From Woeseiaceae bacterium (GTDB lineage: Bacteria > Pseudomonadota > Gammaproteobacteria > Steroidobacterales > Woeseiaceae), in NCBI GenBank assembly GCA_024640315.1, contig JAHEFF010000008.1, positions 1 to 64,000 of the forward strand: a DNA stretch of 64,000 bases. The letters are read 5' to 3'. Below are positions 1 to 64,000 of this stretch, piece by piece (position 1 is the stretch's first letter; every line of letters begins with the position of its first letter). Under the pieces are notes generated by a model. The model was not told where the DNA came from. It did not search any database and was given only the letters and a program-made list of their open reading frames with translations. A program made the translations under genes and the position numbers.

Positions 1-126
1 GGTTCCGGTGATCGTGTATTCGCTGCTGGTATCGAATATTGCCGGCACCGAATGGTGGCCTTCCGCAGCGCCAGCCAAAACCGCACTTGCCAGCAACAAT
101 ACGGCCTTTTGTACCTCGAATCTCAC
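1..126 (-). CDS. DUF6152-type secreted protein, N-terminal fragment
   Basis: Only the first 42 codons lie in the window; the gene runs off the left edge. Reading from a GTG at 124-126, the product has a short signal peptide (hydrophobic VLLLASAVLAGAAEG) followed directly by His-His-Ser and then a segment ending YTITGT. The same mature N-terminus (HHS, then about 15 residues, then a TVTVTGVV-like strand) occurs in the proteins at 4508, 5737, 6785 and 8595, which places it in the DUF6152 group of secreted proteins of unknown function. It is divergent from the MFS gene, with about 80 bp between them. The GTG start is inferred from signal-peptide position; upstream ATG codons are not in this frame. 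Confidence 0.7.
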   Translation of the reverse strand, partial: MRFEVQKAVLLLASAVLAGAAEGHHSVPAIFDTSSEYTITGT

Positions 127-205
127 TATGTATTCCTCACCCCAACATTATCCCAGTGTATTGATATGATTGGCAAAGCGATCGCTCCGGTCGCAAAGGG
201 GGGCA

Positions 206-1468
206 ATGATGGCGGTTTTCGACGCCGTTTTTCTGGCTGAATTCAGGAATAACTGGCGGGTTTTGCTGGTCGCCTTCGTCTGCCTCCTCGTGGCCTTCAG
301 CGCCCCTGCATTTGCCCTGCCATTCCTGTTCAGTTCGGTGATCGACGAGTATGGCTGGACTCGCGAACAGGCGACCTTGCTTGCTTCGGCAAAATATCTG
401 ACGGGATCAGTTGTCGCGATCATCATCGGCCGGTTTATTGATGTCATTGGCGTGCGCAATGTGTTGATCGGCGTATCCATTATTGGTGGCCTGGCGCTGG
501 TCAGTTTCTTGTGGGTATCGAACCTGACCCACTACTATCTCGCCGGCGTTATGCTCGGTGTCGCAAGTCCGGGCACGATCGTGGCCATCAAGGTGCTTAT
601 TTCGCGAACCTTTCACGCGTCACAGGGAACCGCAATGGGTCTTGCCATGCTTGGCACGAGTGTGGGTGCCGTGATCGTGCCGCTCGCCATTACCTACCTT
701 ATTGCAGAACATGGTTGGCGAACGGCGACGGCGTTAATGAGTTCCGGCGTCTGGTTGTTAGCGCTTCCCTTGCTGGTTTTCTACCTGACCGACAAGTCGT
801 TTGAAGGTCTGGACAACCAGGACGGACACATCGAACACAAGTCGTCGGTGCTGACGTGGACGATAGCAAAGAGTTTTATGGTGCAAAGTCGATTCTGGCT
901 CATCGCGGCAGCCGTTTTTTCGGCAGCATTCGTCGACCAGGCAATGATTCAGCACCAGGTGCTCTATCTTGAAGTCGACCTGGGGCTAAACGCAATGTAC
1001 GTCGCCGCGGGCGTCAGCGCGATGGGAGGCGTCGCGTTCATCAGCAGGCCGTTGGTTGGCGCGGTTTTCGACAGGTTGTCCATCAAAGGCGTGTCCCTGA
1101 CATATCTCGCGTTAACATTGTCCTGTCTGTTAGCGCTGGTTGCGATCAACCCGATATTTTTCGGCGCTTACGTGGTGTTCAGGGCCGTTGCCCATTCTTC
1201 GGTATTGCTGGATACGGTCGTTCTCGCCAAGCACACCTTCGGTTTAGCCCAAATCGGAATACTGCTCGGTGTCTACACGGCATTCGTCAATCTCGGCTTT
1301 GCGCTCGGGCCGTGGTTCATGGGCTACATGTTTGATACGACAGGTTCGTATGTATTGCCGTTCCTGATCTGCGCGGGAATCGGCATATTTGCCGCGGTCG
1401 TCTTGTTGCCTGTCCGTCCGGACTACTGGTTCGATATGCGGGCACGTGCACGCAGGGGCGTACCTTAA
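206..1468 (+). CDS. Major facilitator superfamily transporter
   Basis: 420-residue polytopic inner-membrane protein with about 12 hydrophobic segments and a long charged central loop near residues 205-225, the usual 6+6 MFS layout. The substrate cannot be read from the sequence; the overall form is like the monocarboxylate and oxalate/formate-like MFS porters. An upstream in-frame ATG exists at 170, but AAGGGGGG at about 196-203 sits just before the tandem ATGs at 206 and 209, so translation probably begins there. It is followed after 52 bp by the Nramp-like gene on the same strand and then the TPP enzyme, suggesting one transport and catabolic unit. Confidence 0.8.
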   Translation: MMAVFDAVFLAEFRNNWRVLLVAFVCLLVAFSAPAFALPFLFSSVIDEYGWTREQATLLASAKYLTGSVVAIIIGRFIDVIGVRNVLIGVSIIGGLALVSFLWVSNLTHYYLAGVMLGVASPGTIVAIKVLISRTFHASQGTAMGLAMLGTSVGAVIVPLAITYLIAEHGWRTATALMSSGVWLLALPLLVFYLTDKSFEGLDNQDGHIEHKSSVLTWTIAKSFMVQSRFWLIAAAVFSAAFVDQAMIQHQVLYLEVDLGLNAMYVAAGVSAMGGVAFISRPLVGAVFDRLSIKGVSLTYLALTLSCLLALVAINPIFFGAYVVFRAVAHSSVLLDTVVLAKHTFGLAQIGILLGVYTAFVNLGFALGPWFMGYMFDTTGSYVLPFLICAGIGIFAAVVLLPVRPDYWFDMRARARRGVP

Positions 1469-1520
1469 TCGTGCCGGGTCGGCTAGTATTGCAGCAATAA
1501 TAATAAGACAGGAACTCCCG

Positions 1521-2753
1521 ATGCCCAATTTCATGCCCCGGATCGGTCCGGGTATCATGCTCGCTGCAACAGCAGTCGGCGTGTCGCATCTCGTGTATTC
1601 GACCCAGGCGGGCGGCAACTACGGACTTTCCCTTTCCATCCTGATCATTGTGATCGTTTTTCTGAAGTATCCGGCCTTTCGTTTTGCCGTTGATTATGCG
1701 AGCGCCACCGGACACAGCCTCGTGACCGGTTATGCCAAAATCAGCCGGCTTGCTCTCGCCTGGCTTGTGGTCGGTTTCTTCGTTGATATGTTCATTGCGA
1801 CTGGCGCCGTGGCACTGGTTACAGCGGGACTGATGATTAGCGTATTCAATCTGCCATATACGGGGCCTCAGGTTGCGGTTGCGCTGATGGTCGTCTCTGC
1901 CGCCGTTCTGCTGAACGGGCAGTATTCAAAAGCAGAGAGAATCGTGAAGGTCCTGGTCTTGGTCTTCTCCGTTCTTGCTATTGTCGCGACCGTTTTTTCA
2001 CTACCGCTTCTGGGGAGCGAAGAACGTGGACTTTTTGCGGCACTGACGCCGGACCGCTCGCTTGCCCTGTTCGTTATCGCGATGGCCGGTTGGATGCCGA
2101 TGCCGACCAATGGCGCCATCATGTATTCCAAGTGGATTTGCGAGAAACGCAAAGTAACCGGTGACAGTTTCGATCACCGGGGCGCTATTAGTGACTTCAA
2201 GGTCGGCTATGGTTTGACGCTGGTCCTGGCACTGTGCTTTTTGGTGATGGGGACCGCCGTCCTGTTTGAGACGGGCCGTGAAGTGCCGCAGAGCGCGGCT
2301 GGCTTCGCGACCGAGCTGTTCGGCATATTTACCACCGTGATCGGTAACTGGGTTTACCCTGTTATTGCGGTGGCTGGAATAGCCGTGATCTGGTCCACGC
2401 AGATTGCACTGATGGATGCGGCACCCAGGGTGACGGCTCGACTTTTCGACGTCGTTACCGGTCGGCCGGACGATGCTCCCTCCCGGTACACGACTTTCCT
2501 TATCATCCAGGTGGTCGGCGTGACCATCATGGTCCTGTTCCTGATGGGCGGCTTTACCAAATTCCTCTATTTCGCGACCAGTATGGGCTTTATAGCCAGT
2601 CCGGCAATTGCCTATTACAACTATCGCGCGGTAACTTCAGCCGAAGTGGCCGCAGAATACAGACCGAAGCGAACCATGGTGATTTGGAGCTGGACAGGTA
2701 TTATTGTCCTTGCTGCATTTGCCATTGCATTTCTCTTCACCAGCCTCGGATAG
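1521..2753 (+). CDS. Nramp-related membrane transporter with altered metal-site motifs
   Basis: 410-residue integral membrane protein with about 11 hydrophobic helices. Its N-terminal GPGIMLAATAVG resembles the first helix of Nramp-superfamily transporters, and GWMPMPTNGAIMYSKW at about 187-205 resembles the sixth. The canonical DPGN of helix 1 is replaced by a VGVSH-like stretch, and the MPH of helix 6 reads MPM, so the classical Mn2+/Fe2+ site is not conserved. It may be a divergent member handling Mg2+ or a non-metal substrate. ATG 1521 was chosen over an upstream in-frame start because AGGA precedes it at about 1510-1513 and the protein then starts at a normal Nramp N-terminus. The TPP enzyme follows after 5 bp. 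Confidence 0.65.
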   Translation: MPNFMPRIGPGIMLAATAVGVSHLVYSTQAGGNYGLSLSILIIVIVFLKYPAFRFAVDYASATGHSLVTGYAKISRLALAWLVVGFFVDMFIATGAVALVTAGLMISVFNLPYTGPQVAVALMVVSAAVLLNGQYSKAERIVKVLVLVFSVLAIVATVFSLPLLGSEERGLFAALTPDRSLALFVIAMAGWMPMPTNGAIMYSKWICEKRKVTGDSFDHRGAISDFKVGYGLTLVLALCFLVMGTAVLFETGREVPQSAAGFATELFGIFTTVIGNWVYPVIAVAGIAVIWSTQIALMDAAPRVTARLFDVVTGRPDDAPSRYTTFLIIQVVGVTIMVLFLMGGFTKFLYFATSMGFIASPAIAYYNYRAVTSAEVAAEYRPKRTMVIWSWTGIIVLAAFAIAFLFTSLG

Positions 2754-2758
2754 AAATT

Positions 2759-4396
2759 TTGACTGAAAAAATGACCGGCGGCGATGCCATGATTCGCGCC
2801 GCCAAAGCGAACGGCACGGATACCATCTTCGGCTTGCCAGGTGCCCAAATCTACCCGATGTTCGACGCACTGTATCGTGACCCGGACATCAGGACGATCA
2901 TCAGCCGCCACGAGCAGGGCGCCGGTTATATGGCCTTCGGCTATGCCAGGGCGACGGGTCGGCCGGGCGTGTTTTCTGTCGTCCCCGGTCCCGGCATCCT
3001 GAACGCCAGCGCGGCACTTTGCACCGCTGACGGCTGTAATCAGCCTGTCGTCTGCCTGACCGGACAAATCATGTCGGAGTTCCTGGGCAAGGGCAGGGGG
3101 CACCTGCACGAACTGACTGACCAGACGGCGACATTGCGTACGATCATCAAGCATGCTGACCATATAGCTGATCCGACAAAAGCATCAGCGCAGGTCAACG
3201 AAGCGTTCCGCCAGGCACTCGGCGGTCGCCCGGGTCCGGCAACGGTGGAAATGTGCTGGGACACCATGGCCGCGACCTACGACATTGATATCGGGCCGGG
3301 CAATGCGGTTGTCGATAAGCCGGAGGTTGACCTCGATGCCGTAAAAGATGCGGCCAGGCTGGTTGCCGGCGCGAAGAACATCATGATCATGTGTGGTGGC
3401 GGGGCTCAGCACGCAAGCGACGAAGTCCGGCAACTTGCCGAAATGCTCGGAGCATCTGTCACCGCATTTCGGAGCGGCCGAGGTGTCGTTGCCGAGGATC
3501 ATGATTGCGGTACGTCATCTGCGGCTGCACGGTTGTTGTGGGACGATACCGACCTCCTGATCGGAATTGGATCGAGACTCGAGCTTCAATTCATGCGCTG
3601 GGGCTCGATGGATCACTATCATGACCGTCCACCGGAAGGCAGTCCAAAAGTTATTCGCATTGATATTGACCCTGAGGAGATGAATCGTTTCAGGCCCGAT
3701 GTTGGGGTTGTTGCAGATTCAGTTGATGGCACGAGCGCGTTGATCAGAGAGATCGAAAAGCAGGGGCATCACGCGGGTGACCTGGAGCGCATTGCTGATG
3801 CCAGGGCCAGGGCGCGCAGGAATATCGAAGAGATCCAGCCGCAGCTCAGCTACCTCGATGCCATTCGCGATGTGCTGCCACGAGATGGCTATTTCGTGGA
3901 GGAACTCTGCCAGGTCGGGTTTACTTCCAATTTTGGCTTCCCGGTGTACGAGCCCCGAACCTATGTATCGACCGGCTACCAGGGGACCCTCGGCTTCGGT
4001 TATCCGACTGCCATTGGTGTTAAAGCCGGCATGCCTGACCGGGCGGTGGTCTCGATCATCGGCGACGGTGGTTTCCTCTTTGGAGTGGCCGAGCTGGCAA
4101 GCGCAGTGCAACAGAACATCGGTGTCGTGTGCGTCGTGTTCAACAATAGCTCGTACGGCAATGTCCGGCGAGACCAGCAGCTGCGCTACGACGGCCACAT
4201 TATCGGAGCGGATCTCGATAACCCGGACATGGTGAAGCTTGCCGAGTCCTTCGGCGCCGACGCCTACCGGGTGGATTCTCCGGACGCGCTGAAACCAGTG
4301 TTACAGCAGGCTGTCGACAATGATCGGCCCGCGGTCATTGACGTGACGATTGAGCGGGGCAGTGAGACCAGTCCATGGAAGTACATCATGGGCTGA
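2759..4396 (+). CDS. Thiamine-pyrophosphate enzyme, acetolactate-synthase-like
   Basis: About 545 residues with the three-domain plan of TPP-dependent decarboxylases and synthases. The N-terminal Pyr domain carries the cofactor-activating Glu at about residue 52 in RHEQGAGYMAFGYARATG. A central Rossmann-like domain follows. The C-terminal PP domain has GDGG at about 435-438 and the paired Asn about 27 residues later, forming the Mg-TPP site. The family includes acetolactate synthase large subunit, sulfoacetaldehyde acetyltransferase and benzoylformate decarboxylase; no small regulatory subunit is adjacent, so a catabolic role is as likely as branched-chain amino acid synthesis. The start is either TTG 2759 (GGA about 8 bp upstream) or ATG 2771 (no Shine-Dalgarno). 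It is tightly coupled to the Nramp-like gene. Confidence 0.75.
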   Translation: MTEKMTGGDAMIRAAKANGTDTIFGLPGAQIYPMFDALYRDPDIRTIISRHEQGAGYMAFGYARATGRPGVFSVVPGPGILNASAALCTADGCNQPVVCLTGQIMSEFLGKGRGHLHELTDQTATLRTIIKHADHIADPTKASAQVNEAFRQALGGRPGPATVEMCWDTMAATYDIDIGPGNAVVDKPEVDLDAVKDAARLVAGAKNIMIMCGGGAQHASDEVRQLAEMLGASVTAFRSGRGVVAEDHDCGTSSAAARLLWDDTDLLIGIGSRLELQFMRWGSMDHYHDRPPEGSPKVIRIDIDPEEMNRFRPDVGVVADSVDGTSALIREIEKQGHHAGDLERIADARARARRNIEEIQPQLSYLDAIRDVLPRDGYFVEELCQVGFTSNFGFPVYEPRTYVSTGYQGTLGFGYPTAIGVKAGMPDRAVVSIIGDGGFLFGVAELASAVQQNIGVVCVVFNNSSYGNVRRDQQLRYDGHIIGADLDNPDMVKLAESFGADAYRVDSPDALKPVLQQAVDNDRPAVIDVTIERGSETSPWKYIMG

Positions 4397-4399
4397 GCC

Positions 4400-4417
4400 G
4401 AAAACCCCCGGGTTTTC
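4400..4417 (+). terminator. GC-rich hairpin after the TPP enzyme gene
   Basis: GAAAACCC at 4400-4407 is complementary to GGGTTTTC at 4410-4417, immediately after the stop codon at 4396. No T-run follows, so it is a weak intrinsic-terminator candidate or an mRNA 3'-end stabiliser. It separates the transporter/TPP unit from the DUF6152 pair. Confidence 0.35.
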
Positions 4418-4507
4418 AGGTAGTCTCGCATAGCGATAATTTTGGCCGGGACTTCGCTGGGATGGCCGCCTACAAGGGTTAAAATATGGGTCAATGGAGG
4501 ACCCAAC

Positions 4508-5734
4508 GTGATTCGAAATATAACCCAGCTAGTTTCCCTGGCCATCGTGCTCATTTTGATTGGCACGACCGGCGTAGAAGCACATCATTCCGCTGTCGGA
4601 TTCGACAAAGGCAATACGGTGACCGTTACCGGCGTGGTAACTCGCTTCGTTTGGCGGAATCCGCATATGGCCATCAATATGGATGTCACCGATGAGTCTG
4701 GCGAAACGGTACTTTGGAAGATTGAAGGGCCGGGCACGACAGTCCTGAGCAAACAGGGCTTTAACCGCGAATCGCTTAACGTCGGTGACAAGATTACTGT
4801 CGTTGCCAACCCGATGAAGAGCGGAAAACCGGGTGGCTTGCTGTTGGCGATTACGCTTGCCGATGGAACCAAACACGCAACCAGTGAGGACTATTCCGCG
4901 ACTGAAACGGCGGTGGCGGAGACGCGACGAGTCATCCCGTCGCTGCTGGACTACGTACCACCACCCGCTGGCGAAACCTGGCAGGATCGGGAGAAGAAGA
5001 CCCGGCCGGCACAACTACCAATGCCGGGTAATGATCCCAGGCAGACGGGCCCGGGCGCCCTGGATCCCGCACATCTCGCGAAGGACTGGCCGGAAGCGCC
5101 CTTTGATCTGACCGGCACCTGGGCATTTCGTGGCGAACAGGACTGGGGCCAGAATTACGGCGTATACGAATTCAAGCCGCACCCGAAGTGGACCGAAAAA
5201 GGCCAGAAGATTTACGACGAATACCAGCAGTATGCGAAGTCCGGGCGCCGCTATCCGGAGCCGACCGCGCAGTGCTATCCGGCTGGCATGCCGCGGCTGA
5301 TGACGCGATATGGATCGCTGATGATGATGCAGTACCCAACTGCCATCTTCATGGTGTCCCGTTTGAACAACGAATACCGACCGATTTGGCTGGACGGGCG
5401 CCAGCGTGAACCGATGGCGAGCAGCGATCCCAATTGGAACGGAGAGTCCCTGGGCCACTGGGAAGGCGATACGCTGGTTGTCGAAACCACCGGTTTTACC
5501 GATGAAAATCACCTGATTCAACAGGGCGTATTTACCGGTAACCAGCTGAAAATTATCGAACGGATCAAGGTAATCAATGACGGAAATACGATGGTTACCG
5601 AATACATCATGACGGATCCGGAACATTGGGTCGGGGAGTGGCGCCACATAAAGTTCCGCGATCGGATGGTGAATGCGGACGTTCGCGAGGCAACGTGTTT
5701 GCCGGCTGACAACGATCTGCTGCCAGGGATGTAA
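4508..5734 (+). CDS. DUF6152 family secreted protein, long form
   Basis: 408 residues. A signal peptide (about residues 1-27, ending VEA) is followed by HHSAVGFD and an N-terminal beta-rich domain of about 110 residues, with strands such as VTVTGVVTRFVWRNPH, typical of DUF6152. A larger C-terminal part contains LTGTWAF near residue 205 and a motif GHWEGDTLVVETTGF near residue 320, which recurs in the next gene and in the one at 7572. Function is unknown; the protein is predicted to be periplasmic or exported. GTG 4508 is preferred because GGAGG lies at 4496-4500 and it places the signal peptide at the N-terminus. The next gene begins 2 bp after its stop, so the two are co-transcribed. Confidence 0.8.
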   Translation: MIRNITQLVSLAIVLILIGTTGVEAHHSAVGFDKGNTVTVTGVVTRFVWRNPHMAINMDVTDESGETVLWKIEGPGTTVLSKQGFNRESLNVGDKITVVANPMKSGKPGGLLLAITLADGTKHATSEDYSATETAVAETRRVIPSLLDYVPPPAGETWQDREKKTRPAQLPMPGNDPRQTGPGALDPAHLAKDWPEAPFDLTGTWAFRGEQDWGQNYGVYEFKPHPKWTEKGQKIYDEYQQYAKSGRRYPEPTAQCYPAGMPRLMTRYGSLMMMQYPTAIFMVSRLNNEYRPIWLDGRQREPMASSDPNWNGESLGHWEGDTLVVETTGFTDENHLIQQGVFTGNQLKIIERIKVINDGNTMVTEYIMTDPEHWVGEWRHIKFRDRMVNADVREATCLPADNDLLPGM

Positions 5735-5736
5735 TC

Positions 5737-6783
5737 ATGAAAACGCGCATTCGTCTCAACGCACTACTTGCAATCTTTGCTGCATCGTTTCTGATCGGAC
5801 AGCCCGCGGGTGCACACCATTCGCACGCCAGTCTGAATATGGACGACGTTCGCATGTACAAGGGGCGGGTCACCAAGTACAGCTGGACGATGCCGCACGT
5901 GTTCATCAGGATTGCCGGTGTTGACGACAATGGCGACGTAGTCGAATACACGGTGGAGTTGCAGCATCCGCCGGCGATGGCGCGTCTCGGCTGGAGCAAG
6001 GAGACGTGGCACCCCGGTGACCGGATAATCTGGGAAGGGCCGCACGACAAGGACCCGAATCGGCACTACACCGGCATGACCTGGGCCGAGAAGGACGACG
6101 GCACTCGACTCGGTACTGATCGGGAAACCGCCGAGGCTCTTGAAGCTGCTGTGGTTCCGTCAACCGACTTTACCGGACTCTGGAAGCGATCCGATGAGGG
6201 TGGCTTCAAGCCGCACTACAAGCCGCCGCAAGGCTGGCCGCTGTCGGCGAAAGGTCAGGAGATGCTCGACAATTTCCATGAGGACCAGAACCCGATGGTC
6301 AGCTGTGGCAACCCCGGCCCGCCGAAGGCAATGATTGTCCCTTATCCCATGATGCTGACTCGACCGGATGAGAATACCGTGATCATCGAGCGCGAACTGA
6401 TGCGTGATGTTCGCACTATTTACCTGAACGGTACGGGCAAGGTGGGCGAGCCCTCGGTTCTTGGCTACTCGACGGGTAAGTTCGAGGGCGACACTTTCGT
6501 GGTCGAGACGACGAACTTCGTTGCCGACAAGTGGGGTTCTCACACCGGAATCGACTCGAGCGAGCAAAAGCAGCTGGTTGAGAAGTTCTGGATGTCAGAC
6601 GATGGACTGTTCCTGCACGCCGAGATCACGGTCACCGATCCGGTATATCTATCGGTGCCGTATACATTCATGCATCGCTGGGAGAAGCTGGCCGACCGGG
6701 ATGTGATTCAGGCTCCGTGCACGATGGAGGCCGCGAAGCTCTACCTCCAGGCGGGCTACGGCAAGACCGCGGAAGAAAAGTAA
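5737..6783 (+). CDS. DUF6152 family secreted protein, long form
   Basis: 348 residues, tandem paralogue of the preceding gene. A signal peptide ends in PAGA and is followed by HHSHASLNMDD, a DUF6152 beta domain (RVTKYSWTMPHVFIRI, about 45-60), FTGLWKR near residue 145, and a C-terminal region with GYSTGKFEGDTFVVETTNF near 245. The Cys in VSCGNPGPP and the one in the C-terminal APCTMEAAKLY could form a periplasmic disulfide. No known catalytic motif was recognised. It starts 2 bp after the previous stop and ends only 1 bp before the stop codon of the convergent gene at 6785, so there is no room for a terminator between them. Confidence 0.8.
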   Translation: MKTRIRLNALLAIFAASFLIGQPAGAHHSHASLNMDDVRMYKGRVTKYSWTMPHVFIRIAGVDDNGDVVEYTVELQHPPAMARLGWSKETWHPGDRIIWEGPHDKDPNRHYTGMTWAEKDDGTRLGTDRETAEALEAAVVPSTDFTGLWKRSDEGGFKPHYKPPQGWPLSAKGQEMLDNFHEDQNPMVSCGNPGPPKAMIVPYPMMLTRPDENTVIIERELMRDVRTIYLNGTGKVGEPSVLGYSTGKFEGDTFVVETTNFVADKWGSHTGIDSSEQKQLVEKFWMSDDGLFLHAEITVTDPVYLSVPYTFMHRWEKLADRDVIQAPCTMEAAKLYLQAGYGKTAEEK

Positions 6784-6784
6784 C

Positions 6785-7561
6785 TTATTCGCAGGATTCT
6801 TTTTCCTGTTCCCACCAGCGGGACAGAACCCGATTGTAATTCTCGATGTAGTCTTCGCCATCTTCAATGGCCAGGCGCTGTGACGCACTCAATCCACCGA
6901 GTGGAACCTTGATCGTGAATTCGTCGCGAAGCGTGTGACACTGCAGCAGGTCGTCGACCCCCGGAAATTTTGCGGAGTTACCGGATGCGAGGCCGATCAG
7001 GCGAGGTCGCCCATCCGCGTATTCCCTCGCAATCCGCGTCAGGTGATCGTCCTCGCGGATCCACCCCGCTACCTGGTCTGCCGCTGTAAGCGATTGATCT
7101 GTTGACGGAAATCCTGCCGGGATCGTCTCCGGATTCAGGGCCATCCTGTCCATTGCAAGAATATCTTTCGGCCAGATGTAATTGCCGCGGCGCATCATGA
7201 CGACGGTGCCGTCCGCGTAGTGCAGTTGGTGCCCACGCAGCGTACGTGCCTTGAATTTGTCCGGCCAGCCAACGACCGTGATGGTATCGCCCTTTTTAAG
7301 GTTCCTGAGTTCGTCGGCGAAGCCCAGTCGCTCTGCGTCTCTCGGATCCTCCGTGGACAAGGTCCATTTCTCGATGGCCCCGTCGTCGCCTGTCACATCC
7401 ATTCGGTAGATGCTGTGCGGGTAGCCGAAACGGGCGCTCGTGACGACACCGGTGATGGTCACATTTACCTTGCCGTCGTAATTCAGTACCGAGTGATGCG
7501 CGTGTGCAGCCGGCACGAACAGGGCTGCACATATCAATGTCAGGGTCGGTTTTCTGAACAT
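6785..7561 (-). CDS. DUF6152 family secreted protein
   Basis: 258 residues. A signal peptide ending AHA is followed by HHSVLNYDGKVNVTITGVV and the roughly 100-residue DUF6152 beta domain. The remainder (about 120-258) is not recognised and carries one WEQEKESCE-type C-terminus with a terminal cysteine. ATG at 7559-7561 was chosen over longer upstream starts because GGAGGC lies at 7565-7570 and it puts the signal peptide first. It is the third gene of a minus-strand set 8969>8591>7561 with very short spacers, so probably one operon. Role unknown. Confidence 0.75.
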   Translation of the reverse strand: MFRKPTLTLICAALFVPAAHAHHSVLNYDGKVNVTITGVVTSARFGYPHSIYRMDVTGDDGAIEKWTLSTEDPRDAERLGFADELRNLKKGDTITVVGWPDKFKARTLRGHQLHYADGTVVMMRRGNYIWPKDILAMDRMALNPETIPAGFPSTDQSLTAADQVAGWIREDDHLTRIAREYADGRPRLIGLASGNSAKFPGVDDLLQCHTLRDEFTIKVPLGGLSASQRLAIEDGEDYIENYNRVLSRWWEQEKESCE

Positions 7562-7571
7562 GGCGCCTCCT

Positions 7572-8591
7572 CTAGAAGCGTTGCTTCGATCGCTCGAAAT
7601 ACATGTCGAGCTTATTCTCGTTGTACATCTGCCGATAAAAGGAATCCGGATCACATTCGTACGGATAGATCTCGGTATCCGGATTCCGTGTCCACGCCCT
7701 GCGTCGGACCGGTGGGCGTTTGTAGTTTTCAGGATCGTGCAATGTAATGACAGCGCTAAGCCGCTGGCCGTCTTCACTCAGCTTGTAAACTTCCTCGAGC
7801 CTTGCGTTTTCTGAAATCGGTTCGCCACGAAAATCTCTGACGTTTGGCGAGAGATGCGTGGTTTCGACGACGAGTTGACTGCCTTCCCACCGACCGGTGG
7901 AATAGCCCATCCCCGAGCCGGGATAGAATTCAGGTGCTTCACGATCGTCCAGGAAAATCCTCCTGACCTCGCTGTCGACCTCGTACAAAAACGTAAGCCG
8001 CTTATCGCTGCTGAGAACTTCGAATGGGTAGCCGCCCCAGGCAACCATGGCGACAATGCCCGGTGACACGCAGCGTACGTTGGGCTGGTCATAATGCATC
8101 AGGTAATTCGCGTGCCAGGCTTCAGCCTCGTCTGTCAGGTCCATGGAATACTTGCGGAAGTCGACGCCAGGTGCCGGCTTCCAGATCCCGCTGATGTCAA
8201 CGGGGCGGGGCTCCTTCGCTCGTTCCTCTGCCACAAACCTGACGGCACTCCATGTGCCAGGAGTAAAGGAGACCTCGGCGTCACTCTGGACGGTATATGA
8301 ACCAGACAGGCGATCGTCATCGAGCTGTCCTTCAAGTTTAAGGACAATCACAAAGCCGCGAATGTCGCGGGTATCAATGTCGACAGCGACCTGGTTGCCG
8401 TCAATCTTGATCGGCGCTGGCCCGCCTTCAACGAAAGCCAGCCATCCATCGTTGTCTCGTTCGATTTCAAGCAACCCAATGACAGCCGCTCCGGAGGGTT
8501 TCACCTCGATCATCCAGTCGCCCTCCATTGCAGGATTGGCGGAGACTGTTGCGGCGCAAAGCAGCGAAAATGCCAGCATCAACTTGCGCAT
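7572..8591 (-). CDS. Secreted protein sharing the C-terminal domain of long DUF6152 proteins
   Basis: 339 residues with a signal peptide (MRKLMLAFSLLCAATVSA). It lacks the HHS N-terminus. The N-terminal about 100 residues read as a beta-rich domain (GDWMIEVKPSG, LEGQLDDDRLSGSYTVQ). The second half (DISGIWKP near 140, GYSTGRWEGSQLVVETTHL near 235) matches the C-terminal part of the proteins at 4508 and 5737. It therefore seems to be a stand-alone version of that domain, physically next to a stand-alone DUF6152 domain (8595). The start codon follows the 8595 gene stop by 3 bp and its own stop lies 10 bp before the next start. Function unknown; probably periplasmic. Confidence 0.7.
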   Translation of the reverse strand: MRKLMLAFSLLCAATVSANPAMEGDWMIEVKPSGAAVIGLLEIERDNDGWLAFVEGGPAPIKIDGNQVAVDIDTRDIRGFVIVLKLEGQLDDDRLSGSYTVQSDAEVSFTPGTWSAVRFVAEERAKEPRPVDISGIWKPAPGVDFRKYSMDLTDEAEAWHANYLMHYDQPNVRCVSPGIVAMVAWGGYPFEVLSSDKRLTFLYEVDSEVRRIFLDDREAPEFYPGSGMGYSTGRWEGSQLVVETTHLSPNVRDFRGEPISENARLEEVYKLSEDGQRLSAVITLHDPENYKRPPVRRRAWTRNPDTEIYPYECDPDSFYRQMYNENKLDMYFERSKQRF

Positions 8592-8594
8592 AAC

Positions 8595-8969
8595 CTAGTA
8601 CTCCGACCCGAGACGCGTGCCGTCTTCAAGCTCAATATAGATCCACGACATCAGCTTGCGACCGTCTCGTCCCAGGTGACCATGGACCTTGATGTGGTCA
8701 CCCTCCTGAATGGTTTTTGGTGTCCAGCCGCGCCGCACGAGTATGGTCGGGCTGCTGCCGCGAACGTCCCAGGATTCCGTACTACCGTCTTCCGTTGTGA
8801 TCTCAATGTAGTACCGGACATGCGGATTCTTGAACCAGACTTCGGTTACGGTGCCCTCTATCGTGCGTGTCTGGTCTTCAAGGAATTCCACGGCAAATGA
8901 ATGATGTGCATTGGCCACTGCTGCGGCCGCCAGTGCTGCGATGGCAGCGATTGATCCAATAATTCGCAT
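8595..8969 (-). CDS. Short DUF6152 protein, single domain
   Basis: 124 residues and essentially only the DUF6152 domain. Signal peptide to about residue 21, HHSFAVEFLED, EGTVTEVWFKNPHVRYYIEI, WDVRGSSPTILVRRGW and GDHIKVHGHLG. Compared with the long forms it ends right after the domain (ELEDGTRLGSEY). The conserved DGTRLG ending also closes the corresponding domain at 5737, which marks the domain boundary. It is the first gene of the minus-strand three-gene set. No function is known for the family. Confidence 0.8.
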   Translation of the reverse strand: MRIIGSIAAIAALAAAAVANAHHSFAVEFLEDQTRTIEGTVTEVWFKNPHVRYYIEITTEDGSTESWDVRGSSPTILVRRGWTPKTIQEGDHIKVHGHLGRDGRKLMSWIYIELEDGTRLGSEY

Positions 8970-9017
8970 GTTTTCCTCTTTTCTTCAGTCTATGAGACAC
9001 ATTGTGTCCCGGTTTTA

Positions 9018-12000
9018 TTACTGCGCAACAGGCTTCGTTGAGTGGCGCACGTCGTCTTCATCCCACCACCAGAATGGCGCCAGCGATTCCTGTTCCGGCC
9101 AGAGCTGGTCCAGCGTATCAGCTTCGTACAGGCGTCCATCCTTGATCACGCGATCGATCTCCACCGTGTTGCGGATATTTTCAAGCGGGTTGGCGTCGAG
9201 AATGACCAAATCCGCAAGCTTGCCCGTTTCAATCGAGCCGAGATCCTGGTCCACGCCGATGATTCTCGCCCCGTCGATCGTTGCGGCACGCAGTACCTCA
9301 ACCGGTTGCATGCCGCCCATGGCAAAGCTCCACATTTCCCAGTGATAGCCCAGGCCCTGGAGCTCACCGTGACCACCAACACCGACCAGTCCGCCGGCGC
9401 GCTGGATCCTGGCTGCCTGCTCGGCACCCTGGCGAAACTGAAACTCGTTATCACGTTGCCAGCCAGGACGACGCTGCGTCATCTCGTCGAGCCGATTGTG
9501 CGGATAAAAGCGCCGCAATTTCGGATCGTCGTGTACTTCCGTGCGGGTAAAGAAATATTCGGTCAGCGCTGCTGCGTTGTACTGGACGATCAGCGTCGGT
9601 GTGTAGGCGGTCCTGGTTTGCGCGTAGAGCTCGACAACATCCTTGTATAACGGTGAATCGGGCAATGTGTGTTCATTGCCGTGCATGCCGTCGATGGCAT
9701 GCGTGATGTCCATCCTTTGGTCCGCCGCTCCTTCGGTGGTTGGCATCAGGCCCAGCGCTTTCGATGCGAGCACGATCCACTGGCGTTGTTTACGGTTGCC
9801 AACGACATATGATTTGATGTTTTTCGTGTTGTAGTGGTCACTGTACCGCCTGAGATACGCATGGGCCGCATCGTAGGACTGGAAGTCGGTATCGCCGAAA
9901 ATCCCAACTGCCGTCATGAATGCACGCTGGCCGATGGATTGACCGGTCTCGACGAAATCGCGATAAGCGAGGTAGTCCGTGGTGGATGTTTGTACGTCAA
10001 GCCCTGCTGTTACGCCGTAGGCCAGGTTTGCAGCTAACGCCCAGTTTTGCGGCTCAAGGACGTCGTCGGTGCGAAACTCCCAGTGTGCGTGCGTATCAAT
10101 AAAGCCGGGCACAATGTATTTGCCGGCCACATCGACCACCTGTGCGCCAGCCGGCACGTTCAGTGAGCCACTGTCCCCGATTGCCGATATTCGATTGTCG
10201 GAAATGAGTATGTCCTGATTCACGGCGACCGAATTCATGGCACCAGTTGTGGCGCCGGACATCGCGATCAGGTTGGCGCCCTGCAGTAACATCGATCCCG
10301 ACGGTGTATTTCGCGGCATAACGACATGCACAGAAACAGTGCTGACTGATTCGTGCTCTTCCTTCGGAACGAAGGGTTCGTCGTCGTCCGTTTCACCTTC
10401 TTTTTTGTCGGTATCTGCTTCACGAAATACGATGCTGCTGAAGGGACGGGAATAGTAAGTATTGCCTATCGCCCACCATACCGACCGGCCGTCGTCGTTC
10501 CAGCCGTAGAAGTCTGCACCGATATCGGTGAGTTGAACGACGGGCAGCGACGCGCCCCTTATGTCGACGGTCGGTGCTGTTCCGCCAATCTTCGGCACAG
10601 CAATCGCCCAAACCTGTTTCCCCGCAAATGCGAGCGCATGGCGGCCATCGGGGCTGATTCGAATCGATTCCGCTTTGGGTGGTTCCTCACCGCGACGATT
10701 GCCCCGTGGGGCGGTCACAACAAGTTCTTCGCGGCGGTCCGTGCCATCGAGTTGAATCGAGAACAACCCGGCTTCATCCGTCATGAATACTCGCGTTCTA
10801 TCCGGACCGAAGTGCGGGAAACGAGCGCTGTCTGCGGACGTAATGACGGTCTGTGAGCCACCATCAGACGGCAGCGATACCAGTTCGAGGTCAATGCGAA
10901 GGCCACCGAATTCGCTGAAGGTTTGTTGGCGCATGTATTCGCTGCCGCGCATCGCGAGCAGCGTTTTGCCATCAGGGCTGTAGATAAGATCGGTATAAAA
11001 TGCAGGAATATCAGTGAGCTGTTGTGGCCGGCCGCTGCCGTTTGAGCGTGTTCGCCAGATATGTCCGCCGTTGTCCACGGACCAGCTGACGTAGGCTATC
11101 CAGCGGCCGTCGGGAGACCAGACCGGTTTAAATTCCCAGGCGTCGCCTGAGGTCAGGCGCTCCGGCTCACCACCGTCGACATGGTCCATGACATAAATCT
11201 TCGTCAAGACAGATGCCGCGAGCCGACTCCCGTCGGGCGACATACGGGGGTCGTGGATCAGTGTTGCCGTAAGGTCGCCTTGTGGCACCCGGTAGGGTGA
11301 GGTCAGGTCCGGCCCGATATCGAGCGCTATATCGGCGGTGAAAGGGACCTCGCTTCTTTCACCCGTATTGACGTCGGTGTGCCAGATCTTTCCGCCCGCA
11401 TTGAAAACAATGGCCTCGCCATCCGGTGTGAATGAGTAACCGGGCATCACATCGCGGCTCGGCGGGCGGAAGTTTTCCTGCGCGTCGCGTTGCACCGGCC
11501 AGGTCAGCCAGCGGTCAGCACCCGTCGTTAAATCGCGAATGCGAAAACCGGTCCGGGTTTCATGGCGGGTACCGTAAACGAGCAAGTTACCGTCGGGTGA
11601 CAACTCCGGTCGTACGGCGCCACCTTCCGCCTGGGTAAGCCTGTCGATGTCGCCGGTGGCGAATTCATAGCGACTGATCTGCGCCACGGGGAAGTTCTTC
11701 GCCGGGGCTCTGCTGTCTTCACCCTTGGCAAAGTAGGCGTATTTTCCGTCCGGTGAAACGGCAGCGCCGACGCCCCAGAATTTGTCTTCTTCCGTCGCAC
11801 CAGCGAGGGTGACTCCGGTTCCGCCGTCGATGTGGTACATCGTCAGTTCAACCTTCTGTGCGGTCTTCGTCACGATGATGTATTGACTGTCTGCGGTCCA
11901 GGCGGGCGAGATGATGCCCCAGTGAGTCTCAGCGGAGATTTTGCGGGCTTCGGTACCATCCGTCTTTGCCACCCACAGGTTGTCGGAACCATTCCGGTCA

Positions 12001-12335
12001 CTGACAAAGGCTATCCACTGGCCATCGGGCGACACCGTCGGTTGGCTGTCGTAGCCTAGTCCGGACGTTATCCGCGTCGCTTTGCCACCGTTTATCGGTA
12101 GCGTGTACAAATCGCCGAGCAGGTCGAATACCAGCGTCTCGCCATCAGGCATCACGTCAATCGATAGCCAGGATCCTTCGTCGCTCGAAAATGCGAGCGT
12201 CCCGGTTTTGCCCTCGAGAGGCAGGTCCGGCTTCTTCTTTTCATCATCGTCCGCCCCGATTGATGGCGGCGCGAAAAAGAGAAGCATAAGAATTGCCGCA
12301 GTTCGGCATTCGGAAATCAATGTTTGCTGCCTCAT
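9018..12335 (-). CDS. Secreted amidohydrolase fused to TolB-like beta-propeller
   Basis: 1105 residues. After a signal peptide (ending SIGA) the first about 680 residues carry repeated propeller blades of the TolB/PD40 type, each with SPDGxxxAF-like signatures (SPDGQWIAFVSDR, SPDGKYAYFAKGE, SPDGRHALAFAGK). The C-terminal about 400 residues form an amidohydrolase TIM barrel with the metal-binding His-Ala-His at about 749-751 (PGFIDTHAHW), a later HGNEH, a GVGGHGE segment and the closing TGKLADLVILDANPLE typical of the family. Likely a periplasmic or exported metal-dependent hydrolase such as a prolidase-like or imidazolonepropionase-like enzyme; substrate unknown. Such proteins occur in large paralogous sets in some marine gammaproteobacteria (family knowledge). 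Confidence 0.8.
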   Translation of the reverse strand: MRQQTLISECRTAAILMLLFFAPPSIGADDDEKKKPDLPLEGKTGTLAFSSDEGSWLSIDVMPDGETLVFDLLGDLYTLPINGGKATRITSGLGYDSQPTVSPDGQWIAFVSDRNGSDNLWVAKTDGTEARKISAETHWGIISPAWTADSQYIIVTKTAQKVELTMYHIDGGTGVTLAGATEEDKFWGVGAAVSPDGKYAYFAKGEDSRAPAKNFPVAQISRYEFATGDIDRLTQAEGGAVRPELSPDGNLLVYGTRHETRTGFRIRDLTTGADRWLTWPVQRDAQENFRPPSRDVMPGYSFTPDGEAIVFNAGGKIWHTDVNTGERSEVPFTADIALDIGPDLTSPYRVPQGDLTATLIHDPRMSPDGSRLAASVLTKIYVMDHVDGGEPERLTSGDAWEFKPVWSPDGRWIAYVSWSVDNGGHIWRTRSNGSGRPQQLTDIPAFYTDLIYSPDGKTLLAMRGSEYMRQQTFSEFGGLRIDLELVSLPSDGGSQTVITSADSARFPHFGPDRTRVFMTDEAGLFSIQLDGTDRREELVVTAPRGNRRGEEPPKAESIRISPDGRHALAFAGKQVWAIAVPKIGGTAPTVDIRGASLPVVQLTDIGADFYGWNDDGRSVWWAIGNTYYSRPFSSIVFREADTDKKEGETDDDEPFVPKEEHESVSTVSVHVVMPRNTPSGSMLLQGANLIAMSGATTGAMNSVAVNQDILISDNRISAIGDSGSLNVPAGAQVVDVAGKYIVPGFIDTHAHWEFRTDDVLEPQNWALAANLAYGVTAGLDVQTSTTDYLAYRDFVETGQSIGQRAFMTAVGIFGDTDFQSYDAAHAYLRRYSDHYNTKNIKSYVVGNRKQRQWIVLASKALGLMPTTEGAADQRMDITHAIDGMHGNEHTLPDSPLYKDVVELYAQTRTAYTPTLIVQYNAAALTEYFFTRTEVHDDPKLRRFYPHNRLDEMTQRRPGWQRDNEFQFRQGAEQAARIQRAGGLVGVGGHGELQGLGYHWEMWSFAMGGMQPVEVLRAATIDGARIIGVDQDLGSIETGKLADLVILDANPLENIRNTVEIDRVIKDGRLYEADTLDQLWPEQESLAPFWWWDEDDVRHSTKPVAQ

Positions 12336-12372
12336 GAGAGATACCCGTTATCGGTTTGTCCAAGTCGGTCCT

Positions 12373-13062
12373 CTATATACTAGAGGCAAATACTTTCGTC
12401 ATTGGCATCAGTGCAAATAAGCCGACAATAATGATCAGTGCACCTGCGAAACGGCGAAATGCCTGGTTTGTGCGCCACCGATTCAGCCTTTCAGCCGAGG
12501 CACCTGCGAGGACGAGTGCCGGCATCGTTCCCAGCCAGAACGCGAGCATGACCATGGCGCCATTTTGCGCATTTCCGCTGCTCGCCGCCATTGCGACGGC
12601 GGAATAGACGAGACCACAGGGAAGCGCGCCCCACAGGAAGCCTGCGGCGAGTGCCCGGGCAGGTGTCGATACCGGCAACACGTGTTTCGCCAGCGGCGAT
12701 AAACGGCGCCAGACTCCCGCGCCGGCCTGCTCGAGAAAGCGGGTTGCGGACCAGTTGAACAAAAGGTTCAGTCCAATGGCTATGACAAGGAATCCCGCGA
12801 GAAATCTGAGTATCAGCAGCCCGGTGTTAACGCCGGCTACCTTTGTGAGAACCGCTCCGCCTGCACCGGCGACGGTGCCCAGAAGCACATAGAAGCCGAG
12901 CCGTCCAAAGTTATATGAGAGGCGGCGTAACCATTGCCTGAGGCCCGGCTGCACCTGTTGCTCGAACAGAATGACAATTGCGCCACACATACCGATGCAA
13001 TGTGTGCCGCCGAAAAAGCCCGCAAGAAATGCAGCAGGCAGAAGCAAGTCGCTGCTCATCAA
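12373..13062 (-). CDS. SafE/TauE-like membrane protein of the cbb3 cluster
   Basis: 229 residues, about six hydrophobic helices. The N-terminal GGTHCIGMCGAIV motif is typical of the sulfite-exporter TauE/SafE relatives encoded beside ccoS in gammaproteobacteria, where a role in copper or cytochrome-oxidase maturation has been proposed; CxxxC is a plausible copper or thiol site. It overlaps ccoS by an ATGA (start at 13062, ccoS stop 13059-13061), so it belongs to the cco operon. A short inverted repeat, CCTCTA/TAGAGG at 12370-12386, overlaps its stop codon. An alternative start is the second ATG, 3 bp downstream. Confidence 0.75.
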   Translation of the reverse strand: MMSSDLLLPAAFLAGFFGGTHCIGMCGAIVILFEQQVQPGLRQWLRRLSYNFGRLGFYVLLGTVAGAGGAVLTKVAGVNTGLLILRFLAGFLVIAIGLNLLFNWSATRFLEQAGAGVWRRLSPLAKHVLPVSTPARALAAGFLWGALPCGLVYSAVAMAASSGNAQNGAMVMLAFWLGTMPALVLAGASAERLNRWRTNQAFRRFAGALIIIVGLFALMPMTKVFASSI

Positions 13063-13256
13063 TCTGCTTCGTCTGGTTTTCGGCTGCCGTTGCGGCGGTT
13101 CCGGGCCGCCGGTTTGGTGTCGTCGTCCATGACAACGCTCATTGCCGGGGATTCAAGATCATCGAACTGGCCCGATCGGACGGCCCAGAAGAACGCAGCC
13201 ACCGCGCAGCCCAAAAGCACCAGGCCTAGTGGAATCAGCAAGAAGAGAATATTCAA
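13059..13256 (-). CDS. ccoS: cbb3 oxidase maturation protein CcoS
   Basis: 65 residues with one N-terminal transmembrane helix (LLIPLGLVLLGCAVAAFFWAV) followed by SGQFDDLESPA, the hallmark of CcoS/FixS. CcoS is needed for heme and copper insertion into the cbb3 oxidase. It overlaps ccoI by 4 bp and the SafE-like gene by 4 bp, so expression is translationally coupled. The C-terminal about 25 residues are basic and low in complexity and vary in the family. Confidence 0.9.
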   Translation of the reverse strand: MNILFLLIPLGLVLLGCAVAAFFWAVRSGQFDDLESPAMSVVMDDDTKPAARNRRNGSRKPDEAD

Positions 13257-15730
13257 CTGATGGCCTCGCGCTCGATTACCTGGCTCCCTGCTTGCCGTGT
13301 ATTGCCGGCGCCATCTGGTTCTGCACGATGCAGTCGCAGTGCATTAACGACGACGATCAATGAACTTGCGGACATGCCAATTGCCGCCATCCACGGCGCC
13401 AGCAGCCCGGAGACTGCCAGCGGCACCGCGGTCGCGTTGTAGACAATGGCCCAGGCAATGTTCTGGCGGATGATGCGCCTGGTTCTTGATGCGACGTCTG
13501 CTGCGGTCACAATAGAGCCCAGTTTCCGGCCGAGCGATACGGCATCGGCGCTCGCGCGAGCCAGGGCCGTGCCGGCATCCAGCGCAATTGACGCGTCTGC
13601 CGCGGCCAGAACAGGCGCGTCGTTGATGCCATCGCCAACCATGATGACGGTTCGGCCCTGATCGCGCAGTTCGTGAATCAGATCCAGTTTTGCCGCGGGC
13701 GACAGTCCTGCGTGCCAGCTGTCGATAGACAGCTGATTAGCAACCCGACGGACCGCGGGTTCACGGTCACCGCTGGCAATGATTGGCACGAAACCTGATC
13801 GCTTCAGCGCGTCGATGGCTGTTCTTGCGTCTGCACGCAGCTCATCGCCGACGTCGAAGCGGGCCAGCACTTTTCGTTCATCACCAAGAAATACTTCGGT
13901 ATTGCCGGCCTCGCCGGTCGTTGGCAATTCGCTTCGACTCAGGCCTGCCACGAATTTTGCAGCGCCAATCCGGTAACGACTCCCGTCGACGATGGCCTCG
14001 ACGCCGTGACCAGGAATCACCACCACATCTTTCGGACTGAATTTTCCGGGCGCATAGAATAATGAAAACCCACGGGCCAGCACATGTTCGGAAGCCGTTT
14101 CGATTGCGGCCGCAATCGCCAGTAATTCATCGCTGTCCGGTGCATCGCTGGTCAGGACTTCAGTCTTTAATACCACAGGCCGACCTTCGGTAAGCGTGCC
14201 GGTCTTGTCCAAAACGATGACATCCGCAAGGTTGAACACTTCGAGGATACGTGAGCGCACCAGCAGGAAACCCGATTTAGCCAGGCGGGCTGTGGCCGCG
14301 GCAATGGCGGCCGGTGTTGCCAGGGCAAGCGCGCATGGGCAGGTCACGACCAGCGTTGCCAGCGCGACCTCGAATGCGCGTGCCGGATCGATAAAATACC
14401 ATGCGATTGCGGAGCTCGTTGCGATAGCGAGTACGCCGACGACGAAGCGGCTCGCGATCCGGTCGGCGAGAAGTGCGATCGGCGGCCTGTCCGCCTTGGC
14501 TCGATCCAGCATCCGTCCGATCTCGGCAAGACTGGTGCTCGCTCCGGTTCGGGATACGGTCAGCATCGCATTGCCGCGCCGTACGACGGCCCCTGCCAGG
14601 ACCTCGGTGCTACTCACGTGCTGCACCGGCATCGATTCGCCGGTGAGCATTGATTCATCCAGGCACAGCTCCCCGGAAATTATCCGGCCGTCCGCGGGCA
14701 GTACGTCGCCCGGCCTGATACTTAAGGTATCGCCTGGCCTGAGCTGGTCGAGCAGGACAATCTCGGTTTCGCCGTCTGTCACACGGATCGCGGTATCCGG
14801 CAACAATTGGGCGAGCGCCAGTGCGTGATCATCGGCGCGATGGCGCGCCCGCATTTCGAGAAATCGAGTGGCGCTCAGGAAAAACACGAACATGGCAACG
14901 GAATCGAAATAGATATCGCCATGATTGACCCAGGTAGCGTAGGTGGAGGCGGTGAACGCGACTAAAATTGCAATGGAGACGGGCAGGTCCATGCCGGGGT
15001 TTCGGGCGCGGATTCCACGCCAGGCGCCGGTGAAGAACGGGCGCGCCGAATAGAAAACAATGGGAATCGTAACCAGCAGACTGATCGTCCTCAGGAATTT
15101 CTCGATCGTGCCCTCGATGCCGAAGTAGTCGCCCGCATAGAGCGCCACTGCAAACATCATGACCTGCATGCCCGCCGCCGCAGCAACGATGAGTCGTTTC
15201 AGCGCGACTTTGTATTCGTCTTCTGTGCTAGCGGAAATTTCGCCGGCGGCGACCGGCGAGGGCTTAAATCCGACGCGAGCTATAGCTGCGAGTACCTCGC
15301 TGAATTGCAGTTGATCCGGCTGCCATCGAACGACCGACCTTCGCGTGGCAGGATTTACGTCGACGGCATCGATCCCGGCGAGGCCTTCAAGAGCGTTGTC
15401 GAAGAGCCAGACACAGGCCGAACAGTACATTCCACCAATATCGATGGTCGCCTCGGCATGGTCATCATCGGCGAATACGTAGCGGTTTAGCAGGTCTGCC
15501 GAATCGAAGCGCTGCCAGTCTGTCGCTTCCGGCGTCAGATTGAGATCGGCATCCGGCTGGTCCCGATGCTCATAGAAAGCGGTAAGTCCGCTCGACTGGA
15601 TAAATTCAGCAACCGCCTTGCAGCCAACGCAGCACATCGGCTGATCAACGCCCTGAAGGAGAGCGACAATGGCTGGTCCATCGGGTACCGGCTCACCGCA
15701 GTGATAGCAGTCGGCGGGCCGATCCATCAC
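13253..15730 (-). CDS. ccoI: Copper-translocating P1B-type ATPase CcoI (FixI)
   Basis: 825 residues. The N-terminal Cys-rich segment (CYHCGEPVP, CCVGCK at about 8-37) is typical of FixI/CcoI. It is followed by a heavy-metal-associated domain with CSACV, membrane helices including the ion-binding TCPCALALATP, the phosphorylation motif DKTGTLT, and the hinge GDGINDAPVL. Exports Cu+ across the inner membrane for cbb3 assembly. Length and domain order match the family. Its start overlaps the ccoH stop (ATGATGG; second ATG also possible) and its end overlaps ccoS. Confidence 0.95.
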   Translation of the reverse strand: MMDRPADCYHCGEPVPDGPAIVALLQGVDQPMCCVGCKAVAEFIQSSGLTAFYEHRDQPDADLNLTPEATDWQRFDSADLLNRYVFADDDHAEATIDIGGMYCSACVWLFDNALEGLAGIDAVDVNPATRRSVVRWQPDQLQFSEVLAAIARVGFKPSPVAAGEISASTEDEYKVALKRLIVAAAAGMQVMMFAVALYAGDYFGIEGTIEKFLRTISLLVTIPIVFYSARPFFTGAWRGIRARNPGMDLPVSIAILVAFTASTYATWVNHGDIYFDSVAMFVFFLSATRFLEMRARHRADDHALALAQLLPDTAIRVTDGETEIVLLDQLRPGDTLSIRPGDVLPADGRIISGELCLDESMLTGESMPVQHVSSTEVLAGAVVRRGNAMLTVSRTGASTSLAEIGRMLDRAKADRPPIALLADRIASRFVVGVLAIATSSAIAWYFIDPARAFEVALATLVVTCPCALALATPAAIAAATARLAKSGFLLVRSRILEVFNLADVIVLDKTGTLTEGRPVVLKTEVLTSDAPDSDELLAIAAAIETASEHVLARGFSLFYAPGKFSPKDVVVIPGHGVEAIVDGSRYRIGAAKFVAGLSRSELPTTGEAGNTEVFLGDERKVLARFDVGDELRADARTAIDALKRSGFVPIIASGDREPAVRRVANQLSIDSWHAGLSPAAKLDLIHELRDQGRTVIMVGDGINDAPVLAAADASIALDAGTALARASADAVSLGRKLGSIVTAADVASRTRRIIRQNIAWAIVYNATAVPLAVSGLLAPWMAAIGMSASSLIVVVNALRLHRAEPDGAGNTRQAGSQVIEREAIS

Positions 15731-15924
15731 TTCACGCCGGTTTCAATGCTTCCGGCGGTCGGGGGAGTTTCGGCTGCGTTGTCGCTAACCAGGATATGGG
15801 GGTTGGTCAGCGCAAGGTACATTGTCAGCATGCAGCCGGCGACTGTCAGTGACGGGATCGCAATGATCAGCCAGACCCACGGATTGCGGTGCCACGGCTC
15901 TTTCTCATGTTGCGCCTGGGTCAT
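15727..15924 (-). CDS. ccoH: Short CcoH (FixH)-like cbb3 assembly protein
   Basis: Sits between ccoG and ccoI exactly where ccoH is expected. 65 residues with one transmembrane helix (VWLIIAIPSLTVAGCMLTMYLAL), matching the N-terminal anchor of CcoH with PW before the helix and NPHILV after it. The usual roughly 100-residue periplasmic domain is absent: only about 25 residues follow the helix. No frameshifted remnant is visible, because the next gene begins at once. Either it is a minimal CcoH form or a replacement; the assignment relies largely on position. Confidence 0.65.
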   Translation of the reverse strand: MTQAQHEKEPWHRNPWVWLIIAIPSLTVAGCMLTMYLALTNPHILVSDNAAETPPTAGSIETGVK

Positions 15925-15925
15925 T

Positions 15926-17317
15926 CTAATATCCCTCCGTGGGACCGCGAAAACGGCTTTCTTCCGTCACTGTTATACCGCTTCCATCGGTGCTGTCCAG
16001 CCGGAATTCAATCACCTGGCCACCACTCGCGTATTCATGCGGGACGGTGATCGACACGGGAAGCGTAAGCACAGACTCGCCGGCCAGGGAGAATGCCGTC
16101 TCCGTACGAATACTCATTTCATCTATGCCGCTGACAGTGAGTTCGTAGTCGTGATCTTCGTTATGTTTGTTGATGACACGAACGGTATAGCTATTCTCGA
16201 TGCCCTGGCGGCCGACATCGCGATAGAGCGCATTGCGGTCGCGAATGACGTCCAGGATCACCGGTTTCCGCATGGCAATCGTCGTCACCGTCGACGCCAG
16301 CAGGACCGTAAGGATGCCGGTATAGACGATAGTTCTCGGCCGGATCAGCCGGTATTTTTTGTGTTCGAGCGCCCGCTCGGTGCTGTAACGAATAAGTCCG
16401 CGCGGCGATCCGACTTTGTCCATGATTGAGTCACAGGCATCAATACATGCAGCACAGGCGATGCATTCGTACTGCAAACCATCACGTATATCGATTCCGG
16501 TTGGACACACCTGCACGCACATCGTGCAGTCGACACAGTCGCCAAGGCCCTGGGCCTGTGCGTCCGAGCCGCGACGACGACTGCCACGAGGCTCGCCGCG
16601 CTCGATGTCATAGGTGATGATCAGACTGTCGCGATCGAACATGGCGCCCTGGAAGCGAGCATACGGGCACATGTACTTGCACACCTGCTCGCGCATGAAC
16701 CCGGCGTTGCCGTAGGTTGCGAGGCCGTAGAAGAGAACCCAGAACCATTCCCATGGGCCCGCAGTCAGTGTCACGAGGTCGGTCGTCAATGGACCGATTG
16801 CGGAGAAGTAGCCGACGAACGTGTAGCCGGTATAGAGGGCCAGGGAGATCCACAGGAATTGCTTCAGCGCTTTCTTGCGGAACTTGTCGAAGGTCCAGGG
16901 CGCCTTGTCGAGTTTCATTCTTTTGCTGCGATCACCCTCGATCAACAGCTCAATCCACGTGAATGCTTCGGTCCAGACGGTCTGTGGGCAGGCGAAGCCG
17001 CACCAAAGACGACCGGCAATCGCCGTAAAAAAGAAGAGACTGACCGCCAGGATGATCAGCAGCAGCGCGAGATAGATGAAATCCTGCGGCCACATTGTCA
17101 TGCCAAAGATGTAGAACTTGCGTGCCGGAAGGTCAAAGAGAATCGCCTGGCGTGAGTCCCAGGTCAGCCAGGGCGCAACGTAGAATGCGCCCAACAATAC
17201 GAACATGGCAATGCGACGCAATGTGGCAAAGCGGCCTTTGACCTCACGCGGATATACTTTGTCTTCGCTGCGGTAGAGCTTTCCATACTCATACTCGCCG
17301 CCGGTCTTTTTGGCCAT
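15926..17317 (-). CDS. ccoG: cbb3 assembly ferredoxin CcoG (FixG/RdxA)
   Basis: 463 residues. Membrane helices in the first 230 residues with LWCGFACPQTVW, then two 4Fe-4S ferredoxin motifs, CVDCTMCVQVCP and CIACAACIDACD at about 270-310, and a C-terminal immunoglobulin-like periplasmic domain. The family reduces Cu2+ for cbb3 assembly. The ATG at 17315-17317 (MAKKTGGEYEYGKLY) was preferred over an upstream in-frame ATG because it lies 2 bp after the stop of the preceding gene and gives the usual N-terminus. Part of the cco operon. Confidence 0.92.
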   Translation of the reverse strand: MAKKTGGEYEYGKLYRSEDKVYPREVKGRFATLRRIAMFVLLGAFYVAPWLTWDSRQAILFDLPARKFYIFGMTMWPQDFIYLALLLIILAVSLFFFTAIAGRLWCGFACPQTVWTEAFTWIELLIEGDRSKRMKLDKAPWTFDKFRKKALKQFLWISLALYTGYTFVGYFSAIGPLTTDLVTLTAGPWEWFWVLFYGLATYGNAGFMREQVCKYMCPYARFQGAMFDRDSLIITYDIERGEPRGSRRRGSDAQAQGLGDCVDCTMCVQVCPTGIDIRDGLQYECIACAACIDACDSIMDKVGSPRGLIRYSTERALEHKKYRLIRPRTIVYTGILTVLLASTVTTIAMRKPVILDVIRDRNALYRDVGRQGIENSYTVRVINKHNEDHDYELTVSGIDEMSIRTETAFSLAGESVLTLPVSITVPHEYASGGQVIEFRLDSTDGSGITVTEESRFRGPTEGY

Positions 17318-17319
17318 GA

Positions 17320-17616
17320 TTATTTTGTTCGCGGCAAGGAGATGGGGCCGGTGCGTTTGCGCCTGCAAAGTCTCATGCTAAGCCAGCCCGCAATCCAGCA
17401 GTTGGCATAAAGAAAGAAGAACCCGATTGCGTAGCCAGCGTTGCGGCTTTCGATGAATTCCACGTTGACCGCGTCAACAATAGTCAAAGGATCGATGAAG
17501 GCAAAGAACAGCATCGTGAATGCTGATGCCGTCAGAAAGGATATCCAGGACAGGACCGCGAGCTTTTGCGTTTCTCGCGACCAGTCCCGGTGCAGATCCT
17601 CTTCGATGTCAGCCAT
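17320..17616 (-). CDS. Small membrane protein between ccoP and ccoG
   Basis: 98 residues with two hydrophobic helices (about 23-43 and 60-80) and a basic, Arg-rich tail. Not recognised as a named family. Its position between ccoP (15 bp upstream) and ccoG (2 bp downstream) in a tightly packed operon implies a role in cbb3 oxidase assembly or stability. The topology (two helices with a short periplasmic loop VDAVNVEFIESRN) could act as a subunit-like scaffold, but no motif supports this. Confidence 0.7.
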   Translation of the reverse strand: MADIEEDLHRDWSRETQKLAVLSWISFLTASAFTMLFFAFIDPLTIVDAVNVEFIESRNAGYAIGFFFLYANCWIAGWLSMRLCRRKRTGPISLPRTK

Positions 17617-17631
17617 GGCGTGATGCAGAAC

Positions 17632-18513
17632 CTAGTTCGACAAGCTGTACACGTATGCTGCGAGGATATGCGCACGATCGTTGCCGATCAGGTCGCCATG
17701 AGCCGGCATCGCGCCGTTTCGCCCCTCGACAATAGATTTCCGGATCTGGGTCGGTGAGCTGCCATACAGCCAGATATCATCGACGAGATTCGGCGCGCCA
17801 AGTGCCTGCATGCCTCTGCCATCAGGTCCGTGACAGGCCACGCACAGTTGCATGTATTTTGTGTGGGCCGGCGAACTGGTGTCCATGCCGTCCGCCATGT
17901 TCTGCACGTAGCGCACCATTTCGTCGATTGCTTCGTCCGAGCCAAAAACAGCATTCAACGGTGGCATTACTCCAGTACGGCCTGCGACGATGCTGACTTC
18001 GATCTGGGCAGGGTCGCCTCCGTAAAGCCAGTCGTCGTCCGTCAGGTTCGGAAAGCCGCGTGCGCCCTGTGCGGTCGAGCCGTGGCACTGCGAGCAGTAG
18101 TTCTGGTAGAGGCTCGCACCAATCTTCAGCGCATCCGCGTTGTTGGCCAACTCGGTGATTTCCATCGCGCCGAAGGCGGCGAACATTGGTCCGTATTGCG
18201 CCTCGGCCGCAGCCACTTCATCGGAGTATTGCTTTTCCTGGCTCCAGTCGCCAACACCACCGAAACCACCAAGGCCCGGATAATAAATAAGGTATGCGCC
18301 ACTCCAGATGATCGTGCCGACGAACAACCAGAGCCACCACATCGGTAGTGGATTGTTCAATTCGCGAATGTTTTCGTCCCAGACATGGGATTCGGATTCG
18401 GCAATTTCTGCGTCAGATGCGCGCTGTTTGTTCGCATACGCAACAAGCCAGAAACAGGCGATCAGCGACACGATTGTGCCGGCGATGATGAACCAGCTCC
18501 ACAGGTTGCTCAT
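17632..18513 (-). CDS. ccoP: cbb3 oxidase diheme subunit CcoP
   Basis: 293 residues. Two N-terminal transmembrane helices (about 5-25 and 58-78) around the conserved ELNNPLPMWW, then two periplasmic cytochrome c domains with heme sites CSQCH (140-144) and CVACH (224-228). Passes electrons from periplasmic donors to CcoO/CcoN. Overlaps ccoQ by 4 bp. Length and architecture are standard. Confidence 0.96.
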   Translation of the reverse strand: MSNLWSWFIIAGTIVSLIACFWLVAYANKQRASDAEIAESESHVWDENIRELNNPLPMWWLWLFVGTIIWSGAYLIYYPGLGGFGGVGDWSQEKQYSDEVAAAEAQYGPMFAAFGAMEITELANNADALKIGASLYQNYCSQCHGSTAQGARGFPNLTDDDWLYGGDPAQIEVSIVAGRTGVMPPLNAVFGSDEAIDEMVRYVQNMADGMDTSSPAHTKYMQLCVACHGPDGRGMQALGAPNLVDDIWLYGSSPTQIRKSIVEGRNGAMPAHGDLIGNDRAHILAAYVYSLSN

Positions 18514-18689
18514 GATTGTTGCTCCTTCAAATTCTCTTTCGCGGGCGGAATGTTGTCATCGCCCAGCGGCAGCCTTGATGCCGCGTCAAAATCCGCCTGG
18601 CGGCTGCGGCTCCAGCTCCATGCCCAGATGCCCAGGAACAGAACCAGTATCGATAAGGTGATGAGACCGCGGATAATTCCCATTTCCAT
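18510..18689 (-). CDS. ccoQ: cbb3 oxidase subunit CcoQ
   Basis: About 59 residues: one transmembrane helix (GLITLSILVLFLGIWAWSWS) followed by a charged tail with the family-typical FDAASRLPLGDD. The reading frame has ATGs at 18695, 18689 and 18683; GGGAG lies 8 nt before the 18689 codon but only 2 nt before the first, so 18689 is the likely start. CcoQ stabilises the oxidase, particularly interaction with CcoP. Located between ccoO and ccoP. Confidence 0.88.
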   Translation of the reverse strand: MEMGIIRGLITLSILVLFLGIWAWSWSRSRQADFDAASRLPLGDDNIPPAKENLKEQQS

Positions 18690-18701
18690 TATCATCGCTC
18701 C

Positions 18702-19307
18702 CTAGCGCGCCGACCGGACGGTGCCAAGGTTCTGCAAGTACGCAACCAGCGCATCGAGCTCTGTCTTGCCGGCGACTGCCGCCGCCGCGCCCGCAACTTC
18801 TTCGTCCGTATAAGGGTCGCCAAGTATCTGCAGTGCCCGCAGTTTGCGGCTCATGAGGTCGCCATCAACTTCGGCCGTCGCGAGCCACGGATATCCGGGC
18901 ATGTTTGACTCAGGCACCACATCACGTGGGTTGACCATGTGAATACGGTGCCAGTCATCGCTGTAACGTTTACCAACGCGTGCCAGGTCAGGACCGGTAC
19001 GCTTGGAGCCAAACTGGAATGGCCGGTCATAGACAAATTCGCCGGCGACCGAGTAGGGACCGTAACGTTCCGTTTCGCTGCGGAACGGGCGGATCTGCTG
19101 CGAGTGGCATACGTAACAACCTTCGCGCACGTATATGTCCCGTCCCGCAAGTTGCAGCGCAGGGTAAGGCGTGATGCCTTCATACGGTTCGGTTGCATCC
19201 GAGCTCAGCATCAGCGGGATAATCTCGATCAGGCCACCAATACTGATGGCGACGACGATCAGGACCATCATGAGGTTTATGTTCTTTTCGATTTTTTCAT
19301 GTTTCAT
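18702..19307 (-). CDS. ccoO: cbb3 oxidase monoheme subunit CcoO
   Basis: 201 residues. N-terminal membrane anchor (about 11-33), then a cytochrome c domain with CYVCH at 64-68 in [15 protein letters not shown], a signature of CcoO/FixO. Membrane-anchored, periplasmic heme domain relaying electrons from CcoP to the CcoN core. Follows ccoN by 10 bp. Confidence 0.96.
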
Positions 19308-19317
19308 GTGGTTAACC

Positions 19318-20733
19318 TCACGCCGGCTGGACGACAGCGACCGGTTCAGGCCTGGTCTTTCGCACTGTCATATAAACGTTGTAAGACATCACGATCATTC
19401 CGGAGAAGAACACGAGGCCACCCAATAGTCGAATGCCGTAGTACGGGTAGGTAAATTTGAGGCTTTCGATGAACGAATAGGTCAGCGTGCCATCATCATT
19501 TAGCGCACGCCACATGAGACCTTGCGTGATGCCTGCGATCCACATTGAAACGGCGTACAGCACCACACCAATCGTTGAAGTCCAGAAGTGCACGTCGATA
19601 AGCTTGATCGAATACATCCTTTCCTTGTTATAGAGTCGTGGTATCAGGGAGTAGAGAGTGCCGATGGTCATCATGGCCACCCAGCCCAGCGCACCGGAAT
19701 GCACGTGACCGATCGTCCAGTCGGTGTAATGCGAAAGCGCGTTCACCGTCTTGATTGACATCATGGGCCCTTCGAAGGTCGACATGCCGTAGAAGGACAG
19801 TGCGACGATCATGAACTTGATGATCGGGTCGGTGCGCAGCTTATGCCAGGCACCCGACAACGTCATGATGCCGTTGATCATGCCGCCCCATGACGGTGCC
19901 AGCAGGATGATGGAGAAGACCATTCCAAGGGACTGTGCCCAGTTGGGCAGGGACGTGTAGTGCAGGTGATGCGGGCCCGCCCACATGTAAATTGCGATCA
20001 GCGCCCAGAAGTGGACGACGGACAGACGATAGGAGTAAATCGGACGATTAGCCTGCTTCGGTACGAAGTAGTACATCATGCCGAGGAAGCCTGCCGTCAG
20101 GAAAAAGCCGACGGCGTTGTGCCCGTACCACCACTGCATCATGCCGTCCACGACTCCGGTGTAGATCTCGTAAGACTTGAACATGCTGACCGGTATGGCC
20201 AGGTTGTTGAATATGTGCAGGACTGCGACGGTGATAATGAAGGCGGAATAAAACCAGTTGGCCACATAAATGTGTTTGACCCGGCGCCGCCCGATTGTCA
20301 CGAAAAATACGACGGCGAACGATACCCAGACGACCGCGATCAGGAGGTCGATGGGCCACTCGAGTTCCGCATATTCCTTACCCTGGGTAATACCGAGCGG
20401 TAGCGTAATAGCCGCCAGCAGGATGACGAGTTGCCATCCCCAGAAAGTAAAAGCCGCCAGCTTGTCGAAAGCGAGGCGTACATGACAGGTTCGCTGAACG
20501 ACGTAATAGGCGGTGGAAAACAGTGCGCAGCCGCCAAAAGCGAAAATCACGGCATTGGTGTGCAATGGGCGCAGCCGGCTGTAGGTCAGGAAGGGCAGGT
20601 CGAAATTCAGCGCGGGCCAGATAAGCTGAGCCGCAATGATGAGTCCGACCAGCATACCGACGACGCCCCAGACGACAGTCATGATCGCGAATTGGCGCAC
20701 AACCTTGTCGTTGTAGCTCGATGAGTTGGCCAT
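19318..20733 (-). CDS. ccoN: cbb3 oxidase catalytic subunit CcoN
   Basis: 471 residues, about 12 transmembrane helices. Contains the low-spin heme ligand His in [16 protein letters not shown] (about residue 58), and the copper/high-spin heme His in [20 protein letters not shown] and [11 protein letters not shown]. Reduces O2 at the CuB-heme b3 site. ATG 20731-20733 ([12 protein letters not shown]) was chosen over an ATG 75 bp upstream because it gives the normal CcoN length of about 470. First gene of the cco operon; the 236-bp upstream gap should hold its promoter. Confidence 0.96.
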
Positions 20734-20969
20734 AGGTCTTTTCCGGGTAACTTGTTGTTGGTGCGTTAGTTTCTTGTTGGTTGGCACGATGCCAGATGGA
20801 TCGGCCATCAGCCATAAGCATAAACCGTGATTTTCCGCCCAGCCATATCAGTGCGTCCCCGATGGCCGGGCAGAGAGAATGTTGATGAATATGCGAATGA
20901 TCTAATATACGAGATGATACGTATATACGTGCAGGGATATGAAAGCTGTGTCACATGGCGTAACAGTCG
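20734..20969 (-). promoter_or_regulatory. Upstream region of ccoN with ACGTATATACGT palindrome
   Basis: 236 bp without a convincing gene. The perfect 12-bp palindrome ACGTATATACGT lies at 20919-20930, and a further TATACG copy lies at 20906-20911, forming an AT-rich cluster about 175-200 bp upstream of the ccoN start. I looked for a TTGAT-N4-ATCAA FNR/Anr box, which is common before cco operons, and found only a half-site (TTGAT at 20882-20886). The palindrome could be an operator; its regulator is unknown. Confidence 0.35.
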
Positions 20970-21785
20970 TCAGGAGTTTCGGGGCACCGAGGTAATGCCG
21001 ACCGAATGGCGCGGGAAATCATCAGCGACGATGGTTTCCTGGTAGCCATGCCAGGCGCCATATCCGATCACTGGCAGTATGACGATCAGGCCGACGAAGG
21101 CTGTCATCATGCCGATAATCAGGCCCAGCATAATCAGTGCAAGCCAGACCATCATGGGCAATTTGTTGCGCAGGACGGCGTTGATCGAAGTCACGATAGC
21201 CGTAATGCTGTCGACGTCCCGATGCATGATCATCGGCAATGAAAAGGCGCTGACAGAAAAAGTGACGATCGCAAAGAACGCACCGACGGCCGTGCCAATG
21301 GTCAGGTATGGCACGAGGTCTCCGATTTCCGGGTGGGCGCTCATCGGAAAGAAGATGCTGATCATCACGGCGGCCCGCGCCCAGATCAGGAATACGATCA
21401 AAAGCGCGATCGCGAATATCATTTCGTTGCCAAGATGGCGCTTGAACGCAGCGCGGAGACTACGCGCCATCGACGGAGTCTGGCCACGTTCAAGCTGGGC
21501 ACTGATTGCGTACAGGCCGATACAGGACAGCGGTGCGATGAAAACGAAGCCGCCCAGCATGGCGAGCATGAACCAGTGACTGCCATAAGCCCAGGCCAGC
21601 CAGACAACGATGGCCATCACGAGGGCCATGAAAAAGCCGTAAGTCAGACCTTGTTGCGGCGCCCTGCCCAGGTCCGCGATACCTTTCTTCAACCAGCCGA
21701 ACGGGGCAAACATGCTGAGCTCCCGACAGGGCGCGACAAAGGGCATAGTGTCTTTGTCGATATCCCCGGTCGGTGGCTCAGTCAT
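20970..21785 (-). CDS. DUF2189 family inner-membrane protein
   Basis: 271 residues, about six transmembrane helices. Features typical of DUF2189 are the early FGWLKKGIADLGRAPQQGLTYG segment and the late IVLPVIGYGAWHGY-like end. Members often sit beside cytochrome oxidase genes, but the function is unknown. Same strand as the cco operon and 236 bp upstream of ccoN; its stop is far enough from ccoN that separate transcription is likely. 23 bp downstream of the mtrB stop, so it may be read through from mtrAB. Confidence 0.8.
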   Translation of the reverse strand: MTEPPTGDIDKDTMPFVAPCRELSMFAPFGWLKKGIADLGRAPQQGLTYGFFMALVMAIVVWLAWAYGSHWFMLAMLGGFVFIAPLSCIGLYAISAQLERGQTPSMARSLRAAFKRHLGNEMIFAIALLIVFLIWARAAVMISIFFPMSAHPEIGDLVPYLTIGTAVGAFFAIVTFSVSAFSLPMIMHRDVDSITAIVTSINAVLRNKLPMMVWLALIMLGLIIGMMTAFVGLIVILPVIGYGAWHGYQETIVADDFPRHSVGITSVPRNS

Positions 21786-21808
21786 GACAGTTACTCCTGA
21801 TTACGGGT

Positions 21809-23932
21809 TCAGCGCTCGCCGATCAGGTAACGGAAACTCACGCCGAATACCCAGACGCTGTAGTCATAGGGGTCGGCACCGAAAGTAAGAACGGTGCGGA
21901 TCGTATCCGGTTCAACACCTTCGATAGCCCAATCCTTCGTCTGGAAGCTCTCGTAGCGCAGGCTCAGGTCGACGTCGAGCCGATCCGATTTCCGATAGTT
22001 GACCCTGACGCGCAGTGACTCGAGCTCTGACTCCAGATCTGGAAACAGGTTGTCGACGCCGTTCTCGCGCATGTTGATGCTGGTGCTACCATCAGTGAAC
22101 AGATAATCGATACTGAGATCAGTCTTTTCTCCTAACTGACGAAGTTGCAGTCCGGCGCCATAGTGATTGAACTTGTCTTCATGCTCTGCCTGCCAGGTCG
22201 GGATTGAAAAAGTTGCACTGCCCAGCTGGGCCGCATCAATGTTCTCGACGCCACCAACCAGGTAGATTGATGCGGTTTCCGAAAGCGTATAGCCCAGGTC
22301 CAGAGAAAAATGCAGGTTTTCGCTGTCAGTCAGGCCAAGGTCCGACTTGGAATAACTGTCATCTGCAAAGAGCGCTGACAGGCCCACGGAGAATGGTAGT
22401 TCGGCCGGAGTTACCGACATGGTCAGCTCACCAAACTCCCGGTAGCGATACGCCAGATTGTATTTTCTGAGCAGCGGATTTTGACCGAAACTCGCGGCGA
22501 GATCGGTATCGTAACGGTCTATTTCCCGCCGCGATGTGCCGCCTTTCGCCTTGATATCAAGCCACTGTGTCGCCTTCCAACGCACCTGGCCCCAGCCGGA
22601 GTCCTCTGTTTGCTCCGCCACTTCCTGGAAGTCGCGCTGCAAGTCCGTTCTGTCGTAACCCGCAGAAACGCGCACACTGTCGAACAGCCGGTAAGCGCCG
22701 CTGACGCTCAGGCGCTCGCGTTCAAAGCTGTAAGGCGTATTCAGTTCGTTTTCGCCAGATGCAAAACTGTCGACGATTACGCGGGACCACGATGACTGCG
22801 CCGTCTGGTTGTCGCGTTCATCATAGCGATAGGCCAGTTTGACGCGCGCTTTCGAAAACGGTCTCGACGTTACCGTCAATGCGTAATTTGTTGTATCAAC
22901 CTTCCCATCGAGGTTCGATAGCGGCGGGTTACCCGCTGTAATCGTTGGGTTGATTGTATAGGGAAGCAGCTGTTCTGTTTGCTTGCCCTGGCCCAGACCG
23001 GCAGAGAATGCGATGACCGACTTGAGCGTGTCTGCAACGTATGCGCCAGAAAGCGTGAGTTGCTGGAATTCGTTATCCGGCTCCTGAGCGAGTCGACCCT
23101 GTTCTGCGCCCGGGAACGACGTGAACGGATTGTCCCAGGTCAGCGAGTTCACATTGTTCTTGAAAAAGGAACCGAACCAGGCAAGCGACAGGTTTAATGA
23201 ACCATTCGAGTAAGCGACACCCAGGTCAACCAGGTCTGTCTCGAAATCAAGCACCCTTGGCAAATAACTTCCCTGGATGAAATTTGCGCCTGAAACGATA
23301 TCGATGCCATCTCGTTCCTGGTGGCGATAATCGGCGAAGAGCGAGAAGTCAGACGATGCCTGAAGGTTGGCACCTGCGGTCAGGGTTTGCCGATCGCTTT
23401 CAATATTGCGCGGCTGCAGCGATGTGGCAAGTTCGGTGAACCCCGATGTCAGCGAGGCCGGGACCCAGTTGGTGGGGAGGACCAACGTCTCACTGGACGC
23501 GGCGGTGAATACCGTGCTGGTCGAGTCGAAAAGCCGGTAGGGCAATTCGCTGTAGCCGAGGTGAAATCCGAACTTACCCTGGCGACCACCGTCGACTTCG
23601 AATACACGCGAATCAAGTCCCAGGTCTTCTGCAAACCAGTTCAACTGGTAGCCATCGTTTGCGTAGTGACCTTCGCCTCCCAGGTTGAGGTAGCCACCGG
23701 CTTCGTCGTAGCCGGACGCATTGCCGAACCTCGCGGCGTCATCGCTGACATAACTGGCTCCGACATCGACTTCTGCGTCGTAGCCGCTCGGGAACGGACA
23801 ATACTCACATTTCCAATTGCTGGTATCGGCCTGCGCCATTGCCGGAGCGGTGGAAAAAACGCAGAGAGCGGCCACCGCAATGCCGGGGAACGCCATTGCC
23901 GGGATCTTCATGATTTGTCTGATTTTGCGCAT
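21809..23932 (-). CDS. mtrB: MtrB/PioB-family outer-membrane beta-barrel
   Basis: 707 residues. Signal peptide (about 1-34, ending AMA), then the CxxC motif NWKCEYCPFPSG that marks the MtrB/PioB N-terminus, then a long run of alternating aromatic/hydrophobic beta strands (ASYVSDD, YQLNWFAEDLG, KARVKLAYRYDERDN) ending in a C-terminal FRYLIGER barrel strand. Forms the outer-membrane sheath that holds the decaheme MtrA. The ATG at 23930-23932 gives the signal peptide; the frame extends a further 126 codons upstream, but that part is the antisense-frame shadow of mtrA. It begins 5 bp after the mtrA stop, so mtrA-mtrB are co-translated. Confidence 0.92.
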   Translation of the reverse strand: MRKIRQIMKIPAMAFPGIAVAALCVFSTAPAMAQADTSNWKCEYCPFPSGYDAEVDVGASYVSDDAARFGNASGYDEAGGYLNLGGEGHYANDGYQLNWFAEDLGLDSRVFEVDGGRQGKFGFHLGYSELPYRLFDSTSTVFTAASSETLVLPTNWVPASLTSGFTELATSLQPRNIESDRQTLTAGANLQASSDFSLFADYRHQERDGIDIVSGANFIQGSYLPRVLDFETDLVDLGVAYSNGSLNLSLAWFGSFFKNNVNSLTWDNPFTSFPGAEQGRLAQEPDNEFQQLTLSGAYVADTLKSVIAFSAGLGQGKQTEQLLPYTINPTITAGNPPLSNLDGKVDTTNYALTVTSRPFSKARVKLAYRYDERDNQTAQSSWSRVIVDSFASGENELNTPYSFERERLSVSGAYRLFDSVRVSAGYDRTDLQRDFQEVAEQTEDSGWGQVRWKATQWLDIKAKGGTSRREIDRYDTDLAASFGQNPLLRKYNLAYRYREFGELTMSVTPAELPFSVGLSALFADDSYSKSDLGLTDSENLHFSLDLGYTLSETASIYLVGGVENIDAAQLGSATFSIPTWQAEHEDKFNHYGAGLQLRQLGEKTDLSIDYLFTDGSTSINMRENGVDNLFPDLESELESLRVRVNYRKSDRLDVDLSLRYESFQTKDWAIEGVEPDTIRTVLTFGADPYDYSVWVFGVSFRYLIGER

Positions 23933-23937
23933 CTCAG

Positions 23938-24879
23938 TCACCGCATCAGCTTCGAACCGGATGGGTGGTTCGAGCCGTGTACCTGGGTATGACAATTCAT
24001 GCAGTTGCGGCCGAGCAGGTACTTCGACGCCGTACCGTCTGCCAGGCCATCGGGCCCATTCGCGAAACTTTGATGGTCGGCCTGCGAGTGGCAGGTCTGG
24101 CACAGCATCGGTCCGCGCAAACTCACCATGCCCGGGTGGTTTGAACCATGCGGGTCGTGGCAGGTAGAGCAATCCTCCGCGACCGGTGCGTGCTCCCACA
24201 GATACGGGCCGCGTTTCTCCGCGTGACATTCGAAGCAGGTGTCGTTCAATGTCTGACGCACGAACAGACGGTCGGTCGTCTCGCCGTGGGGGCTGTGGCA
24301 GCCACTGCAATCCATTTTCCCTTCACTGAACGGGTGCGAATAAGGCTTCAGCGCCTGTGAGCGCTGCTGCTGGTGGCAATCGAAGCAGACGTCCGGCTGG
24401 TTGGCGGTTTGCAGCACGGGGTCATGCGCGATGTGAACCTGGTGGCAATCGGCACACGCAACCTCGTTGTCGTCATGTCCACTGCCATGCCAGGCGAAAC
24501 CCGCGTCGCCGCTGTGACAATCGAGGCACACGCCATTCTGCTCAACGATCGTGGTTGCCGTGCCGGATCCAAAACGGATGACAGGAGGACGCTCCTGGCC
24601 ACGACGGACGCGACCCGCGTGCTCGCCCCCAGGTCCGTGACAGGCCTCACATTGCAATTGCCCACTGCCGAAAGGGCTACGCGCATCGGTTGGCACCGCG
24701 TGCGGAGTTTTGAATATTGACATCGTTGCCGCATCTTCATGACAGGCAATGCACGAGTCGGCACCGGCCCGGCTGTAAGTGCTTTCGGAATCAGTCGATG
24801 TCTGCGCGAATGCAACAGAAGACGACAGCAACAGCACGCACGTTACCAATGAAAATCGGCTAATAGTCGGGGATTCCAT
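23938..24879 (-). CDS. mtrA: MtrA/DmsE-family decaheme cytochrome c
   Basis: 313 residues. Signal peptide to about residue 25, then ten CXXCH sites: CIACH, CEACH, CLDCH, CADCH, CFDCH, CSGCH, CFECH, CSTCH, CQTCH, CMNCH. Length, heme count and spacing match MtrA/PioA/DmsE, the periplasmic decaheme wire that enters the MtrB barrel. Directly upstream of mtrB. A Shine-Dalgarno-like AGGAAA lies about 11 bp upstream of the ATG. Separated from mtrC by a terminator-like hairpin and its own promoter candidate. Confidence 0.93.
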   Translation of the reverse strand: MESPTISRFSLVTCVLLLSSSVAFAQTSTDSESTYSRAGADSCIACHEDAATMSIFKTPHAVPTDARSPFGSGQLQCEACHGPGGEHAGRVRRGQERPPVIRFGSGTATTIVEQNGVCLDCHSGDAGFAWHGSGHDDNEVACADCHQVHIAHDPVLQTANQPDVCFDCHQQQRSQALKPYSHPFSEGKMDCSGCHSPHGETTDRLFVRQTLNDTCFECHAEKRGPYLWEHAPVAEDCSTCHDPHGSNHPGMVSLRGPMLCQTCHSQADHQSFANGPDGLADGTASKYLLGRNCMNCHTQVHGSNHPSGSKLMR

Positions 24880-24922
24880 TCGAATACGATTTCCTTTTGG
24901 TTAACCGTTGCGATGATTTCAA

Positions 24923-24951
24923 ATGCTAAGGCGCTGATCCAGAGTAAACAA
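24923..24951 (-). promoter_or_regulatory. Candidate sigma-70 promoter for mtrAB
   Basis: On the minus strand, TTGTTT (24951-24946) and TAGCAT (24928-24923) are 17 bp apart, a fair match to -35/-10 elements, and lie 44-72 bp upstream of the mtrA ATG, after the hairpin that follows mtrC. Supports independent transcription of mtrAB. Based on eye inspection only. Confidence 0.3.
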
Positions 24952-25006
24952 TCCCTTGGCCGCACATCGAGTATATAACGTCCGGCGACTATCGCAGTTG
25001 TGAGTA

Positions 25007-25037
25007 AAGCGGGGCGCCTCAATATAGCGCCCCGCTT
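25007..25037 (-). terminator. Hairpin terminator candidate after mtrC
   Basis: AAGCGGGGCGC at 25007-25017 pairs perfectly with GCGCCCCGCTT at 25027-25037 (11-bp stem, 9-nt loop), 13 bp past the mtrC stop. In the mtrC direction the stem is followed by a short TTTA, a weak U-tract. It should reduce read-through from mtrC into mtrAB. Confidence 0.6.
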
Positions 25038-25049
25038 CTGCCTCAACTT

Positions 25050-27446
25050 CTATTCAGCACCCGGGTTGTGGAATTTCGCAGTTTCGAACTCGGCGCCGGC
25101 GCGGTGACAAACAGCACAGGCCTCCTGACCGTTCGGTATCCCCGTGCCGCTCGATCCGTCGGGGGCGCCGCAGCCGGCGCCAACGATGTTGCACTTCAGT
25201 TCATCAACCTGTGCTGCCTGGGATTCGAAATGACCTTTGGCTGCTGTGCTCGTATGACAGACGCCGCAGGCGGCCGCAGTGGGCGTCGTCGCAACGTCGT
25301 CAGTCCAGACCCTGATGTCAGATCCCTGGTTGGTGCTAACTGCCCTGGCCGTTGCCCGCGCGACATCATATGCACCTGGTTTATGACAGGTTTCGCAGTT
25401 TGCAATGCTCTGTGGGAAGGTGACACCGGCGAAGGCGCCGCCTTCAAAGCTTGTGCTCGCCGAGTGAATCGAATGAATCATACGGCCGAAGTGGTAGCCT
25501 TCCTGAGTCTCGCCGACCGGGCAGGAGCCGTCGGCCTCCGGGTTGTCCGAACATACGGCGGCGTCGCCGTTATGGCATACAAGGCAGAACTCGTAATTTC
25601 CGTTGCGGTTGCCACCGTGAGACTGCAGGCGTTCATGACAGGCATTGCATTGCGCGCTGTCGAAGGCTGCGACACGCGGCTCGCCCGGATAGTACACGGC
25701 ACTTACCGTTGATGCCCTGTCGAAGGCCGTGACGCCGTCGGCATCCGTGTACTCCCATGCCGGATGTCCGCCGAGCGCAATCGCTACGTCGCCTGTGAAT
25801 GCGGTCGGCAGCGCCCTGTAAAACGGAACGGTATAGCTACCATCCGCATTCGCTGAACCGCCGCCATTCTGGATGGCATCCTTGATGGCACCAAAGCGCA
25901 TCCTGTACGGGTAAGCAGCGTCCCGGAAATTCAAGTCCTGAACGGCCTGAATCGTCAGGTCGTCGTTGATTCTGCCGCCAAGTACAAGCCCGTTCTCGTC
26001 GCCACCATAGTAGTCAGCGGTTGCCCACTGTACATACAGGTTCAATGCTGCATTGCTGTCGAGAAACTCGGGAGCGGTGAAGATGTCGTAGGGAGTACCG
26101 GCAGGATCTGTAATCCTGAAAGTAACCACCGGCGTCTCCCCCGGTGCCGTATTGGTCGCACCGAGGATTTCGAAAACAAAATTATCGCCGGATGCAGCTC
26201 GTACCCGATCGTCTCCACGGATAGTGCTGTGGATTGCGAGCGGTGGACCGGCGCTGCTAATCACACCCAGATGGCAGGCGGAACATGCGCCGTCCTCGAC
26301 AATCCCGACATCGACGTCGGCACCGGCAAGCGTGTGATCAAAAAAGTATTCTGCCTGACCGGTCACCGCATCATAATTTTGCGCGACCAGGCCGTCTGCG
26401 TGACAACCGCCACAGGATTTGGCCGTTGCGCCCTCATTCCAGTTATCGCCGTCAGGATGAGTGGCTGAGTCGGTGTGGCAAGTCTCACAATAGGTTTTGG
26501 ACTGCGGATAGGTCACCTCACCGTAATCGTGGACCGAACCCCCGAATCCGTAGATGATGTAGGGCACTGCCCGATCTTCACCCATGTGAATCGAGTGTGC
26601 GAGATGCGCCATGTCCACCGAGTTACCGGAGTCTGGATCGACTGAGCCCGGGTTGTGGCAGGTGACACAGTATTCGACAGACTTGCGCGGGCCGCCGTGC
26701 ATCGCGAACTCGAAGTGACAGCCGGCGCAATTATTGGTGTCTGCGATATCTTTGGTCAGCCCTGATCCGGCGCCGCCGTCAGGCACAAAGTCGTAGACCG
26801 GATTGAAAGGCGCCAGTGGAGTCTCGCCTGGACCATCGAGACGGATCTCCATGCCAACCCGGTGTGTCAGGTTCGGCTGCCAGGCAACTGCGATTGGCGT
26901 GGTGATGTCGGTGACGTCATTGGCGAACGTATACCGGTATTGGCCGCTTCCGAGTTCCTCCAGCGTACCGTTTCGGTCGTTAGTGGCCTGGATAGCGGTA
27001 GCGAGACCGCCGGCCTGGCTGGATGTGGCAGTCCGATTGATATAACTCTGCCAGTAGGGCAGACCACCATTTATGTCCGGATTGGCAGGCATCAACTTGG
27101 CAAAGGTAAACAGGATCGCCCCGGCATCAATGCCCACCGCTGCATCCCCGTTACCGTCCAGTACCGTGAAATCGACGACAGGCGGACTGCTCACGGTGAC
27201 GTTGGTAATCGTCGCCTGGAGCTTGCCGAGTGTCGCTATCTCTTCCGCCGTAAGCAGGCTGCCGTCACCAATCACGATGGATGTGCCGGGAGGGGGACCT
27301 TCAGGCCCTGGCGGCCCTTCCGGTCCGGGGGGGCCGGCCGGACCCGCAGCGCCGGCTGCGCCGTCGTCTCCGGAGCAAGCCCATAAAAAGGACATCGCAA
27401 GCATCAATGCAAGCGTTTGAATGCGTTTTCGGTTGGGCCCGGTCAT
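25050..27446 (-). CDS. mtrC: OmcA/MtrC-family surface decaheme lipoprotein
   Basis: 798 residues. Lipoprotein signal with lipobox LWAC (Cys 24), then a collagen-like Gly-X-Y linker (about 26-54), beta domains and ten CXXCH sites in two groups of five: CAGCH, CVTCH, CETCH, CGGCH, CSACH and CNACH, CLVCH, CETCH, CGVCH, CAVCH. This split-pentaheme organisation and the GPxGPxG tether are typical of OmcA/MtrC outer-surface decaheme cytochromes, which reduce metals or electrodes. ATG 27444-27446 is preceded by AGAGGGG and gives the correct lipobox; longer in-frame starts do not. With mtrA and mtrB it makes a full extracellular electron conduit. Confidence 0.93.
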   Translation of the reverse strand: MTGPNRKRIQTLALMLAMSFLWACSGDDGAAGAAGPAGPPGPEGPPGPEGPPPGTSIVIGDGSLLTAEEIATLGKLQATITNVTVSSPPVVDFTVLDGNGDAAVGIDAGAILFTFAKLMPANPDINGGLPYWQSYINRTATSSQAGGLATAIQATNDRNGTLEELGSGQYRYTFANDVTDITTPIAVAWQPNLTHRVGMEIRLDGPGETPLAPFNPVYDFVPDGGAGSGLTKDIADTNNCAGCHFEFAMHGGPRKSVEYCVTCHNPGSVDPDSGNSVDMAHLAHSIHMGEDRAVPYIIYGFGGSVHDYGEVTYPQSKTYCETCHTDSATHPDGDNWNEGATAKSCGGCHADGLVAQNYDAVTGQAEYFFDHTLAGADVDVGIVEDGACSACHLGVISSAGPPLAIHSTIRGDDRVRAASGDNFVFEILGATNTAPGETPVVTFRITDPAGTPYDIFTAPEFLDSNAALNLYVQWATADYYGGDENGLVLGGRINDDLTIQAVQDLNFRDAAYPYRMRFGAIKDAIQNGGGSANADGSYTVPFYRALPTAFTGDVAIALGGHPAWEYTDADGVTAFDRASTVSAVYYPGEPRVAAFDSAQCNACHERLQSHGGNRNGNYEFCLVCHNGDAAVCSDNPEADGSCPVGETQEGYHFGRMIHSIHSASTSFEGGAFAGVTFPQSIANCETCHKPGAYDVARATARAVSTNQGSDIRVWTDDVATTPTAAACGVCHTSTAAKGHFESQAAQVDELKCNIVGAGCGAPDGSSGTGIPNGQEACAVCHRAGAEFETAKFHNPGAE

Positions 27447-27709
27447 TTTTATTCCCCTCTTTCTTGATGGCCTGCTCAGATGTGGATTTACTCGATCGTC
27501 ACAAATGAACACGGTTGTACTCTATGTTGCTTTCTACCAAACGTTAACAGTTTTTCTCACCTCGGCAAATACTTATGCCATTGCGGCACAGTAGCTATTC
27601 GACGCTGGCCGTGGATAATTAAAGATATCGCCGCAGGCTATCGACCGGCAGACGCAGGCATTCAGGTGGGCAGAAATTGTGGTTTTCGCCCCAAAAAAAA
27701 GGAATCCGA
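27447..27709. promoter_or_regulatory. Divergent intergenic region, mtrC / plus-strand cluster
   Basis: The largest gap in the window, about 263 bp, between divergent transcription units, so promoters for both are expected. On the minus strand TTAACG and TAGAGT, 17 bp apart around 27520-27550, could serve mtrC. AT-rich runs (GTTAACAGTTTTTCTC near 27543-27558, and eight A residues near 27693-27700) are present. No FNR- or CRP-type full palindrome was found. No gene larger than the small ORF at 27710 is supported here. Confidence 0.4.
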
Positions 27710-27844
27710 ATGAAGAAATCATATATTTTCGCCGGGTATCGATCCGGACTGCCTGACCGGAATGCAAGGATCAGGGAAACGAGTGTCGTATTCAGCGAAA
27801 CAGGCGCCATTGGGCTGTTAAATTGCTACGCAGGCCAGCAATGA
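27710..27844 (+). CDS. Small ORF, 44 residues, coupled to NTF2-like gene
   Basis: An ATG at 27710 preceded by AAGGAA at about 7 nt opens a 44-codon frame that ends in TGA at 27842-27844, overlapping the ATG (27841) of the next gene as ATGA. The product begins MKKSYIFAGYRSGLPDRN and is basic, without a clear signal peptide or known motif. A good ribosome site and stop/start overlap suggest it is translated, perhaps as a leader peptide that couples translation. It is short enough to be chance; conservation is untested. Confidence 0.4.
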   Translation: MKKSYIFAGYRSGLPDRNARIRETSVVFSETGAIGLLNCYAGQQ

Positions 27845-28221
27845 CAATCTCGGAGAGCACTGCCAAAGGCGAATGGCTGAAGGGGGTTTTGGAATCCGTC
27901 GATAACCAGGATACGGCCCGGTTTGTCACGTACCTGTGCCAGGATGCAGAATTCTGTTTTGGTTCCGCGCCCGCCGTCAAGGGACATGAGCAGATTTTTG
28001 CTGCCGTTGATGGTTTCTTTGCGTCTATCGCCGGCTGCAGCCACCAGCTGCACAATACCTGGTTCGGGGATGGCACGATTGCCTGCGAAGGCGCGGTGAC
28101 CTATCAACGCCATGACGGGTCCGAGATCACTCTGCCATTCGCCAATGTTTTTGACATGGCCGGCGACCTGGTGTCGCGCTACAAGATATATATCGATATC
28201 GGGCCACTGTATGCCGGTTAA
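27841..28221 (+). CDS. NTF2/SnoaL-like domain protein
   Basis: 126 residues with the alpha+beta cone pattern of NTF2-like proteins: helices in the first 30 residues (GEWLKGVLESVDNQDTARFV), then FCFGSAPAVKGHEQIFAAVDGFF, and beta strands with TWFGDGTIACEGAVTYQRHDG. No signal peptide, so cytoplasmic. The family includes ketosteroid isomerases, dehydratases and non-enzymatic ligand binders; the activity cannot be predicted. ATG 27841 was taken over an upstream TTG. It is followed by the radical SAM gene after 22 bp and may work with it. Confidence 0.7.
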   Translation: MTISESTAKGEWLKGVLESVDNQDTARFVTYLCQDAEFCFGSAPAVKGHEQIFAAVDGFFASIAGCSHQLHNTWFGDGTIACEGAVTYQRHDGSEITLPFANVFDMAGDLVSRYKIYIDIGPLYAG

Positions 28222-28243
28222 TTGACGCCGGCCGATTGATGGA

Positions 28244-29536
28244 ATGTTCGCTGTGAATTTCGATGCGCTGATTGGCAGCTTCGTTCGGCAGTACAACCGG
28301 CACAACATGAATTTTCCGGCCGCAACCAGCGGAACGCCGTTGCCGGCACCGGATCCCGGGCAACGATATCTGCTCTATTTGCATATTCCCTACTGTGCTG
28401 TCCTTTGCCCGTTCTGCTCGTTTCATCGGGTCAGGTATGAGCCGAGTGGTGCTCGGCAGTACTTCGATTGCCTGCGTCGGGAAATCGAACTGGCAACCAG
28501 TGCAGGATTCAAGTTCGACGAACTGTACGTTGGCGGCGGCACGCCGACCGTGTCTCCCGCCGAGCTAATCAAAACGATAGGGCGAGTGCGAGAGTTACAC
28601 TCGATAACCGGCATCTCCGTCGAGACCAATCCGGACGACCTCGGCAAGGACAGCCTGGCGACGCTGCGGGCTGCCGGTGTGAACCGACTGTCGGTTGGCG
28701 TACAGAGTTTTGACGACGACCTCCTGCGCGAAATGCAGCGTTTGGAGAGATATGGCAGCGGTGCAGAAATAATAGAACGCTTGCGGCGAATGGAGGGCAG
28801 CTTCGATACGCTGAACGTCGACATGATTTTCAATTTCCCTCACCAGACAGAGGCAACGCTTCGTCGTGACCTGCAGATCCTGACCGAGGAAATCGGCGTG
28901 GACCAGGTTTCCTTCTACCCATTGATGACCGTCAACAGCACGAAGAAGAAGATGTCTGAGACCATGGGTCGCGTTGACTACGCGCGCGAACGGGCGTTTT
29001 ACGAAATCCTGGCGGAACACATGCAGGCGAATGGTTATACGCGCTCTTCTGCATGGTGCTTTTCACAAAAACCGGGGATGTTCGATGAGTACATCGTGGA
29101 GCGTGACCAGTACCTCGGGCTCGGCAGCGGTTCGTTTAGCTACCTGGCCGGTAACCTCTATTCGAGCACGTTTTCGATCAACCACTATGTGCGCCTGCTC
29201 GAGGCGGACAAGACCGGTACGTTCGGCCGTCTCGACATGTCGGAACGGGATCAGATGCGTTACCACCTCCTGATGCAGCTATTCAGCGGCTCGCTGGACA
29301 AAACGGTTGCGGAGGAGCGTTTCGGCGGCCGGTTCCAGCGAACTCTCTGGCCGGAATTGACCATGTTACAGACGATCGGGGCAGTCAGGAATGCCGGTGT
29401 TCAGCTGACGTTAACCGAAAGTGGTTATTATCTGTGGGTCATGCTGATGCGTGAGTTTTTCACAGGAGTCAATAATTTGCGTGATCAGATGAGGCACAAC
29501 ATCCCACTTGAGACCGCTATACTGGGTTCGGGCTGA
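28244..29536 (+). CDS. HemN/HemW-like radical SAM protein
   Basis: 430 residues. The radical SAM cluster motif CAVLCPFC (CX3CX2C) follows LLYLHIPY at about residue 45-57. Further motifs are VGGGTPT, ETNPDD, SVGVQSFDDDLL and the C-terminal winged-helix-like part, all as in the coproporphyrinogen III dehydrogenase / HemW superfamily. True HemN has an additional cysteine next to the triad that I do not see, so it is more likely a HemW-type heme chaperone or an uncharacterised tetrapyrrole or heme-related enzyme (a HutW/ChuW-like role is also possible). Its position among dozens of heme-binding sites fits a heme-handling role. The start is uncertain: ATG 28244, or GTG 28253 with better spacing. 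Confidence 0.75.
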   Translation: MFAVNFDALIGSFVRQYNRHNMNFPAATSGTPLPAPDPGQRYLLYLHIPYCAVLCPFCSFHRVRYEPSGARQYFDCLRREIELATSAGFKFDELYVGGGTPTVSPAELIKTIGRVRELHSITGISVETNPDDLGKDSLATLRAAGVNRLSVGVQSFDDDLLREMQRLERYGSGAEIIERLRRMEGSFDTLNVDMIFNFPHQTEATLRRDLQILTEEIGVDQVSFYPLMTVNSTKKKMSETMGRVDYARERAFYEILAEHMQANGYTRSSAWCFSQKPGMFDEYIVERDQYLGLGSGSFSYLAGNLYSSTFSINHYVRLLEADKTGTFGRLDMSERDQMRYHLLMQLFSGSLDKTVAEERFGGRFQRTLWPELTMLQTIGAVRNAGVQLTLTESGYYLWVMLMREFFTGVNNLRDQMRHNIPLETAILGSG

Positions 29537-29541
29537 TTCTG

Positions 29542-29578
29542 GCAACTGCGCCTATTACGTATCGCCAGTTGCGATACG
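29542..29578 (+). terminator. Overlapping hairpins after the radical SAM gene
   Basis: CGTATCGC at 29558-29565 and GCGATACG at 29571-29578 form a perfect 8-bp stem with loop CAGTT. A second pairing, GCAACTG at 29542-29548 with CAGTTGC at 29566-29572, uses the loop and the edge of the first stem, so the two structures exclude each other. It begins 6 bp after the stop codon at 29536. The run TTTACATTTT follows at 29583-29592. Likely a terminator; attenuation is possible. Confidence 0.4.
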
Positions 29579-29647
29579 GAGACTTTACATTTTGATTTGT
29601 GACTTTGTACCGAGCATATTGAATGCTGTTGCAGAAGGAGTACGACG

Positions 29648-30253
29648 TTGGATAAGAGAAACGCTTTCATTACAGTTATAACGACCGCTGCGTGGCTTTG
29701 CCTTGCGGGCACCGCCCTGGCAGATACGGCAGAAATTGTGAAGACCTGCGACAGCTGTCATGGCGCGGACAATCTCGGAGCGGAAAGTAGCTTGCCGACG
29801 ATTTCCGGATTGTCGGAGTTCTATCATTCGGACCAGTTGTACTTTTATCGCGACGGGGATCGACCTTGCGCAGACGCCCCGGACGCCAGCGGCAATATGA
29901 CGAACATGTGCGCGCAGACCGCTGATCTCAGCGACGACGAGATAGATGCGGTAGCCGCGCATTACGCCGCGCTGCCCTTTGTTGCGGCGCAACAGGAATT
30001 CGATGCGACGCTGGCCGCGGCGGGGCAGCAAATTCATGAGCGGGACTGCGAGGTGTGCCACACTAACGGCGGCTCGAACGTCGAGGACGACGCCGGCATA
30101 CTGGCCGGTCAGTGGATGGGTTACCTGGAAGCCACCTTCGCTGAGTATGGTAGCGGCGAGCGTGAGCAGCCGGAACCGATGAAGAAGAAGCTGACCGCTT
30201 TGAGTGGCGACGACATCAAGGCGCTGCTGCACTATTACGCAAGCCAGCAATAG
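29648..30253 (+). CDS. Periplasmic diheme cytochrome c (c4/FccA-like)
   Basis: 201 residues. Signal peptide (about 1-25, ending ALA), then two cytochrome c domains with heme sites CDSCH (34-38) and CEVCH (134-138). A further Cys pair (about 74 and 88) between the domains is also present in the paralogue at 41866 and may form a disulfide. The start codon is TTG, fixed by a perfect AAGGAG 7 nt upstream at 29635-29640. The fold resembles cytochrome c4 or the cytochrome subunit of flavocytochrome c. As a soluble diheme protein it could shuttle electrons between the inner-membrane cytochromes and MtrA or CcoP. Confidence 0.85.
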   Translation: MDKRNAFITVITTAAWLCLAGTALADTAEIVKTCDSCHGADNLGAESSLPTISGLSEFYHSDQLYFYRDGDRPCADAPDASGNMTNMCAQTADLSDDEIDAVAAHYAALPFVAAQQEFDATLAAAGQQIHERDCEVCHTNGGSNVEDDAGILAGQWMGYLEATFAEYGSGEREQPEPMKKKLTALSGDDIKALLHYYASQQ

Positions 30254-30271
30254 TCAGCTGAAGTCGATGCA

Positions 30272-30303
30272 GCGGCGAGCAGGCAGGATTGCCTGCTCGC
30301 CGC
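30272..30303. terminator. Strong 14-bp inverted repeat
   Basis: GCGGCGAGCAGGCA at 30272-30285 pairs perfectly with TGCCTGCTCGCCGC at 30290-30303, loop GGAT. Located 19 bp after the diheme cytochrome gene. No T-run follows on either strand, so it resembles a Rho-assisted terminator or a transcript-stabilising hairpin. Confidence 0.55.
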
Positions 30304-30405
30304 AATCAATGTACACGACATTGCGACTTTTCCTGCTGCAGCTATTCTTCGTAACTCGGGCGCGCGACATCCTTTCGCGGCCTTAACACCGCTTTCTGAC
30401 TTCGG

Positions 30406-30424
30406 AAATCACCGATTGTGATTT
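30406..30424. promoter_or_regulatory. Dyad AAATCAC-N5-GTGATTT upstream of the undecaheme gene
   Basis: Perfect 7-bp inverted repeat AAATCAC CGATT GTGATTT about 53 bp upstream of the ATG at 30477. The symmetry and position are those of a dimeric regulator operator. It does not match FNR (TTGAT-N4-ATCAA). No regulator gene is in the window. Confidence 0.35.
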
Positions 30425-30476
30425 GCGCGTGCTCCGCTTACCTAGAGGTTATGGCGCAGTCTCAGAGTCTGCAAAG

Positions 30477-32414
30477 ATGTTCGTAATCACTCGATTCGCC
30501 CGTGGCGTGTTCACAGTTGGCCTGTTCTTGTTGTTAGTGGCCACGTTCGCCCCAGCTCAGGAAACCGACTGCGCCGGCTGTCACGATTCCGTCACCATCG
30601 CCTCGCCGGCGCACCCGGATCTCGCTTGCGCGGACTGCCATAGCAATGTCACGTCGGAGCACCCGAACCTGGTTACCGGGCCGACCGGCGAGCCGAGCTG
30701 CAACGATTGCCACCGACGCCCGAGTCGCGAAATCGATCGCAGCGTGCACAGCGGCACCGCGAGCTGCACTGACTGCCATGGTGCGGCGCATGAGATCGGC
30801 AAAGTGGCAGATATTGCCTCGGCTGTCTCGCCGGTCAATCAAATTAAATACTGCGGTGGCTGTCACGACGAGCCGGCGTCACTCGTGGACGGCTACCTGA
30901 CCAGCGTGCATGGCAAAGGATTACTCCTCTCGGGTTTGATCAACGCGCCTGGCTGCAGCGACTGTCATGGAGCTCACAATATCGTCGCCGTCAGTAACGA
31001 CAAGGCCTCGACATCACACTTTAATAGCCCGGAAATCTGCGGCTCGTGTCATGTGCTGCTGTTCGAGGGCTGGAAAACCGGCAGCGCGCACGGACTCGCC
31101 TGGGAGGCAGGCGAAGAAAGCCCGGTCTGCACAGACTGTCATTCTTCACATCAGATTGCAGATCCGACAATGCCGCCGGAGCGCCTGGCATCGGCGGAAA
31201 GTTGCGGCGCATGCCACTCGGAATACCTGACGACATTCCGGGATAGTTTCCACGGCAAGGCGAATGACCTGGGCTTCGTCAGTGGTGCGACATGTTCCGA
31301 TTGTCATACGCCGCATTCGAATCTGGCTGCCGATGATCCGCTGTCCAGTGTCCATCCGGATAATCTCAGTGAAACCTGCGGCGAGTGTCATGCAGGTATT
31401 GCTGCGTCAATGCTGAGCTTTGATCCGCACAACGACCCATCCAATCCAGACGATAACTTTTACGTCTATGTTATCTGGGTATTTATGACCGGACTGCTGA
31501 TTGCCGTATTCGGTTTCTTCGGATTGCACGATCTGCTCTGGCTGCAGCGGGCGCTGGTCGGTTCAATGCGCGGCGAATTCCGCGAAGAGGAGCAGAATCG
31601 CGATCAGTACGTGCAGCGTTTCTCGAAGATGAATATCCGCATGCATGTGACAATCATAGTGACATTCCTGTTACTTGCGTTGACCGGTTTGCCACTGAAA
31701 TTCCATGATGCCGGCTGGGCACAGCAGTTGATGAACATGCTGGGAGGGATCGATGCGTCGCGAGTCATTCACCGTGTAGCCGCTATCGGGACATTCGGAT
31801 ACATGGCCTTTCATCTCGGCAACCTGCTCTTCCGCTGGGTGGTTAGACGAGAAAAAGGTTTATTCTGGGGTCCAAATTCGATGGTGCCGCAGCCGAAGGA
31901 CGTCGCTGACATCTTTGCCAACTTCCGCTACTACCTGTACCTGGGCAAGCGTCCCGATAATGACCGCTGGAATTACATCGAAAAATTCGATTACCTGGCG
32001 GTGTTCTGGGGTGTAATGATTATTGGTTTGTCCGGGTTAATGCTATGGCTGCCGATGTTCTTCACGAGCTTCCTGCCTGGCTGGACGATCAATGCGGCTT
32101 ATGTCGTTCATAGCGACGAGGCGTTGTTGGCGACCGGCTTCATCTTTGTTTTCCACTTCTTCCACACACACCTGCGGCCAGGGAGTTTTCCGATGGATAC
32201 GGTAATATTCACGGGCAAGATGTCCCTGGTGCGGTTCCGGTCCGAGCGCCCTCTCGAGTATCAGCGCCTGGTCGATAACAATGAATTGCAGGCTTTTCTC
32301 GTTGAGCCGCCGACTCTCGAGGAGCGTCGCCGTGCGTATGCCTGGGGCACGGTATTTCTTATAGTTGGCGTCTTGCTGGCAGTCGGGATAATCTGGGCGC
32401 TTCTGGCCCACTGA
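30477..32414 (+). CDS. Undecaheme cytochrome c fused to di-heme b membrane domain (CbcL-like)
   Basis: 645 residues. Signal peptide (about 1-27) then eleven CXXCH motifs in the first about 310 residues: CAGCH, CADCH, CNDCH, CTDCH, CGGCH, CSDCH, CGSCH, CTDCH, CGACH, CSDCH, CGECH. The C-terminal about 300 residues hold about six transmembrane helices with membrane His residues near 390, 432, 446, 560, 563 and 565, the pattern of FdnI/HydC-like cytochrome b subunits. This order (multiheme c then b) is that of Geobacter CbcL, an inner-membrane quinol:cytochrome c reductase, which has nine c-hemes. The protein is inner-membrane with a periplasmic heme domain. The ATG at 30477 fits the signal peptide; an in-frame TTG lies upstream. 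It probably acts with the next gene in quinol oxidation. Confidence 0.85.
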   Translation: MFVITRFARGVFTVGLFLLLVATFAPAQETDCAGCHDSVTIASPAHPDLACADCHSNVTSEHPNLVTGPTGEPSCNDCHRRPSREIDRSVHSGTASCTDCHGAAHEIGKVADIASAVSPVNQIKYCGGCHDEPASLVDGYLTSVHGKGLLLSGLINAPGCSDCHGAHNIVAVSNDKASTSHFNSPEICGSCHVLLFEGWKTGSAHGLAWEAGEESPVCTDCHSSHQIADPTMPPERLASAESCGACHSEYLTTFRDSFHGKANDLGFVSGATCSDCHTPHSNLAADDPLSSVHPDNLSETCGECHAGIAASMLSFDPHNDPSNPDDNFYVYVIWVFMTGLLIAVFGFFGLHDLLWLQRALVGSMRGEFREEEQNRDQYVQRFSKMNIRMHVTIIVTFLLLALTGLPLKFHDAGWAQQLMNMLGGIDASRVIHRVAAIGTFGYMAFHLGNLLFRWVVRREKGLFWGPNSMVPQPKDVADIFANFRYYLYLGKRPDNDRWNYIEKFDYLAVFWGVMIIGLSGLMLWLPMFFTSFLPGWTINAAYVVHSDEALLATGFIFVFHFFHTHLRPGSFPMDTVIFTGKMSLVRFRSERPLEYQRLVDNNELQAFLVEPPTLEERRRAYAWGTVFLIVGVLLAVGIIWALLAH

Positions 32415-32505
32415 GTTGATTTGAGAACAGCGGCATTGTGCGGCCTGAACAGACAAACACATCACCAATAATCAAAAATAATCAAGCAGCCAACCGGGAT
32501 AAATC

Positions 32506-33909
32506 ATGTTGAAAAATTTTCTTGCGTCGATTACTCGTAACGGCATCAGCATCGCCGGCACGGCACTAGCGATCGCGAGCATTGTACTTATCATCAGTCT
32601 GTTCTTCATGGAGCAGCTGGGTTTCGAAGGTGGGCCGTATCTCGGCATCCTGACGTATCTCATTCTGCCGGTAATATTTGTTACCGGATTGATTCTGATT
32701 CCGATCGGTGCCGTTCTTTATCGCCGCAAGTTGCAGCGTATCCAGGGAGACGAACAGGCACCGCTATTACCGGTGTTCGACCTGAACGTAGCCGCGACCC
32801 GACGCTGGTTGTTCGTGTTGCTCGGCGCAACAATGCTAAACATCGTGATTCTTGCCGGCGCCACATATAAGGGCGTTGAGGTGATGGAATCCGTTGAGTT
32901 TTGCGGTCTGGCCTGCCATTCGGTTATGGAGCCGGAACATACCGCATATCAGAGGTCATCCCATTCCCGTGTCGCCTGCGCGGAGTGTCACATCGGCCCC
33001 GGCGCCGACTGGTTCGTCAAGTCCAAACTCGATGGCGCATGGCAGCTTGTCGCTGTCGCCTTCGATCTCTATCCACGTCCGATTCCGACGCCGCTGCACG
33101 ACTTGCGCCCGGCGCGAGAAACCTGCGAGCAGTGTCACTGGCCGAACAAGGTCGTTGGCGACAAGCTTTCTATTAGAAAGCGTTATGACGAGGATGAAGG
33201 TAATACAGAGTTGACGACAGCTTTGCTACTCAAGGTTGGTGGTGCAGAGGGCGAGCAGGCGCATGGAATACACTGGCATGTCGATTCCGGCGTACAGATA
33301 CGCTATCGATCGGACGAATCACGCGAAGAGATTTACGAAGTCGAATACACGAACGCTGAAGGCGAGACGAAATTATTTGCCGACAGAAGAGCCCCCGAAG
33401 ATGGTGGTCAGTGGCGCCAGATGGACTGCGTGGACTGCCACAACCGGCCGAGTCACAAATATTATGCTCCTGAATTCGAAGTCGATCGCGCGCTGCAAGA
33501 GGGTTCGATTGATCGGTCATTGCCGTTTGTCAAACGCGAGGCCGTACGTATTCTCGACGCCCAGTACCCATCACACGAGGAGGCCAGAACCGCTATCTCA
33601 GCCGGGCTGACGAGCTACTACAACGAGAACCATCCCGACGTAGCCGCCAGTCAGGAGAGCGCAATCAACACCGCCGCAAATACACTCGGTGATCTGTATT
33701 CGGTCAACGTCTTTCCGGAAATGCAGGTTTGGTGGAATACCTATCCGGAGCATATTGGCCACCAGAGTTCGGAGGGATGTTTTCGTTGCCACGGCAGAAA
33801 ACTGCGTACGGAGGATCGCGAGATGATTTCACAGGACTGCGATGTCTGCCATACGATTCTTGCGGAAAAAGAAATCGAGCCTGACATCCTGACCTTGTTG
33901 AATCCTTGA
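32506..33909 (+). CDS. NapC/NirT-family hexaheme cytochrome with N-terminal membrane region (ImcH-like)
   Basis: 467 residues. Three hydrophobic helices (about 16-36, 47-72 and 101-120) lead into a periplasmic region with six heme sites: an unusual CX3CH (Cys133, Cys137, His138 in FCGLACHSVMEPE), then CAECH, CEQCH, CVDCH, CFRCH and CDVCH. The NapC/NirT signature ACAECHIGPGADWF is clear. The three-helix N-terminus plus NapC-type multihemes resembles Geobacter ImcH (seven hemes). Predicted inner-membrane quinol oxidase passing electrons to periplasmic carriers. ATG 32506 has GGGA 8-10 nt upstream. It lies between the CbcL-like gene and frdC with short gaps. Confidence 0.85.
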   Translation: MLKNFLASITRNGISIAGTALAIASIVLIISLFFMEQLGFEGGPYLGILTYLILPVIFVTGLILIPIGAVLYRRKLQRIQGDEQAPLLPVFDLNVAATRRWLFVLLGATMLNIVILAGATYKGVEVMESVEFCGLACHSVMEPEHTAYQRSSHSRVACAECHIGPGADWFVKSKLDGAWQLVAVAFDLYPRPIPTPLHDLRPARETCEQCHWPNKVVGDKLSIRKRYDEDEGNTELTTALLLKVGGAEGEQAHGIHWHVDSGVQIRYRSDESREEIYEVEYTNAEGETKLFADRRAPEDGGQWRQMDCVDCHNRPSHKYYAPEFEVDRALQEGSIDRSLPFVKREAVRILDAQYPSHEEARTAISAGLTSYYNENHPDVAASQESAINTAANTLGDLYSVNVFPEMQVWWNTYPEHIGHQSSEGCFRCHGRKLRTEDREMISQDCDVCHTILAEKEIEPDILTLLNP

Positions 33910-33939
33910 TTTAGCCTGCGGACTGTCAATAAGTAACGA

Positions 33940-34719
33940 ATGCCTGTCAAAGCGAAAAATTCAGGAACGATCCCAACGGTGGTCAGTGACGCGCGCCGAC
34001 AGCTTTATTATGAGCTGGTGAGTGGGGCCAGCGGCCTGGTGCTCGCTTTGTTCATGTGGGGCCACATGGTCCTTGTCGGTTCGATACTGACAGGTGAGCG
34101 TGGTTTCAACTGGCTCGCGGAAATGCTGGAGGTATATTACATCGCGCAGCCAACCGTCGTCGTCATCCTTGTACTGTTTCTTGTGCATGCAGCACTCGCG
34201 AGTCGCAAGATTCCGGCGCAGTTGGCAGAACGGCGACGCATGATTGAGCTTGGCAAGGGTTTGGCGCATGCGGGCCGTGATCGGCCTGCCACTGCAAGCG
34301 CCATATCGCCGCTGCAGGCGCACGTGGAGTCGCGGCTGTGGATCTGGCAGGTACGGACAGGCATGGTCGTGCTGGTACTGGGCAGTTTTCACGTGATTCT
34401 GCTGGGAATTGACGTCCTGACGCCTTTGTTCGGTGAGCGTCCGGGCATCGAGGCGCTCACCAGCGTTGCCAGGGTCAAAGCCGGGCTGTGGCTACCGTAT
34501 GCAATATTGTTGCTCTGCGTCGAGTTCCATGCCAGCGTCGGCCTCTACAGACTGGCCGTCAAGTGGGGCGTCGGGCGGCATTTTTCCCGTCGGGCTCTGC
34601 ACATCATTGAGCGCGTGCTGCTCTGGTTCTTCCTCGGCCTCGGTGTCGTCGTGTTACTCGTGCTTGCGGATGTGTTGTCGCCTCCGCTCGCATTCCTGCT
34701 GACGGGACCGGCGACATGA
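33940..34719 (+). CDS. frdC: Fumarate reductase di-heme cytochrome b subunit FrdC (Wolinella type)
   Basis: 259 residues, five hydrophobic helices. Four candidate heme-ligating His residues at 42, 83, 151 and 197 are spaced like His44, 93, 143 and 182 of Wolinella succinogenes FrdC. Glu64 (22 after His42) and Glu195 (two before His197) match Glu66 and Glu180, which are needed for menaquinol oxidation and the E-pathway. This points to a menaquinol:fumarate reductase of the di-heme, single-subunit type. frdA overlaps its stop by ATGA. Confidence 0.88.
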   Translation: MPVKAKNSGTIPTVVSDARRQLYYELVSGASGLVLALFMWGHMVLVGSILTGERGFNWLAEMLEVYYIAQPTVVVILVLFLVHAALASRKIPAQLAERRRMIELGKGLAHAGRDRPATASAISPLQAHVESRLWIWQVRTGMVVLVLGSFHVILLGIDVLTPLFGERPGIEALTSVARVKAGLWLPYAILLLCVEFHASVGLYRLAVKWGVGRHFSRRALHIIERVLLWFFLGLGVVVLLVLADVLSPPLAFLLTGPAT

Positions 34720-36659
34720 GTTCCGAGCTTATCAGCACTGACGTACTGGTTATCGGTGGCGGCCTTGCCGGAGAGCGCTGCGCGATCGAGGCTGCGGCCG
34801 CCGGACATGACGTCCTTATCCTGTCGCTGGTGCCGCCGCGGCGCAGCCATAGCTGTGCGGCACAGGGCGGCATGCAGGCAGCCCTCGGCAATTGCGTCAA
34901 GGCAGAGGGCGACAACCCGACGGTACATTTTCTCGACACCGTACGCGGCTCTGACTGGGGTGCCGATCAGGAGGTGGCGCAAATCTTCACCGAGGAGGCC
35001 CCGATAGCGGTCCGCGAACTGGCGCACCTGGGCGTGCCATGGACGAGAGTCCGCGGCGGTAAGAACAGTTACGTGATCAAGGGCGAACGCGTCGAGATCG
35101 AGGAGAGTATCGAAAATGACGGCCTGATCATGCATCGGGATTTTGGCGGTACCGCCAAGTGGCGCGCTTGTTACGCGGCGGCGGCAACCGGCCATGCGGC
35201 ACTTTATGCCGTAGACAGCGAAGTGGTCAGACTAGGAATTACGGTTCGTGATCGCGCCGAAGCCGTCGAATTGATCCATGAAGGCGGTCGCTGCTGGGGA
35301 GCGGTTGCTCGCTGCCTCAGAACAGGCAAGCACTTTGCAGTCGTTGCGAAAGCCACTGTAATTGCGACAGGTGGCTATGGCCGGATTTATGGCCAGTACA
35401 CAACCAATGCAACGATCAACGAAGGCATGGGCGCGGTGATCGCCATGAACACGGGCGTTGTGCCCCTGGGAAACATGGAGGCCATACAATTTCACCCGAC
35501 GGCGCTCGCCCCCAGCAATATCCTGGTTACCGAGGGCTGTCGCGGTGATGGTGCCTACCTTCTGGACAAGGATCTGCATCGTTTCATGGTTGATGCTGAG
35601 CCGGCAAAACAGGAACTTGCGAGTCGTGACGTCGTATCCCGTCACATGAAACAACGCATGCGTGACGGCAAAGGTGTCGACACGCCATACGGCCCGCATC
35701 TCTGGCTCGATCTTCGCCACCTGGGCGAGCAGCATCTGACCACAAAGCTGCGCGAAGTCTGGGAGATTTGCCGGGACTTCGCCGGCCTGAATCCAGTCAA
35801 TGACCTTATTCCAGTGCAGCCCACGCAGCATTATTCGATGGGCGGCGTGCGCGTCAACAAGGATGGTCAGGCCTACAACATGGCCGGTCTGTTCGCGGCC
35901 GGTGAAGCCGCCTGCTGGGACATGCACGGTTTCAATCGCCTGGGTGGAAACAGCCTCGCCGAGACGGTAGTTGCCGGTCGAATCGTTGGTCGGCGCGTCG
36001 CCGAGTTTGTTGCGACCTCAAGTCTCGATGTTCAAACCGGTCTCGCTTTTGCGGCAAAGGCTTCGGCGGAACAGCGCGCGATCGCGTGGCTTGGCCGGTC
36101 GGGCGCTGGTCCGAGCGTATACGCAATTCGTAATGCGATGGGCGAGACGATGATGGGCAAGGTCGGTATCTTCCGAACCGGCGGCGAACTGGAAGAAGCG
36201 GTGGCGGAAATTTCGGCTTTGCTCGCGGATTGCGATAAGGCGGTGCTGCGTTCCAAAGCGCCGGGCATGAATCCCGAACTATCCTTTGCGCTGCGCCTGA
36301 AGGGTATGTTGCGACTTGCGCTCGTGACAGCAAAGGGCGCGCTTCTGCGAACAGAGAGTCGCGGCGCTCACTATCGGTCCGACTATCCATTACGCAATGA
36401 TGCAGAGTGGTTAAGTCGCACGCTCGCCCGCTGGCCTGCGGACGCTGCGGAACCGGAGTTCAGTTATGAGCCTGTTGGCGAGATCGACCTGCCACCCGGT
36501 CATCGCGGCTATGGCAGCGACGAACGAATCGAAATGACGGAGTCGTTAGAGCAGTACAACGATGGCGTATACGAGCGGCAGGCGAAACACGGTCGATTAG
36601 CCACGGCAGAATTGCCTGGCAGCAGGCTGCGTCGCGGCGATTGGAAGGAACTGGTATGA
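34716..36659 (+). CDS. frdA: Fumarate reductase/succinate dehydrogenase flavoprotein FrdA
   Basis: 647 residues. N-terminal FAD-binding VLVIGGGLAGERCAIEAA, the covalent-FAD His in RRSHSCAAQGGMQAALGN (about residue 46), substrate-site QPTQHYSMGGVRVN near 370, and FNRLGGNSLAETVVAGRIVG near 410. No signal peptide or twin-arginine motif, so it faces the cytoplasm and is not the periplasmic methylmenaquinol type. It overlaps frdC and frdB by 4 bp each; gene order C-A-B is that of Wolinella-type enzymes. Reduces fumarate or oxidises succinate. Confidence 0.92.
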   Translation: MSSELISTDVLVIGGGLAGERCAIEAAAAGHDVLILSLVPPRRSHSCAAQGGMQAALGNCVKAEGDNPTVHFLDTVRGSDWGADQEVAQIFTEEAPIAVRELAHLGVPWTRVRGGKNSYVIKGERVEIEESIENDGLIMHRDFGGTAKWRACYAAAATGHAALYAVDSEVVRLGITVRDRAEAVELIHEGGRCWGAVARCLRTGKHFAVVAKATVIATGGYGRIYGQYTTNATINEGMGAVIAMNTGVVPLGNMEAIQFHPTALAPSNILVTEGCRGDGAYLLDKDLHRFMVDAEPAKQELASRDVVSRHMKQRMRDGKGVDTPYGPHLWLDLRHLGEQHLTTKLREVWEICRDFAGLNPVNDLIPVQPTQHYSMGGVRVNKDGQAYNMAGLFAAGEAACWDMHGFNRLGGNSLAETVVAGRIVGRRVAEFVATSSLDVQTGLAFAAKASAEQRAIAWLGRSGAGPSVYAIRNAMGETMMGKVGIFRTGGELEEAVAEISALLADCDKAVLRSKAPGMNPELSFALRLKGMLRLALVTAKGALLRTESRGAHYRSDYPLRNDAEWLSRTLARWPADAAEPEFSYEPVGEIDLPPGHRGYGSDERIEMTESLEQYNDGVYERQAKHGRLATAELPGSRLRRGDWKELV

Positions 36660-37408
36660 CGAAGAAAGAGTCCGGCAAGGCGCGACGTTTACGATTCGAG
36701 ATTTTCCGTTACAACCCGGAAGACCCCGAATCCGAGCCGCATATGCAGGCCTTCGAGATCGATGAAGCGCCATACATGTCACTGTACATTGCGCTTAATC
36801 AGATTCGTGAAACGCTGGACCCCAGCCTGCAGTTCGACTTCGCCTGTCGTTCGGCGATCTGCGGTTCCTGCGGCATGATGGTAAATGGTCGTCCCACCCT
36901 CGGTTGCCGCACGTTAACCTCCGATCTGCCGGAGGTTGTGCGCCTGCACCCGCTGCCGGTATTCAAATTGATTGGCGACCTGTCGGTCGATACCGGCACC
37001 TGGTTCAGGGAAATGGTGGAGAAGTCGGAAGCCTGGATACATGCCAAAGAGGCGTTTGATCCGCAGGCTAAGGAAGCGCGCATGGATGATGACCTGGCGC
37101 AGGCAATATACGAGGGCGAACGCTGTATCGAGTGTGGTTGCTGCGTCGCTTCCTGTGGCGTCGCCAACGTCAATCAGAATTTCGCCGGGCCGGCTGGTCT
37201 CAATCGAATTGCGCGCTTCATGATGGACCCGCGTGACCAGCGCAGCGACGCCGAATGGTTCGAGGTCGTGTCGAACAGCGACGGCGTGTTCGGTTGTCTC
37301 GGCATGATGGCCTGTCACGACGTCTGTCCCAAGGAACTTCCGCTCCTTGAGGTGTATGCCTACCTGAGAAGGAAAACGCTTGTCGCGGCCTTTGCAGGTC
37401 GCTCCTGA
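36656..37408 (+). CDS. frdB: Fumarate reductase iron-sulfur subunit FrdB
   Basis: 250 residues with a 2Fe-2S motif CRSAICGSCGMMVNG, a 4Fe-4S motif CIECGCCVASC and a 3Fe-4S motif CLGMMACHDVCP. Links FrdA to FrdC. ATG 36656 overlaps the frdA stop as ATGA, with AAGGAA about 6 nt upstream; a longer start at 36641 is less likely. Confidence 0.92.
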   Translation: MTKKESGKARRLRFEIFRYNPEDPESEPHMQAFEIDEAPYMSLYIALNQIRETLDPSLQFDFACRSAICGSCGMMVNGRPTLGCRTLTSDLPEVVRLHPLPVFKLIGDLSVDTGTWFREMVEKSEAWIHAKEAFDPQAKEARMDDDLAQAIYEGERCIECGCCVASCGVANVNQNFAGPAGLNRIARFMMDPRDQRSDAEWFEVVSNSDGVFGCLGMMACHDVCPKELPLLEVYAYLRRKTLVAAFAGRS

Positions 37409-37595
37409 GCACATCGCGATTCTGAGCAGCCACCAGCTGCTATCGGCCGCTCCGGGCCGGTCACAATTTTCCAGTACCCGAAACAACGCTACGGATCATA
37501 CGTATTTGCGTTGCGGTCCTGCTGCGTCAGTCTAGGCACCAGCAAGAAGGGTCGAACTATTAAAGACCCCGCCTTCTACCGGCAGTTCAGCTGTT

Positions 37596-37626
37596 TTGAC
37601 AGCCCGTAGTGATTCGCGTCCTAATA
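37596..37626 (+). promoter_or_regulatory. Candidate promoter for the tetraheme/Fe-S/NrfD unit
   Basis: A perfect -35 TTGACA at 37596-37601 is followed after 18-19 bp by CCTAAT/CTAATA at 37620-37626, about 18 bp before the ATG at 37645, which has GGGGAG at 37631-37636. The 187 bp between frdB and this site show only weak stems (for example CAACGC/GCGTTG around 37484-37514). Confidence 0.4.
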
Positions 37627-37644
37627 CCATGGGGAGCGTCGAAG

Positions 37645-38115
37645 ATGAAGTGGCATGTACTACGCCCCCTGTGGGTCGCGATCGGCATAGTCGGATCAAT
37701 TCTGATAGCTCGCGTATTCCTGGTCCCGGATGACTTCGGCATTCATGGGCGCAACTTCACCTACGGTTTCCATCGTCTAAGTAACATTCAGGAATGGAAG
37801 GACTTCCAGGTCAAATATCAAGGCAGGGAATACTGCGTCGAATGCCATGACGAAAAGGTCCAGATGCTCAACCAGTCGCCGCATGAGCCTGTTGAGTGCG
37901 AGAACTGCCACGGGCCTGCCGTCAATCATCCTGACGAGATTGAAATGTTGCCCATCGACAGGACGCGCGAGCACTGTCTCAGGTGTCACGCACAGCTCAA
38001 TTATCCGCACAGCGCCAGGGACCAGGCACCCGGTATCAATAACAGAATGCATTCGCGGCGCCGCGACTGCGTCGAGTGCCATGTTCCGCATGACCCCAGG
38101 GAGTATAAAGAATGA
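37645..38115 (+). CDS. Membrane-anchored tetraheme cytochrome c
   Basis: 156 residues. An N-terminal uncleaved-looking anchor (about 9-27), then four heme sites: CVECH (64-68), CENCH (85-89), CLRCH (111-115) and CVECH (142-146). It overlaps the Fe-S gene (ATGA at 38112) and lies upstream of an NrfD-like subunit, so it is the periplasmic electron-transfer subunit of that membrane complex. The set resembles DsrJ-O-P and other NrfD-type modules (including Geobacter Cbc gene clusters) but has four rather than three hemes. GGGGAG precedes the start at 37645. Confidence 0.82.
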   Translation: MKWHVLRPLWVAIGIVGSILIARVFLVPDDFGIHGRNFTYGFHRLSNIQEWKDFQVKYQGREYCVECHDEKVQMLNQSPHEPVECENCHGPAVNHPDEIEMLPIDRTREHCLRCHAQLNYPHSARDQAPGINNRMHSRRRDCVECHVPHDPREYKE

Positions 38116-38882
38116 CTTGTTCTCGTAGGGACTTCCTGAAAGAGGCCGTGGGCGGAACACTGGTGTCGTCGCTGCCACTAAGCGCGTTTGTCTTCCTGAC
38201 TACGGAAGAGGCCGAAGCTGCCATTGCCGAAGCCAAAGTGAGATGGGCGTTCCTGGTCGATACAACAACCTGCACAGGTTGCGGCTTGTGCGTCAAAGCC
38301 TGCAAAACCGAAAATGAAATCCCCTACGAAGCGCCGGTAACACGAACCTGGGTCGAACGCTACGTGGTAACGAAAGACGGCCAAACGCACATCGATTCTC
38401 CACTGGGCGGTCGTGACGGGTTCATCGACGACAAGATACGCGACGAAGAAATAGATCCGGACAACATCGACAAGGCCTTCTTTGTACCGAAGCTTTGCAA
38501 CCAGTGCGATAACCCGGCGTGTGTCCAGGTGTGCCCCGTCGGCGCAACCTATCAAACGCACGATGGCGTCGTTCTGATCGACAGGGAGTGGTGCATAGGT
38601 TGTGGCTACTGCATCATGGCCTGCCCTTATGGCGTCAGATTTTTTCATCCAACTGCGAAAGTCGCTGACAAGTGCAACTTCTGCTACCACCGAATCAGTA
38701 AAGGCATGCAGCCGGCCTGCGTTGAATGCTGCTCATTTGGCGCCCGTCGCCTGGCAAACCTGGAAGATCCGGACGATCCGGTTACCAAGATTATCAGGAC
38801 GGAGAGGGTGGCGGTCTTGAAAGATGAATATGGTACGAAACCACATGTTTTCTATATCGGTCTCGACGAGGCAGTGAGGTGA
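38112..38882 (+). CDS. Periplasmic Tat-exported ferredoxin-type subunit (NrfC/DsrO-like)
   Basis: 256 residues. A twin-arginine signal, SRRDFLKEA, at residues 4-12, then cysteine clusters for four 4Fe-4S centres: CTGCGLCVKAC, CNQCDNPACVQVCP, CIGCGYCIMACP and a CNFC/CVECC group. This is the PsrB/NrfC/DsrO type. Mediates electron transfer between the NrfD-like membrane subunit and the tetraheme cytochrome. Between them with 4-bp overlaps or spacings, so one complex. Confidence 0.88.
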   Translation: MTCSRRDFLKEAVGGTLVSSLPLSAFVFLTTEEAEAAIAEAKVRWAFLVDTTTCTGCGLCVKACKTENEIPYEAPVTRTWVERYVVTKDGQTHIDSPLGGRDGFIDDKIRDEEIDPDNIDKAFFVPKLCNQCDNPACVQVCPVGATYQTHDGVVLIDREWCIGCGYCIMACPYGVRFFHPTAKVADKCNFCYHRISKGMQPACVECCSFGARRLANLEDPDDPVTKIIRTERVAVLKDEYGTKPHVFYIGLDEAVR

Positions 38883-38886
38883 TTTC

Positions 38887-40140
38887 ATGAATGAAGATGT
38901 CATCGTTCACGGAGTGGAATGGACCGTAAAAGAATTGTTCGTCTATCCGAACGAGTTCATCTACTGGAGTATCCAGATTGTCATGTATCCCTACATGACG
39001 GGATTGGTGGCAGGTGCATTCGTATTATCGTCCCTGTATCACGTCTTTGGTAAAAAGGAACTCAAGGAAATTGCGCAGTTCTCGCTGGTTTTCTCACTCG
39101 CCTTGCTGCCGGTGGCCGCGCTGCCATTGTTGCTCCATTTGCAGCAACCTTTGAGGGCCATGGAACCTCTGCTTACGCCGCATTTTACTTCCGCGATCGC
39201 CGCGTTCGGCATCGTTTTTACGGCCTACGGACTCATTGTGTTGAGTGAGATCTGGTTCGTCTATCGGCAGTACTTTGTCGAACAAGTCTATGCCCTGAAG
39301 AGCGAGCCCGGTTTTGCAAATACATTGAAACGCAGTGTTTATCGTGTCCTTACCATTGGTGCATATGATGTCAGCGCCGGCGCTGTCAAAGTCGATAAGA
39401 AGGCGGCGAAAATTCTCGCTGCCATCGGCATTCCGGTTGCTTGCTTCCTGCATGGCTATGCCGGCTTTATTTTTGGCTCGGTTAAGGCCAACGCACTGTG
39501 GATGTCACCGTTAATGCCGGTGATCTTTATCATGTCGGCGGTTGTTTCCGGCATCGCTCTGTGCATGCTTACCTACATCATCATCATGGAGTGGCAGGCC
39601 TTCTGGCAGCGACGCCGCGGTGGCGCGCTTGCTGCCAGTGAAATCAAGGGCGCGGAGGTCGACGTGATCAGCAGCGCGACGAGGTATCTGCTGGGATTCC
39701 TCGTTGCCGCAATCAGTCTTGAGTTACTCGATCTGATTTTTCGCGGTTATACAGCGATGAAGTCCTGGGACATTCTGCGTTCAGTCATGTACGGCAAGGA
39801 TTTCATGAACATATTCGTGCTGCAGTACACGCTCGGAAATCTGGTGCCATTCGTCCTGTTGATCCTTCCAGGGAGAACGATGAAGCGAACGGTCCTGGCC
39901 CTCTTGCTGGTGCTTTTTGGTGTTTTCATGATGCGCTGGAATGTCGTTATTGGTGGCCAGGCATTCTCCCTGTCTTTCTCCGGTTACATGCACTATGAAA
40001 TTCCCATCATCCCGCACAGCATGGAAACTTTTAAAGAAGGTTTGTTTGGAGCGCTGACGGTGATCGCCACGCCGTTCGTGCTGTTCTGGGTCATCAATCA
40101 GTTCGTGCCGTCGCTGCGAAGGAATGTGGAGGAGAACTGA
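38887..40140 (+). CDS. NrfD/PsrC-like quinone-interacting membrane subunit
   Basis: 417 residues, about ten transmembrane helices; NrfD family features include the early YWSIQIVMYPYMTGLVAGAF and HLQQPLRAM on the second helix pair and LSFSGYMHYEIP near the end. Quinone oxidation or reduction site on the periplasmic side is expected for the family. No molybdopterin or other catalytic subunit is encoded next to it, so the trio looks like a quinol:cytochrome module. Starts 4 bp after the Fe-S gene. Confidence 0.88.
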   Translation: MNEDVIVHGVEWTVKELFVYPNEFIYWSIQIVMYPYMTGLVAGAFVLSSLYHVFGKKELKEIAQFSLVFSLALLPVAALPLLLHLQQPLRAMEPLLTPHFTSAIAAFGIVFTAYGLIVLSEIWFVYRQYFVEQVYALKSEPGFANTLKRSVYRVLTIGAYDVSAGAVKVDKKAAKILAAIGIPVACFLHGYAGFIFGSVKANALWMSPLMPVIFIMSAVVSGIALCMLTYIIIMEWQAFWQRRRGGALAASEIKGAEVDVISSATRYLLGFLVAAISLELLDLIFRGYTAMKSWDILRSVMYGKDFMNIFVLQYTLGNLVPFVLLILPGRTMKRTVLALLLVLFGVFMMRWNVVIGGQAFSLSFSGYMHYEIPIIPHSMETFKEGLFGALTVIATPFVLFWVINQFVPSLRRNVEEN

Positions 40141-40183
40141 TAACCTTAATCAGGCGCTCAGCGCCTCATTGCCTGATGGCAAC

Positions 40184-41869
40184 ATGATGAAAGAACGTAT
40201 AGCTGACCTCGAATCGCGGCTGGCTGTTGTTGAAAAGCGGTTGGCTAAGCTCGAACGCGGGTCATCGGCAGAGAGCAGGCGCGATGGCGTACCCCCGGAG
40301 CCGTCACTTAGTGAAGGTTTTATTGCTGACGCCTCGACCCACATAGGTCGCGTCCTGCTCATTTTTGGCGGCGCCTACCTGTTACGCGCGATCACCGACT
40401 TCCAGTTTGTTCCAACTGGCGTTGGCATTTTCATGGGCGCGAGCTATGCATTTGTATGGCTCTTCATGGCCAATCGCAACGCCAGGGTCGAAAGTCAGCG
40501 TGCGAGCGCCGCGTTTTATGGTGGCGCATCGGTGCTGCTGGCGTTGCCGCTGCTTGTCGAAGCGACTTCCCGATTCGAATTATTGTCGGGACGGCAGGGC
40601 AGTATCGCACTCACCGTGTATTGTTCGCTGGCGCTTGCCGTGGCGGCGAAACAGAATCTGCGCACGCTTGGCTGGCTGGTGACCAGCGGCGGTATTGGCA
40701 CCGCATTCGCGTTGATGATCGTGTCGCACACCGCCGTCGCCGTGTCGGCCTTTTTGCTCATACTCGGTCTCGGGTCGCTGTGGGTCGTCTACTGGCGGCG
40801 GTGGATGGGGCCTCAGTGGCTCGGAGCGCTTGGGGCAAACGCGGGTGTGTCGGCCCTTATCGTGCTCAGTAACAGCGACCAATGGTCGCTTGAACCCGCG
40901 ACTGCCGCTCTGTTTGGCGGCACCTCGCTCATCGCCTACTTGCTGAGTTTTGTCATAGGTTCACATCTTCGTGGGCGCCAGGTCGGCATTTTCGAGGCAG
41001 CGCAGGCACTGTTTGCATTTGGCATCGCTTATTGGGCAGTCAGCGTTGCCGCACAAGCAGGACAATTGAGCCTCATGCCGATCGGTATCCTGGCGGTAGC
41101 GCTGGGTGGTTCCGCCTATGCCCTGGCATTCTCGCCTGTGACGCGCGATGTCCGTGGACGCAATTTTTTCTACTATTCCTCGCTTGGGCTGCTCTTTGTA
41201 CTCGTTGGCAGTTCACAGCTTATGTCGCCGACTGCAACCGCGGCTCTCTGGTCTTTGATGGCGCTCACCATGGCCTGGCTAAGTGGTCGAACCGGCTGGG
41301 TGGCACTGAGTCTGCAATGCACGGTTCTGTTGCTCGCTGCCGGCATGAACTCCGGCATCCTGGCGACAGGACTGCTGGCACTGGCGGGGGATAATACGGC
41401 GTCATGGCCTGCACTTCTTCCATTGCACGTGGGTATTGCGATGACGACGGTTGTCTGTCTCTTCCTTCCGGTTGCGCAACACTCTGAGCGCTGGGGCGCA
41501 CTCGCTGGCCTGCCGCAGTTGATCGTGTTGGCGCTATCGGTCTGGGAGGTGGGCGGACTCATGGTCTTATACCTGGCGCCGATTCTCGCCGACATAACCG
41601 GAGCAGAGCCAAGCCTCGCTATTTTGGCAGCGTTGCGGACAGCTGTCCTGTCCGCGTCATCCGTCACTCTGGCGCTTTCAAGCCGCTTCAGGCGCTGGCC
41701 GGAGGCGCGTTGGCTGGTTTATCCGGTTCTGATTGTCGTTGCGATCAAGCTGTTCGTTGAGGACTTTCCCAATGGCCAGCCCGCCAGTCTGTTTGTGGCG
41801 CTCGTATTCGTTGGCGGTTCGTTATTGCTGGTCGCCAAATTGCTGAGCCGCAGAAAGGTGGAGAACTAG
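40184..41869 (+). CDS. DUF2339-like multi-spanning membrane protein
   Basis: About 561 residues. The N-terminal MKERIADLESRLAVVEKRLAKLE coiled coil is followed by about 18 hydrophobic helices, as in DUF2339 proteins of unknown function. The start is uncertain: ATG 40184 or 40187, no good Shine-Dalgarno; a longer ATG at 40124 would overlap nrfD with no spacing. A hairpin AGGCGC/GCGCCT at 40152-40166 lies in the short gap. Its TAG stop shares a CTAG palindrome with the convergent cytochrome gene. Possibly unrelated to the respiratory genes. Confidence 0.65.
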   Translation: MMKERIADLESRLAVVEKRLAKLERGSSAESRRDGVPPEPSLSEGFIADASTHIGRVLLIFGGAYLLRAITDFQFVPTGVGIFMGASYAFVWLFMANRNARVESQRASAAFYGGASVLLALPLLVEATSRFELLSGRQGSIALTVYCSLALAVAAKQNLRTLGWLVTSGGIGTAFALMIVSHTAVAVSAFLLILGLGSLWVVYWRRWMGPQWLGALGANAGVSALIVLSNSDQWSLEPATAALFGGTSLIAYLLSFVIGSHLRGRQVGIFEAAQALFAFGIAYWAVSVAAQAGQLSLMPIGILAVALGGSAYALAFSPVTRDVRGRNFFYYSSLGLLFVLVGSSQLMSPTATAALWSLMALTMAWLSGRTGWVALSLQCTVLLLAAGMNSGILATGLLALAGDNTASWPALLPLHVGIAMTTVVCLFLPVAQHSERWGALAGLPQLIVLALSVWEVGGLMVLYLAPILADITGAEPSLAILAALRTAVLSASSVTLALSSRFRRWPEARWLVYPVLIVVAIKLFVEDFPNGQPASLFVALVFVGGSLLLVAKLLSRRKVEN

Positions 41870-42462
41870 AGCTCGTAGCTCGAGTAATATTTGATCAGCG
41901 CGTCGATGTCGCTGGCATCGAGCAGTTCAAGTTTCTCTGCCATCTCTGGCACCAGCGTTTCACGATCTCCCGACAGATAAGACTGAAACGCGAGCTTCAG
42001 ATAAGCTGAACGCTGTCCCTGCAACGGAATACCAATTGCGTCTTCAACCTCTTCGTCACCAGGCAAGACGTGGCACTTGGCGCAGTGCTCCGTATGAAGA
42101 CGCTCGCCGATCACGACGAGTGCCTCGTCGCGGGCTTCACCCGCCGAAATTCGTCCCATCGCGCTGAAGTGTTCAGCAAGATCTACAATTTCGGTTTCGC
42201 TCAGGTTGGCTGCCGTTTCACACATAACCGGTTCCTCAACGCAGCGTCTGGCACCGTCCTGATACGCATACAGGGCTTCCTCGAGGTGCGCCGCCGGCGT
42301 ACCGGCGATTATAGGGACGTTGTCGAATCCCGCGCCTGATCCGTCTGCGCCATGACACGTCGTGCAGACCTCTAGTTTTTCCGGGGCTGCGAGCGCCATC
42401 TGCGTGACTGAAACGACACCGCACAGTGCAAGTGCGTACAGGTCAGTCCTGCGGATGCTCAT
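41866..42462 (-). CDS. Periplasmic diheme cytochrome c, paralogue of the 29648 gene
   Basis: 198 residues. Signal peptide (ending ALA), heme sites CTTCH and CAKCH, and the same internal Cys pair (RRCVEEPVMCETAANLS) as the 29648 protein (RPCADAP...MCAQTADLS). Both close with a SGDDI/DASDID-AL-YYS pattern. Likely a soluble electron shuttle. It is the last gene of the minus-strand nqr-apbE-nqrM-CBS run and overlaps the DUF2339 gene stop by 4 bp (CTAG). Confidence 0.85.
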   Translation of the reverse strand: MSIRRTDLYALALCGVVSVTQMALAAPEKLEVCTTCHGADGSGAGFDNVPIIAGTPAAHLEEALYAYQDGARRCVEEPVMCETAANLSETEIVDLAEHFSAMGRISAGEARDEALVVIGERLHTEHCAKCHVLPGDEEVEDAIGIPLQGQRSAYLKLAFQSYLSGDRETLVPEMAEKLELLDASDIDALIKYYSSYEL

Positions 42463-42472
42463 GTCGGCTTTT

Positions 42473-42880
42473 TCACTTGGATCCAGATATTTGACTCAGG
42501 GCGCGCAGCACATCACGCCGGCTGATCTGGCCCACCAGGCGATGGTCTGTGACGACCGGAAAGCGCCTGAAGCTGGTATCGAGAAAGAGCTGCGCCAGGT
42601 CGATGATACTCATGTCCGCGTCCACGGTTTCGATATCGCTCGTCATGTAATCGGAGACCGGACCGCCCCATTCGCCGTGGTAGCCGGCGTGCAGCGCTAT
42701 TTTCATGCAGTCGAGTTCCGACAGCATGCCAACGAGGTTGCCACGATTATCGGTGACGGGTGCGCCGGCGATGCCTTGCTGCACCAGCACATGAATGGCA
42801 TCCAGGACATCGGTGTCCGGATGAAATGTGACCAGCTTGCCCGTCATGTAGTTTTTCACCAGGCCTGATTTGGGAGTCAT
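42473..42880 (-). CDS. Tandem CBS-domain protein
   Basis: 135 residues consisting of two CBS motifs: VKNYMTGKLVTFHPDTDVLD with VTDNRGNLVGMLSELD, and VSDYMTSDIETVDADMSIID with VVTDHRLVGQISRRD. CBS pairs bind adenosyl ligands and act as energy sensors. The ATG at 42878-42880 overlaps the nqrM stop as ATGA and has GGAAAGA upstream, so the longer frame to 42946 is not the start. Function in this operon is unknown; sensing energy state for NQR or hydrogenase is a guess. Confidence 0.8.
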   Translation of the reverse strand: MTPKSGLVKNYMTGKLVTFHPDTDVLDAIHVLVQQGIAGAPVTDNRGNLVGMLSELDCMKIALHAGYHGEWGGPVSDYMTSDIETVDADMSIIDLAQLFLDTSFRRFPVVTDHRLVGQISRRDVLRALSQISGSK

Positions 42881-43053
42881 TTCGTCTTTCCTTTCTTGCA
42901 ATTGCCGCTGCACAATTCGCAGCGACCGTTGTTCAATCCGCCACAACTACCGCTTATCGCTTTGCGGCCGTTCATTACGCCAATGCTCATCGCTGCAATG
43001 ACCCCGAGAATAACGGTAAAGCTCAGTATCAGCGTCGCCAAGAAGATGTTCAC
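42877..43053 (-). CDS. nqrM: Na+-NQR maturation protein NqrM (DUF539)
   Basis: 58 residues from a GTG at 43051-43053: one N-terminal membrane helix (FLATLILSFTVILGVIAAM), then GRKAISGSCGGLNNG, followed by CELC and a terminal Cys near residue 52. Four cysteines (37, 45, 48, 52) match the NqrM family, which inserts iron into the NqrD/NqrE centre. The gene overlaps the apbE stop (GTGA) and the CBS start (ATGA) and stands in the classical nqrF-apbE-nqrM position. Confidence 0.9.
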   Translation of the reverse strand: MNIFLATLILSFTVILGVIAAMSIGVMNGRKAISGSCGGLNNGRCELCSGNCKKGKTK

Positions 43054-44078
43054 AGGTTCACCATTGCGGCGAACTCACCGGTAGTGCGTTGTTCAATGCC
43101 GGATTCAGTGCGCAGCAGAAAATAGGCGGCGATTCCTTCCCGGGCGGCGAACGCCAGTCCTTCTTCGGGTCCAAGAACCAGCAGTGCGGTCGCCAGGGCG
43201 TCGGCGTCGGCCGCGGATTTGTCGACCACCGTGACGGCAGCGGCGTCGTGAGTAACCGGGCGTCCGGTTTTCGGGTGGATGGTATGTGAGTACCTTCTAC
43301 CTTCGAATTCAAAGAAATTGCGATAGTCACCGGAAGTCGCCATGGCGCTGTCTGTGAGGCGTACGACAGACTGAACGGAGCGGGTGTCGTCCTGTGGCTT
43401 TTCAACAGCAATCGCCCACAGCTCGCCCAGGGCGTTGTGGCCACGCATACGCAACTCGCCACCAATTTCAACAAGATAGTCCGTGACCCGGTGTGTCTCG
43501 AGCAGTTCAGCTGACTGATCGACGGCGTATCCTTTGGCCAGTGCCGACAAGTCTACATAAACATCAGCGCGGTCTTTTCGCAATGCCGGCAGGTCACAGT
43601 TCGCGTGCAGCTTGCCAAAGCCGACTCTTGTGAGCGCATCGGCAATCGCGGCGTCAGCCGGAGGTCTTGCAATGTCGCCATCCGGGCCAAAGCCCCACAA
43701 GTTGACCAAGGGTCCGACGGTGATATCGAAGGCGCCGTCGGTTCGCTCGCTGAACTCCAGCGCGTCCGCGACGAGTGCACACAGTTCGGTGGATACGGGG
43801 GACCAGTCCGTGCTGTCGAGCCTGTTGAATCGCGACAATTCCGATTCCGGACGATAGGTCGACATCGTGCTATTGATCTCGTCCAGCCGGGCTGACAGTT
43901 TTACACCAAGAGTCTGCCTGTCCAGGTTCTGGTCGGGAGCAACGAGCTTGATGCTATAGCTGGTGCCCATCGTTTGGCCGGAAAGTTCGTATTCCGGCAA
44001 CCGCTCCACCGGTTCGCCGCACGCGCCCAAGATCAGCGAAAAAAATAATATTATCAACAAGTTATCCACCAAAATCAT
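43050..44078 (-). CDS. apbE: FMN transferase ApbE
   Basis: 342 residues. Lipobox LGAC with Cys20, then the ApbE motifs [35 protein letters not shown] and the metal-binding [13 protein letters not shown] plus [11 protein letters not shown]. Attaches FMN to Thr residues in NqrB and NqrC. Overlaps the end of nqrF by 17 bp; GTG 44069 is an alternative start that keeps the lipobox. Confidence 0.92.
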
Positions 44079-45306
44079 CCAGCAGAATATGATCGGCTGT
44101 GACGCCCAGGTCTTCGAGCATCTTGATCACGGCCGTATTCATCATAGGTGGTCCGCAAAGGTAGTACTCGCAATCTTCCGGCGCGCGGTGCTTCGCCAGG
44201 TACTGATCGAACAGCACCTTGTGAATAAAGCCTGTGTAGCCCGACCAGTTGTCTTCCGGCAGGGGCTCCGACAATGCGACGTTCCAGGTGAAGTTGTCGT
44301 TTTCTGCCGCGAGATCATCAAACTCGCTCGCGTAGAAGATTTCTTTCAGGCTTCGCGCGCCGTACCAGAACGACATCTTTCGCTGCGTATGACGGCGTTT
44401 CAGTTGATCGAATATATGCGCGCGCATCGGCGCCATGCCAGCTCCGCCGCCGATGAAAACCATTTCGTTGTCAGTCTCTCGTGCAAAAAACTCGCCGAAA
44501 GGTCCGGACACGGTAACTTCGTCGCCAGGCTTCAGGCCGAAGATATAGGAAGACATGATCCCCGGCGGTATTTTGTCGCCTGAACCTGGAGGTGGCGTCG
44601 CGATTCGAACGTTGAGCTTTATCAGTCCTTTTTCGAGCGGGTAATTGGCCATCGAGTACGCCCGTGAAACAGGCTGCTTAACGTGAGATTCGTAACGCCA
44701 AAGCTTGTAGCGATCCCATTCGCCCCTGAACTGCTCATCGATGACAAAATCGGCATATTTCAAATCGTGCGGCGGGCATTCGATCTGGATATAACCCCCG
44801 GCGCGGAAGTCCAGTTCCTCGCCCGCCGGCAACTCGAGCACCAACTCCTTGATGAAGCTCGCGACGTTGTTGTTGGATCGTACACGGCACTTGAACTTGC
44901 GCACGCCGAAGACTTCCTCCGGAACTTCGACTTGCATGTCCTGCTTGACGCTGACCTGGCAGGAGAGGCGGTAGTGCTGTGCAACTTCCCGTTTGTTCAG
45001 GATGGATGATTCGGTTGGCAGCACAGAACCGCCGCCCTTCAAAACCCTGACTTTGCATTGTCCGCAGGTGCCGCCACCGCCACATGCCGAGGCGACGAAA
45101 AGGCCCGTGTCGGCGAGGCCACTCATCAGCTTGACGCCCGATGGCAGGGCAAGCTCCCGCTCCTCGTTGACCAGCACTTTGACAGTGCCACTCGCGACGA
45201 GCTTGCTGCGGGCGAATAGAATGATCAGCACCAGGAGAAGAATCATGCCGGTAAAGAGGGCAACGCCCAGCCCGACCTGGAGCCAGATTGTCGTCGCTCC
45301 ATTCAA
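44062..45306 (-). CDS. nqrF: Na+-NQR subunit F
   Basis: 414 residues. One N-terminal helix, a 2Fe-2S ferredoxin domain with Cys75, 81, 84 and 116 ([11 protein letters not shown]), then FAD- (RAYSMANYP) and NAD-binding ([15 protein letters not shown]) domains. Oxidises NADH. Cys spacing is identical to Vibrio NqrF (70, 76, 79, 111). Confidence 0.96.
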
Positions 45307-45911
45307 AGCTGTATTCCCGAGAAGCCCATGAAGCCAAGCGACATCAGGCCGACGATGATGAAGGTTATGCCGAGTCCCTGCAGGCCGTCCGGCACGTCAG
45401 AGTATTTCAGCTTCTCACGGATGCCGGCCAGACCGATCAGGGCAATCGCCCAGCCAACGCCGCTGCCGAGACCGAAGACAACACTTTCGCCGAAATCATA
45501 CTGGCGCTCGACCATGAATAATGTGCCGCCCAGGATTGCGCAGTTCACGGTAATCAGGGGCAGGAAGATCCCGAGTGCGTTATAGAGTTTCGGAAAATAC
45601 CGATCTAGCGTCATCTCGAGTATTTGTACCAATGCCGCAATCACGCCGATATAGCTGACGAGTCCCAGGAAGCTCAGGTCAATGTCTTCGAGACCCGCCC
45701 ACGCCAGTGCGCCGTCAGCGAGCATGAAGTTGAAAATCAGGTAGTTCACCGGAACGGTGATGACCTGGACGACCACGACCGCGACTCCAAGGCCGATAGC
45801 TGTTTCGACTCGCTTGGAAATGGCCAGGAAGGTGCACATGCCGAGGAAGAAGGACAATGCCAGGTTTTCGACAAAGGCCGCTTTGATAAACAGGTTGACG
45901 TAGGCTTCCAT
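45303..45911 (-). CDS. nqrE: Na+-NQR subunit E
   Basis: 202 residues, six helices. Cys26 in [11 protein letters not shown] and Cys124 in TVNCAILGG are the expected ligands of the intramembrane Fe-S centre shared with NqrD. Overlaps nqrF by 4 bp. Confidence 0.95.
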
Positions 45912-46573
45912 TACAGTACTTCCGTCCGATGCACTTCATGGATCTGGAACTCGGACTGCTCAACCTGTTTTGGTTTCCAGGAGCGAATTGCCCAGATCAG
46001 CAAGCCAATGATGAAGAACGCGCTCGGCGGCAGAAGCATCAGCCCGTTGGCGGGATACCAGCCGCCGTCCGTTACCAACGGGAGGATCTTGTATCCCAGC
46101 AGACTTCCGGCGCCAAACAATTCGCGAAATGTCGCTACAGTGATGAGAATCAGGCTGTAGCCAAGCCCATTGCCCAGGCCATCAAGCATGCTTACACCCG
46201 GCTTGTTCTTCATCGCAAAAGCTTCCGCGCGACCAAGGACGATGCAGTTCGTGATGATCAGCCCGACAAAAACGGAAAGCTGCTTGCTGGTCTCGAAGGC
46301 ATAGGCGCGCAGGATCTGGTCGACGAGGATGACAAACGACGCGATGATGGTCATTTGCACGATGATCCGGATGTTGTTCGGAATGAAGTGACGGATGCTG
46401 CTGATGGTTCCGGTTGCCAGCGTCGTTACGCTGATCATCGCGATACACATCAGCAATGCCGGAAGCAGCGACGTGGTCACGGCCAGCGCCGAACATATGC
46501 CGAGCACCTGGAGTGTCACCGGGTTATTGTCAACCAGTGGATCGATAAGCACCTTTCTGCTGCCGTCAGTCAT
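45911..46573 (-). CDS. nqrD: Na+-NQR subunit D
   Basis: 220 residues, six helices, with Cys27 ([10 protein letters not shown]) and Cys110 ([14 protein letters not shown]), paired with the NqrE cysteines. The stop shares one base with the nqrE start. Confidence 0.95.
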
Positions 46574-47372
46574 CAGCTGATTCCTCGGAACGAAGTATTG
46601 CCAGGTAGGGACCGAAGCCGTGCGGCCCGGTCCAGTACTGCACCAGTTTCGTGACGCCGCGTCCGGTCAGTGTCGCGCCTGAAAGTCCATCGACCTGGTA
46701 CACAGCATCCACTGAATTCTGGTCGACGAATCCCCGTATAACTTCGACGCGGGGCTGGTCGTCATCCGCAAACACTTTCTTGCCAACCCACTGGGCACGC
46801 CAGTCGGATCTATCAATCTGGTCGCCAAGCCCCGGTGTTTCGGCATGTTCGTAGAAGCGCAGACCGCGAATCGTTGTGCCGTCCGGATCCAGCGACAGGA
46901 AGCCGAACATCGTCGACCACAGACCGCTGCCGTAAATCGGCAATATGACCTGGGTCACTTCCGCACCGTCCAGCACCAGGTAGACCGGTGCGACACGTGC
47001 CCGTTGTTTAATGTTCGCAATATCGTCAGCCGGCGGAATGTTGATGCCGGTTAGCGGATCTTTGGCGGCGGCAATGGCGTCGAATTCACCAGCATCTGCA
47101 GCATCGGTGTATTCGCCACTGGCAAGATCCACCATACGGGTATCGATGCCGCTAAAGAGTTCGCTGATGTCTGCCCCCGGCGAATACAATCCGGCCACGT
47201 CGAGAATGATCTTTTGTCGAAACTGCTCCTCGTTCCGTTCCTGTATCGGCTTCAGCGAAATTGCTGCAGTAGCAACCAGAACCGATGCGACGAGGCTCAG
47301 CACGATCGACACGATCAGCGTGTTGGCGACACTGTCCCTGGAGCGCGCCCGATTGTCTTTTGTCTCAGGCAT
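46566..47372 (-). CDS. nqrC: Na+-NQR subunit C
   Basis: 268 residues. One N-terminal helix then a periplasmic domain with the FMN-attachment site SGAT in [17 protein letters not shown] 47370-47372 (MPETKDN) overlaps the end of nqrB by 8 bp; a longer frame reads into nqrB and is not used. Confidence 0.93.
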
Positions 47373-48576
47373 TGCGTTTTGCCCTTCGCCGAACATTGGC
47401 CTGAATGACGAAGTAGTCGATGACCGGTGCAAAGATATTGCCGAAAAGGATCGCGAGCATAATGCCTTCAGGAAACGCGGGATTGATGACCCGAATTACG
47501 AAGGTCATGCAGCCGATCAGCAGGCCGTAAATCCATTTGCCGGTCTCCGTCGCTGCTGCACTGACCGGGTCGGTCGCCATGAATATGGCGCCGAACGCGA
47601 AGCCGCCGAGCACGACGTGCCAGTGCCATGGCATGCCGACCATCGGATTGTCGCTGTCTATGGAACCCGTGAGCAGCGCTGGAATAATCAGGCCGGCAAA
47701 GACGCCGACCATGATGCGCCACGAGGCAACACCCGTATAAACAAGCAGTGCCGCACCTGCCAGGCAGGCCGCAGCAGAGGTTTCGCCGATGGAGCCCTGC
47801 ATTTGCCCCAGGAATGCCGCGGTCCAGGTCAGGCCGGAGTCCATGACGCCCGCCATGCCGTCGATTGCGCTAATGCCGAGTGCGGTGGCGCCACTAAAGC
47901 CGTCAACCGCGGTCCAGACTGCATCGCCTGATATTTGTGCCGGGTAGGCGAAGTAGAGGAATGCACGTCCAACCAGCGCCGGGTTGAGAAAGTTTTTCCC
48001 CGTTCCGCCAAAAACTTCCTTGCCGATCACTACGCCGAAGCTGATGCCAATGGCGACCTGCCACAATGGAATCGTCGCCGGGAGTATCAGTGCATACAGC
48101 AGGGACGTTACAAAGAAGCCCTCGTTGATCTCGTGATTACGTACGCCGGAAAACAGGATTTCCCAGAATCCGCCGGCCGCCATCGTGACGATGTAGATTG
48201 GCAGGAAGTAAGACAGGCCGAAGATGAAATTGTCATAGAGGCTGCCTGGGTCGTTGCCGGCGAACAAGAGCGACAGCACCGAGCCGCGCCAGCCGTCGAC
48301 CGATTCGATACCCATTGCCGCCATTGCGGTGTGCGCCTGGAAGCCCGTATTCCACAGGCCGACAAGGACGCACGGAACCGCAGCGAAAACCACCAGGATC
48401 ATCACGCGTTTCAGATCGACGGCGTCCCTGACATGCGGTGGACCGCGAGTCGTGTCGGGCGGTGAGAAGAACAGCGTGTCGACCATTTCGAATAGTGCGT
48501 GATAGCGCTCCAGTTTGCCGCCCGGCAGGAACGAAGGCTGCATGTGATCGAGCATTTTGCGGAGACGCTTGATCAT
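47365..48576 (-). CDS. nqrB: Na+-NQR subunit B
   Basis: 403 residues with about ten helices. FMN-attachment SGAT in [13 protein letters not shown], and the Na+-translocation fold of the Nqr/Rnf family. Overlaps nqrA by 4 bp. Confidence 0.95.
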
Positions 48577-49910
48577 CCGTTGACCTCGATTTCGGCCAGG
48601 CTCTCGCGAAGAAACGGTCCGTACTCGTACTTGCCGTTACAAACGAAGGAACATAGTGCAAGGTCCTCTTCGTCCAGCTCCAGGCAACCAAGGTCACGCG
48701 CACTGTCGGTATCAGTCACCAGCAGCGCTTTGAGGAGGGGTGTCGCAAGAATGTCGAGCGGCATCACGCGCTCGAAACTGCCAATCGAGACCATTGCCCG
48801 CGGGCTGCCATTCTGAGACGTCGTCAGGTCATAGCCGCCGCGATGCAAGAGATGCGAGGCGAACGCGCGTAGCGACGAGAACCTCTTATGGCCTGGTCGC
48901 GCCCAGGCCAGGAACTCCCGCTCACCCGCTTCGGCCAGAACACTTACCTGCGTGTGATAACGGCCGAGCCAACAGACCGGGCCGGTTGCACGGCGCCCAC
49001 CGAGAATTGATCCTGAGATGATTCGCTTCTTTGCCGGCTCGAGTTCGCCGGCCAGCAACTCGGTGATATTCGCGCCCAGGCGCGTTCGCAACAACCTGGG
49101 TTTTTTCACCAGCGGCCCGCCGGTGGCTATGATCCGCTCCGGATTCAGTCGGCCGGTCCGGAACAGGCGACCGCAGGCAATTACGTCCTGGTAGCCCAGG
49201 TGCCATACCGTCTCGTTCTCGCCGACCGGGTGGAGGAAGTGAATATGTGTTCCGACCAGCCCGGCGGGGTGGGGGCCTGAAAACTCGGCGTGGTTGAACC
49301 CATCGGGAATGGCGATACCGCTTCCCGGCTTCGTCACCACATGAACCTGGCCGCTGGTCAGCTTTTCCACAACCTGCAATCCGTCTGTAAATGCCTCCGA
49401 CGCCTCGGCGATAACGACTGCCGGGTCTGCCGCATGTGGATTGGTGTCAATTGCCGTAACGAATATGGCGCCTGGCTCAGAGGCGGGCGCGGGAACCTTG
49501 CTGAACGGGCGGGTACGAAAGGCCGTCCACAAACCGGACGCGATCAAATTCTCGCGCACAGCATCGCGGGAAAGCGAGGCAGGGACGTCTGTTTGCAGGT
49601 AAGTGTCCGCATCATCCCCATCCAGCCGAATGACTACCGACTGCAATGCGCGCTTTGCGCCGCGATTTACCGCCTCGACAATTCCTGCGCCCGGAGCAGT
49701 AAACGGGACATCCGGGTTCTGCCTGTCCGTAAAAAGTGCCTGCCCAAGCCGGACCCGGTCACCTTTGTCGACCTGCATCCGCGCGCGCAGACCTACAATG
49801 TCGGGCCCTAGAACCGCGACTGAGCGGACAGGCTGCGCATCGTCAATGCGTTGTTCCGGCGCGCCGGCGAGGGGAATGTCGAGTCCCTTTTTTATTCTTA
49901 TTTGTGTCAA
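48573..49910 (-). CDS. nqrA: Na+-NQR subunit A
   Basis: 445 residues: [16 protein letters not shown], the family N-terminus, then the Rnf/Nqr barrel and sandwich-like domains. The probable start is TTG 49908-49910 (TTG ACA CAA ATA AGA), because no ATG is available and it places the conserved KKGLDxPxAG at residue 6-7; the sequence also fits the usual 446-residue length. It lies 7 bp after the menA-like stop. Confidence 0.9.
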
Positions 49911-49917
49911 ACAATTC

Positions 49918-50898
49918 TTACCAGAAAAAGAGAAATAAAGCGCAGCCAATCAGCCAGATGGACCCTATCGTGTGAATGCCGAGTGTTGCCTCAATAGCTG
50001 CAGTCAGACCGTCACGTTCAGCTATACCGCGCCTGATCGCGCCGGAAGACTTAACCGCCAGCAGCATCAGGCCGGCGGGAACCAAAGGCGCCAGAATCGG
50101 CAGGTGACCGACAAACGCCATTTGTACCGTTGCCGCCAAAGCAACCAGTTGAATGGCAATGTAGATTCCGGCGGTTCCTCCAGGGCCCAGTCGAACCGGC
50201 AGGGTACGTTTGCCGGTGGCTTCGTCAGCGCTGATGTCAGGGACTTCGTTGATCAGCAAGATTGCGGCAACCCAGGCGCTGATGGGCACCGAGAAAAGCA
50301 AAGCAGCCTTGTCGACTGTTCCGCTTTGCAGCCAGGCTGCACCGACAATCGGAATCACGCCCAATCCAATGGCAACAGCGAGTTCGCCGAGACCAGTGGA
50401 CGCCAGGCGGATCGGACCTACAGAGTAAATTACCGCTAGCAGCACGCCGGCAAGTCCGAACGCGAGAATCATCGGCCCTTTCATCATAAGGAGCAGCAGA
50501 CCGGCGATCGCTGCGATGGCGAGCAAGCTGATACCGAGCCTCGCCATGCCCTGCGCTTCCATGATGCCGGTCTGGATGAACCGGGACCCACCGGTGTAGG
50601 GATAAATTCGGTCCGTGTTCTGACGATCCGTGCCGCCAGACTCGTCGCCAACGTCATTGATCACATTGGCGCCGGCATGGACACAAACGGTGGCTACCAG
50701 CGCGAGAATGAACAGCACAGCGTCGAAATGCCCGCCAGCCTGGACACCCCAGGCGGTACCGGCCAGAACGGGCAGAACCGAGGCCGGGTAAAACTTTGGC
50801 CTGGTGGCATGAAACAACCGTTTTGCGACCTGGCCGGCAGACTCTCCGGCGAAGTCTGCGGGGCTAGGATCGGCCGGCCGTGCTGTATCCGAAGGCAT
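49918..50898 (-). CDS. UbiA-family prenyltransferase, MenA-like
   Basis: 326 residues, about nine helices. First Asp motif [17 protein letters not shown] and [13 protein letters not shown] resemble MenA (1,4-dihydroxy-2-naphthoate prenyltransferase); a second Asp motif [17 protein letters not shown] follows. It would make menaquinone, matching the di-heme fumarate reductase. UbiA or another aromatic prenyltransferase is possible. The ATG 50896-50898 has GGGAG 5 nt upstream. It is the gene immediately before nqrA, probably co-transcribed. Confidence 0.65.
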
Positions 50899-50992
50899 AC
50901 ATACTCCCATGCGCCGCCTGGCGGCGGCGACTATTAATGTTTAGACCTAACGGTTTATACCGAAAACGCGAGCGCTTGTAATGCAGTGGATG

Positions 50993-51211
50993 CTACGGAT
51001 TTGTTATTTTTCCTGTTGGCTTGCGTTTCGAGCCCGGGCGCAGACACAGCCAGGCAATTGCGACCAGCAATAATATCAGCGCAGGCAGATGATGCAGACT
51101 TAGTAGCTGGTGAGCGAGCTGCTGCAGGTGAGATTCATCACCGGGAAGTTCATGAGCAATGGCCAGGCCGGAGAACCCGGTGGTCAGGCAAATTAATGTC
51201 AGTAATCGCAT
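50993..51211 (-). CDS. Small membrane protein of the hydrogenase operon, HupE/UreJ-helix-like
   Basis: 72 residues. N-terminal signal or anchor (about 1-19, ending IAH), a His-rich segment with His at 20, 28, 34, 40 and 41, then a second helix (about 42-56) and a basic tail. The stretch LAHQLLSLHHLPALILLL is reminiscent of the first helix of HupE/UreJ nickel permeases, which have LAHPLxGLDHLLAM, but the remaining helices are missing. Starts 15 bp after hynL with GGAG in front. Could bind nickel in the periplasm; unproved. Confidence 0.65.
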   Translation of the reverse strand: MRLLTLICLTTGFSGLAIAHELPGDESHLQQLAHQLLSLHHLPALILLLVAIAWLCLRPGSKRKPTGKITNP

Positions 51212-51226
51212 CGGTTGTCTCCTTAG

Positions 51227-52945
51227 TTATCTGATCTTAACCTTGACCAGTTCCTCGCCATCCGGATCGGTGACATGAACCGCGCAGGCAATGCAGGGGT
51301 CGAAGCTGTGTATTGTACGAAGAATTTCAATCGGCTGTTGCGGATCGTGCAGTTCGTGGCCTTTGAGCGCAGCCTCATACGGACCCGAGATGCCTTGTGC
51401 ATCGCGCGGTCCGGCGTTCCAGGTGCTCGGCACAACTGCCTGGTAATTTGCGATCTTGCCATTCTCGATCACAATCCAGTGCGCAAGCCCGCCACGCGGC
51501 GCCTCCATGAATCCGGCACCTTGTGCCTTTGCAGGCCACGACGACGGCTCAAACAGGGTCTCGTTGAACGTCCGGGTATCACCTGACTTGATATTGGCGA
51601 TCAGGTTGTCTTGCCAGGACTGCATGGTATCGGCAATAACCTTGGTTTCCAGCGTGCGCGCCGCGGTGCGGCCCAGGGTGGAGAATAATGCTTCAACCGG
51701 GACGTCGAGTGTCTGCAGGGTGTAATTCACCAGCTCCTGGGTCTGCTCATGGCCGGACGCATAAAGCATCAAAACCCGGGCCAGTGGGCCGACTTCCATG
51801 GCGTTGCCTTTCCAGCGCGGTGACTTCAGCCAGGAATAACTTTTCTCTACATCGAGGAACTCGTACGGCGGCTCGGGTCCGTCATAATTGAACTCTGTCT
51901 CGCCTTTGTATGGATGCAGGCCCGCGTCCTTGCCGTCCGCATAGTTGTACCAGGAATGCGCGATGTATTCTTTGACTTCATCATCCGCATGCAAATCGAC
52001 TTCGTGAATGGTCGACAGGTCGCGATTCAGGATGGCGCCTCGTGGAAACAAAAACGTCGACGGGTCGCTAATGCCTGATTCCGGGAAGTCACCATACGTC
52101 AGGAAGTTGCCGGTTCCTTCACCCTGGGCACCCCAGTCTTTGTAGAAACTGGCGATGGCCAGTGTGTCCGGCACGTAGACCTGGTCAACAAACTCCCGCA
52201 TCTGGTTGATGATGCTTTGCACCTTGGAGAGACGTTCGGAATTGATGGCGGAGTCCGAGTCCAGATCGATCGGGCACGGTACGCCACCGACCAGGAAATT
52301 CGGGTGCGGGTTCTTGCCGCCAAAGATAGTCAAAAGCTTTGATACATCCCGCTGCCAGGCAAGTGCTTCGAGATAATGCGCGACCGCCATCAGGTTTGCT
52401 TCCGGTGGCAGCTTATAGGCGGGATGCCCCCAGTAAGCCTTGGCAAAAATACCGAGTTGTCCCGCTTCGACGAATTCTTTCAGCCTGGTTTGCGTGTCGC
52501 GGAAGTAACCGGGCGAGCTTTTCGGATAGTTGCTGATGCTTTGGGCAAGCGTTGATGTTGCCGCAGGATCCGCCGACAGAGCGGAGACGACGTCTACCCA
52601 GTCGAGTGCGTGCAGATGATAAAAATGCATCACATGATCGTGTACGTACTGCGCACCGATCATCAGGTTGCGAATCAACTGCGCGTTTTTCGGTATTTCA
52701 TAGTTCAGTGCGTCTTCGACTGCACGAACTGACGCAATGCCGTGTACCAGCGTACATACGCCACAAATGCGCTGTGCAAACGCCCACGCATCGCGCGGAT
52801 CGCGATTACGCAATATGATTTCGATGCCCCTGACCATCGTGCCGGACGAATAAGCTTCCGCAATCTTGTTACCGTCCATTTGCGCCTCGATGCGCAGGTG
52901 GCCTTCGATTCTCGTGATTGGATCTACGACGACTCGATCGTTCAT
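51227..52945 (-). CDS. hynL: [NiFe] hydrogenase large subunit
   Basis: 572 residues. L1 motif RICGVCTLVHG (Cys61, Cys64) and L2 motif DPCIACAVH (Cys551, Cys554, His557) bind the NiFe centre; the 15 residues after His557 (VTDPDGEELVKVKIR) are the processing extension removed by HupD-type protease. It is last of hynS-isp1-isp2-hynL, the arrangement of Isp-type (group 1e) uptake hydrogenases. No export signal; carried out with HynS via its Tat signal. Confidence 0.95.
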   Translation of the reverse strand: MNDRVVVDPITRIEGHLRIEAQMDGNKIAEAYSSGTMVRGIEIILRNRDPRDAWAFAQRICGVCTLVHGIASVRAVEDALNYEIPKNAQLIRNLMIGAQYVHDHVMHFYHLHALDWVDVVSALSADPAATSTLAQSISNYPKSSPGYFRDTQTRLKEFVEAGQLGIFAKAYWGHPAYKLPPEANLMAVAHYLEALAWQRDVSKLLTIFGGKNPHPNFLVGGVPCPIDLDSDSAINSERLSKVQSIINQMREFVDQVYVPDTLAIASFYKDWGAQGEGTGNFLTYGDFPESGISDPSTFLFPRGAILNRDLSTIHEVDLHADDEVKEYIAHSWYNYADGKDAGLHPYKGETEFNYDGPEPPYEFLDVEKSYSWLKSPRWKGNAMEVGPLARVLMLYASGHEQTQELVNYTLQTLDVPVEALFSTLGRTAARTLETKVIADTMQSWQDNLIANIKSGDTRTFNETLFEPSSWPAKAQGAGFMEAPRGGLAHWIVIENGKIANYQAVVPSTWNAGPRDAQGISGPYEAALKGHELHDPQQPIEILRTIHSFDPCIACAVHVTDPDGEELVKVKIR

Positions 52946-52982
52946 ATCAGTTCCCGTGTGTCTGTGTTCCTGATTCCGTTAC

Positions 52983-54317
52983 TCATTCGGCGAGATTGCC
53001 GGCAACCGTCTCAACGAGGCTGATTACAGGCATGTCCCAACCGGACTTCTCCGCACCGATCATCAAATTGATGCGGCAGTTATTGCAGCCGGTGACCACG
53101 GCGTCTGCCTGCGTATCATCCAGCTCATGTCTTTTCAGGTCGAACGCTTGTTGCCTTATCCGGGCGCTGCGGCTAATCGCGTACTCGCCACAACCACCTC
53201 CGCAGCACAGGTTTTCGCGTCGATTGGAGTCTGTTTCCCGAACGTCGAGGCCCATCACCTGCAGGACTTCTCTCGGCTCAGCAAAAACCCCGCCCTGCCG
53301 GCTGAGCCGGCACGGGTCGTGGTAGGTGACGGAGCCCAGATCCGACGCCGGTTTCAACGACAACTTGCCGTCCTTTAACGCGCGTGCGACGTATTCTGAT
53401 ATCGCCAGGACTTCGAACGGCAGCGCTTCGCCCAGTTCGTTGGCTGATTCCCAGCGCAATGCCTGGTAGGCATGGCCGGACTCCGGTACGACTACGGTGC
53501 TGGCACCACACGACTTTGCTTTGTCCGCGATTCGGCTTATGGCTGATCTGCGGCTCGCCTTGTCTCCGGAGATCAGGCCCAGGTTTGAGGCCTCGAAGGC
53601 CTCTGTGGAAATCGTCCAGTCAGCGCCGGACTTTTGCATGATCTTTGCACAGGCGGCGATGGCCTCCGGGAACAAACGGATCTCGACGGCGGTGGTCAGC
53701 AGGAGAACGTCGGCTGACACCTTGTCCAATGGCAGCTGCGTACCTTGTTCGGCAAGCTTGCTCGCAACACTCCTTAGCTCATCCGCGCCGACTCCGAACA
53801 GGGTGTTTTTCTCACGCTGTTCGTCTTGCAGCTCGCGAAGTTCACCTGGAACCAGGCCCGCGGCAGCCAGGCCCTCTCGCATGATATTGATGTTGTCCGA
53901 GATATTGATACCCATGGGGCACATCATGTCGCAGCGGCCGCAGCCGGTGCAGGCTTCGAAGACCAGTTCGCTCCACTCGCGCAGATCATCCGCATCAAGC
54001 TTGCGAGTAAACAGGCGATTGAACAGGCGCATCGGGCTGACTTCGCGGCGATAAAAGCGCCGCAACGGGTCGATCTTGTAAGCCGGCGTAAACCGCTCTT
54101 CCTGCGTGGCGACATAGAAGTGGCAGGCTTCGGCACACATTCCGCAATGAATGCAGGTATCCATGTCCACTGCAGCGCGACGGTCGAGCCTGGACATGAA
54201 AGTATGCCGCGCGCGTTCCATGCGTTGGTCGTCTGACCAGTCGTCCGTCGCTGTATTCTGACCAAGCTGGGCAAGGGATACCTGGAATTCCGTAAAGGCT
54301 TGCGAGGGCGTATTCAT
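52983..54317 (-). CDS. isp2: Isp2, HdrD/DsrK-like iron-sulfur protein of hydrogenase
   Basis: 444 residues. Two ferredoxin motifs CIHCGMCAEAC and CTGCGRCDMMCP (about 55-140), then CCG-type motifs at HDPCRLSRQGG...CCGGGCGEYA and near the end TGCNNCRINL. This domain organisation is that of HdrD, DsrK and Isp2. Linked to Isp1 as a membrane-bound electron-transfer pair from hydrogenase to quinone. Overlaps isp1 by 4 bp. Confidence 0.9.
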   Translation of the reverse strand: MNTPSQAFTEFQVSLAQLGQNTATDDWSDDQRMERARHTFMSRLDRRAAVDMDTCIHCGMCAEACHFYVATQEERFTPAYKIDPLRRFYRREVSPMRLFNRLFTRKLDADDLREWSELVFEACTGCGRCDMMCPMGINISDNINIMREGLAAAGLVPGELRELQDEQREKNTLFGVGADELRSVASKLAEQGTQLPLDKVSADVLLLTTAVEIRLFPEAIAACAKIMQKSGADWTISTEAFEASNLGLISGDKASRRSAISRIADKAKSCGASTVVVPESGHAYQALRWESANELGEALPFEVLAISEYVARALKDGKLSLKPASDLGSVTYHDPCRLSRQGGVFAEPREVLQVMGLDVRETDSNRRENLCCGGGCGEYAISRSARIRQQAFDLKRHELDDTQADAVVTGCNNCRINLMIGAEKSGWDMPVISLVETVAGNLAE

Positions 54318-54967
54318 GCTTTAATCCCCCTGCGGCCGAATGACGTACCTGCCTGGAAACGCGACGGAAATGTCATTGCCGTATGCATCAATTTGCCGAA
54401 AGGAAACCAGATGAACATCGCTTCGATGCTCAACAGGTGAATCGCGAGAAGTGTCTCGTAACGAGCACCGATGTGCGCGAAAGCAATAATGCCGGTTAGA
54501 AGCGGCAACATGACGATAATCACACTGATGTAGTCGTCAGCGTTTGAAATCAGTTTCTGCACGGGATTCGTCGCGCGGCGAATCAGAAGCGCGATGAGAA
54601 TGGCCAGCGCAATGGCCCCGGCAAACAGCACCACCCCGTTGGGTAAATTCGGCCAGCCAAATCCCAGTATCGATTCGAAGAAAAGAATGTGCGGGCCGAA
54701 AAACAACACGGTGACAAAAAGCGCCAGGTGCCAGGCATATCCGGTGATATGCTGAAAGCGGATTCTCTTTTCGAATGCGCTCGCCGGAAGTGATCGGCTC
54801 GCGATTGTACCCATACCGTCTTTCAGTCCACTCTTGCGCCTTGGAGTCGACAAATCCTTGCGAGTGCTAAGTAAAATCGCGCCGAGGACTCGCCACACAA
54901 TACCGGCCACCAGAATGATCAGAGACCATTGCAGTGCCGGACCTCGGGCGAAATCCAGGAGCGTCAT
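54314..54967 (-). CDS. isp1: Isp1, NarI-like cytochrome b of hydrogenase
   Basis: 217 residues, five helices, with membrane His in QHITGYAWHLALF, AFAHIGAR, LAIHLLSIEAM and MHTAMTFPS. DsrM/NarI-type di-heme b. Start ATG 54967 overlaps the hynS stop as ATGA; the longer frame to 55261 is the hynS shadow. Confidence 0.9.
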   Translation of the reverse strand: MTLLDFARGPALQWSLIILVAGIVWRVLGAILLSTRKDLSTPRRKSGLKDGMGTIASRSLPASAFEKRIRFQHITGYAWHLALFVTVLFFGPHILFFESILGFGWPNLPNGVVLFAGAIALAILIALLIRRATNPVQKLISNADDYISVIIVMLPLLTGIIAFAHIGARYETLLAIHLLSIEAMFIWFPFGKLMHTAMTFPSRFQAGTSFGRRGIKA

Positions 54968-56034
54968 GACGAATCCGCCTCTGCCTCTTTGAGCGCCTTG
55001 TTTTTGCGCGCCCTGGCCGCCATCGCCGAGCCGATGCCGAGCGCGGCGCCTGCCGCTGCGGCGCCAAGCAATGTTTCGCGTGGACCCCACAGCCCGGCCG
55101 AGATCGGCTTGTAGAAACTGCCGTGATCCCAGAAACCGGGTTCCGAGCAGCCAAGACAACCGTGGCCTGAGCCAATCGGGAAACTCGTGCCTTCGTTCCA
55201 CTTCAAGGTAGCGCAGGCGTTGTAGCTCGTTGGGCCTTTGCAGCCGAGTTCGTAGAGACACCAGCCCTTGCGAGCGCCTTCGTCGTCAAAAGTATGGGCG
55301 AACTCGCCGCGCTCATAGAATGGTCTGCGGTAGCAGCGGTCATGGATGGTCTGTCCGAAAAAGGCGGTCGGCCGGCCAAGCGGGTCGAGATCGGGAATCG
55401 TGCCAAACGTCAGGAAATGCGCGAGCACACCGGTGATGACAACCGGGATTGGCGGACAGCCGGATACATTGATGATGGGTTTGTCCGTGATGATGTCCGA
55501 AACGGAAACCGCGCCGGTCGGATTCGGGAAAGCCTGCGGAATGCCACCGAAAGCAGCGCAGGTGCCGACAGCGATCACTGCCGCTGCGCCCCTGGCAGTC
55601 TCTTTCAGCATGTCCAGGTTGCTGATGCCGGCGATCGTGGAGAAACCAGGGTTGCCGGTCGGAATCGATCCGTCAACGACGAGCAGGTACTCCCCGTCGT
55701 TTTCCTCCATCGCCGCCATTCGCGCATTTTCTGCGCCTTCGCCTGCCGCTGCCTGCAACGTGTGGTGATAATCGAGAGAAATCGCATCGAATATCAACGA
55801 CTCGACGGTTGGTGCGTGAGAGCGCGTCAATGACTCTGTGCAGCCTGTACATTCCTGGAAGGAAAGCCAGATGACCGACGGCCTTCTGGCTGACGCCAGC
55901 GCTTCGGCAACCTGGGCCACAGCTGATGGCGGCAGCGCCATCAGGGACGCGGTCGCGGAACAAAACTTCAGGAAGCCGCGTCGCGATACGCCCTGTGCCC
56001 GGAGATATTCACCTAAGTTCTGATCTTTCCGCAT
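54964..56034 (-). CDS. hynS: [NiFe] hydrogenase small subunit
   Basis: 356 residues. Tat signal SRRGFLKF (17-24), proximal cluster motif ECTGCTES with Cys62 and Cys65 (no extra cysteines of the oxygen-tolerant six-Cys type), VGTCAAFGG, later GCKGP, CHGCLGCSEPGFWD-like distal/medial cluster ligands, and a C-terminal hydrophobic helix (about 320-340) that anchors it in the membrane. Periplasmic side; heads the structural set. Confidence 0.95.
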   Translation of the reverse strand: MRKDQNLGEYLRAQGVSRRGFLKFCSATASLMALPPSAVAQVAEALASARRPSVIWLSFQECTGCTESLTRSHAPTVESLIFDAISLDYHHTLQAAAGEGAENARMAAMEENDGEYLLVVDGSIPTGNPGFSTIAGISNLDMLKETARGAAAVIAVGTCAAFGGIPQAFPNPTGAVSVSDIITDKPIINVSGCPPIPVVITGVLAHFLTFGTIPDLDPLGRPTAFFGQTIHDRCYRRPFYERGEFAHTFDDEGARKGWCLYELGCKGPTSYNACATLKWNEGTSFPIGSGHGCLGCSEPGFWDHGSFYKPISAGLWGPRETLLGAAAAGAALGIGSAMAARARKNKALKEAEADSS

Positions 56035-56046
56035 CTTACTAACTCC

Positions 56047-56451
56047 TTAAGCCGGATCCTCTGCCAGTTCGTTTTCGAGCCCCGCCAGCCCGGCGCGAAT
56101 ATCCTCAGGCTGAGATTCGAGAAGCGAAGGAATGAATGTGACTTCAATTTGCCGTCCAATAATTTCACCCTCGGTATTCCGGTGTGTTACCAGCCATACG
56201 CCCGGGTAGGACGTTTCGAGAATGACGCTTGGACCGAGTGCGTTCAGTTCCGCACGAACCTCGCCCTCGCCAAGCGCCTCTTCAATTCGTTTCTCCTCGC
56301 CGGGCGCCAGCGGCAGGGCCCGCATGTCGATAATGGTGCCGTCTTCACCTTTCAGCAGGCGTTCGAGTGCGTGGCGGATTTCGTGAAGCAGTGGTTTGAC
56401 GTTGCCTGTTTCGTATTCCGCACGAATGGAAATTGCTTCTGACGCACTCAT
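56047..56451 (-). CDS. HupH/HyaF C-terminal-domain-like hydrogenase protein
   Basis: 134 residues. LGEGEVRAELNALGPSVILE and TSYPGVWLVTHRNTEG recall the conserved C-terminal region of HupH/HyaF, but the N-terminal half is missing, so it is a short form. HupH is linked to small-subunit maturation. Between hupD (4-bp overlap) and hynS (12 bp). Confidence 0.7.
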   Translation of the reverse strand: MSASEAISIRAEYETGNVKPLLHEIRHALERLLKGEDGTIIDMRALPLAPGEEKRIEEALGEGEVRAELNALGPSVILETSYPGVWLVTHRNTEGEIIGRQIEVTFIPSLLESQPEDIRAGLAGLENELAEDPA

Positions 56452-56942
56452 TGATTGACGACCTCCTGTACTGAATCGGTTGTCCAGCGGTTCAATAACT
56501 GTGTTGCCAGGTCGGCGACCATCGGGATGGCGGCCGATACGGCTTCGCCGGGTTCGTCGCCCCAGCCAAAGCTGCCCGGCTGAATGCCGATCAAAGCCCG
56601 GTTGACCGGCAGGCAGTCCTGGAGTCGGGCAATGTCCATGAGGTCGGCAAAACCAACTTCATGGACACTGCGTTTCCCGCTTATCAGGAAATTATCCAGC
56701 TCGTCGCCCTCGAACACACGCACGTAGCCGGGTTCTTCGCCCAGTTCTGCAGCATCCAGGATGATCAGGTTGTGGGCATTGGCGATTGAGTCAGCGAGCG
56801 TGAAGCTCAGCGTCCCCGCGTCGACGAACTCGACGTCCCCGGTGATTCCACCGCGATTCTGGACGTAATGCAGGGCATGAACGCCGGCACCTTCATCGGT
56901 GAGAAGCGTATTGCCTACGCCTAGGAAAAGCGTTTGGCTCAT
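56448..56942 (-). CDS. hupD: Hydrogenase maturation protease HupD/HyaD family
   Basis: 164 residues. Starts MSQTLFLGVGNTLLTDEGAGV with Ni-sensing Glu17, Asp63 (ILDAAE) and His94 (SVHEVG), matching Glu16, Asp62 and His93 of HybD. Cleaves the large-subunit C-terminal extension after nickel insertion. It is the first gene of the minus-strand operon. Confidence 0.93.
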   Translation of the reverse strand: MSQTLFLGVGNTLLTDEGAGVHALHYVQNRGGITGDVEFVDAGTLSFTLADSIANAHNLIILDAAELGEEPGYVRVFEGDELDNFLISGKRSVHEVGFADLMDIARLQDCLPVNRALIGIQPGSFGWGDEPGEAVSAAIPMVADLATQLLNRWTTDSVQEVVNQ

Positions 56943-57171
56943 TGCCGGCCCCGTTTATTGGTTGTTTGCCGAAACGCGGAGTTTCGACAGCTTGTGATTA
57001 AGATGACTTCTCTTAAATTCGATTTCCCTAATAAAGAAAAGATAGTCTTGGTTGGCGCAGACCTGAATAAGCGTTATTACCTACCGATTGCGCATTGACG
57101 CGACTACTATGATCAGTGAGTAGGCTCTAGTATGGCCCGGTAGAACCCCGGTACCAAAGGATTGCAGCGAC
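56943..57171. promoter_or_regulatory. Divergent promoter region hupD / hypC
   Basis: 229 bp between the divergent hydrogenase and hyp operons, so both promoters should be here. A small hairpin CGAAAC/GTTTCG lies at 56970-56986. AT-rich stretches 56995-57045. No strong sigma-70, sigma-54 or FNR sites were identified by eye. No gene seen. Confidence 0.4.
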
Positions 57172-57399
57172 ATGTGTCTCGCTATACCCATGCAGGTCAA
57201 GACGATCGAGAAATTCCAGTGTGTCTGTGAGGCACGTGGCATCGAGCGGGAGGTCAGCCTGTTCATGATGCAGGGTGAGGATGTGGTGCCCGGTGATTTT
57301 GTCCTGGTGCACGTTGGCTACGCGATTCAGAAGATATCGGCAGATGACGCCGCTGAATCGTGGCAGCTATTTGACGAGATTCTGGCCGAAAATGCATGA
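57172..57399 (+). CDS. hypC: Hydrogenase chaperone HypC
   Basis: 75 residues starting MCLAIPMQV, with the conserved N-terminal Cys2 that carries the Fe(CN)2CO precursor, and VHVGYAIQKI. HypC/HupF family. Overlaps hypA by 8 bp. Confidence 0.95.
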   Translation: MCLAIPMQVKTIEKFQCVCEARGIEREVSLFMMQGEDVVPGDFVLVHVGYAIQKISADDAAESWQLFDEILAENA

Positions 57400-57775
57400 A
57401 CTGGCGATATGTCAGGCATTGCTGGGCGAGGTTACCTCGCTTGCCCGATCCAGGGGCGCGATATCGGTCACGGACATTCATGTCGGCATTGGCCCGCTAT
57501 CCGGCGTCGAAGCCGACCTGCTACAGGACGCTTTTCCGATCGCGGCGGCTGGTACGGTCGCCAACGCGGCGTTGCTTCATCTTCACCGGACCGCAGTTCG
57601 CGTAAGATGTACGGAGTGCGATGAGGAGACAGAGGCAAAGGTGAATCGGCTGGTCTGCGGCAAGTGCGGAGATTGGCGTACCACTTTGATCGGCGGCGAT
57701 GAGCTGCTGCTGGAACGGGTCGAAATGACGACCCCGAGTAACAATCAGGACAAGGGAGAGCTTGCACATGTGTGA
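57392..57775 (+). CDS. hypA: Hydrogenase nickel-insertion protein HypA
   Basis: 127 residues. MHELAICQALL with nickel-binding His2, and a zinc site CTEC...CGKC near 75-92. The ATG 57392 lies inside the end of hypC; the upstream in-frame extension reads hypC in another frame. Confidence 0.93.
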   Translation: MHELAICQALLGEVTSLARSRGAISVTDIHVGIGPLSGVEADLLQDAFPIAAAGTVANAALLHLHRTAVRVRCTECDEETEAKVNRLVCGKCGDWRTTLIGGDELLLERVEMTTPSNNQDKGELAHV

Positions 57776-58595
57776 TACCTGCGGCTGCAACGTAACCCAC
57801 GGCAATGAACATCTCGTCGGGAAGGGCGGGAGTCTGGAACACACGTCGGGTGGCAATGAGTCTGTTGAAGTGCTCAGAAACCTGCTGCACGCAAACGATC
57901 ATGAGGCCGCCCACAATCGTGAACATTTCGACCGGCACCGGGTGCTGGCCGTCAACCTGATGTCGTCGCCCGGGGCCGGTAAGACCCTGCTGCTCGAGAA
58001 GACAATCGAATTGCTCGCCGACGACCTGAATATTGCTGTCATCGAGGGCGACCTTGATACTGAGAACGACGCAAAACGCATCCGCGAAAAGGGTGTGCCG
58101 GCCATCCAGATCAGTACTGGCACCGCATGCCACCTCGATGCACACATGGTACACGGCGCACTGCATGATCTTGAACTCGACGATCTTGACGTCGTTTTCA
58201 TCGAGAACGTGGGCAACCTGGTTTGTCCTGCAAGTTTCGACCTGGGCCAGCACCTGAATGTCACGCTGCTGTCGTCCCCTGAAGGAGACGACAAGCCGGC
58301 CAAGTACCCGGTGATGTTTCGCGCGGCCGATCTCATGCTGGTCACAAAATCTGATCTGCTCGAAGTGCTGGGTGATTTTGACCCGGCGAATGCGGAGCGA
58401 CACCTGCGGCATCTCGCCAATGCGGCGCCCGTCATCGAACTGTCGGCACGCAGCGGAGCCGGAATGCAGGAGTGGGTCGATTGGCTGATCGAGGAGCGTT
58501 CATCGATTCGCTCACGCATTGCCGATGGCGAACTTGTCCGCCCTGCCATTCAACCCGAAGGTGTGGCATTACACTCGGTTTCACCTGCAGATTGA
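57768..58595 (+). CDS. hypB: Hydrogenase GTPase HypB
   Basis: 275 residues. N-terminal high-affinity nickel motif MCDTCGC, P-loop SSPGAGKTLLLE, metal-site GTACHLDAHMVHGAL, and TKSD guanine motif. ATG 57768 (not 57762) preserves the CxxCGC at the very N-terminus, AGGGAGA upstream; it overlaps the hypA stop. Confidence 0.95.
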   Translation: MCDTCGCNVTHGNEHLVGKGGSLEHTSGGNESVEVLRNLLHANDHEAAHNREHFDRHRVLAVNLMSSPGAGKTLLLEKTIELLADDLNIAVIEGDLDTENDAKRIREKGVPAIQISTGTACHLDAHMVHGALHDLELDDLDVVFIENVGNLVCPASFDLGQHLNVTLLSSPEGDDKPAKYPVMFRAADLMLVTKSDLLEVLGDFDPANAERHLRHLANAAPVIELSARSGAGMQEWVDWLIEERSSIRSRIADGELVRPAIQPEGVALHSVSPAD

Positions 58596-58614
58596 TAATC
58601 ATCCGGAGCGCGAA

Positions 58615-59742
58615 ATGAATGTGAGCGCGAAAGACTGGCTGGCACAGCTGCGGAAGCTTGATTTCCAGCAGACCGTTCGAATTATGAACGTTTGCGGAGG
58701 ACATGAGCGATCCATTTCGATGGCAGGCTTGCGTACTGCCATTCCCGACAATATCGAACTGGTCCCGGGCCCCGGGTGCCCGGTCTGTATCTGCCCCGAA
58801 GAAGATGTCTTCGAGGCGATTCAGATTGCCCTGAATGAGGATGTCATTCTCGTTGCGTTCGGCGATATGTTGCGCGTACCGGTCAATGTACCGAAGCGGG
58901 AACCGCGATCTCTCGAACAGGCCAAGGCTGCTGGTGGCGACATCCGGCCGATTGCCACCCCTATGGAGGCGGTGCGAATCGCGACTGAGAATCCGCATCG
59001 CGCGGTGGTGTTTTTCGCCGCCGGTTTCGAAACGACTACCGCCCCGGTTGCGGCGATGCTCGCCGAGGGTGCGCCGGACAACTTGCTGGTGTTGTTGTCC
59101 GGCAGGTTGACCTGGCCGGCCGTTGCGATGTTGCTGGACTCGGGCGAGCCGGGATTCAATGCTCTGATCGCACCAGGCCATGTCTCCACTGTGATGGGCC
59201 CGGAGGAATGGGAGTTTGTTGTAGATAAGCACGGCATCCCTTCAGCCATTGCCGGATTCAGGCCGGATACGTTGCTTGCTGCCATGTATTCCGTGCTGCG
59301 ACAACTCAAGACCGGAGAACACCGCCTCGAAAACTGCTATCCGGAAGTGGTCCGGCCCGGCGGAAATTCCACCGCCCGACAACAGCTGTCCGAGGTGATG
59401 AGCGTCGAAAATGCGAACTGGCGCGGGATCGGCGTAATACCGAATTCCGGATACGCGCTGCGAGATAAATACAAAGCGCACGATGCGCGACGGCATTTTC
59501 AGTCTTATGCGGATGAGTCGCGCAAGCGCGTTGGCGAAATGCCGCCGGGATGCGACTGTGCGCAGGTGGTGCTCGGAAAGATCTATCCCAATCAATGTCG
59601 GCTGTACGGCGTAGCATGTACTCCCAGGAAACCAGTGGGTCCTTGCATGGTTTCAGACGAAGGTGCCTGCCGAATCTGGTGGTCCGCCGGGTACCGGGAG
59701 AATGAGTGGGATGGGCGCAAAAAGAAGAAGTCCGTTGGCTAG
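58615..59742 (+). CDS. hypD: Hydrogenase Fe-ligand assembly protein HypD
   Basis: 375 residues. MNVCGGHERS, GPGCPVCICPEEDVF and a C-terminal Cys group CDCAQVVLG / CRLYGVAC for the 4Fe-4S cluster. Transfers CN/CO ligands with HypC. ATG 58615 with GGAG upstream; a longer frame reads into hypB. Confidence 0.94.
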   Translation: MNVSAKDWLAQLRKLDFQQTVRIMNVCGGHERSISMAGLRTAIPDNIELVPGPGCPVCICPEEDVFEAIQIALNEDVILVAFGDMLRVPVNVPKREPRSLEQAKAAGGDIRPIATPMEAVRIATENPHRAVVFFAAGFETTTAPVAAMLAEGAPDNLLVLLSGRLTWPAVAMLLDSGEPGFNALIAPGHVSTVMGPEEWEFVVDKHGIPSAIAGFRPDTLLAAMYSVLRQLKTGEHRLENCYPEVVRPGGNSTARQQLSEVMSVENANWRGIGVIPNSGYALRDKYKAHDARRHFQSYADESRKRVGEMPPGCDCAQVVLGKIYPNQCRLYGVACTPRKPVGPCMVSDEGACRIWWSAGYRENEWDGRKKKKSVG

Positions 59743-62023
59743 CATATCGCCAGCCGCGAAATACCATACAGTCCGAATAACCCTGACTGGACATGTACAA
59801 GGCGTCGGGTTCCGGCCATTCGTCTACCGCACGGCGCTGGAACACGGCATCACCGGCGAGGTGCAGAACCGGGTTGGTGAGGTAAGAATCATTGCCACAG
59901 GAATCCCGGCGGCTATTGATCGCTTTCAGATTGACCTGGTCGCTGCTGCACCGCCTTTGGCAAAGCCAAAAATCGAAGTTGTCGAAACTGTGCCTGGGAA
60001 AAGCTACGACGTCTTTTCTATCGTCCCGAGTTCCAGCAATGCAGATGCGAAGATATTCGTTCCGCCCGACTACTTCATGTGTGATGAATGTCGGCTGGAG
60101 CTGCAGGATTCCTCCGACCGCCGGTATCGCTATCCATTCATTAACTGCACACAATGTGGTCCTCGCTACACGTTAATCAGGCAGCTCCCGTATGACCGTC
60201 CGAATACAAGCATGGCGAGTTTTCCACTTTGCCCGGACTGTACTGCGGAATATGAAGATCCCGGCGACCGCCGGTTCCACGCTGAACCCGTAGCGTGTCC
60301 TGACTGTGGGCCGCAGATCAGTTTCGAAGTAGCCGGTCAGCAGGAATCTATCAGCAGGGAAGCGGCACTTGGCGCGGCGCTCGATTATTTGCGCGATGGA
60401 AAAATTGTCGCAGTGAAAGGTGTGGGCGGTTATCACCTGATGTGCGACGCCTGTAACCCGGAAGCGGTTGCCCTGTTGAGAGAGCGCAAGCACAGGCCCG
60501 ACAAACCGCTCGCGGTCATGTTTCCAGTCGAGGGTGACGACGGGCTCGCCGCCTTGCGCCGGGTTGTCAGTCTGGCAGAAGAAGATGCAGAACTTGTCGC
60601 CGGCCCAATGAGGCCGATCGTGCTGGCGAGAAAGTCCGACGATTCGACACTGGCACCGAATCTGGCGGCCGGACTGTCAGAGTTGGGCGTGTTTCTGCCG
60701 TATACGCCTTTGCACCAACTGCTGGTCGCCGGTTTTGGCGGGCCTTTGGTTGCGACTTCCGGCAACATCAGCGGTGAACCCGTCCTGACGGACAATGAAG
60801 AAGTTAACGCGCGGCTGGCCAATGTCGCCGACGCGTTCCTGCACCATGATCGCCCGATACTCCGTCCCGCCGATGACCCTGTTTTCAGGCGGATTGCTGG
60901 TCGGACGCGGCCGTTGCGACTCGGACGCGGCAGCGCTCCGCGGGAGTTGAACTTGCCGTGGCGTCTGAAGGCGCCTTTACTGGCTGTTGGCGGGCACATG
61001 AAGGGCACGGTGGCCCTCGGCTGGGACGATCGGGTCGTGGTGTCTCCGCACATCGGCGAGATGGACAGCCCGCGCAGTATGGCCGTGTTCGAAACAGTCG
61101 TCGCCGATCTCCAGGCGTTGTACGGCGTCGAAGCTGAGAGAATAGTTTGTGATGAGCACTCGGGCTATGCGACTCACCGCTGGGCATGGGCACAGTCGGG
61201 ACTGCCGGTAACGACCGTTTGGCACCACTCGGCGCACGCATCTGCGCTGGCGGGAGAGCATCCTGATGGCGATCGCTGGCTGATGTTTACATGGGATGGG
61301 GTCGGGCTTGGTCCGGATGGAACGCTCTGGGGCGGCGAAGCGCTCCTGGGTCGGCCAGGAGAATGGCAGCGGGTGGCCAGTATGCGCCCGTTCAGGTTAC
61401 CCGGTGGAGAACGCGCGGGCCGCGAACCGTGGCGAAGCGCGGCGGCGCTCCATTGGGAATGTGGTAAACAATGGGCCGAGTCGCTGGACCCGGACGGACT
61501 TCTCCACGCCGCCTGGCATCGGCATATCAATACACCTCAAACCTCCGCGGTTGGCCGCCTGTTTGACGCGGCCAGTGCGATGGTTTGTGAAACCTACAAA
61601 GTCAGTTTCGAAGCGCAGGGTCCGATGTACCTTGAGTCCATTTGCAGGGAGAACGGTGAGGCCATCCCCCTTGCACTCACAGAAGACAAGGACGGTGTCT
61701 TCTGCACGGACTGGGAACCCCTGCTCACCATGTTGGGCGATGGTTCGACATCGGCGACGAAACGCGCGGAATCATTTCATTCAAGCATGGCGATGGCGTT
61801 ACTGGACCAGGTTCGGGAAATATCGGCGACGCAGAGATTCGATCGCATCGGATTGGCAGGCGGCGTGTTCCAGAATCGTGTCCTGACTGATCAGGTTGTA
61901 CATCTGCTCGAGGCAGATGGATATGCGGTGCATCTCGGCCTTGAATTGCCATGCAATGACGCGTCGATTTCGTTTGGGCAGGTGGCGGAGTGTGCCGCGC
62001 TTGACTGCCTGGAGAAGAATTGA
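59711..62023 (+). CDS. hypF: Carbamoyltransferase HypF
   Basis: About 770 residues: acylphosphatase domain (TGHVQGVGFRPFVYR near 30-45), two zinc-finger motifs (CDEC...CTQC and CPDC...CPDC), a YrdC-like domain (GVGGYHLMCDA, ATSGNISGEP) and a Kae1-like domain with HHSAHASALAGE. Makes the thiocyanate precursor from carbamoyl phosphate. ATG 59711 has GGGAG 10 nt upstream; ATG 59702 is too close to that site. Overlaps hypD by 32 bp. Confidence 0.94.
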   Translation: MGAKRRSPLASISPAAKYHTVRITLTGHVQGVGFRPFVYRTALEHGITGEVQNRVGEVRIIATGIPAAIDRFQIDLVAAAPPLAKPKIEVVETVPGKSYDVFSIVPSSSNADAKIFVPPDYFMCDECRLELQDSSDRRYRYPFINCTQCGPRYTLIRQLPYDRPNTSMASFPLCPDCTAEYEDPGDRRFHAEPVACPDCGPQISFEVAGQQESISREAALGAALDYLRDGKIVAVKGVGGYHLMCDACNPEAVALLRERKHRPDKPLAVMFPVEGDDGLAALRRVVSLAEEDAELVAGPMRPIVLARKSDDSTLAPNLAAGLSELGVFLPYTPLHQLLVAGFGGPLVATSGNISGEPVLTDNEEVNARLANVADAFLHHDRPILRPADDPVFRRIAGRTRPLRLGRGSAPRELNLPWRLKAPLLAVGGHMKGTVALGWDDRVVVSPHIGEMDSPRSMAVFETVVADLQALYGVEAERIVCDEHSGYATHRWAWAQSGLPVTTVWHHSAHASALAGEHPDGDRWLMFTWDGVGLGPDGTLWGGEALLGRPGEWQRVASMRPFRLPGGERAGREPWRSAAALHWECGKQWAESLDPDGLLHAAWHRHINTPQTSAVGRLFDAASAMVCETYKVSFEAQGPMYLESICRENGEAIPLALTEDKDGVFCTDWEPLLTMLGDGSTSATKRAESFHSSMAMALLDQVREISATQRFDRIGLAGGVFQNRVLTDQVVHLLEADGYAVHLGLELPCNDASISFGQVAECAALDCLEKN

Positions 62024-63024
62024 TGGACGACGATCGCATCTCACTGGCGCATGGCAATGGCGGGCGATTCATGCGCGAACTGATCGAGGAGGTTTTTGCC
62101 CGTCATCTGGCCAATCCGGATCTCGATACTACCGCGGATGCTGTACCGATAGCGTTGAATGGTGGCGAAGTGCTGATTACCACGGATGGGTTCACGGTTC
62201 AGCCACTCGAATTTCCCGGCGGTGATATTGGCTCGCTTTGCGTACACGGTACCGTAAATGACCTGGCGGTCGCTGGAGCGCGGCCGATGTACCTGACCTT
62301 GAACGCATTCATTGAAGAGGGTCTGGAAGTCGCTACCCTCGATCGCATTGTCGCCAGCCTGGCGCGTGCGGCCGATGAAGCCGGCGTCAAAGTCACTGCC
62401 GGCGACACCAAAGTAGTGCGGCGAGGCGAGGGCGGCGGATTGTATCTGGCAACAACGGGCGTCGGGATCCGCATGCCAGGCGTGCCGCCATCGATGAAGC
62501 GAATCGTAGATGGAGACGTCATCCTGGTCAGTGGCACGGTAGGCGATCACGGCACGGCAGTCATGTTGGCGCGGGAAGATTTCGGGCTTCGAGGTGAATT
62601 GAAATCCGACGCGGCGTGCGTAATACCTCTGACGGAAATGATGATGAAGTTCGATGGCCTGCGTTTTATGCGAGATCCGACTCGCGGCGGAGTTGCCTCG
62701 GTTGCGCACGAAATCGTTCGTGCTACCGGCTTCGGCGTTCGTCTGGAACCAACAATTCCGGTCAAGGTTCAGGTTCAGTCGGTGTGCGAAATGCTTGGCT
62801 ACGACCCGTTCTACCTCGCCTGCGAGGGGAGAGTGGTGGCGGTCGTGGATCCAGCACAGGCCGAGGAAGCGCTGCAGGCGTGGCGGTCGACGGACGCTGG
62901 ACGCGACGCGGCAAGGATTGGCCGGGTCTCGGCAGCGGACAAGCGCGTGATTCTTGAAACCTCACTCGGCGGAGAACGTTTTCTTGAAGAGTTGGAGGAT
63001 GACCCACTACCTAGAATTTGCTGA
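62023..63024 (+). CDS. hypE: Hydrogenase expression protein HypE
   Basis: 333 residues of the PurM-like fold (HGNGGRFMRELIEEVF, HGTVNDLAVAGA, AGDTKVV, DPTRGGVASVAHEI) with the C-terminal PRIC whose Cys becomes the thiocarboxamide-bearing residue. ATG 62023 overlaps the hypF TGA by one base; GGAG lies 8 nt upstream. Confidence 0.95.
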   Translation: MDDDRISLAHGNGGRFMRELIEEVFARHLANPDLDTTADAVPIALNGGEVLITTDGFTVQPLEFPGGDIGSLCVHGTVNDLAVAGARPMYLTLNAFIEEGLEVATLDRIVASLARAADEAGVKVTAGDTKVVRRGEGGGLYLATTGVGIRMPGVPPSMKRIVDGDVILVSGTVGDHGTAVMLAREDFGLRGELKSDAACVIPLTEMMMKFDGLRFMRDPTRGGVASVAHEIVRATGFGVRLEPTIPVKVQVQSVCEMLGYDPFYLACEGRVVAVVDPAQAEEALQAWRSTDAGRDAARIGRVSAADKRVILETSLGGERFLEELEDDPLPRIC

Positions 63025-63029
63025 TTGCG

Positions 63030-64000
63030 ATGGATGACACTGCCGAAACCGCTGTCAGTTTCATCCATGGAGATCCGATTGCTCCGGTAATTCTCGGCGT
63101 TACGAGCATATTGCTATTCGCGGTCATCGGCCGATTTGTCGCCCGTAAATTCGACCAGCCGACTGTGCTTGGCGAGCTCCTGATGGGGATCCTGCTCGGC
63201 AATGTCGCCTGGTATTTCGGTATTGACCTCATCACGGTGCTTCGCGAAGGCCCGCAGGTTTTCGAAGTTGTACGTCAGACATTGGCGGGTACCCCGATTG
63301 AACAGGTCGCCGCGTCTATTTTTGGCAACGAAACGGGCGCCGAAATCGCGCGAATAGTCACCGGGCCACAAGGTGGCCAGGTCATGCAGGTCGCTCAAAC
63401 GGTCGACGTGTTTTCACGTTATGGCGTGATATTTCTGCTTTTCATGGTAGGTCTCGAAGCCAATCTCGACGAGATGCGCAAGGTCGGCGCGGATTCTATC
63501 CGCGTTGCGATTATTGGCGTGCTTGCTCCGTTCGCACTGGGCTTCGCGGCAGTTGCAGTGCTGTTGCCCGGCATGCCCTTCAATTCGAACCTGTTCGTCG
63601 CGGCAACGCTCGGTGCAACGAGTATCGGCATCACTGCAAATGTATTGCGGGAGCTGGACCAAAGCCGTTCGCGTGAAGGACACATCGTTCTGGGTGCCGC
63701 AGTTTGCGATGACATACTCGGACTGATCATGCTTGCTGTCGTTTCGGGCATCGTAGTGAGCGGAAGCATTGATATTCCGGAAATCGTTACCGTTATCGTG
63801 GTCTCGACATTATTCCTGGTGGGCGCGGTCAGCCTGGGACCGGCAATTGTCCGGTTCTCGGCAAGAATCATGGGTCGGCTGGATATCGTCGAAGCAAAAA
63901 TGTTTACGTCGTACCTGTTCGTCATGGTCCTGGCATGGGCTGCGAGCCTTGCCGGGCTGGCGACAATCATTGGCGCCTTCGCTGCGGGCATCGTCCTGTC
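63030..64000 (+). CDS. CPA2-type cation:proton antiporter, 5' part
   Basis: Open to the window end: 323 codons plus 2 nt, no stop. Starts MDDTAETAVSFIHG at ATG 63030, 5 bp after hypE. Features of the KefB/NapA (CPA2) family: RKFDQPTVLGELLMGILLG in the first helices, FLLFMVGLEANLDEM near 150, and the ion-binding AVCDDILGLIMLA near 230. Predicted K+/H+ or Na+/H+ exchange. A hydrophilic insert near 75-120 between helices is longer than usual. A Na+/H+ exchanger near Na+-NQR could use its sodium gradient, but substrate is not readable. Confidence 0.8.
   Translation, partial: MDDTAETAVSFIHGDPIAPVILGVTSILLFAVIGRFVARKFDQPTVLGELLMGILLGNVAWYFGIDLITVLREGPQVFEVVRQTLAGTPIEQVAASIFGNETGAEIARIVTGPQGGQVMQVAQTVDVFSRYGVIFLLFMVGLEANLDEMRKVGADSIRVAIIGVLAPFALGFAAVAVLLPGMPFNSNLFVAATLGATSIGITANVLRELDQSRSREGHIVLGAAVCDDILGLIMLAVVSGIVVSGSIDIPEIVTVIVVSTLFLVGAVSLGPAIVRFSARIMGRLDIVEAKMFTSYLFVMVLAWAASLAGLATIIGAFAAGIVL

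Follow-up and report, generated by a model that had tools for sequence, protein, structure and literature searches.

Described systems of similar architecture

In DsrJOP, a cytochrome, a Tat-type iron–sulfur protein, and an NrfD-family membrane protein are encoded in this order; the cytochrome has three hemes, and the module belongs with DsrMK. CbcS of the Cbc4 system carries four hemes, SirCD is the partner of the sulfite reductase SirA, and alternative complex III has further subunits, including the large ActB.

The descriptions that come closest to our locus concern Geobacter, Shewanella, and the Desulfobulbales. Cbc4 (CbcSTU) of Geobacter sulfurreducens is assigned as a menaquinol:ferricytochrome c oxidoreductase in the accessible parts of PMC11434368 and PMC7894505. 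It combines a c-type cytochrome, an iron–sulfur protein, and a membrane subunit, with no catalytic subunit named in that portion of PMC11434368, which also supplies SirCD of Shewanella oneidensis as a close known system, likened here by description. Cable bacteria and other Desulfobulbales possess the dsrOhPh-tetrahaem locus, referred to as pACIII (excerpts of PMC13047784 and PMC11976967), and similar cable-bacteria genes were originally named DsrOP (excerpt of PMC10926707). In the accessible text of PMC13047784, pACIII is proposed to carry electrons from the quinone pool into the periplasm, its function being unproven, and 5 of 16 genomes without sulfur genes are stated there to carry the locus as well.

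Here we describe a trio of this kind from a Woeseiaceae bacterium, located in a 64,000-nucleotide stretch of contig JAHEFF010000008.1 (hereafter the window). The architecture itself is already published, namely for Cbc4 and pACIII, and the window trio adds a well-conserved member to it.

The trio and its neighborhood

The trio consists of three ORFs on one strand (37645-40140 in the ORF list of the window), surrounded by several other genes of electron transfer:

21809..27512, − strand: MtrB/PioB porin, MtrA-like cytochrome, and OmcA/MtrC family cytochrome
23938-24879, − strand: ten-CXXCH MtrA-like cytochrome, within the preceding cluster
30423..32414, + strand: cytochrome with 11 CXXCH motifs and a fused b561-type domain
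32506..33909, + strand: NapC/NrfH-like pentaheme cytochrome and candidate CymA/ImcH-like protein (13 loci, including the window, have homologs close to the trio)
33940..37408, + strand: FrdCAB quinol:fumarate reductase genes, directly upstream of the trio
37645..38115, + strand: tetraheme cytochrome c (156 aa, ATG at 37645), with a hydrophobic N-terminal anchor and four CXXCH hemes
38112..38882, + strand: Tat-type NrfC/DsrO/TtrB-like iron–sulfur protein (256 aa, 16 Cys, four predicted [4Fe-4S] clusters)
38887..40140, + strand: NrfD-family quinone-binding membrane subunit (417 aa, PF03916)
40184..41869, + strand: multi-helix membrane protein with DUF2339 (561 aa with the start chosen here, which an in-frame ATG precedes at 40124)

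The fusion protein at 30423..32414 has a layout that we take to resemble CbcL. None of 20,000 same-composition shuffles of the tetraheme cytochrome reached its four CXXCH motifs (maximum 2), and its N-terminal anchor gives a Kyte-Doolittle window of 2.4 from residue 9 (M=1). Against the PDB it returned weak matches only, the best (E 4e-4) being an octaheme nitrite reductase. The iron–sulfur protein shows a twin-arginine motif (SRRDFLK, identified by eye) and Fer4 domains, its 16 cysteines being arranged as four quartets. The third protein belongs to the NrfD-like membrane subunit family (PF03916, 117.2 bits vs a cut-off of 25.8) and is the sole PF03916 match of the whole assembly, which is 85% complete.

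The sequence-only reading had described tight overlaps and a promoter candidate of the trio's own. The former applies to the cytochrome and iron–sulfur genes, which overlap by 4 bp, and fails for the iron–sulfur and NrfD genes, which are separated by 4 bp. The latter was not borne out: a sigma-70 scan of 37300-40400 gave no promoter-like site on the forward strand and, on the reverse strand, a single one lying within nrfD, with 2.0 expected by chance. The gap between frdB and the trio is 236 bp.

Conservation and the DUF2339 neighbor

Our sample comprises 80 retained homologous loci from Woeseiaceae kin, Desulfobulbales, and Nitrospirota, with presence counted by tblastn because ORF picking loses overlapped genes. 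Both partner genes directly precede nrfD in 74 of the 80; the remaining six stop at a contig edge, no more than 321 bp ahead of nrfD. NrfD identity among the kept loci is 69-91%. All 58 aligned cytochrome homologs have four CXXCH motifs, and four further histidines, besides the N-terminal one, are kept in 97-100% of them. Since each of the four hemes thus has a conserved extra histidine, the cytochrome looks like a relay.

No dedicated catalytic gene is conserved beside the trio across groups in the 80 loci, in line with the earlier view of a trio without a catalytic subunit. Around the trio, 32 protein clusters are present in at least four loci, and no cross-group catalytic partner is found among those that could be identified (a few small clusters are without identification). 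The genes frdA/frdB accompany the trio in 9-10 loci, all of the gamma group, with FrdB upstream in 9 of the 23 gamma loci that have enough flank; FrdCAB brings its own anchor.

The commonest neighbor is the DUF2339 protein. Among loci whose flanks are long enough, it adjoins the trio in 25 of 27 from the gamma group and in 27 of 38 from outside it. The window protein matches PF10101 with 41 bits (cut-off 33.6); its structure model is of modest confidence (pLDDT 68.8, pTM 0.57) and has no PDB match at E≤0.001. We regard it as probably an accessory or fourth subunit of the complex. DUF2339 and NrfD were not found named together in the open-licence PMC literature searched.

The NrfD subunit

In the window NrfD, His84, Ser102, and Arg350 correspond to His74/Ser92/Arg306 in the accessible part of PMC8076601, and all three are invariant in the 77 aligned sequences. 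By the positions given there, Ser102 and His84 represent the quinone-pocket serine and the acidic or histidine residue of TMH2, and Arg350 the semi-conserved gate arginine of TMH8. A profile search against PDB sequences gave no match at 0.01; by fold, the model best matches ActC of alternative complex III (Z 30.4, 3.2 Å over 358 residues), families absent from the match list not being counted as excluded. ActC, the closest solved fold, also shares the same His/Ser/Arg types (positions from the same excerpt of PMC8076601). Alternative complex III differs in its gene content, as neither a gene like the large ActB nor any other Act subunit was seen beside the trio.

Phylogenetically, the window clade is separate from DsrP; in the second of two trees it falls outside a six-row DsrP group with a support of 100/100. 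The deep order is not settled by these trees. Three of the six DsrP rows were verified by model and the rest labeled from length and gene context. For the second tree, the 24 clade A rows were halved to 12, L166 and 12 rows of paralogs were dropped, and four rows were added; it kept L191, which sits on a long branch in an uncertain place. For rows named 'Deltaproteobacteria bacterium', the tool's 'Myxococcota' label was disregarded.

Two sister NrfD clades, A and B, occur in Desulfobulbales-type genomes, as a search with a gamma-type relative confirmed. The sister clade, whose NrfD is 38-48% identical to that of the window, has an eight-heme cytochrome directly downstream, possibly of catalytic kind; two were scanned and both match PF13447. 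In G034 and G057, the window-type trio was not detected, and an eight-heme/Fe-S/NrfD relative instead follows menA of the same gene region; of these two genomes, G034 has dsrA.

Comparison with pACIII and Cbc4

The trio shares the pACIII architecture as given in the accessible text of PMC13047784: a tetraheme cytochrome with His-His hemes, a DsrO-like iron–sulfur protein, and an NrfD-type protein, away from dsrMK. This likeness is one of architecture and description, and His-His ligation in the window trio is predicted purely from conservation. There are differences as well. According to the same text, the locus of cable bacteria also includes a small gene, TMH1, and their DsrPh is placed near DsrP, whereas the window clade is separate from it. 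DUF2339, so common beside the window trio's relatives, is absent from the text of PMC13047784, and Mtr linkage, present in some of these relatives, is not mentioned in its accessible part. The gene content of the trio also agrees with the published description (rather than the sequence) of Cbc4, with the difference that CbcU is described as a b-type cytochrome (excerpt of PMC11434368).

Link to MtrCAB

Co-occurrence was counted in 99 genomes (14 with the trio, 85 others), the Desulfobulbales and Nitrospirota carriers being outside the test. At E≤1e-20, OmcA/MtrC is found in 13/14 trio genomes vs 22/85 others (one-sided Fisher p 2.5e-6, ancestry ignored), and at the curated cut-off in 11/14 vs 22/85 (p 2.5e-4, ancestry likewise ignored). 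Within the largest genus of the sample, the counts are 8/9 vs 11/18 (p 0.15). Physical linkage is seen in L025, L033, and L040, where MtrB, a ten-heme cytochrome, and MtrC lie directly beyond DUF2339. Downstream sequence of 3.5 kb or more is available for 20 gamma loci; in 3 of these Mtr genes lie in this position, and 17 have none next door. An MtrC gene lies 4.8-10.6 kb from the trio in G000, G014, G027, and G052 (the last taken as the contig of L025).

The MtrCAB conduit would be the likeliest electron sink in this organism. The mtrCAB genes are reported from sediment Woeseiaceae, with no inner-membrane quinol interface named in the accessible text of PMC12175321, and a search of open-licence PMC papers found no report connecting MtrCAB with an NrfD trio in this family.

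Proposed function and competing interpretations

We consider it probable that the trio is a stand-alone NrfD-type menaquinol:periplasmic cytochrome c oxidoreductase with MtrCAB as its likeliest sink. The sequence-only reading had likewise suggested another quinol:cytochrome c interface, and this appears the best-supported reading in view of the 80 loci, the extra histidines, the quinol-site residues, and the Mtr linkage. Menaquinol, the presumed quinone, would be oxidized by NrfD on its periplasmic face (His84, Ser102). Within a putative complex of the three proteins, electrons would then travel via the exported iron–sulfur protein and its four [4Fe-4S] clusters to the anchored cytochrome with its four predicted bis-histidine hemes, which would hand them on to multiheme cytochromes, either soluble or bound to a porin. 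Proton translocation via NrfD, with Arg350 as the gate, may accompany this. Our confidence is tempered by frdCAB and the small clusters without identification, which qualify the statement that there is no catalytic gene.

The module might instead run in reverse, with periplasmic or extracellular donors such as Fe(II), sulfide, or hydrogen reducing the quinone pool, as in QrcABCD of sulfate reducers. MtrCAB-like conduits can work in either direction, the window also encodes a hydrogenase, a cbb3 oxidase, and Nqr, and the gamma relative L189 adjoins flavocytochrome c-like genes (by eye). Although Qrc, an NrfD complex, reduces menaquinone (excerpts of PMC13059093 and PMC8076601), a QrcB-like subunit is absent next to the trio, and the neighboring Frd, NapC-like, and MtrCAB genes suit quinol oxidation, which makes this direction rather unlikely in our view. 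We see still less chance that the trio supplies electrons to a reductase and that the catalytic half of the latter, an octaheme or other periplasmic enzyme, is encoded elsewhere in the genome. Because the NrfD of the sister clade adjoins a possibly catalytic eight-heme cytochrome, such a partner may have been lost or relocated in the window clade, but nothing comparable is conserved beside clade A in the 80 loci. Neither a molybdopterin nor a sulfite-reductase gene occurs among the window ORFs scanned (small ORFs only in part), as the sequence-only reading had claimed. Its proposed search for a distant catalytic subunit, extended to the whole 85% complete assembly, returned no dsrA and no NrfA-type PF02335 (the E. 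coli control matched). PF13447 gave no match either, which weighs little, since it was also silent in every control genome. The two PF00384 matches sit on contigs other than that of the trio, in an NAD-linked formate-dehydrogenase-like operon and a Nuo operon (named by eye), and have other partners; an adjacent molybdopterin-type subunit of the Psr/Ttr/Qrc type is lacking. The equivalog models of the NrfABCD nitrite reductase are not reached either, with 161.3 of 377.6 bits for NrfC and 36.5 of 347.6 for NrfD.

A DsrJOP variant completing a DsrMK-containing complex is a far more remote prospect. The resemblance to DsrJOP noted earlier holds for the architecture, the iron–sulfur subunit narrowly misses the DsrO cut-off (189.3 vs 200 bits), and similar cable-bacteria genes were first named DsrOP (excerpt of PMC10926707). 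Membership, however, is contradicted by the NrfD score (27.8 bits vs a DsrP cut-off of 350), by four hemes in 58/58 homologs rather than the three of DsrJ, by His/Arg at the quinone site and gate where the DsrP rows carry Asp/Lys, and by the separate clade. Moreover, G105, G107, and G108 hold a model-verified DsrP in addition to the trio, and dsrA is found in none of the 14 trio-bearing genomes among the 99 searched (this genome, 85% complete, and 13 others). A dsrMK-like partner, which would have spoken against an orphan module, was sought solely via dsrA and the NrfD family, and the assembly has neither dsrA nor a second NrfD.

Going beyond the menaquinol:cytochrome c oxidoreductase that we favor, the Woeseiaceae hub could offer MtrCAB three side-by-side inner-membrane quinol exits (the CbcL-like b/c fusion, the NapC/CymA-like pentaheme cytochrome, and the NrfD trio), much as Geobacter has ImcH, CbcL, and CbcBA for different potentials. 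The trio and DUF2339 would then form an energy-conserving, proton-translocating 'complex III' of minimal, four-subunit build, common to Gammaproteobacteria, Desulfobulbales, and Nitrospirota and spread by gene transfer. We regard this as speculative and, on balance, doubtful.

Significance

The role of the dsrOhPh-tetrahaem locus in cable bacteria and other Desulfobulbales is a published open question. The window clade brings the pACIII architecture to gammaproteobacteria that gave no dsrA match, several of them with the trio near MtrCAB genes, and flags DUF2339 as a likely partner. With such a conserved clade at hand, the question of a CymA-type quinol exit serving extracellular electron transfer becomes testable.

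The trio and its gene row

The trio lies in an assembly of 3.55 Mb that is 85% complete, and its genes are arranged as follows:

Within 37645-40140, + strand: tetraheme cytochrome, 156 aa, first gene
Within 37645-40140, + strand: Tat-type iron-sulfur protein, 256 aa, middle gene
Within 37645-40140, + strand: NrfD-family membrane protein, 417 aa, last gene

The sequence-only reading had described tight overlaps and a promoter candidate of the trio's own. The cytochrome stop and Fe-S start indeed share 4 bp, but a 4-bp gap separates the Fe-S and NrfD genes, and the promoter is not supported, the scan showing no promoter-like site on the forward strand. A DUF2339 membrane protein gene comes after the trio. 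Upstream on the same strand are an 11-CXXCH/b561 fusion, a NapC/NrfH-like pentaheme protein, and FrdCAB; the opposite strand encodes MtrB, a ten-CXXCH cytochrome, an OmcA/MtrC protein, and a cbb3 oxidase, with NqrA-F, MenA, and a [NiFe] hydrogenase on the other strand past the trio. The fusion (30423-32414, CbcL-like layout) and the pentaheme protein (32506-33909) are further candidate quinol:cytochrome c exits in this row. Elsewhere in the window, the hydrogenase subunits (51227-56942) flank a CCG/Fer4 protein together with a probable membrane protein, a layout resembling the Isp1/Isp2 type, and the DUF6152 domain (function unknown) occurs in three adjacent ORFs (4442-7777).

Conservation of the trio

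The window's nearest named homologs come from MAGs labelled Woeseiaceae, Gammaproteobacteria, or Chromatiales, and on this basis the host is regarded as a Woeseiaceae-like gammaproteobacterium. From one scan of genome contigs, the best 80 of 256 NrfD relatives were kept as homologous loci, 28 treated as gammaproteobacterial-type (gamma) and 52 drawn from Desulfobulbales and other 'Deltaproteobacteria', from Nitrospirota, or from a handful of unplaced MAGs. Of the 28 gamma loci, 27 share 84-91% identity with the window's NrfD and L056 shares 81%; the other loci among these best 80 share 69-81%. Both partner genes directly precede nrfD in 74 of these best 80 loci; the remaining six (L028, L042, L053, L073, L083, and L103) have at most 321 bp of sequence before nrfD, and a complete or partial Fe-S gene remains in five of them. 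The trio is obligate: cytochrome, Fe-S, and NrfD genes go together.

At least 95% conservation is seen at 210 NrfD positions (n=77) and at 16 Fe-S protein cysteines in four quartets (n=67). Four CXXCH motifs occur in every one of the 58 aligned cytochromes, and four further histidines, not counting an N-terminal one, are kept in 97-100%. Four bis-His hemes lacking an open substrate site would give this pattern, the histidines being putative ligands. The gammaproteobacterial genome G099 carries this family's NrfD gene twice (L117 and L126), and the frame of the second copy is shorter, at 378 aa.

Neighbors of the trio

Clustering the ORFs of the 80 loci and the window, with flanks short in many loci, gave 32 clusters occurring in at least four loci. 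None of those identified is a dedicated catalytic partner common to the groups (some small clusters are unassigned). The commonest neighbor is the DUF2339 protein: where flanking sequence suffices, it lies 3' of the trio in all gamma loci but L029 and L037 (25 of 27) and 5', almost always divergent, in 27 of 38 non-gamma loci; 12 of 15 sampled proteins match PF10101 at E<=0.001. Thirteen loci from both groups, the window among them, encode a pentaheme NapC-like protein close to the trio, and of the 23 gamma loci with sufficient flank, 9 have FrdB 5' of the trio.

A Rieske-type protein is found 3' of the trio in seven Desulfobulbales-type or Nitrospirota loci, accompanied in six (L059, L064, L067, L083, L092, and L093) by cytochrome b and by a cytochrome with five hemes, one member of each cluster having been domain-scanned; a bc-like complex would there adjoin the NrfD complex. 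Five of the six (not L083) have a four-heme cytochrome of one cluster further along, and L092 also carries a second Fe-S/NrfD pair.

Family relations of the NrfD protein

In trees of 55 and 34 proteins, the window's NrfD falls in clade A (25 rows, support 100/99, and 12 rows, 99/98, respectively). Together with its relatives, namely clade B, a four-heme-cytochrome gamma group, and an eight-heme Woeseiaceae type, it forms a group of 35 rows (100/99) and 26 rows (99/98). DsrP rows, three of six verified with the NCBIfam model (465-486 bits), form a separate group at 100/100 in the 34-protein tree; the deep branching order of the 55-protein tree has support 51/10. Clades A and B have His in TMH2 and Arg in TMH8, where DsrP rows have Asp and Lys. 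In the published assignments, DsrP has Asp, with Lys in one D. vulgaris DsrP, and NrfD and ActC are given His and Arg (PMC8076601), so our alignment agrees with them. The AlphaFold model (mean pLDDT 74.9) scores Z 28.7-30.4 against ActC chains, 18.4 against PsrC, and 16-20 against bd-oxidase subunits, so values in the latter range can reflect general helix packing.

Clade A occurs in 64 (63-81% identity) and clade B in 34 (41-48%) of 242 genomes sampled from the order of a Desulfobulbaceae-labelled MAG (G102), and clade A in two of 369 genomes of the window's class, its own and one of its family. Loci of the sister clade B (L167-L179, in Desulfobulbales-type genomes) have their own tetraheme/Fe-S/NrfD set with an eight-heme cytochrome directly 3', some frames being uncalled in some loci; this cytochrome, PF13447-type in the two scanned, is possibly a catalytic partner. 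The gammaproteobacterial four-heme relative at L189 has one heme motif of altered spacing, and its neighbors resemble, by eye, flavocytochrome c sulfide dehydrogenase.

Link to MtrCAB and exchange of modules

MtrB, a ten-heme cytochrome, and MtrC lie directly past DUF2339, in opposite orientation, in three of 20 gamma loci with room (L025, L033, and L040). Four genomes (G000, the window's own, as well as G014, G027, and G052) have an MtrC gene 4.8-10.6 kb from the trio; in G021 the distance is 54 kb. With the window's own genome counted, 14 of 99 relatives carry the trio at >=81%. OmcA/MtrC is found in 13/14 of these versus 22/85 others at E<=1e-20 (p 2.5e-6), in 11/14 versus 22/85 at the curated cut-off (p 2.5e-4), and, within the largest genus, in 8/9 with versus 11/18 without the trio (p 0.15), all by a test that ignores shared ancestry.

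G034 and G057, both of the Woeseiaceae family, yielded no clade A trio but retain from its region frdB, a CBS protein gene, apbE, menA, and nqr genes; the diheme cytochrome and hydrogenase genes were called in G034 only. After menA (L192 and L193) come an eight-heme cytochrome, an Fe-S protein (45-46% identity), and an NrfD (45-46% in the first search, 43% by later tblastn). Since one cytochrome/NrfD module replaces another in one hub, this fits an interchangeable quinol:cytochrome c interface. G034 carries dsrA as well.

Published counterparts and proposed role

The trio's architecture is already published, making it a known kind in a new context; the DUF2339 and MtrCAB surroundings and the clade definition are new. 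By description rather than sequence, it matches the dsrOhPh-tetrahaem locus of cable bacteria, which has His-His hemes, occurs in 5/16 genomes without sulfur metabolism, and has been speculated to pass electrons from quinone to periplasm (PMC13047784). The architecture has been termed 'candidate alternative complex III' (PMC11976967), Cbc4 (CbcSTU) of Geobacter answers to it by description (PMC11434368; PMC7894505), SirCD can replace CymA (PMC11434368), Geobacter ImcH, CbcL, and CbcBA are required at different potentials (PMC12133095), and mtrCAB is reported in sediment Woeseiaceae (PMC12175321).

The trio had been likened to DsrJOP. Partnership with DsrMK is nonetheless disfavored and highly improbable: DsrP branches apart, and dsrA, matched in seven of 99 genomes (two over the cut-off), was matched in none of the 14 with the trio. 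A catalytic partner elsewhere in the genome would have a parallel in clade B, but is improbable given the neighbor clusters. Operation in reverse is somewhat less improbable, yet still unlikely.

The trio is probably a quinol:periplasmic cytochrome oxidoreductase. Components, conservation, residues, fold, and linkage were computed; we infer assembly, heme ligation, direction, proton translocation, acceptor, and the DUF2339 role, as well as menaquinone, taken as the quinone because menA lies in the window. Quinol would bind at the periplasmic face of NrfD, and electrons would pass through four [4Fe-4S] clusters and four hemes to periplasmic cytochromes, for which MtrCAB would be the likeliest outlet in this organism.
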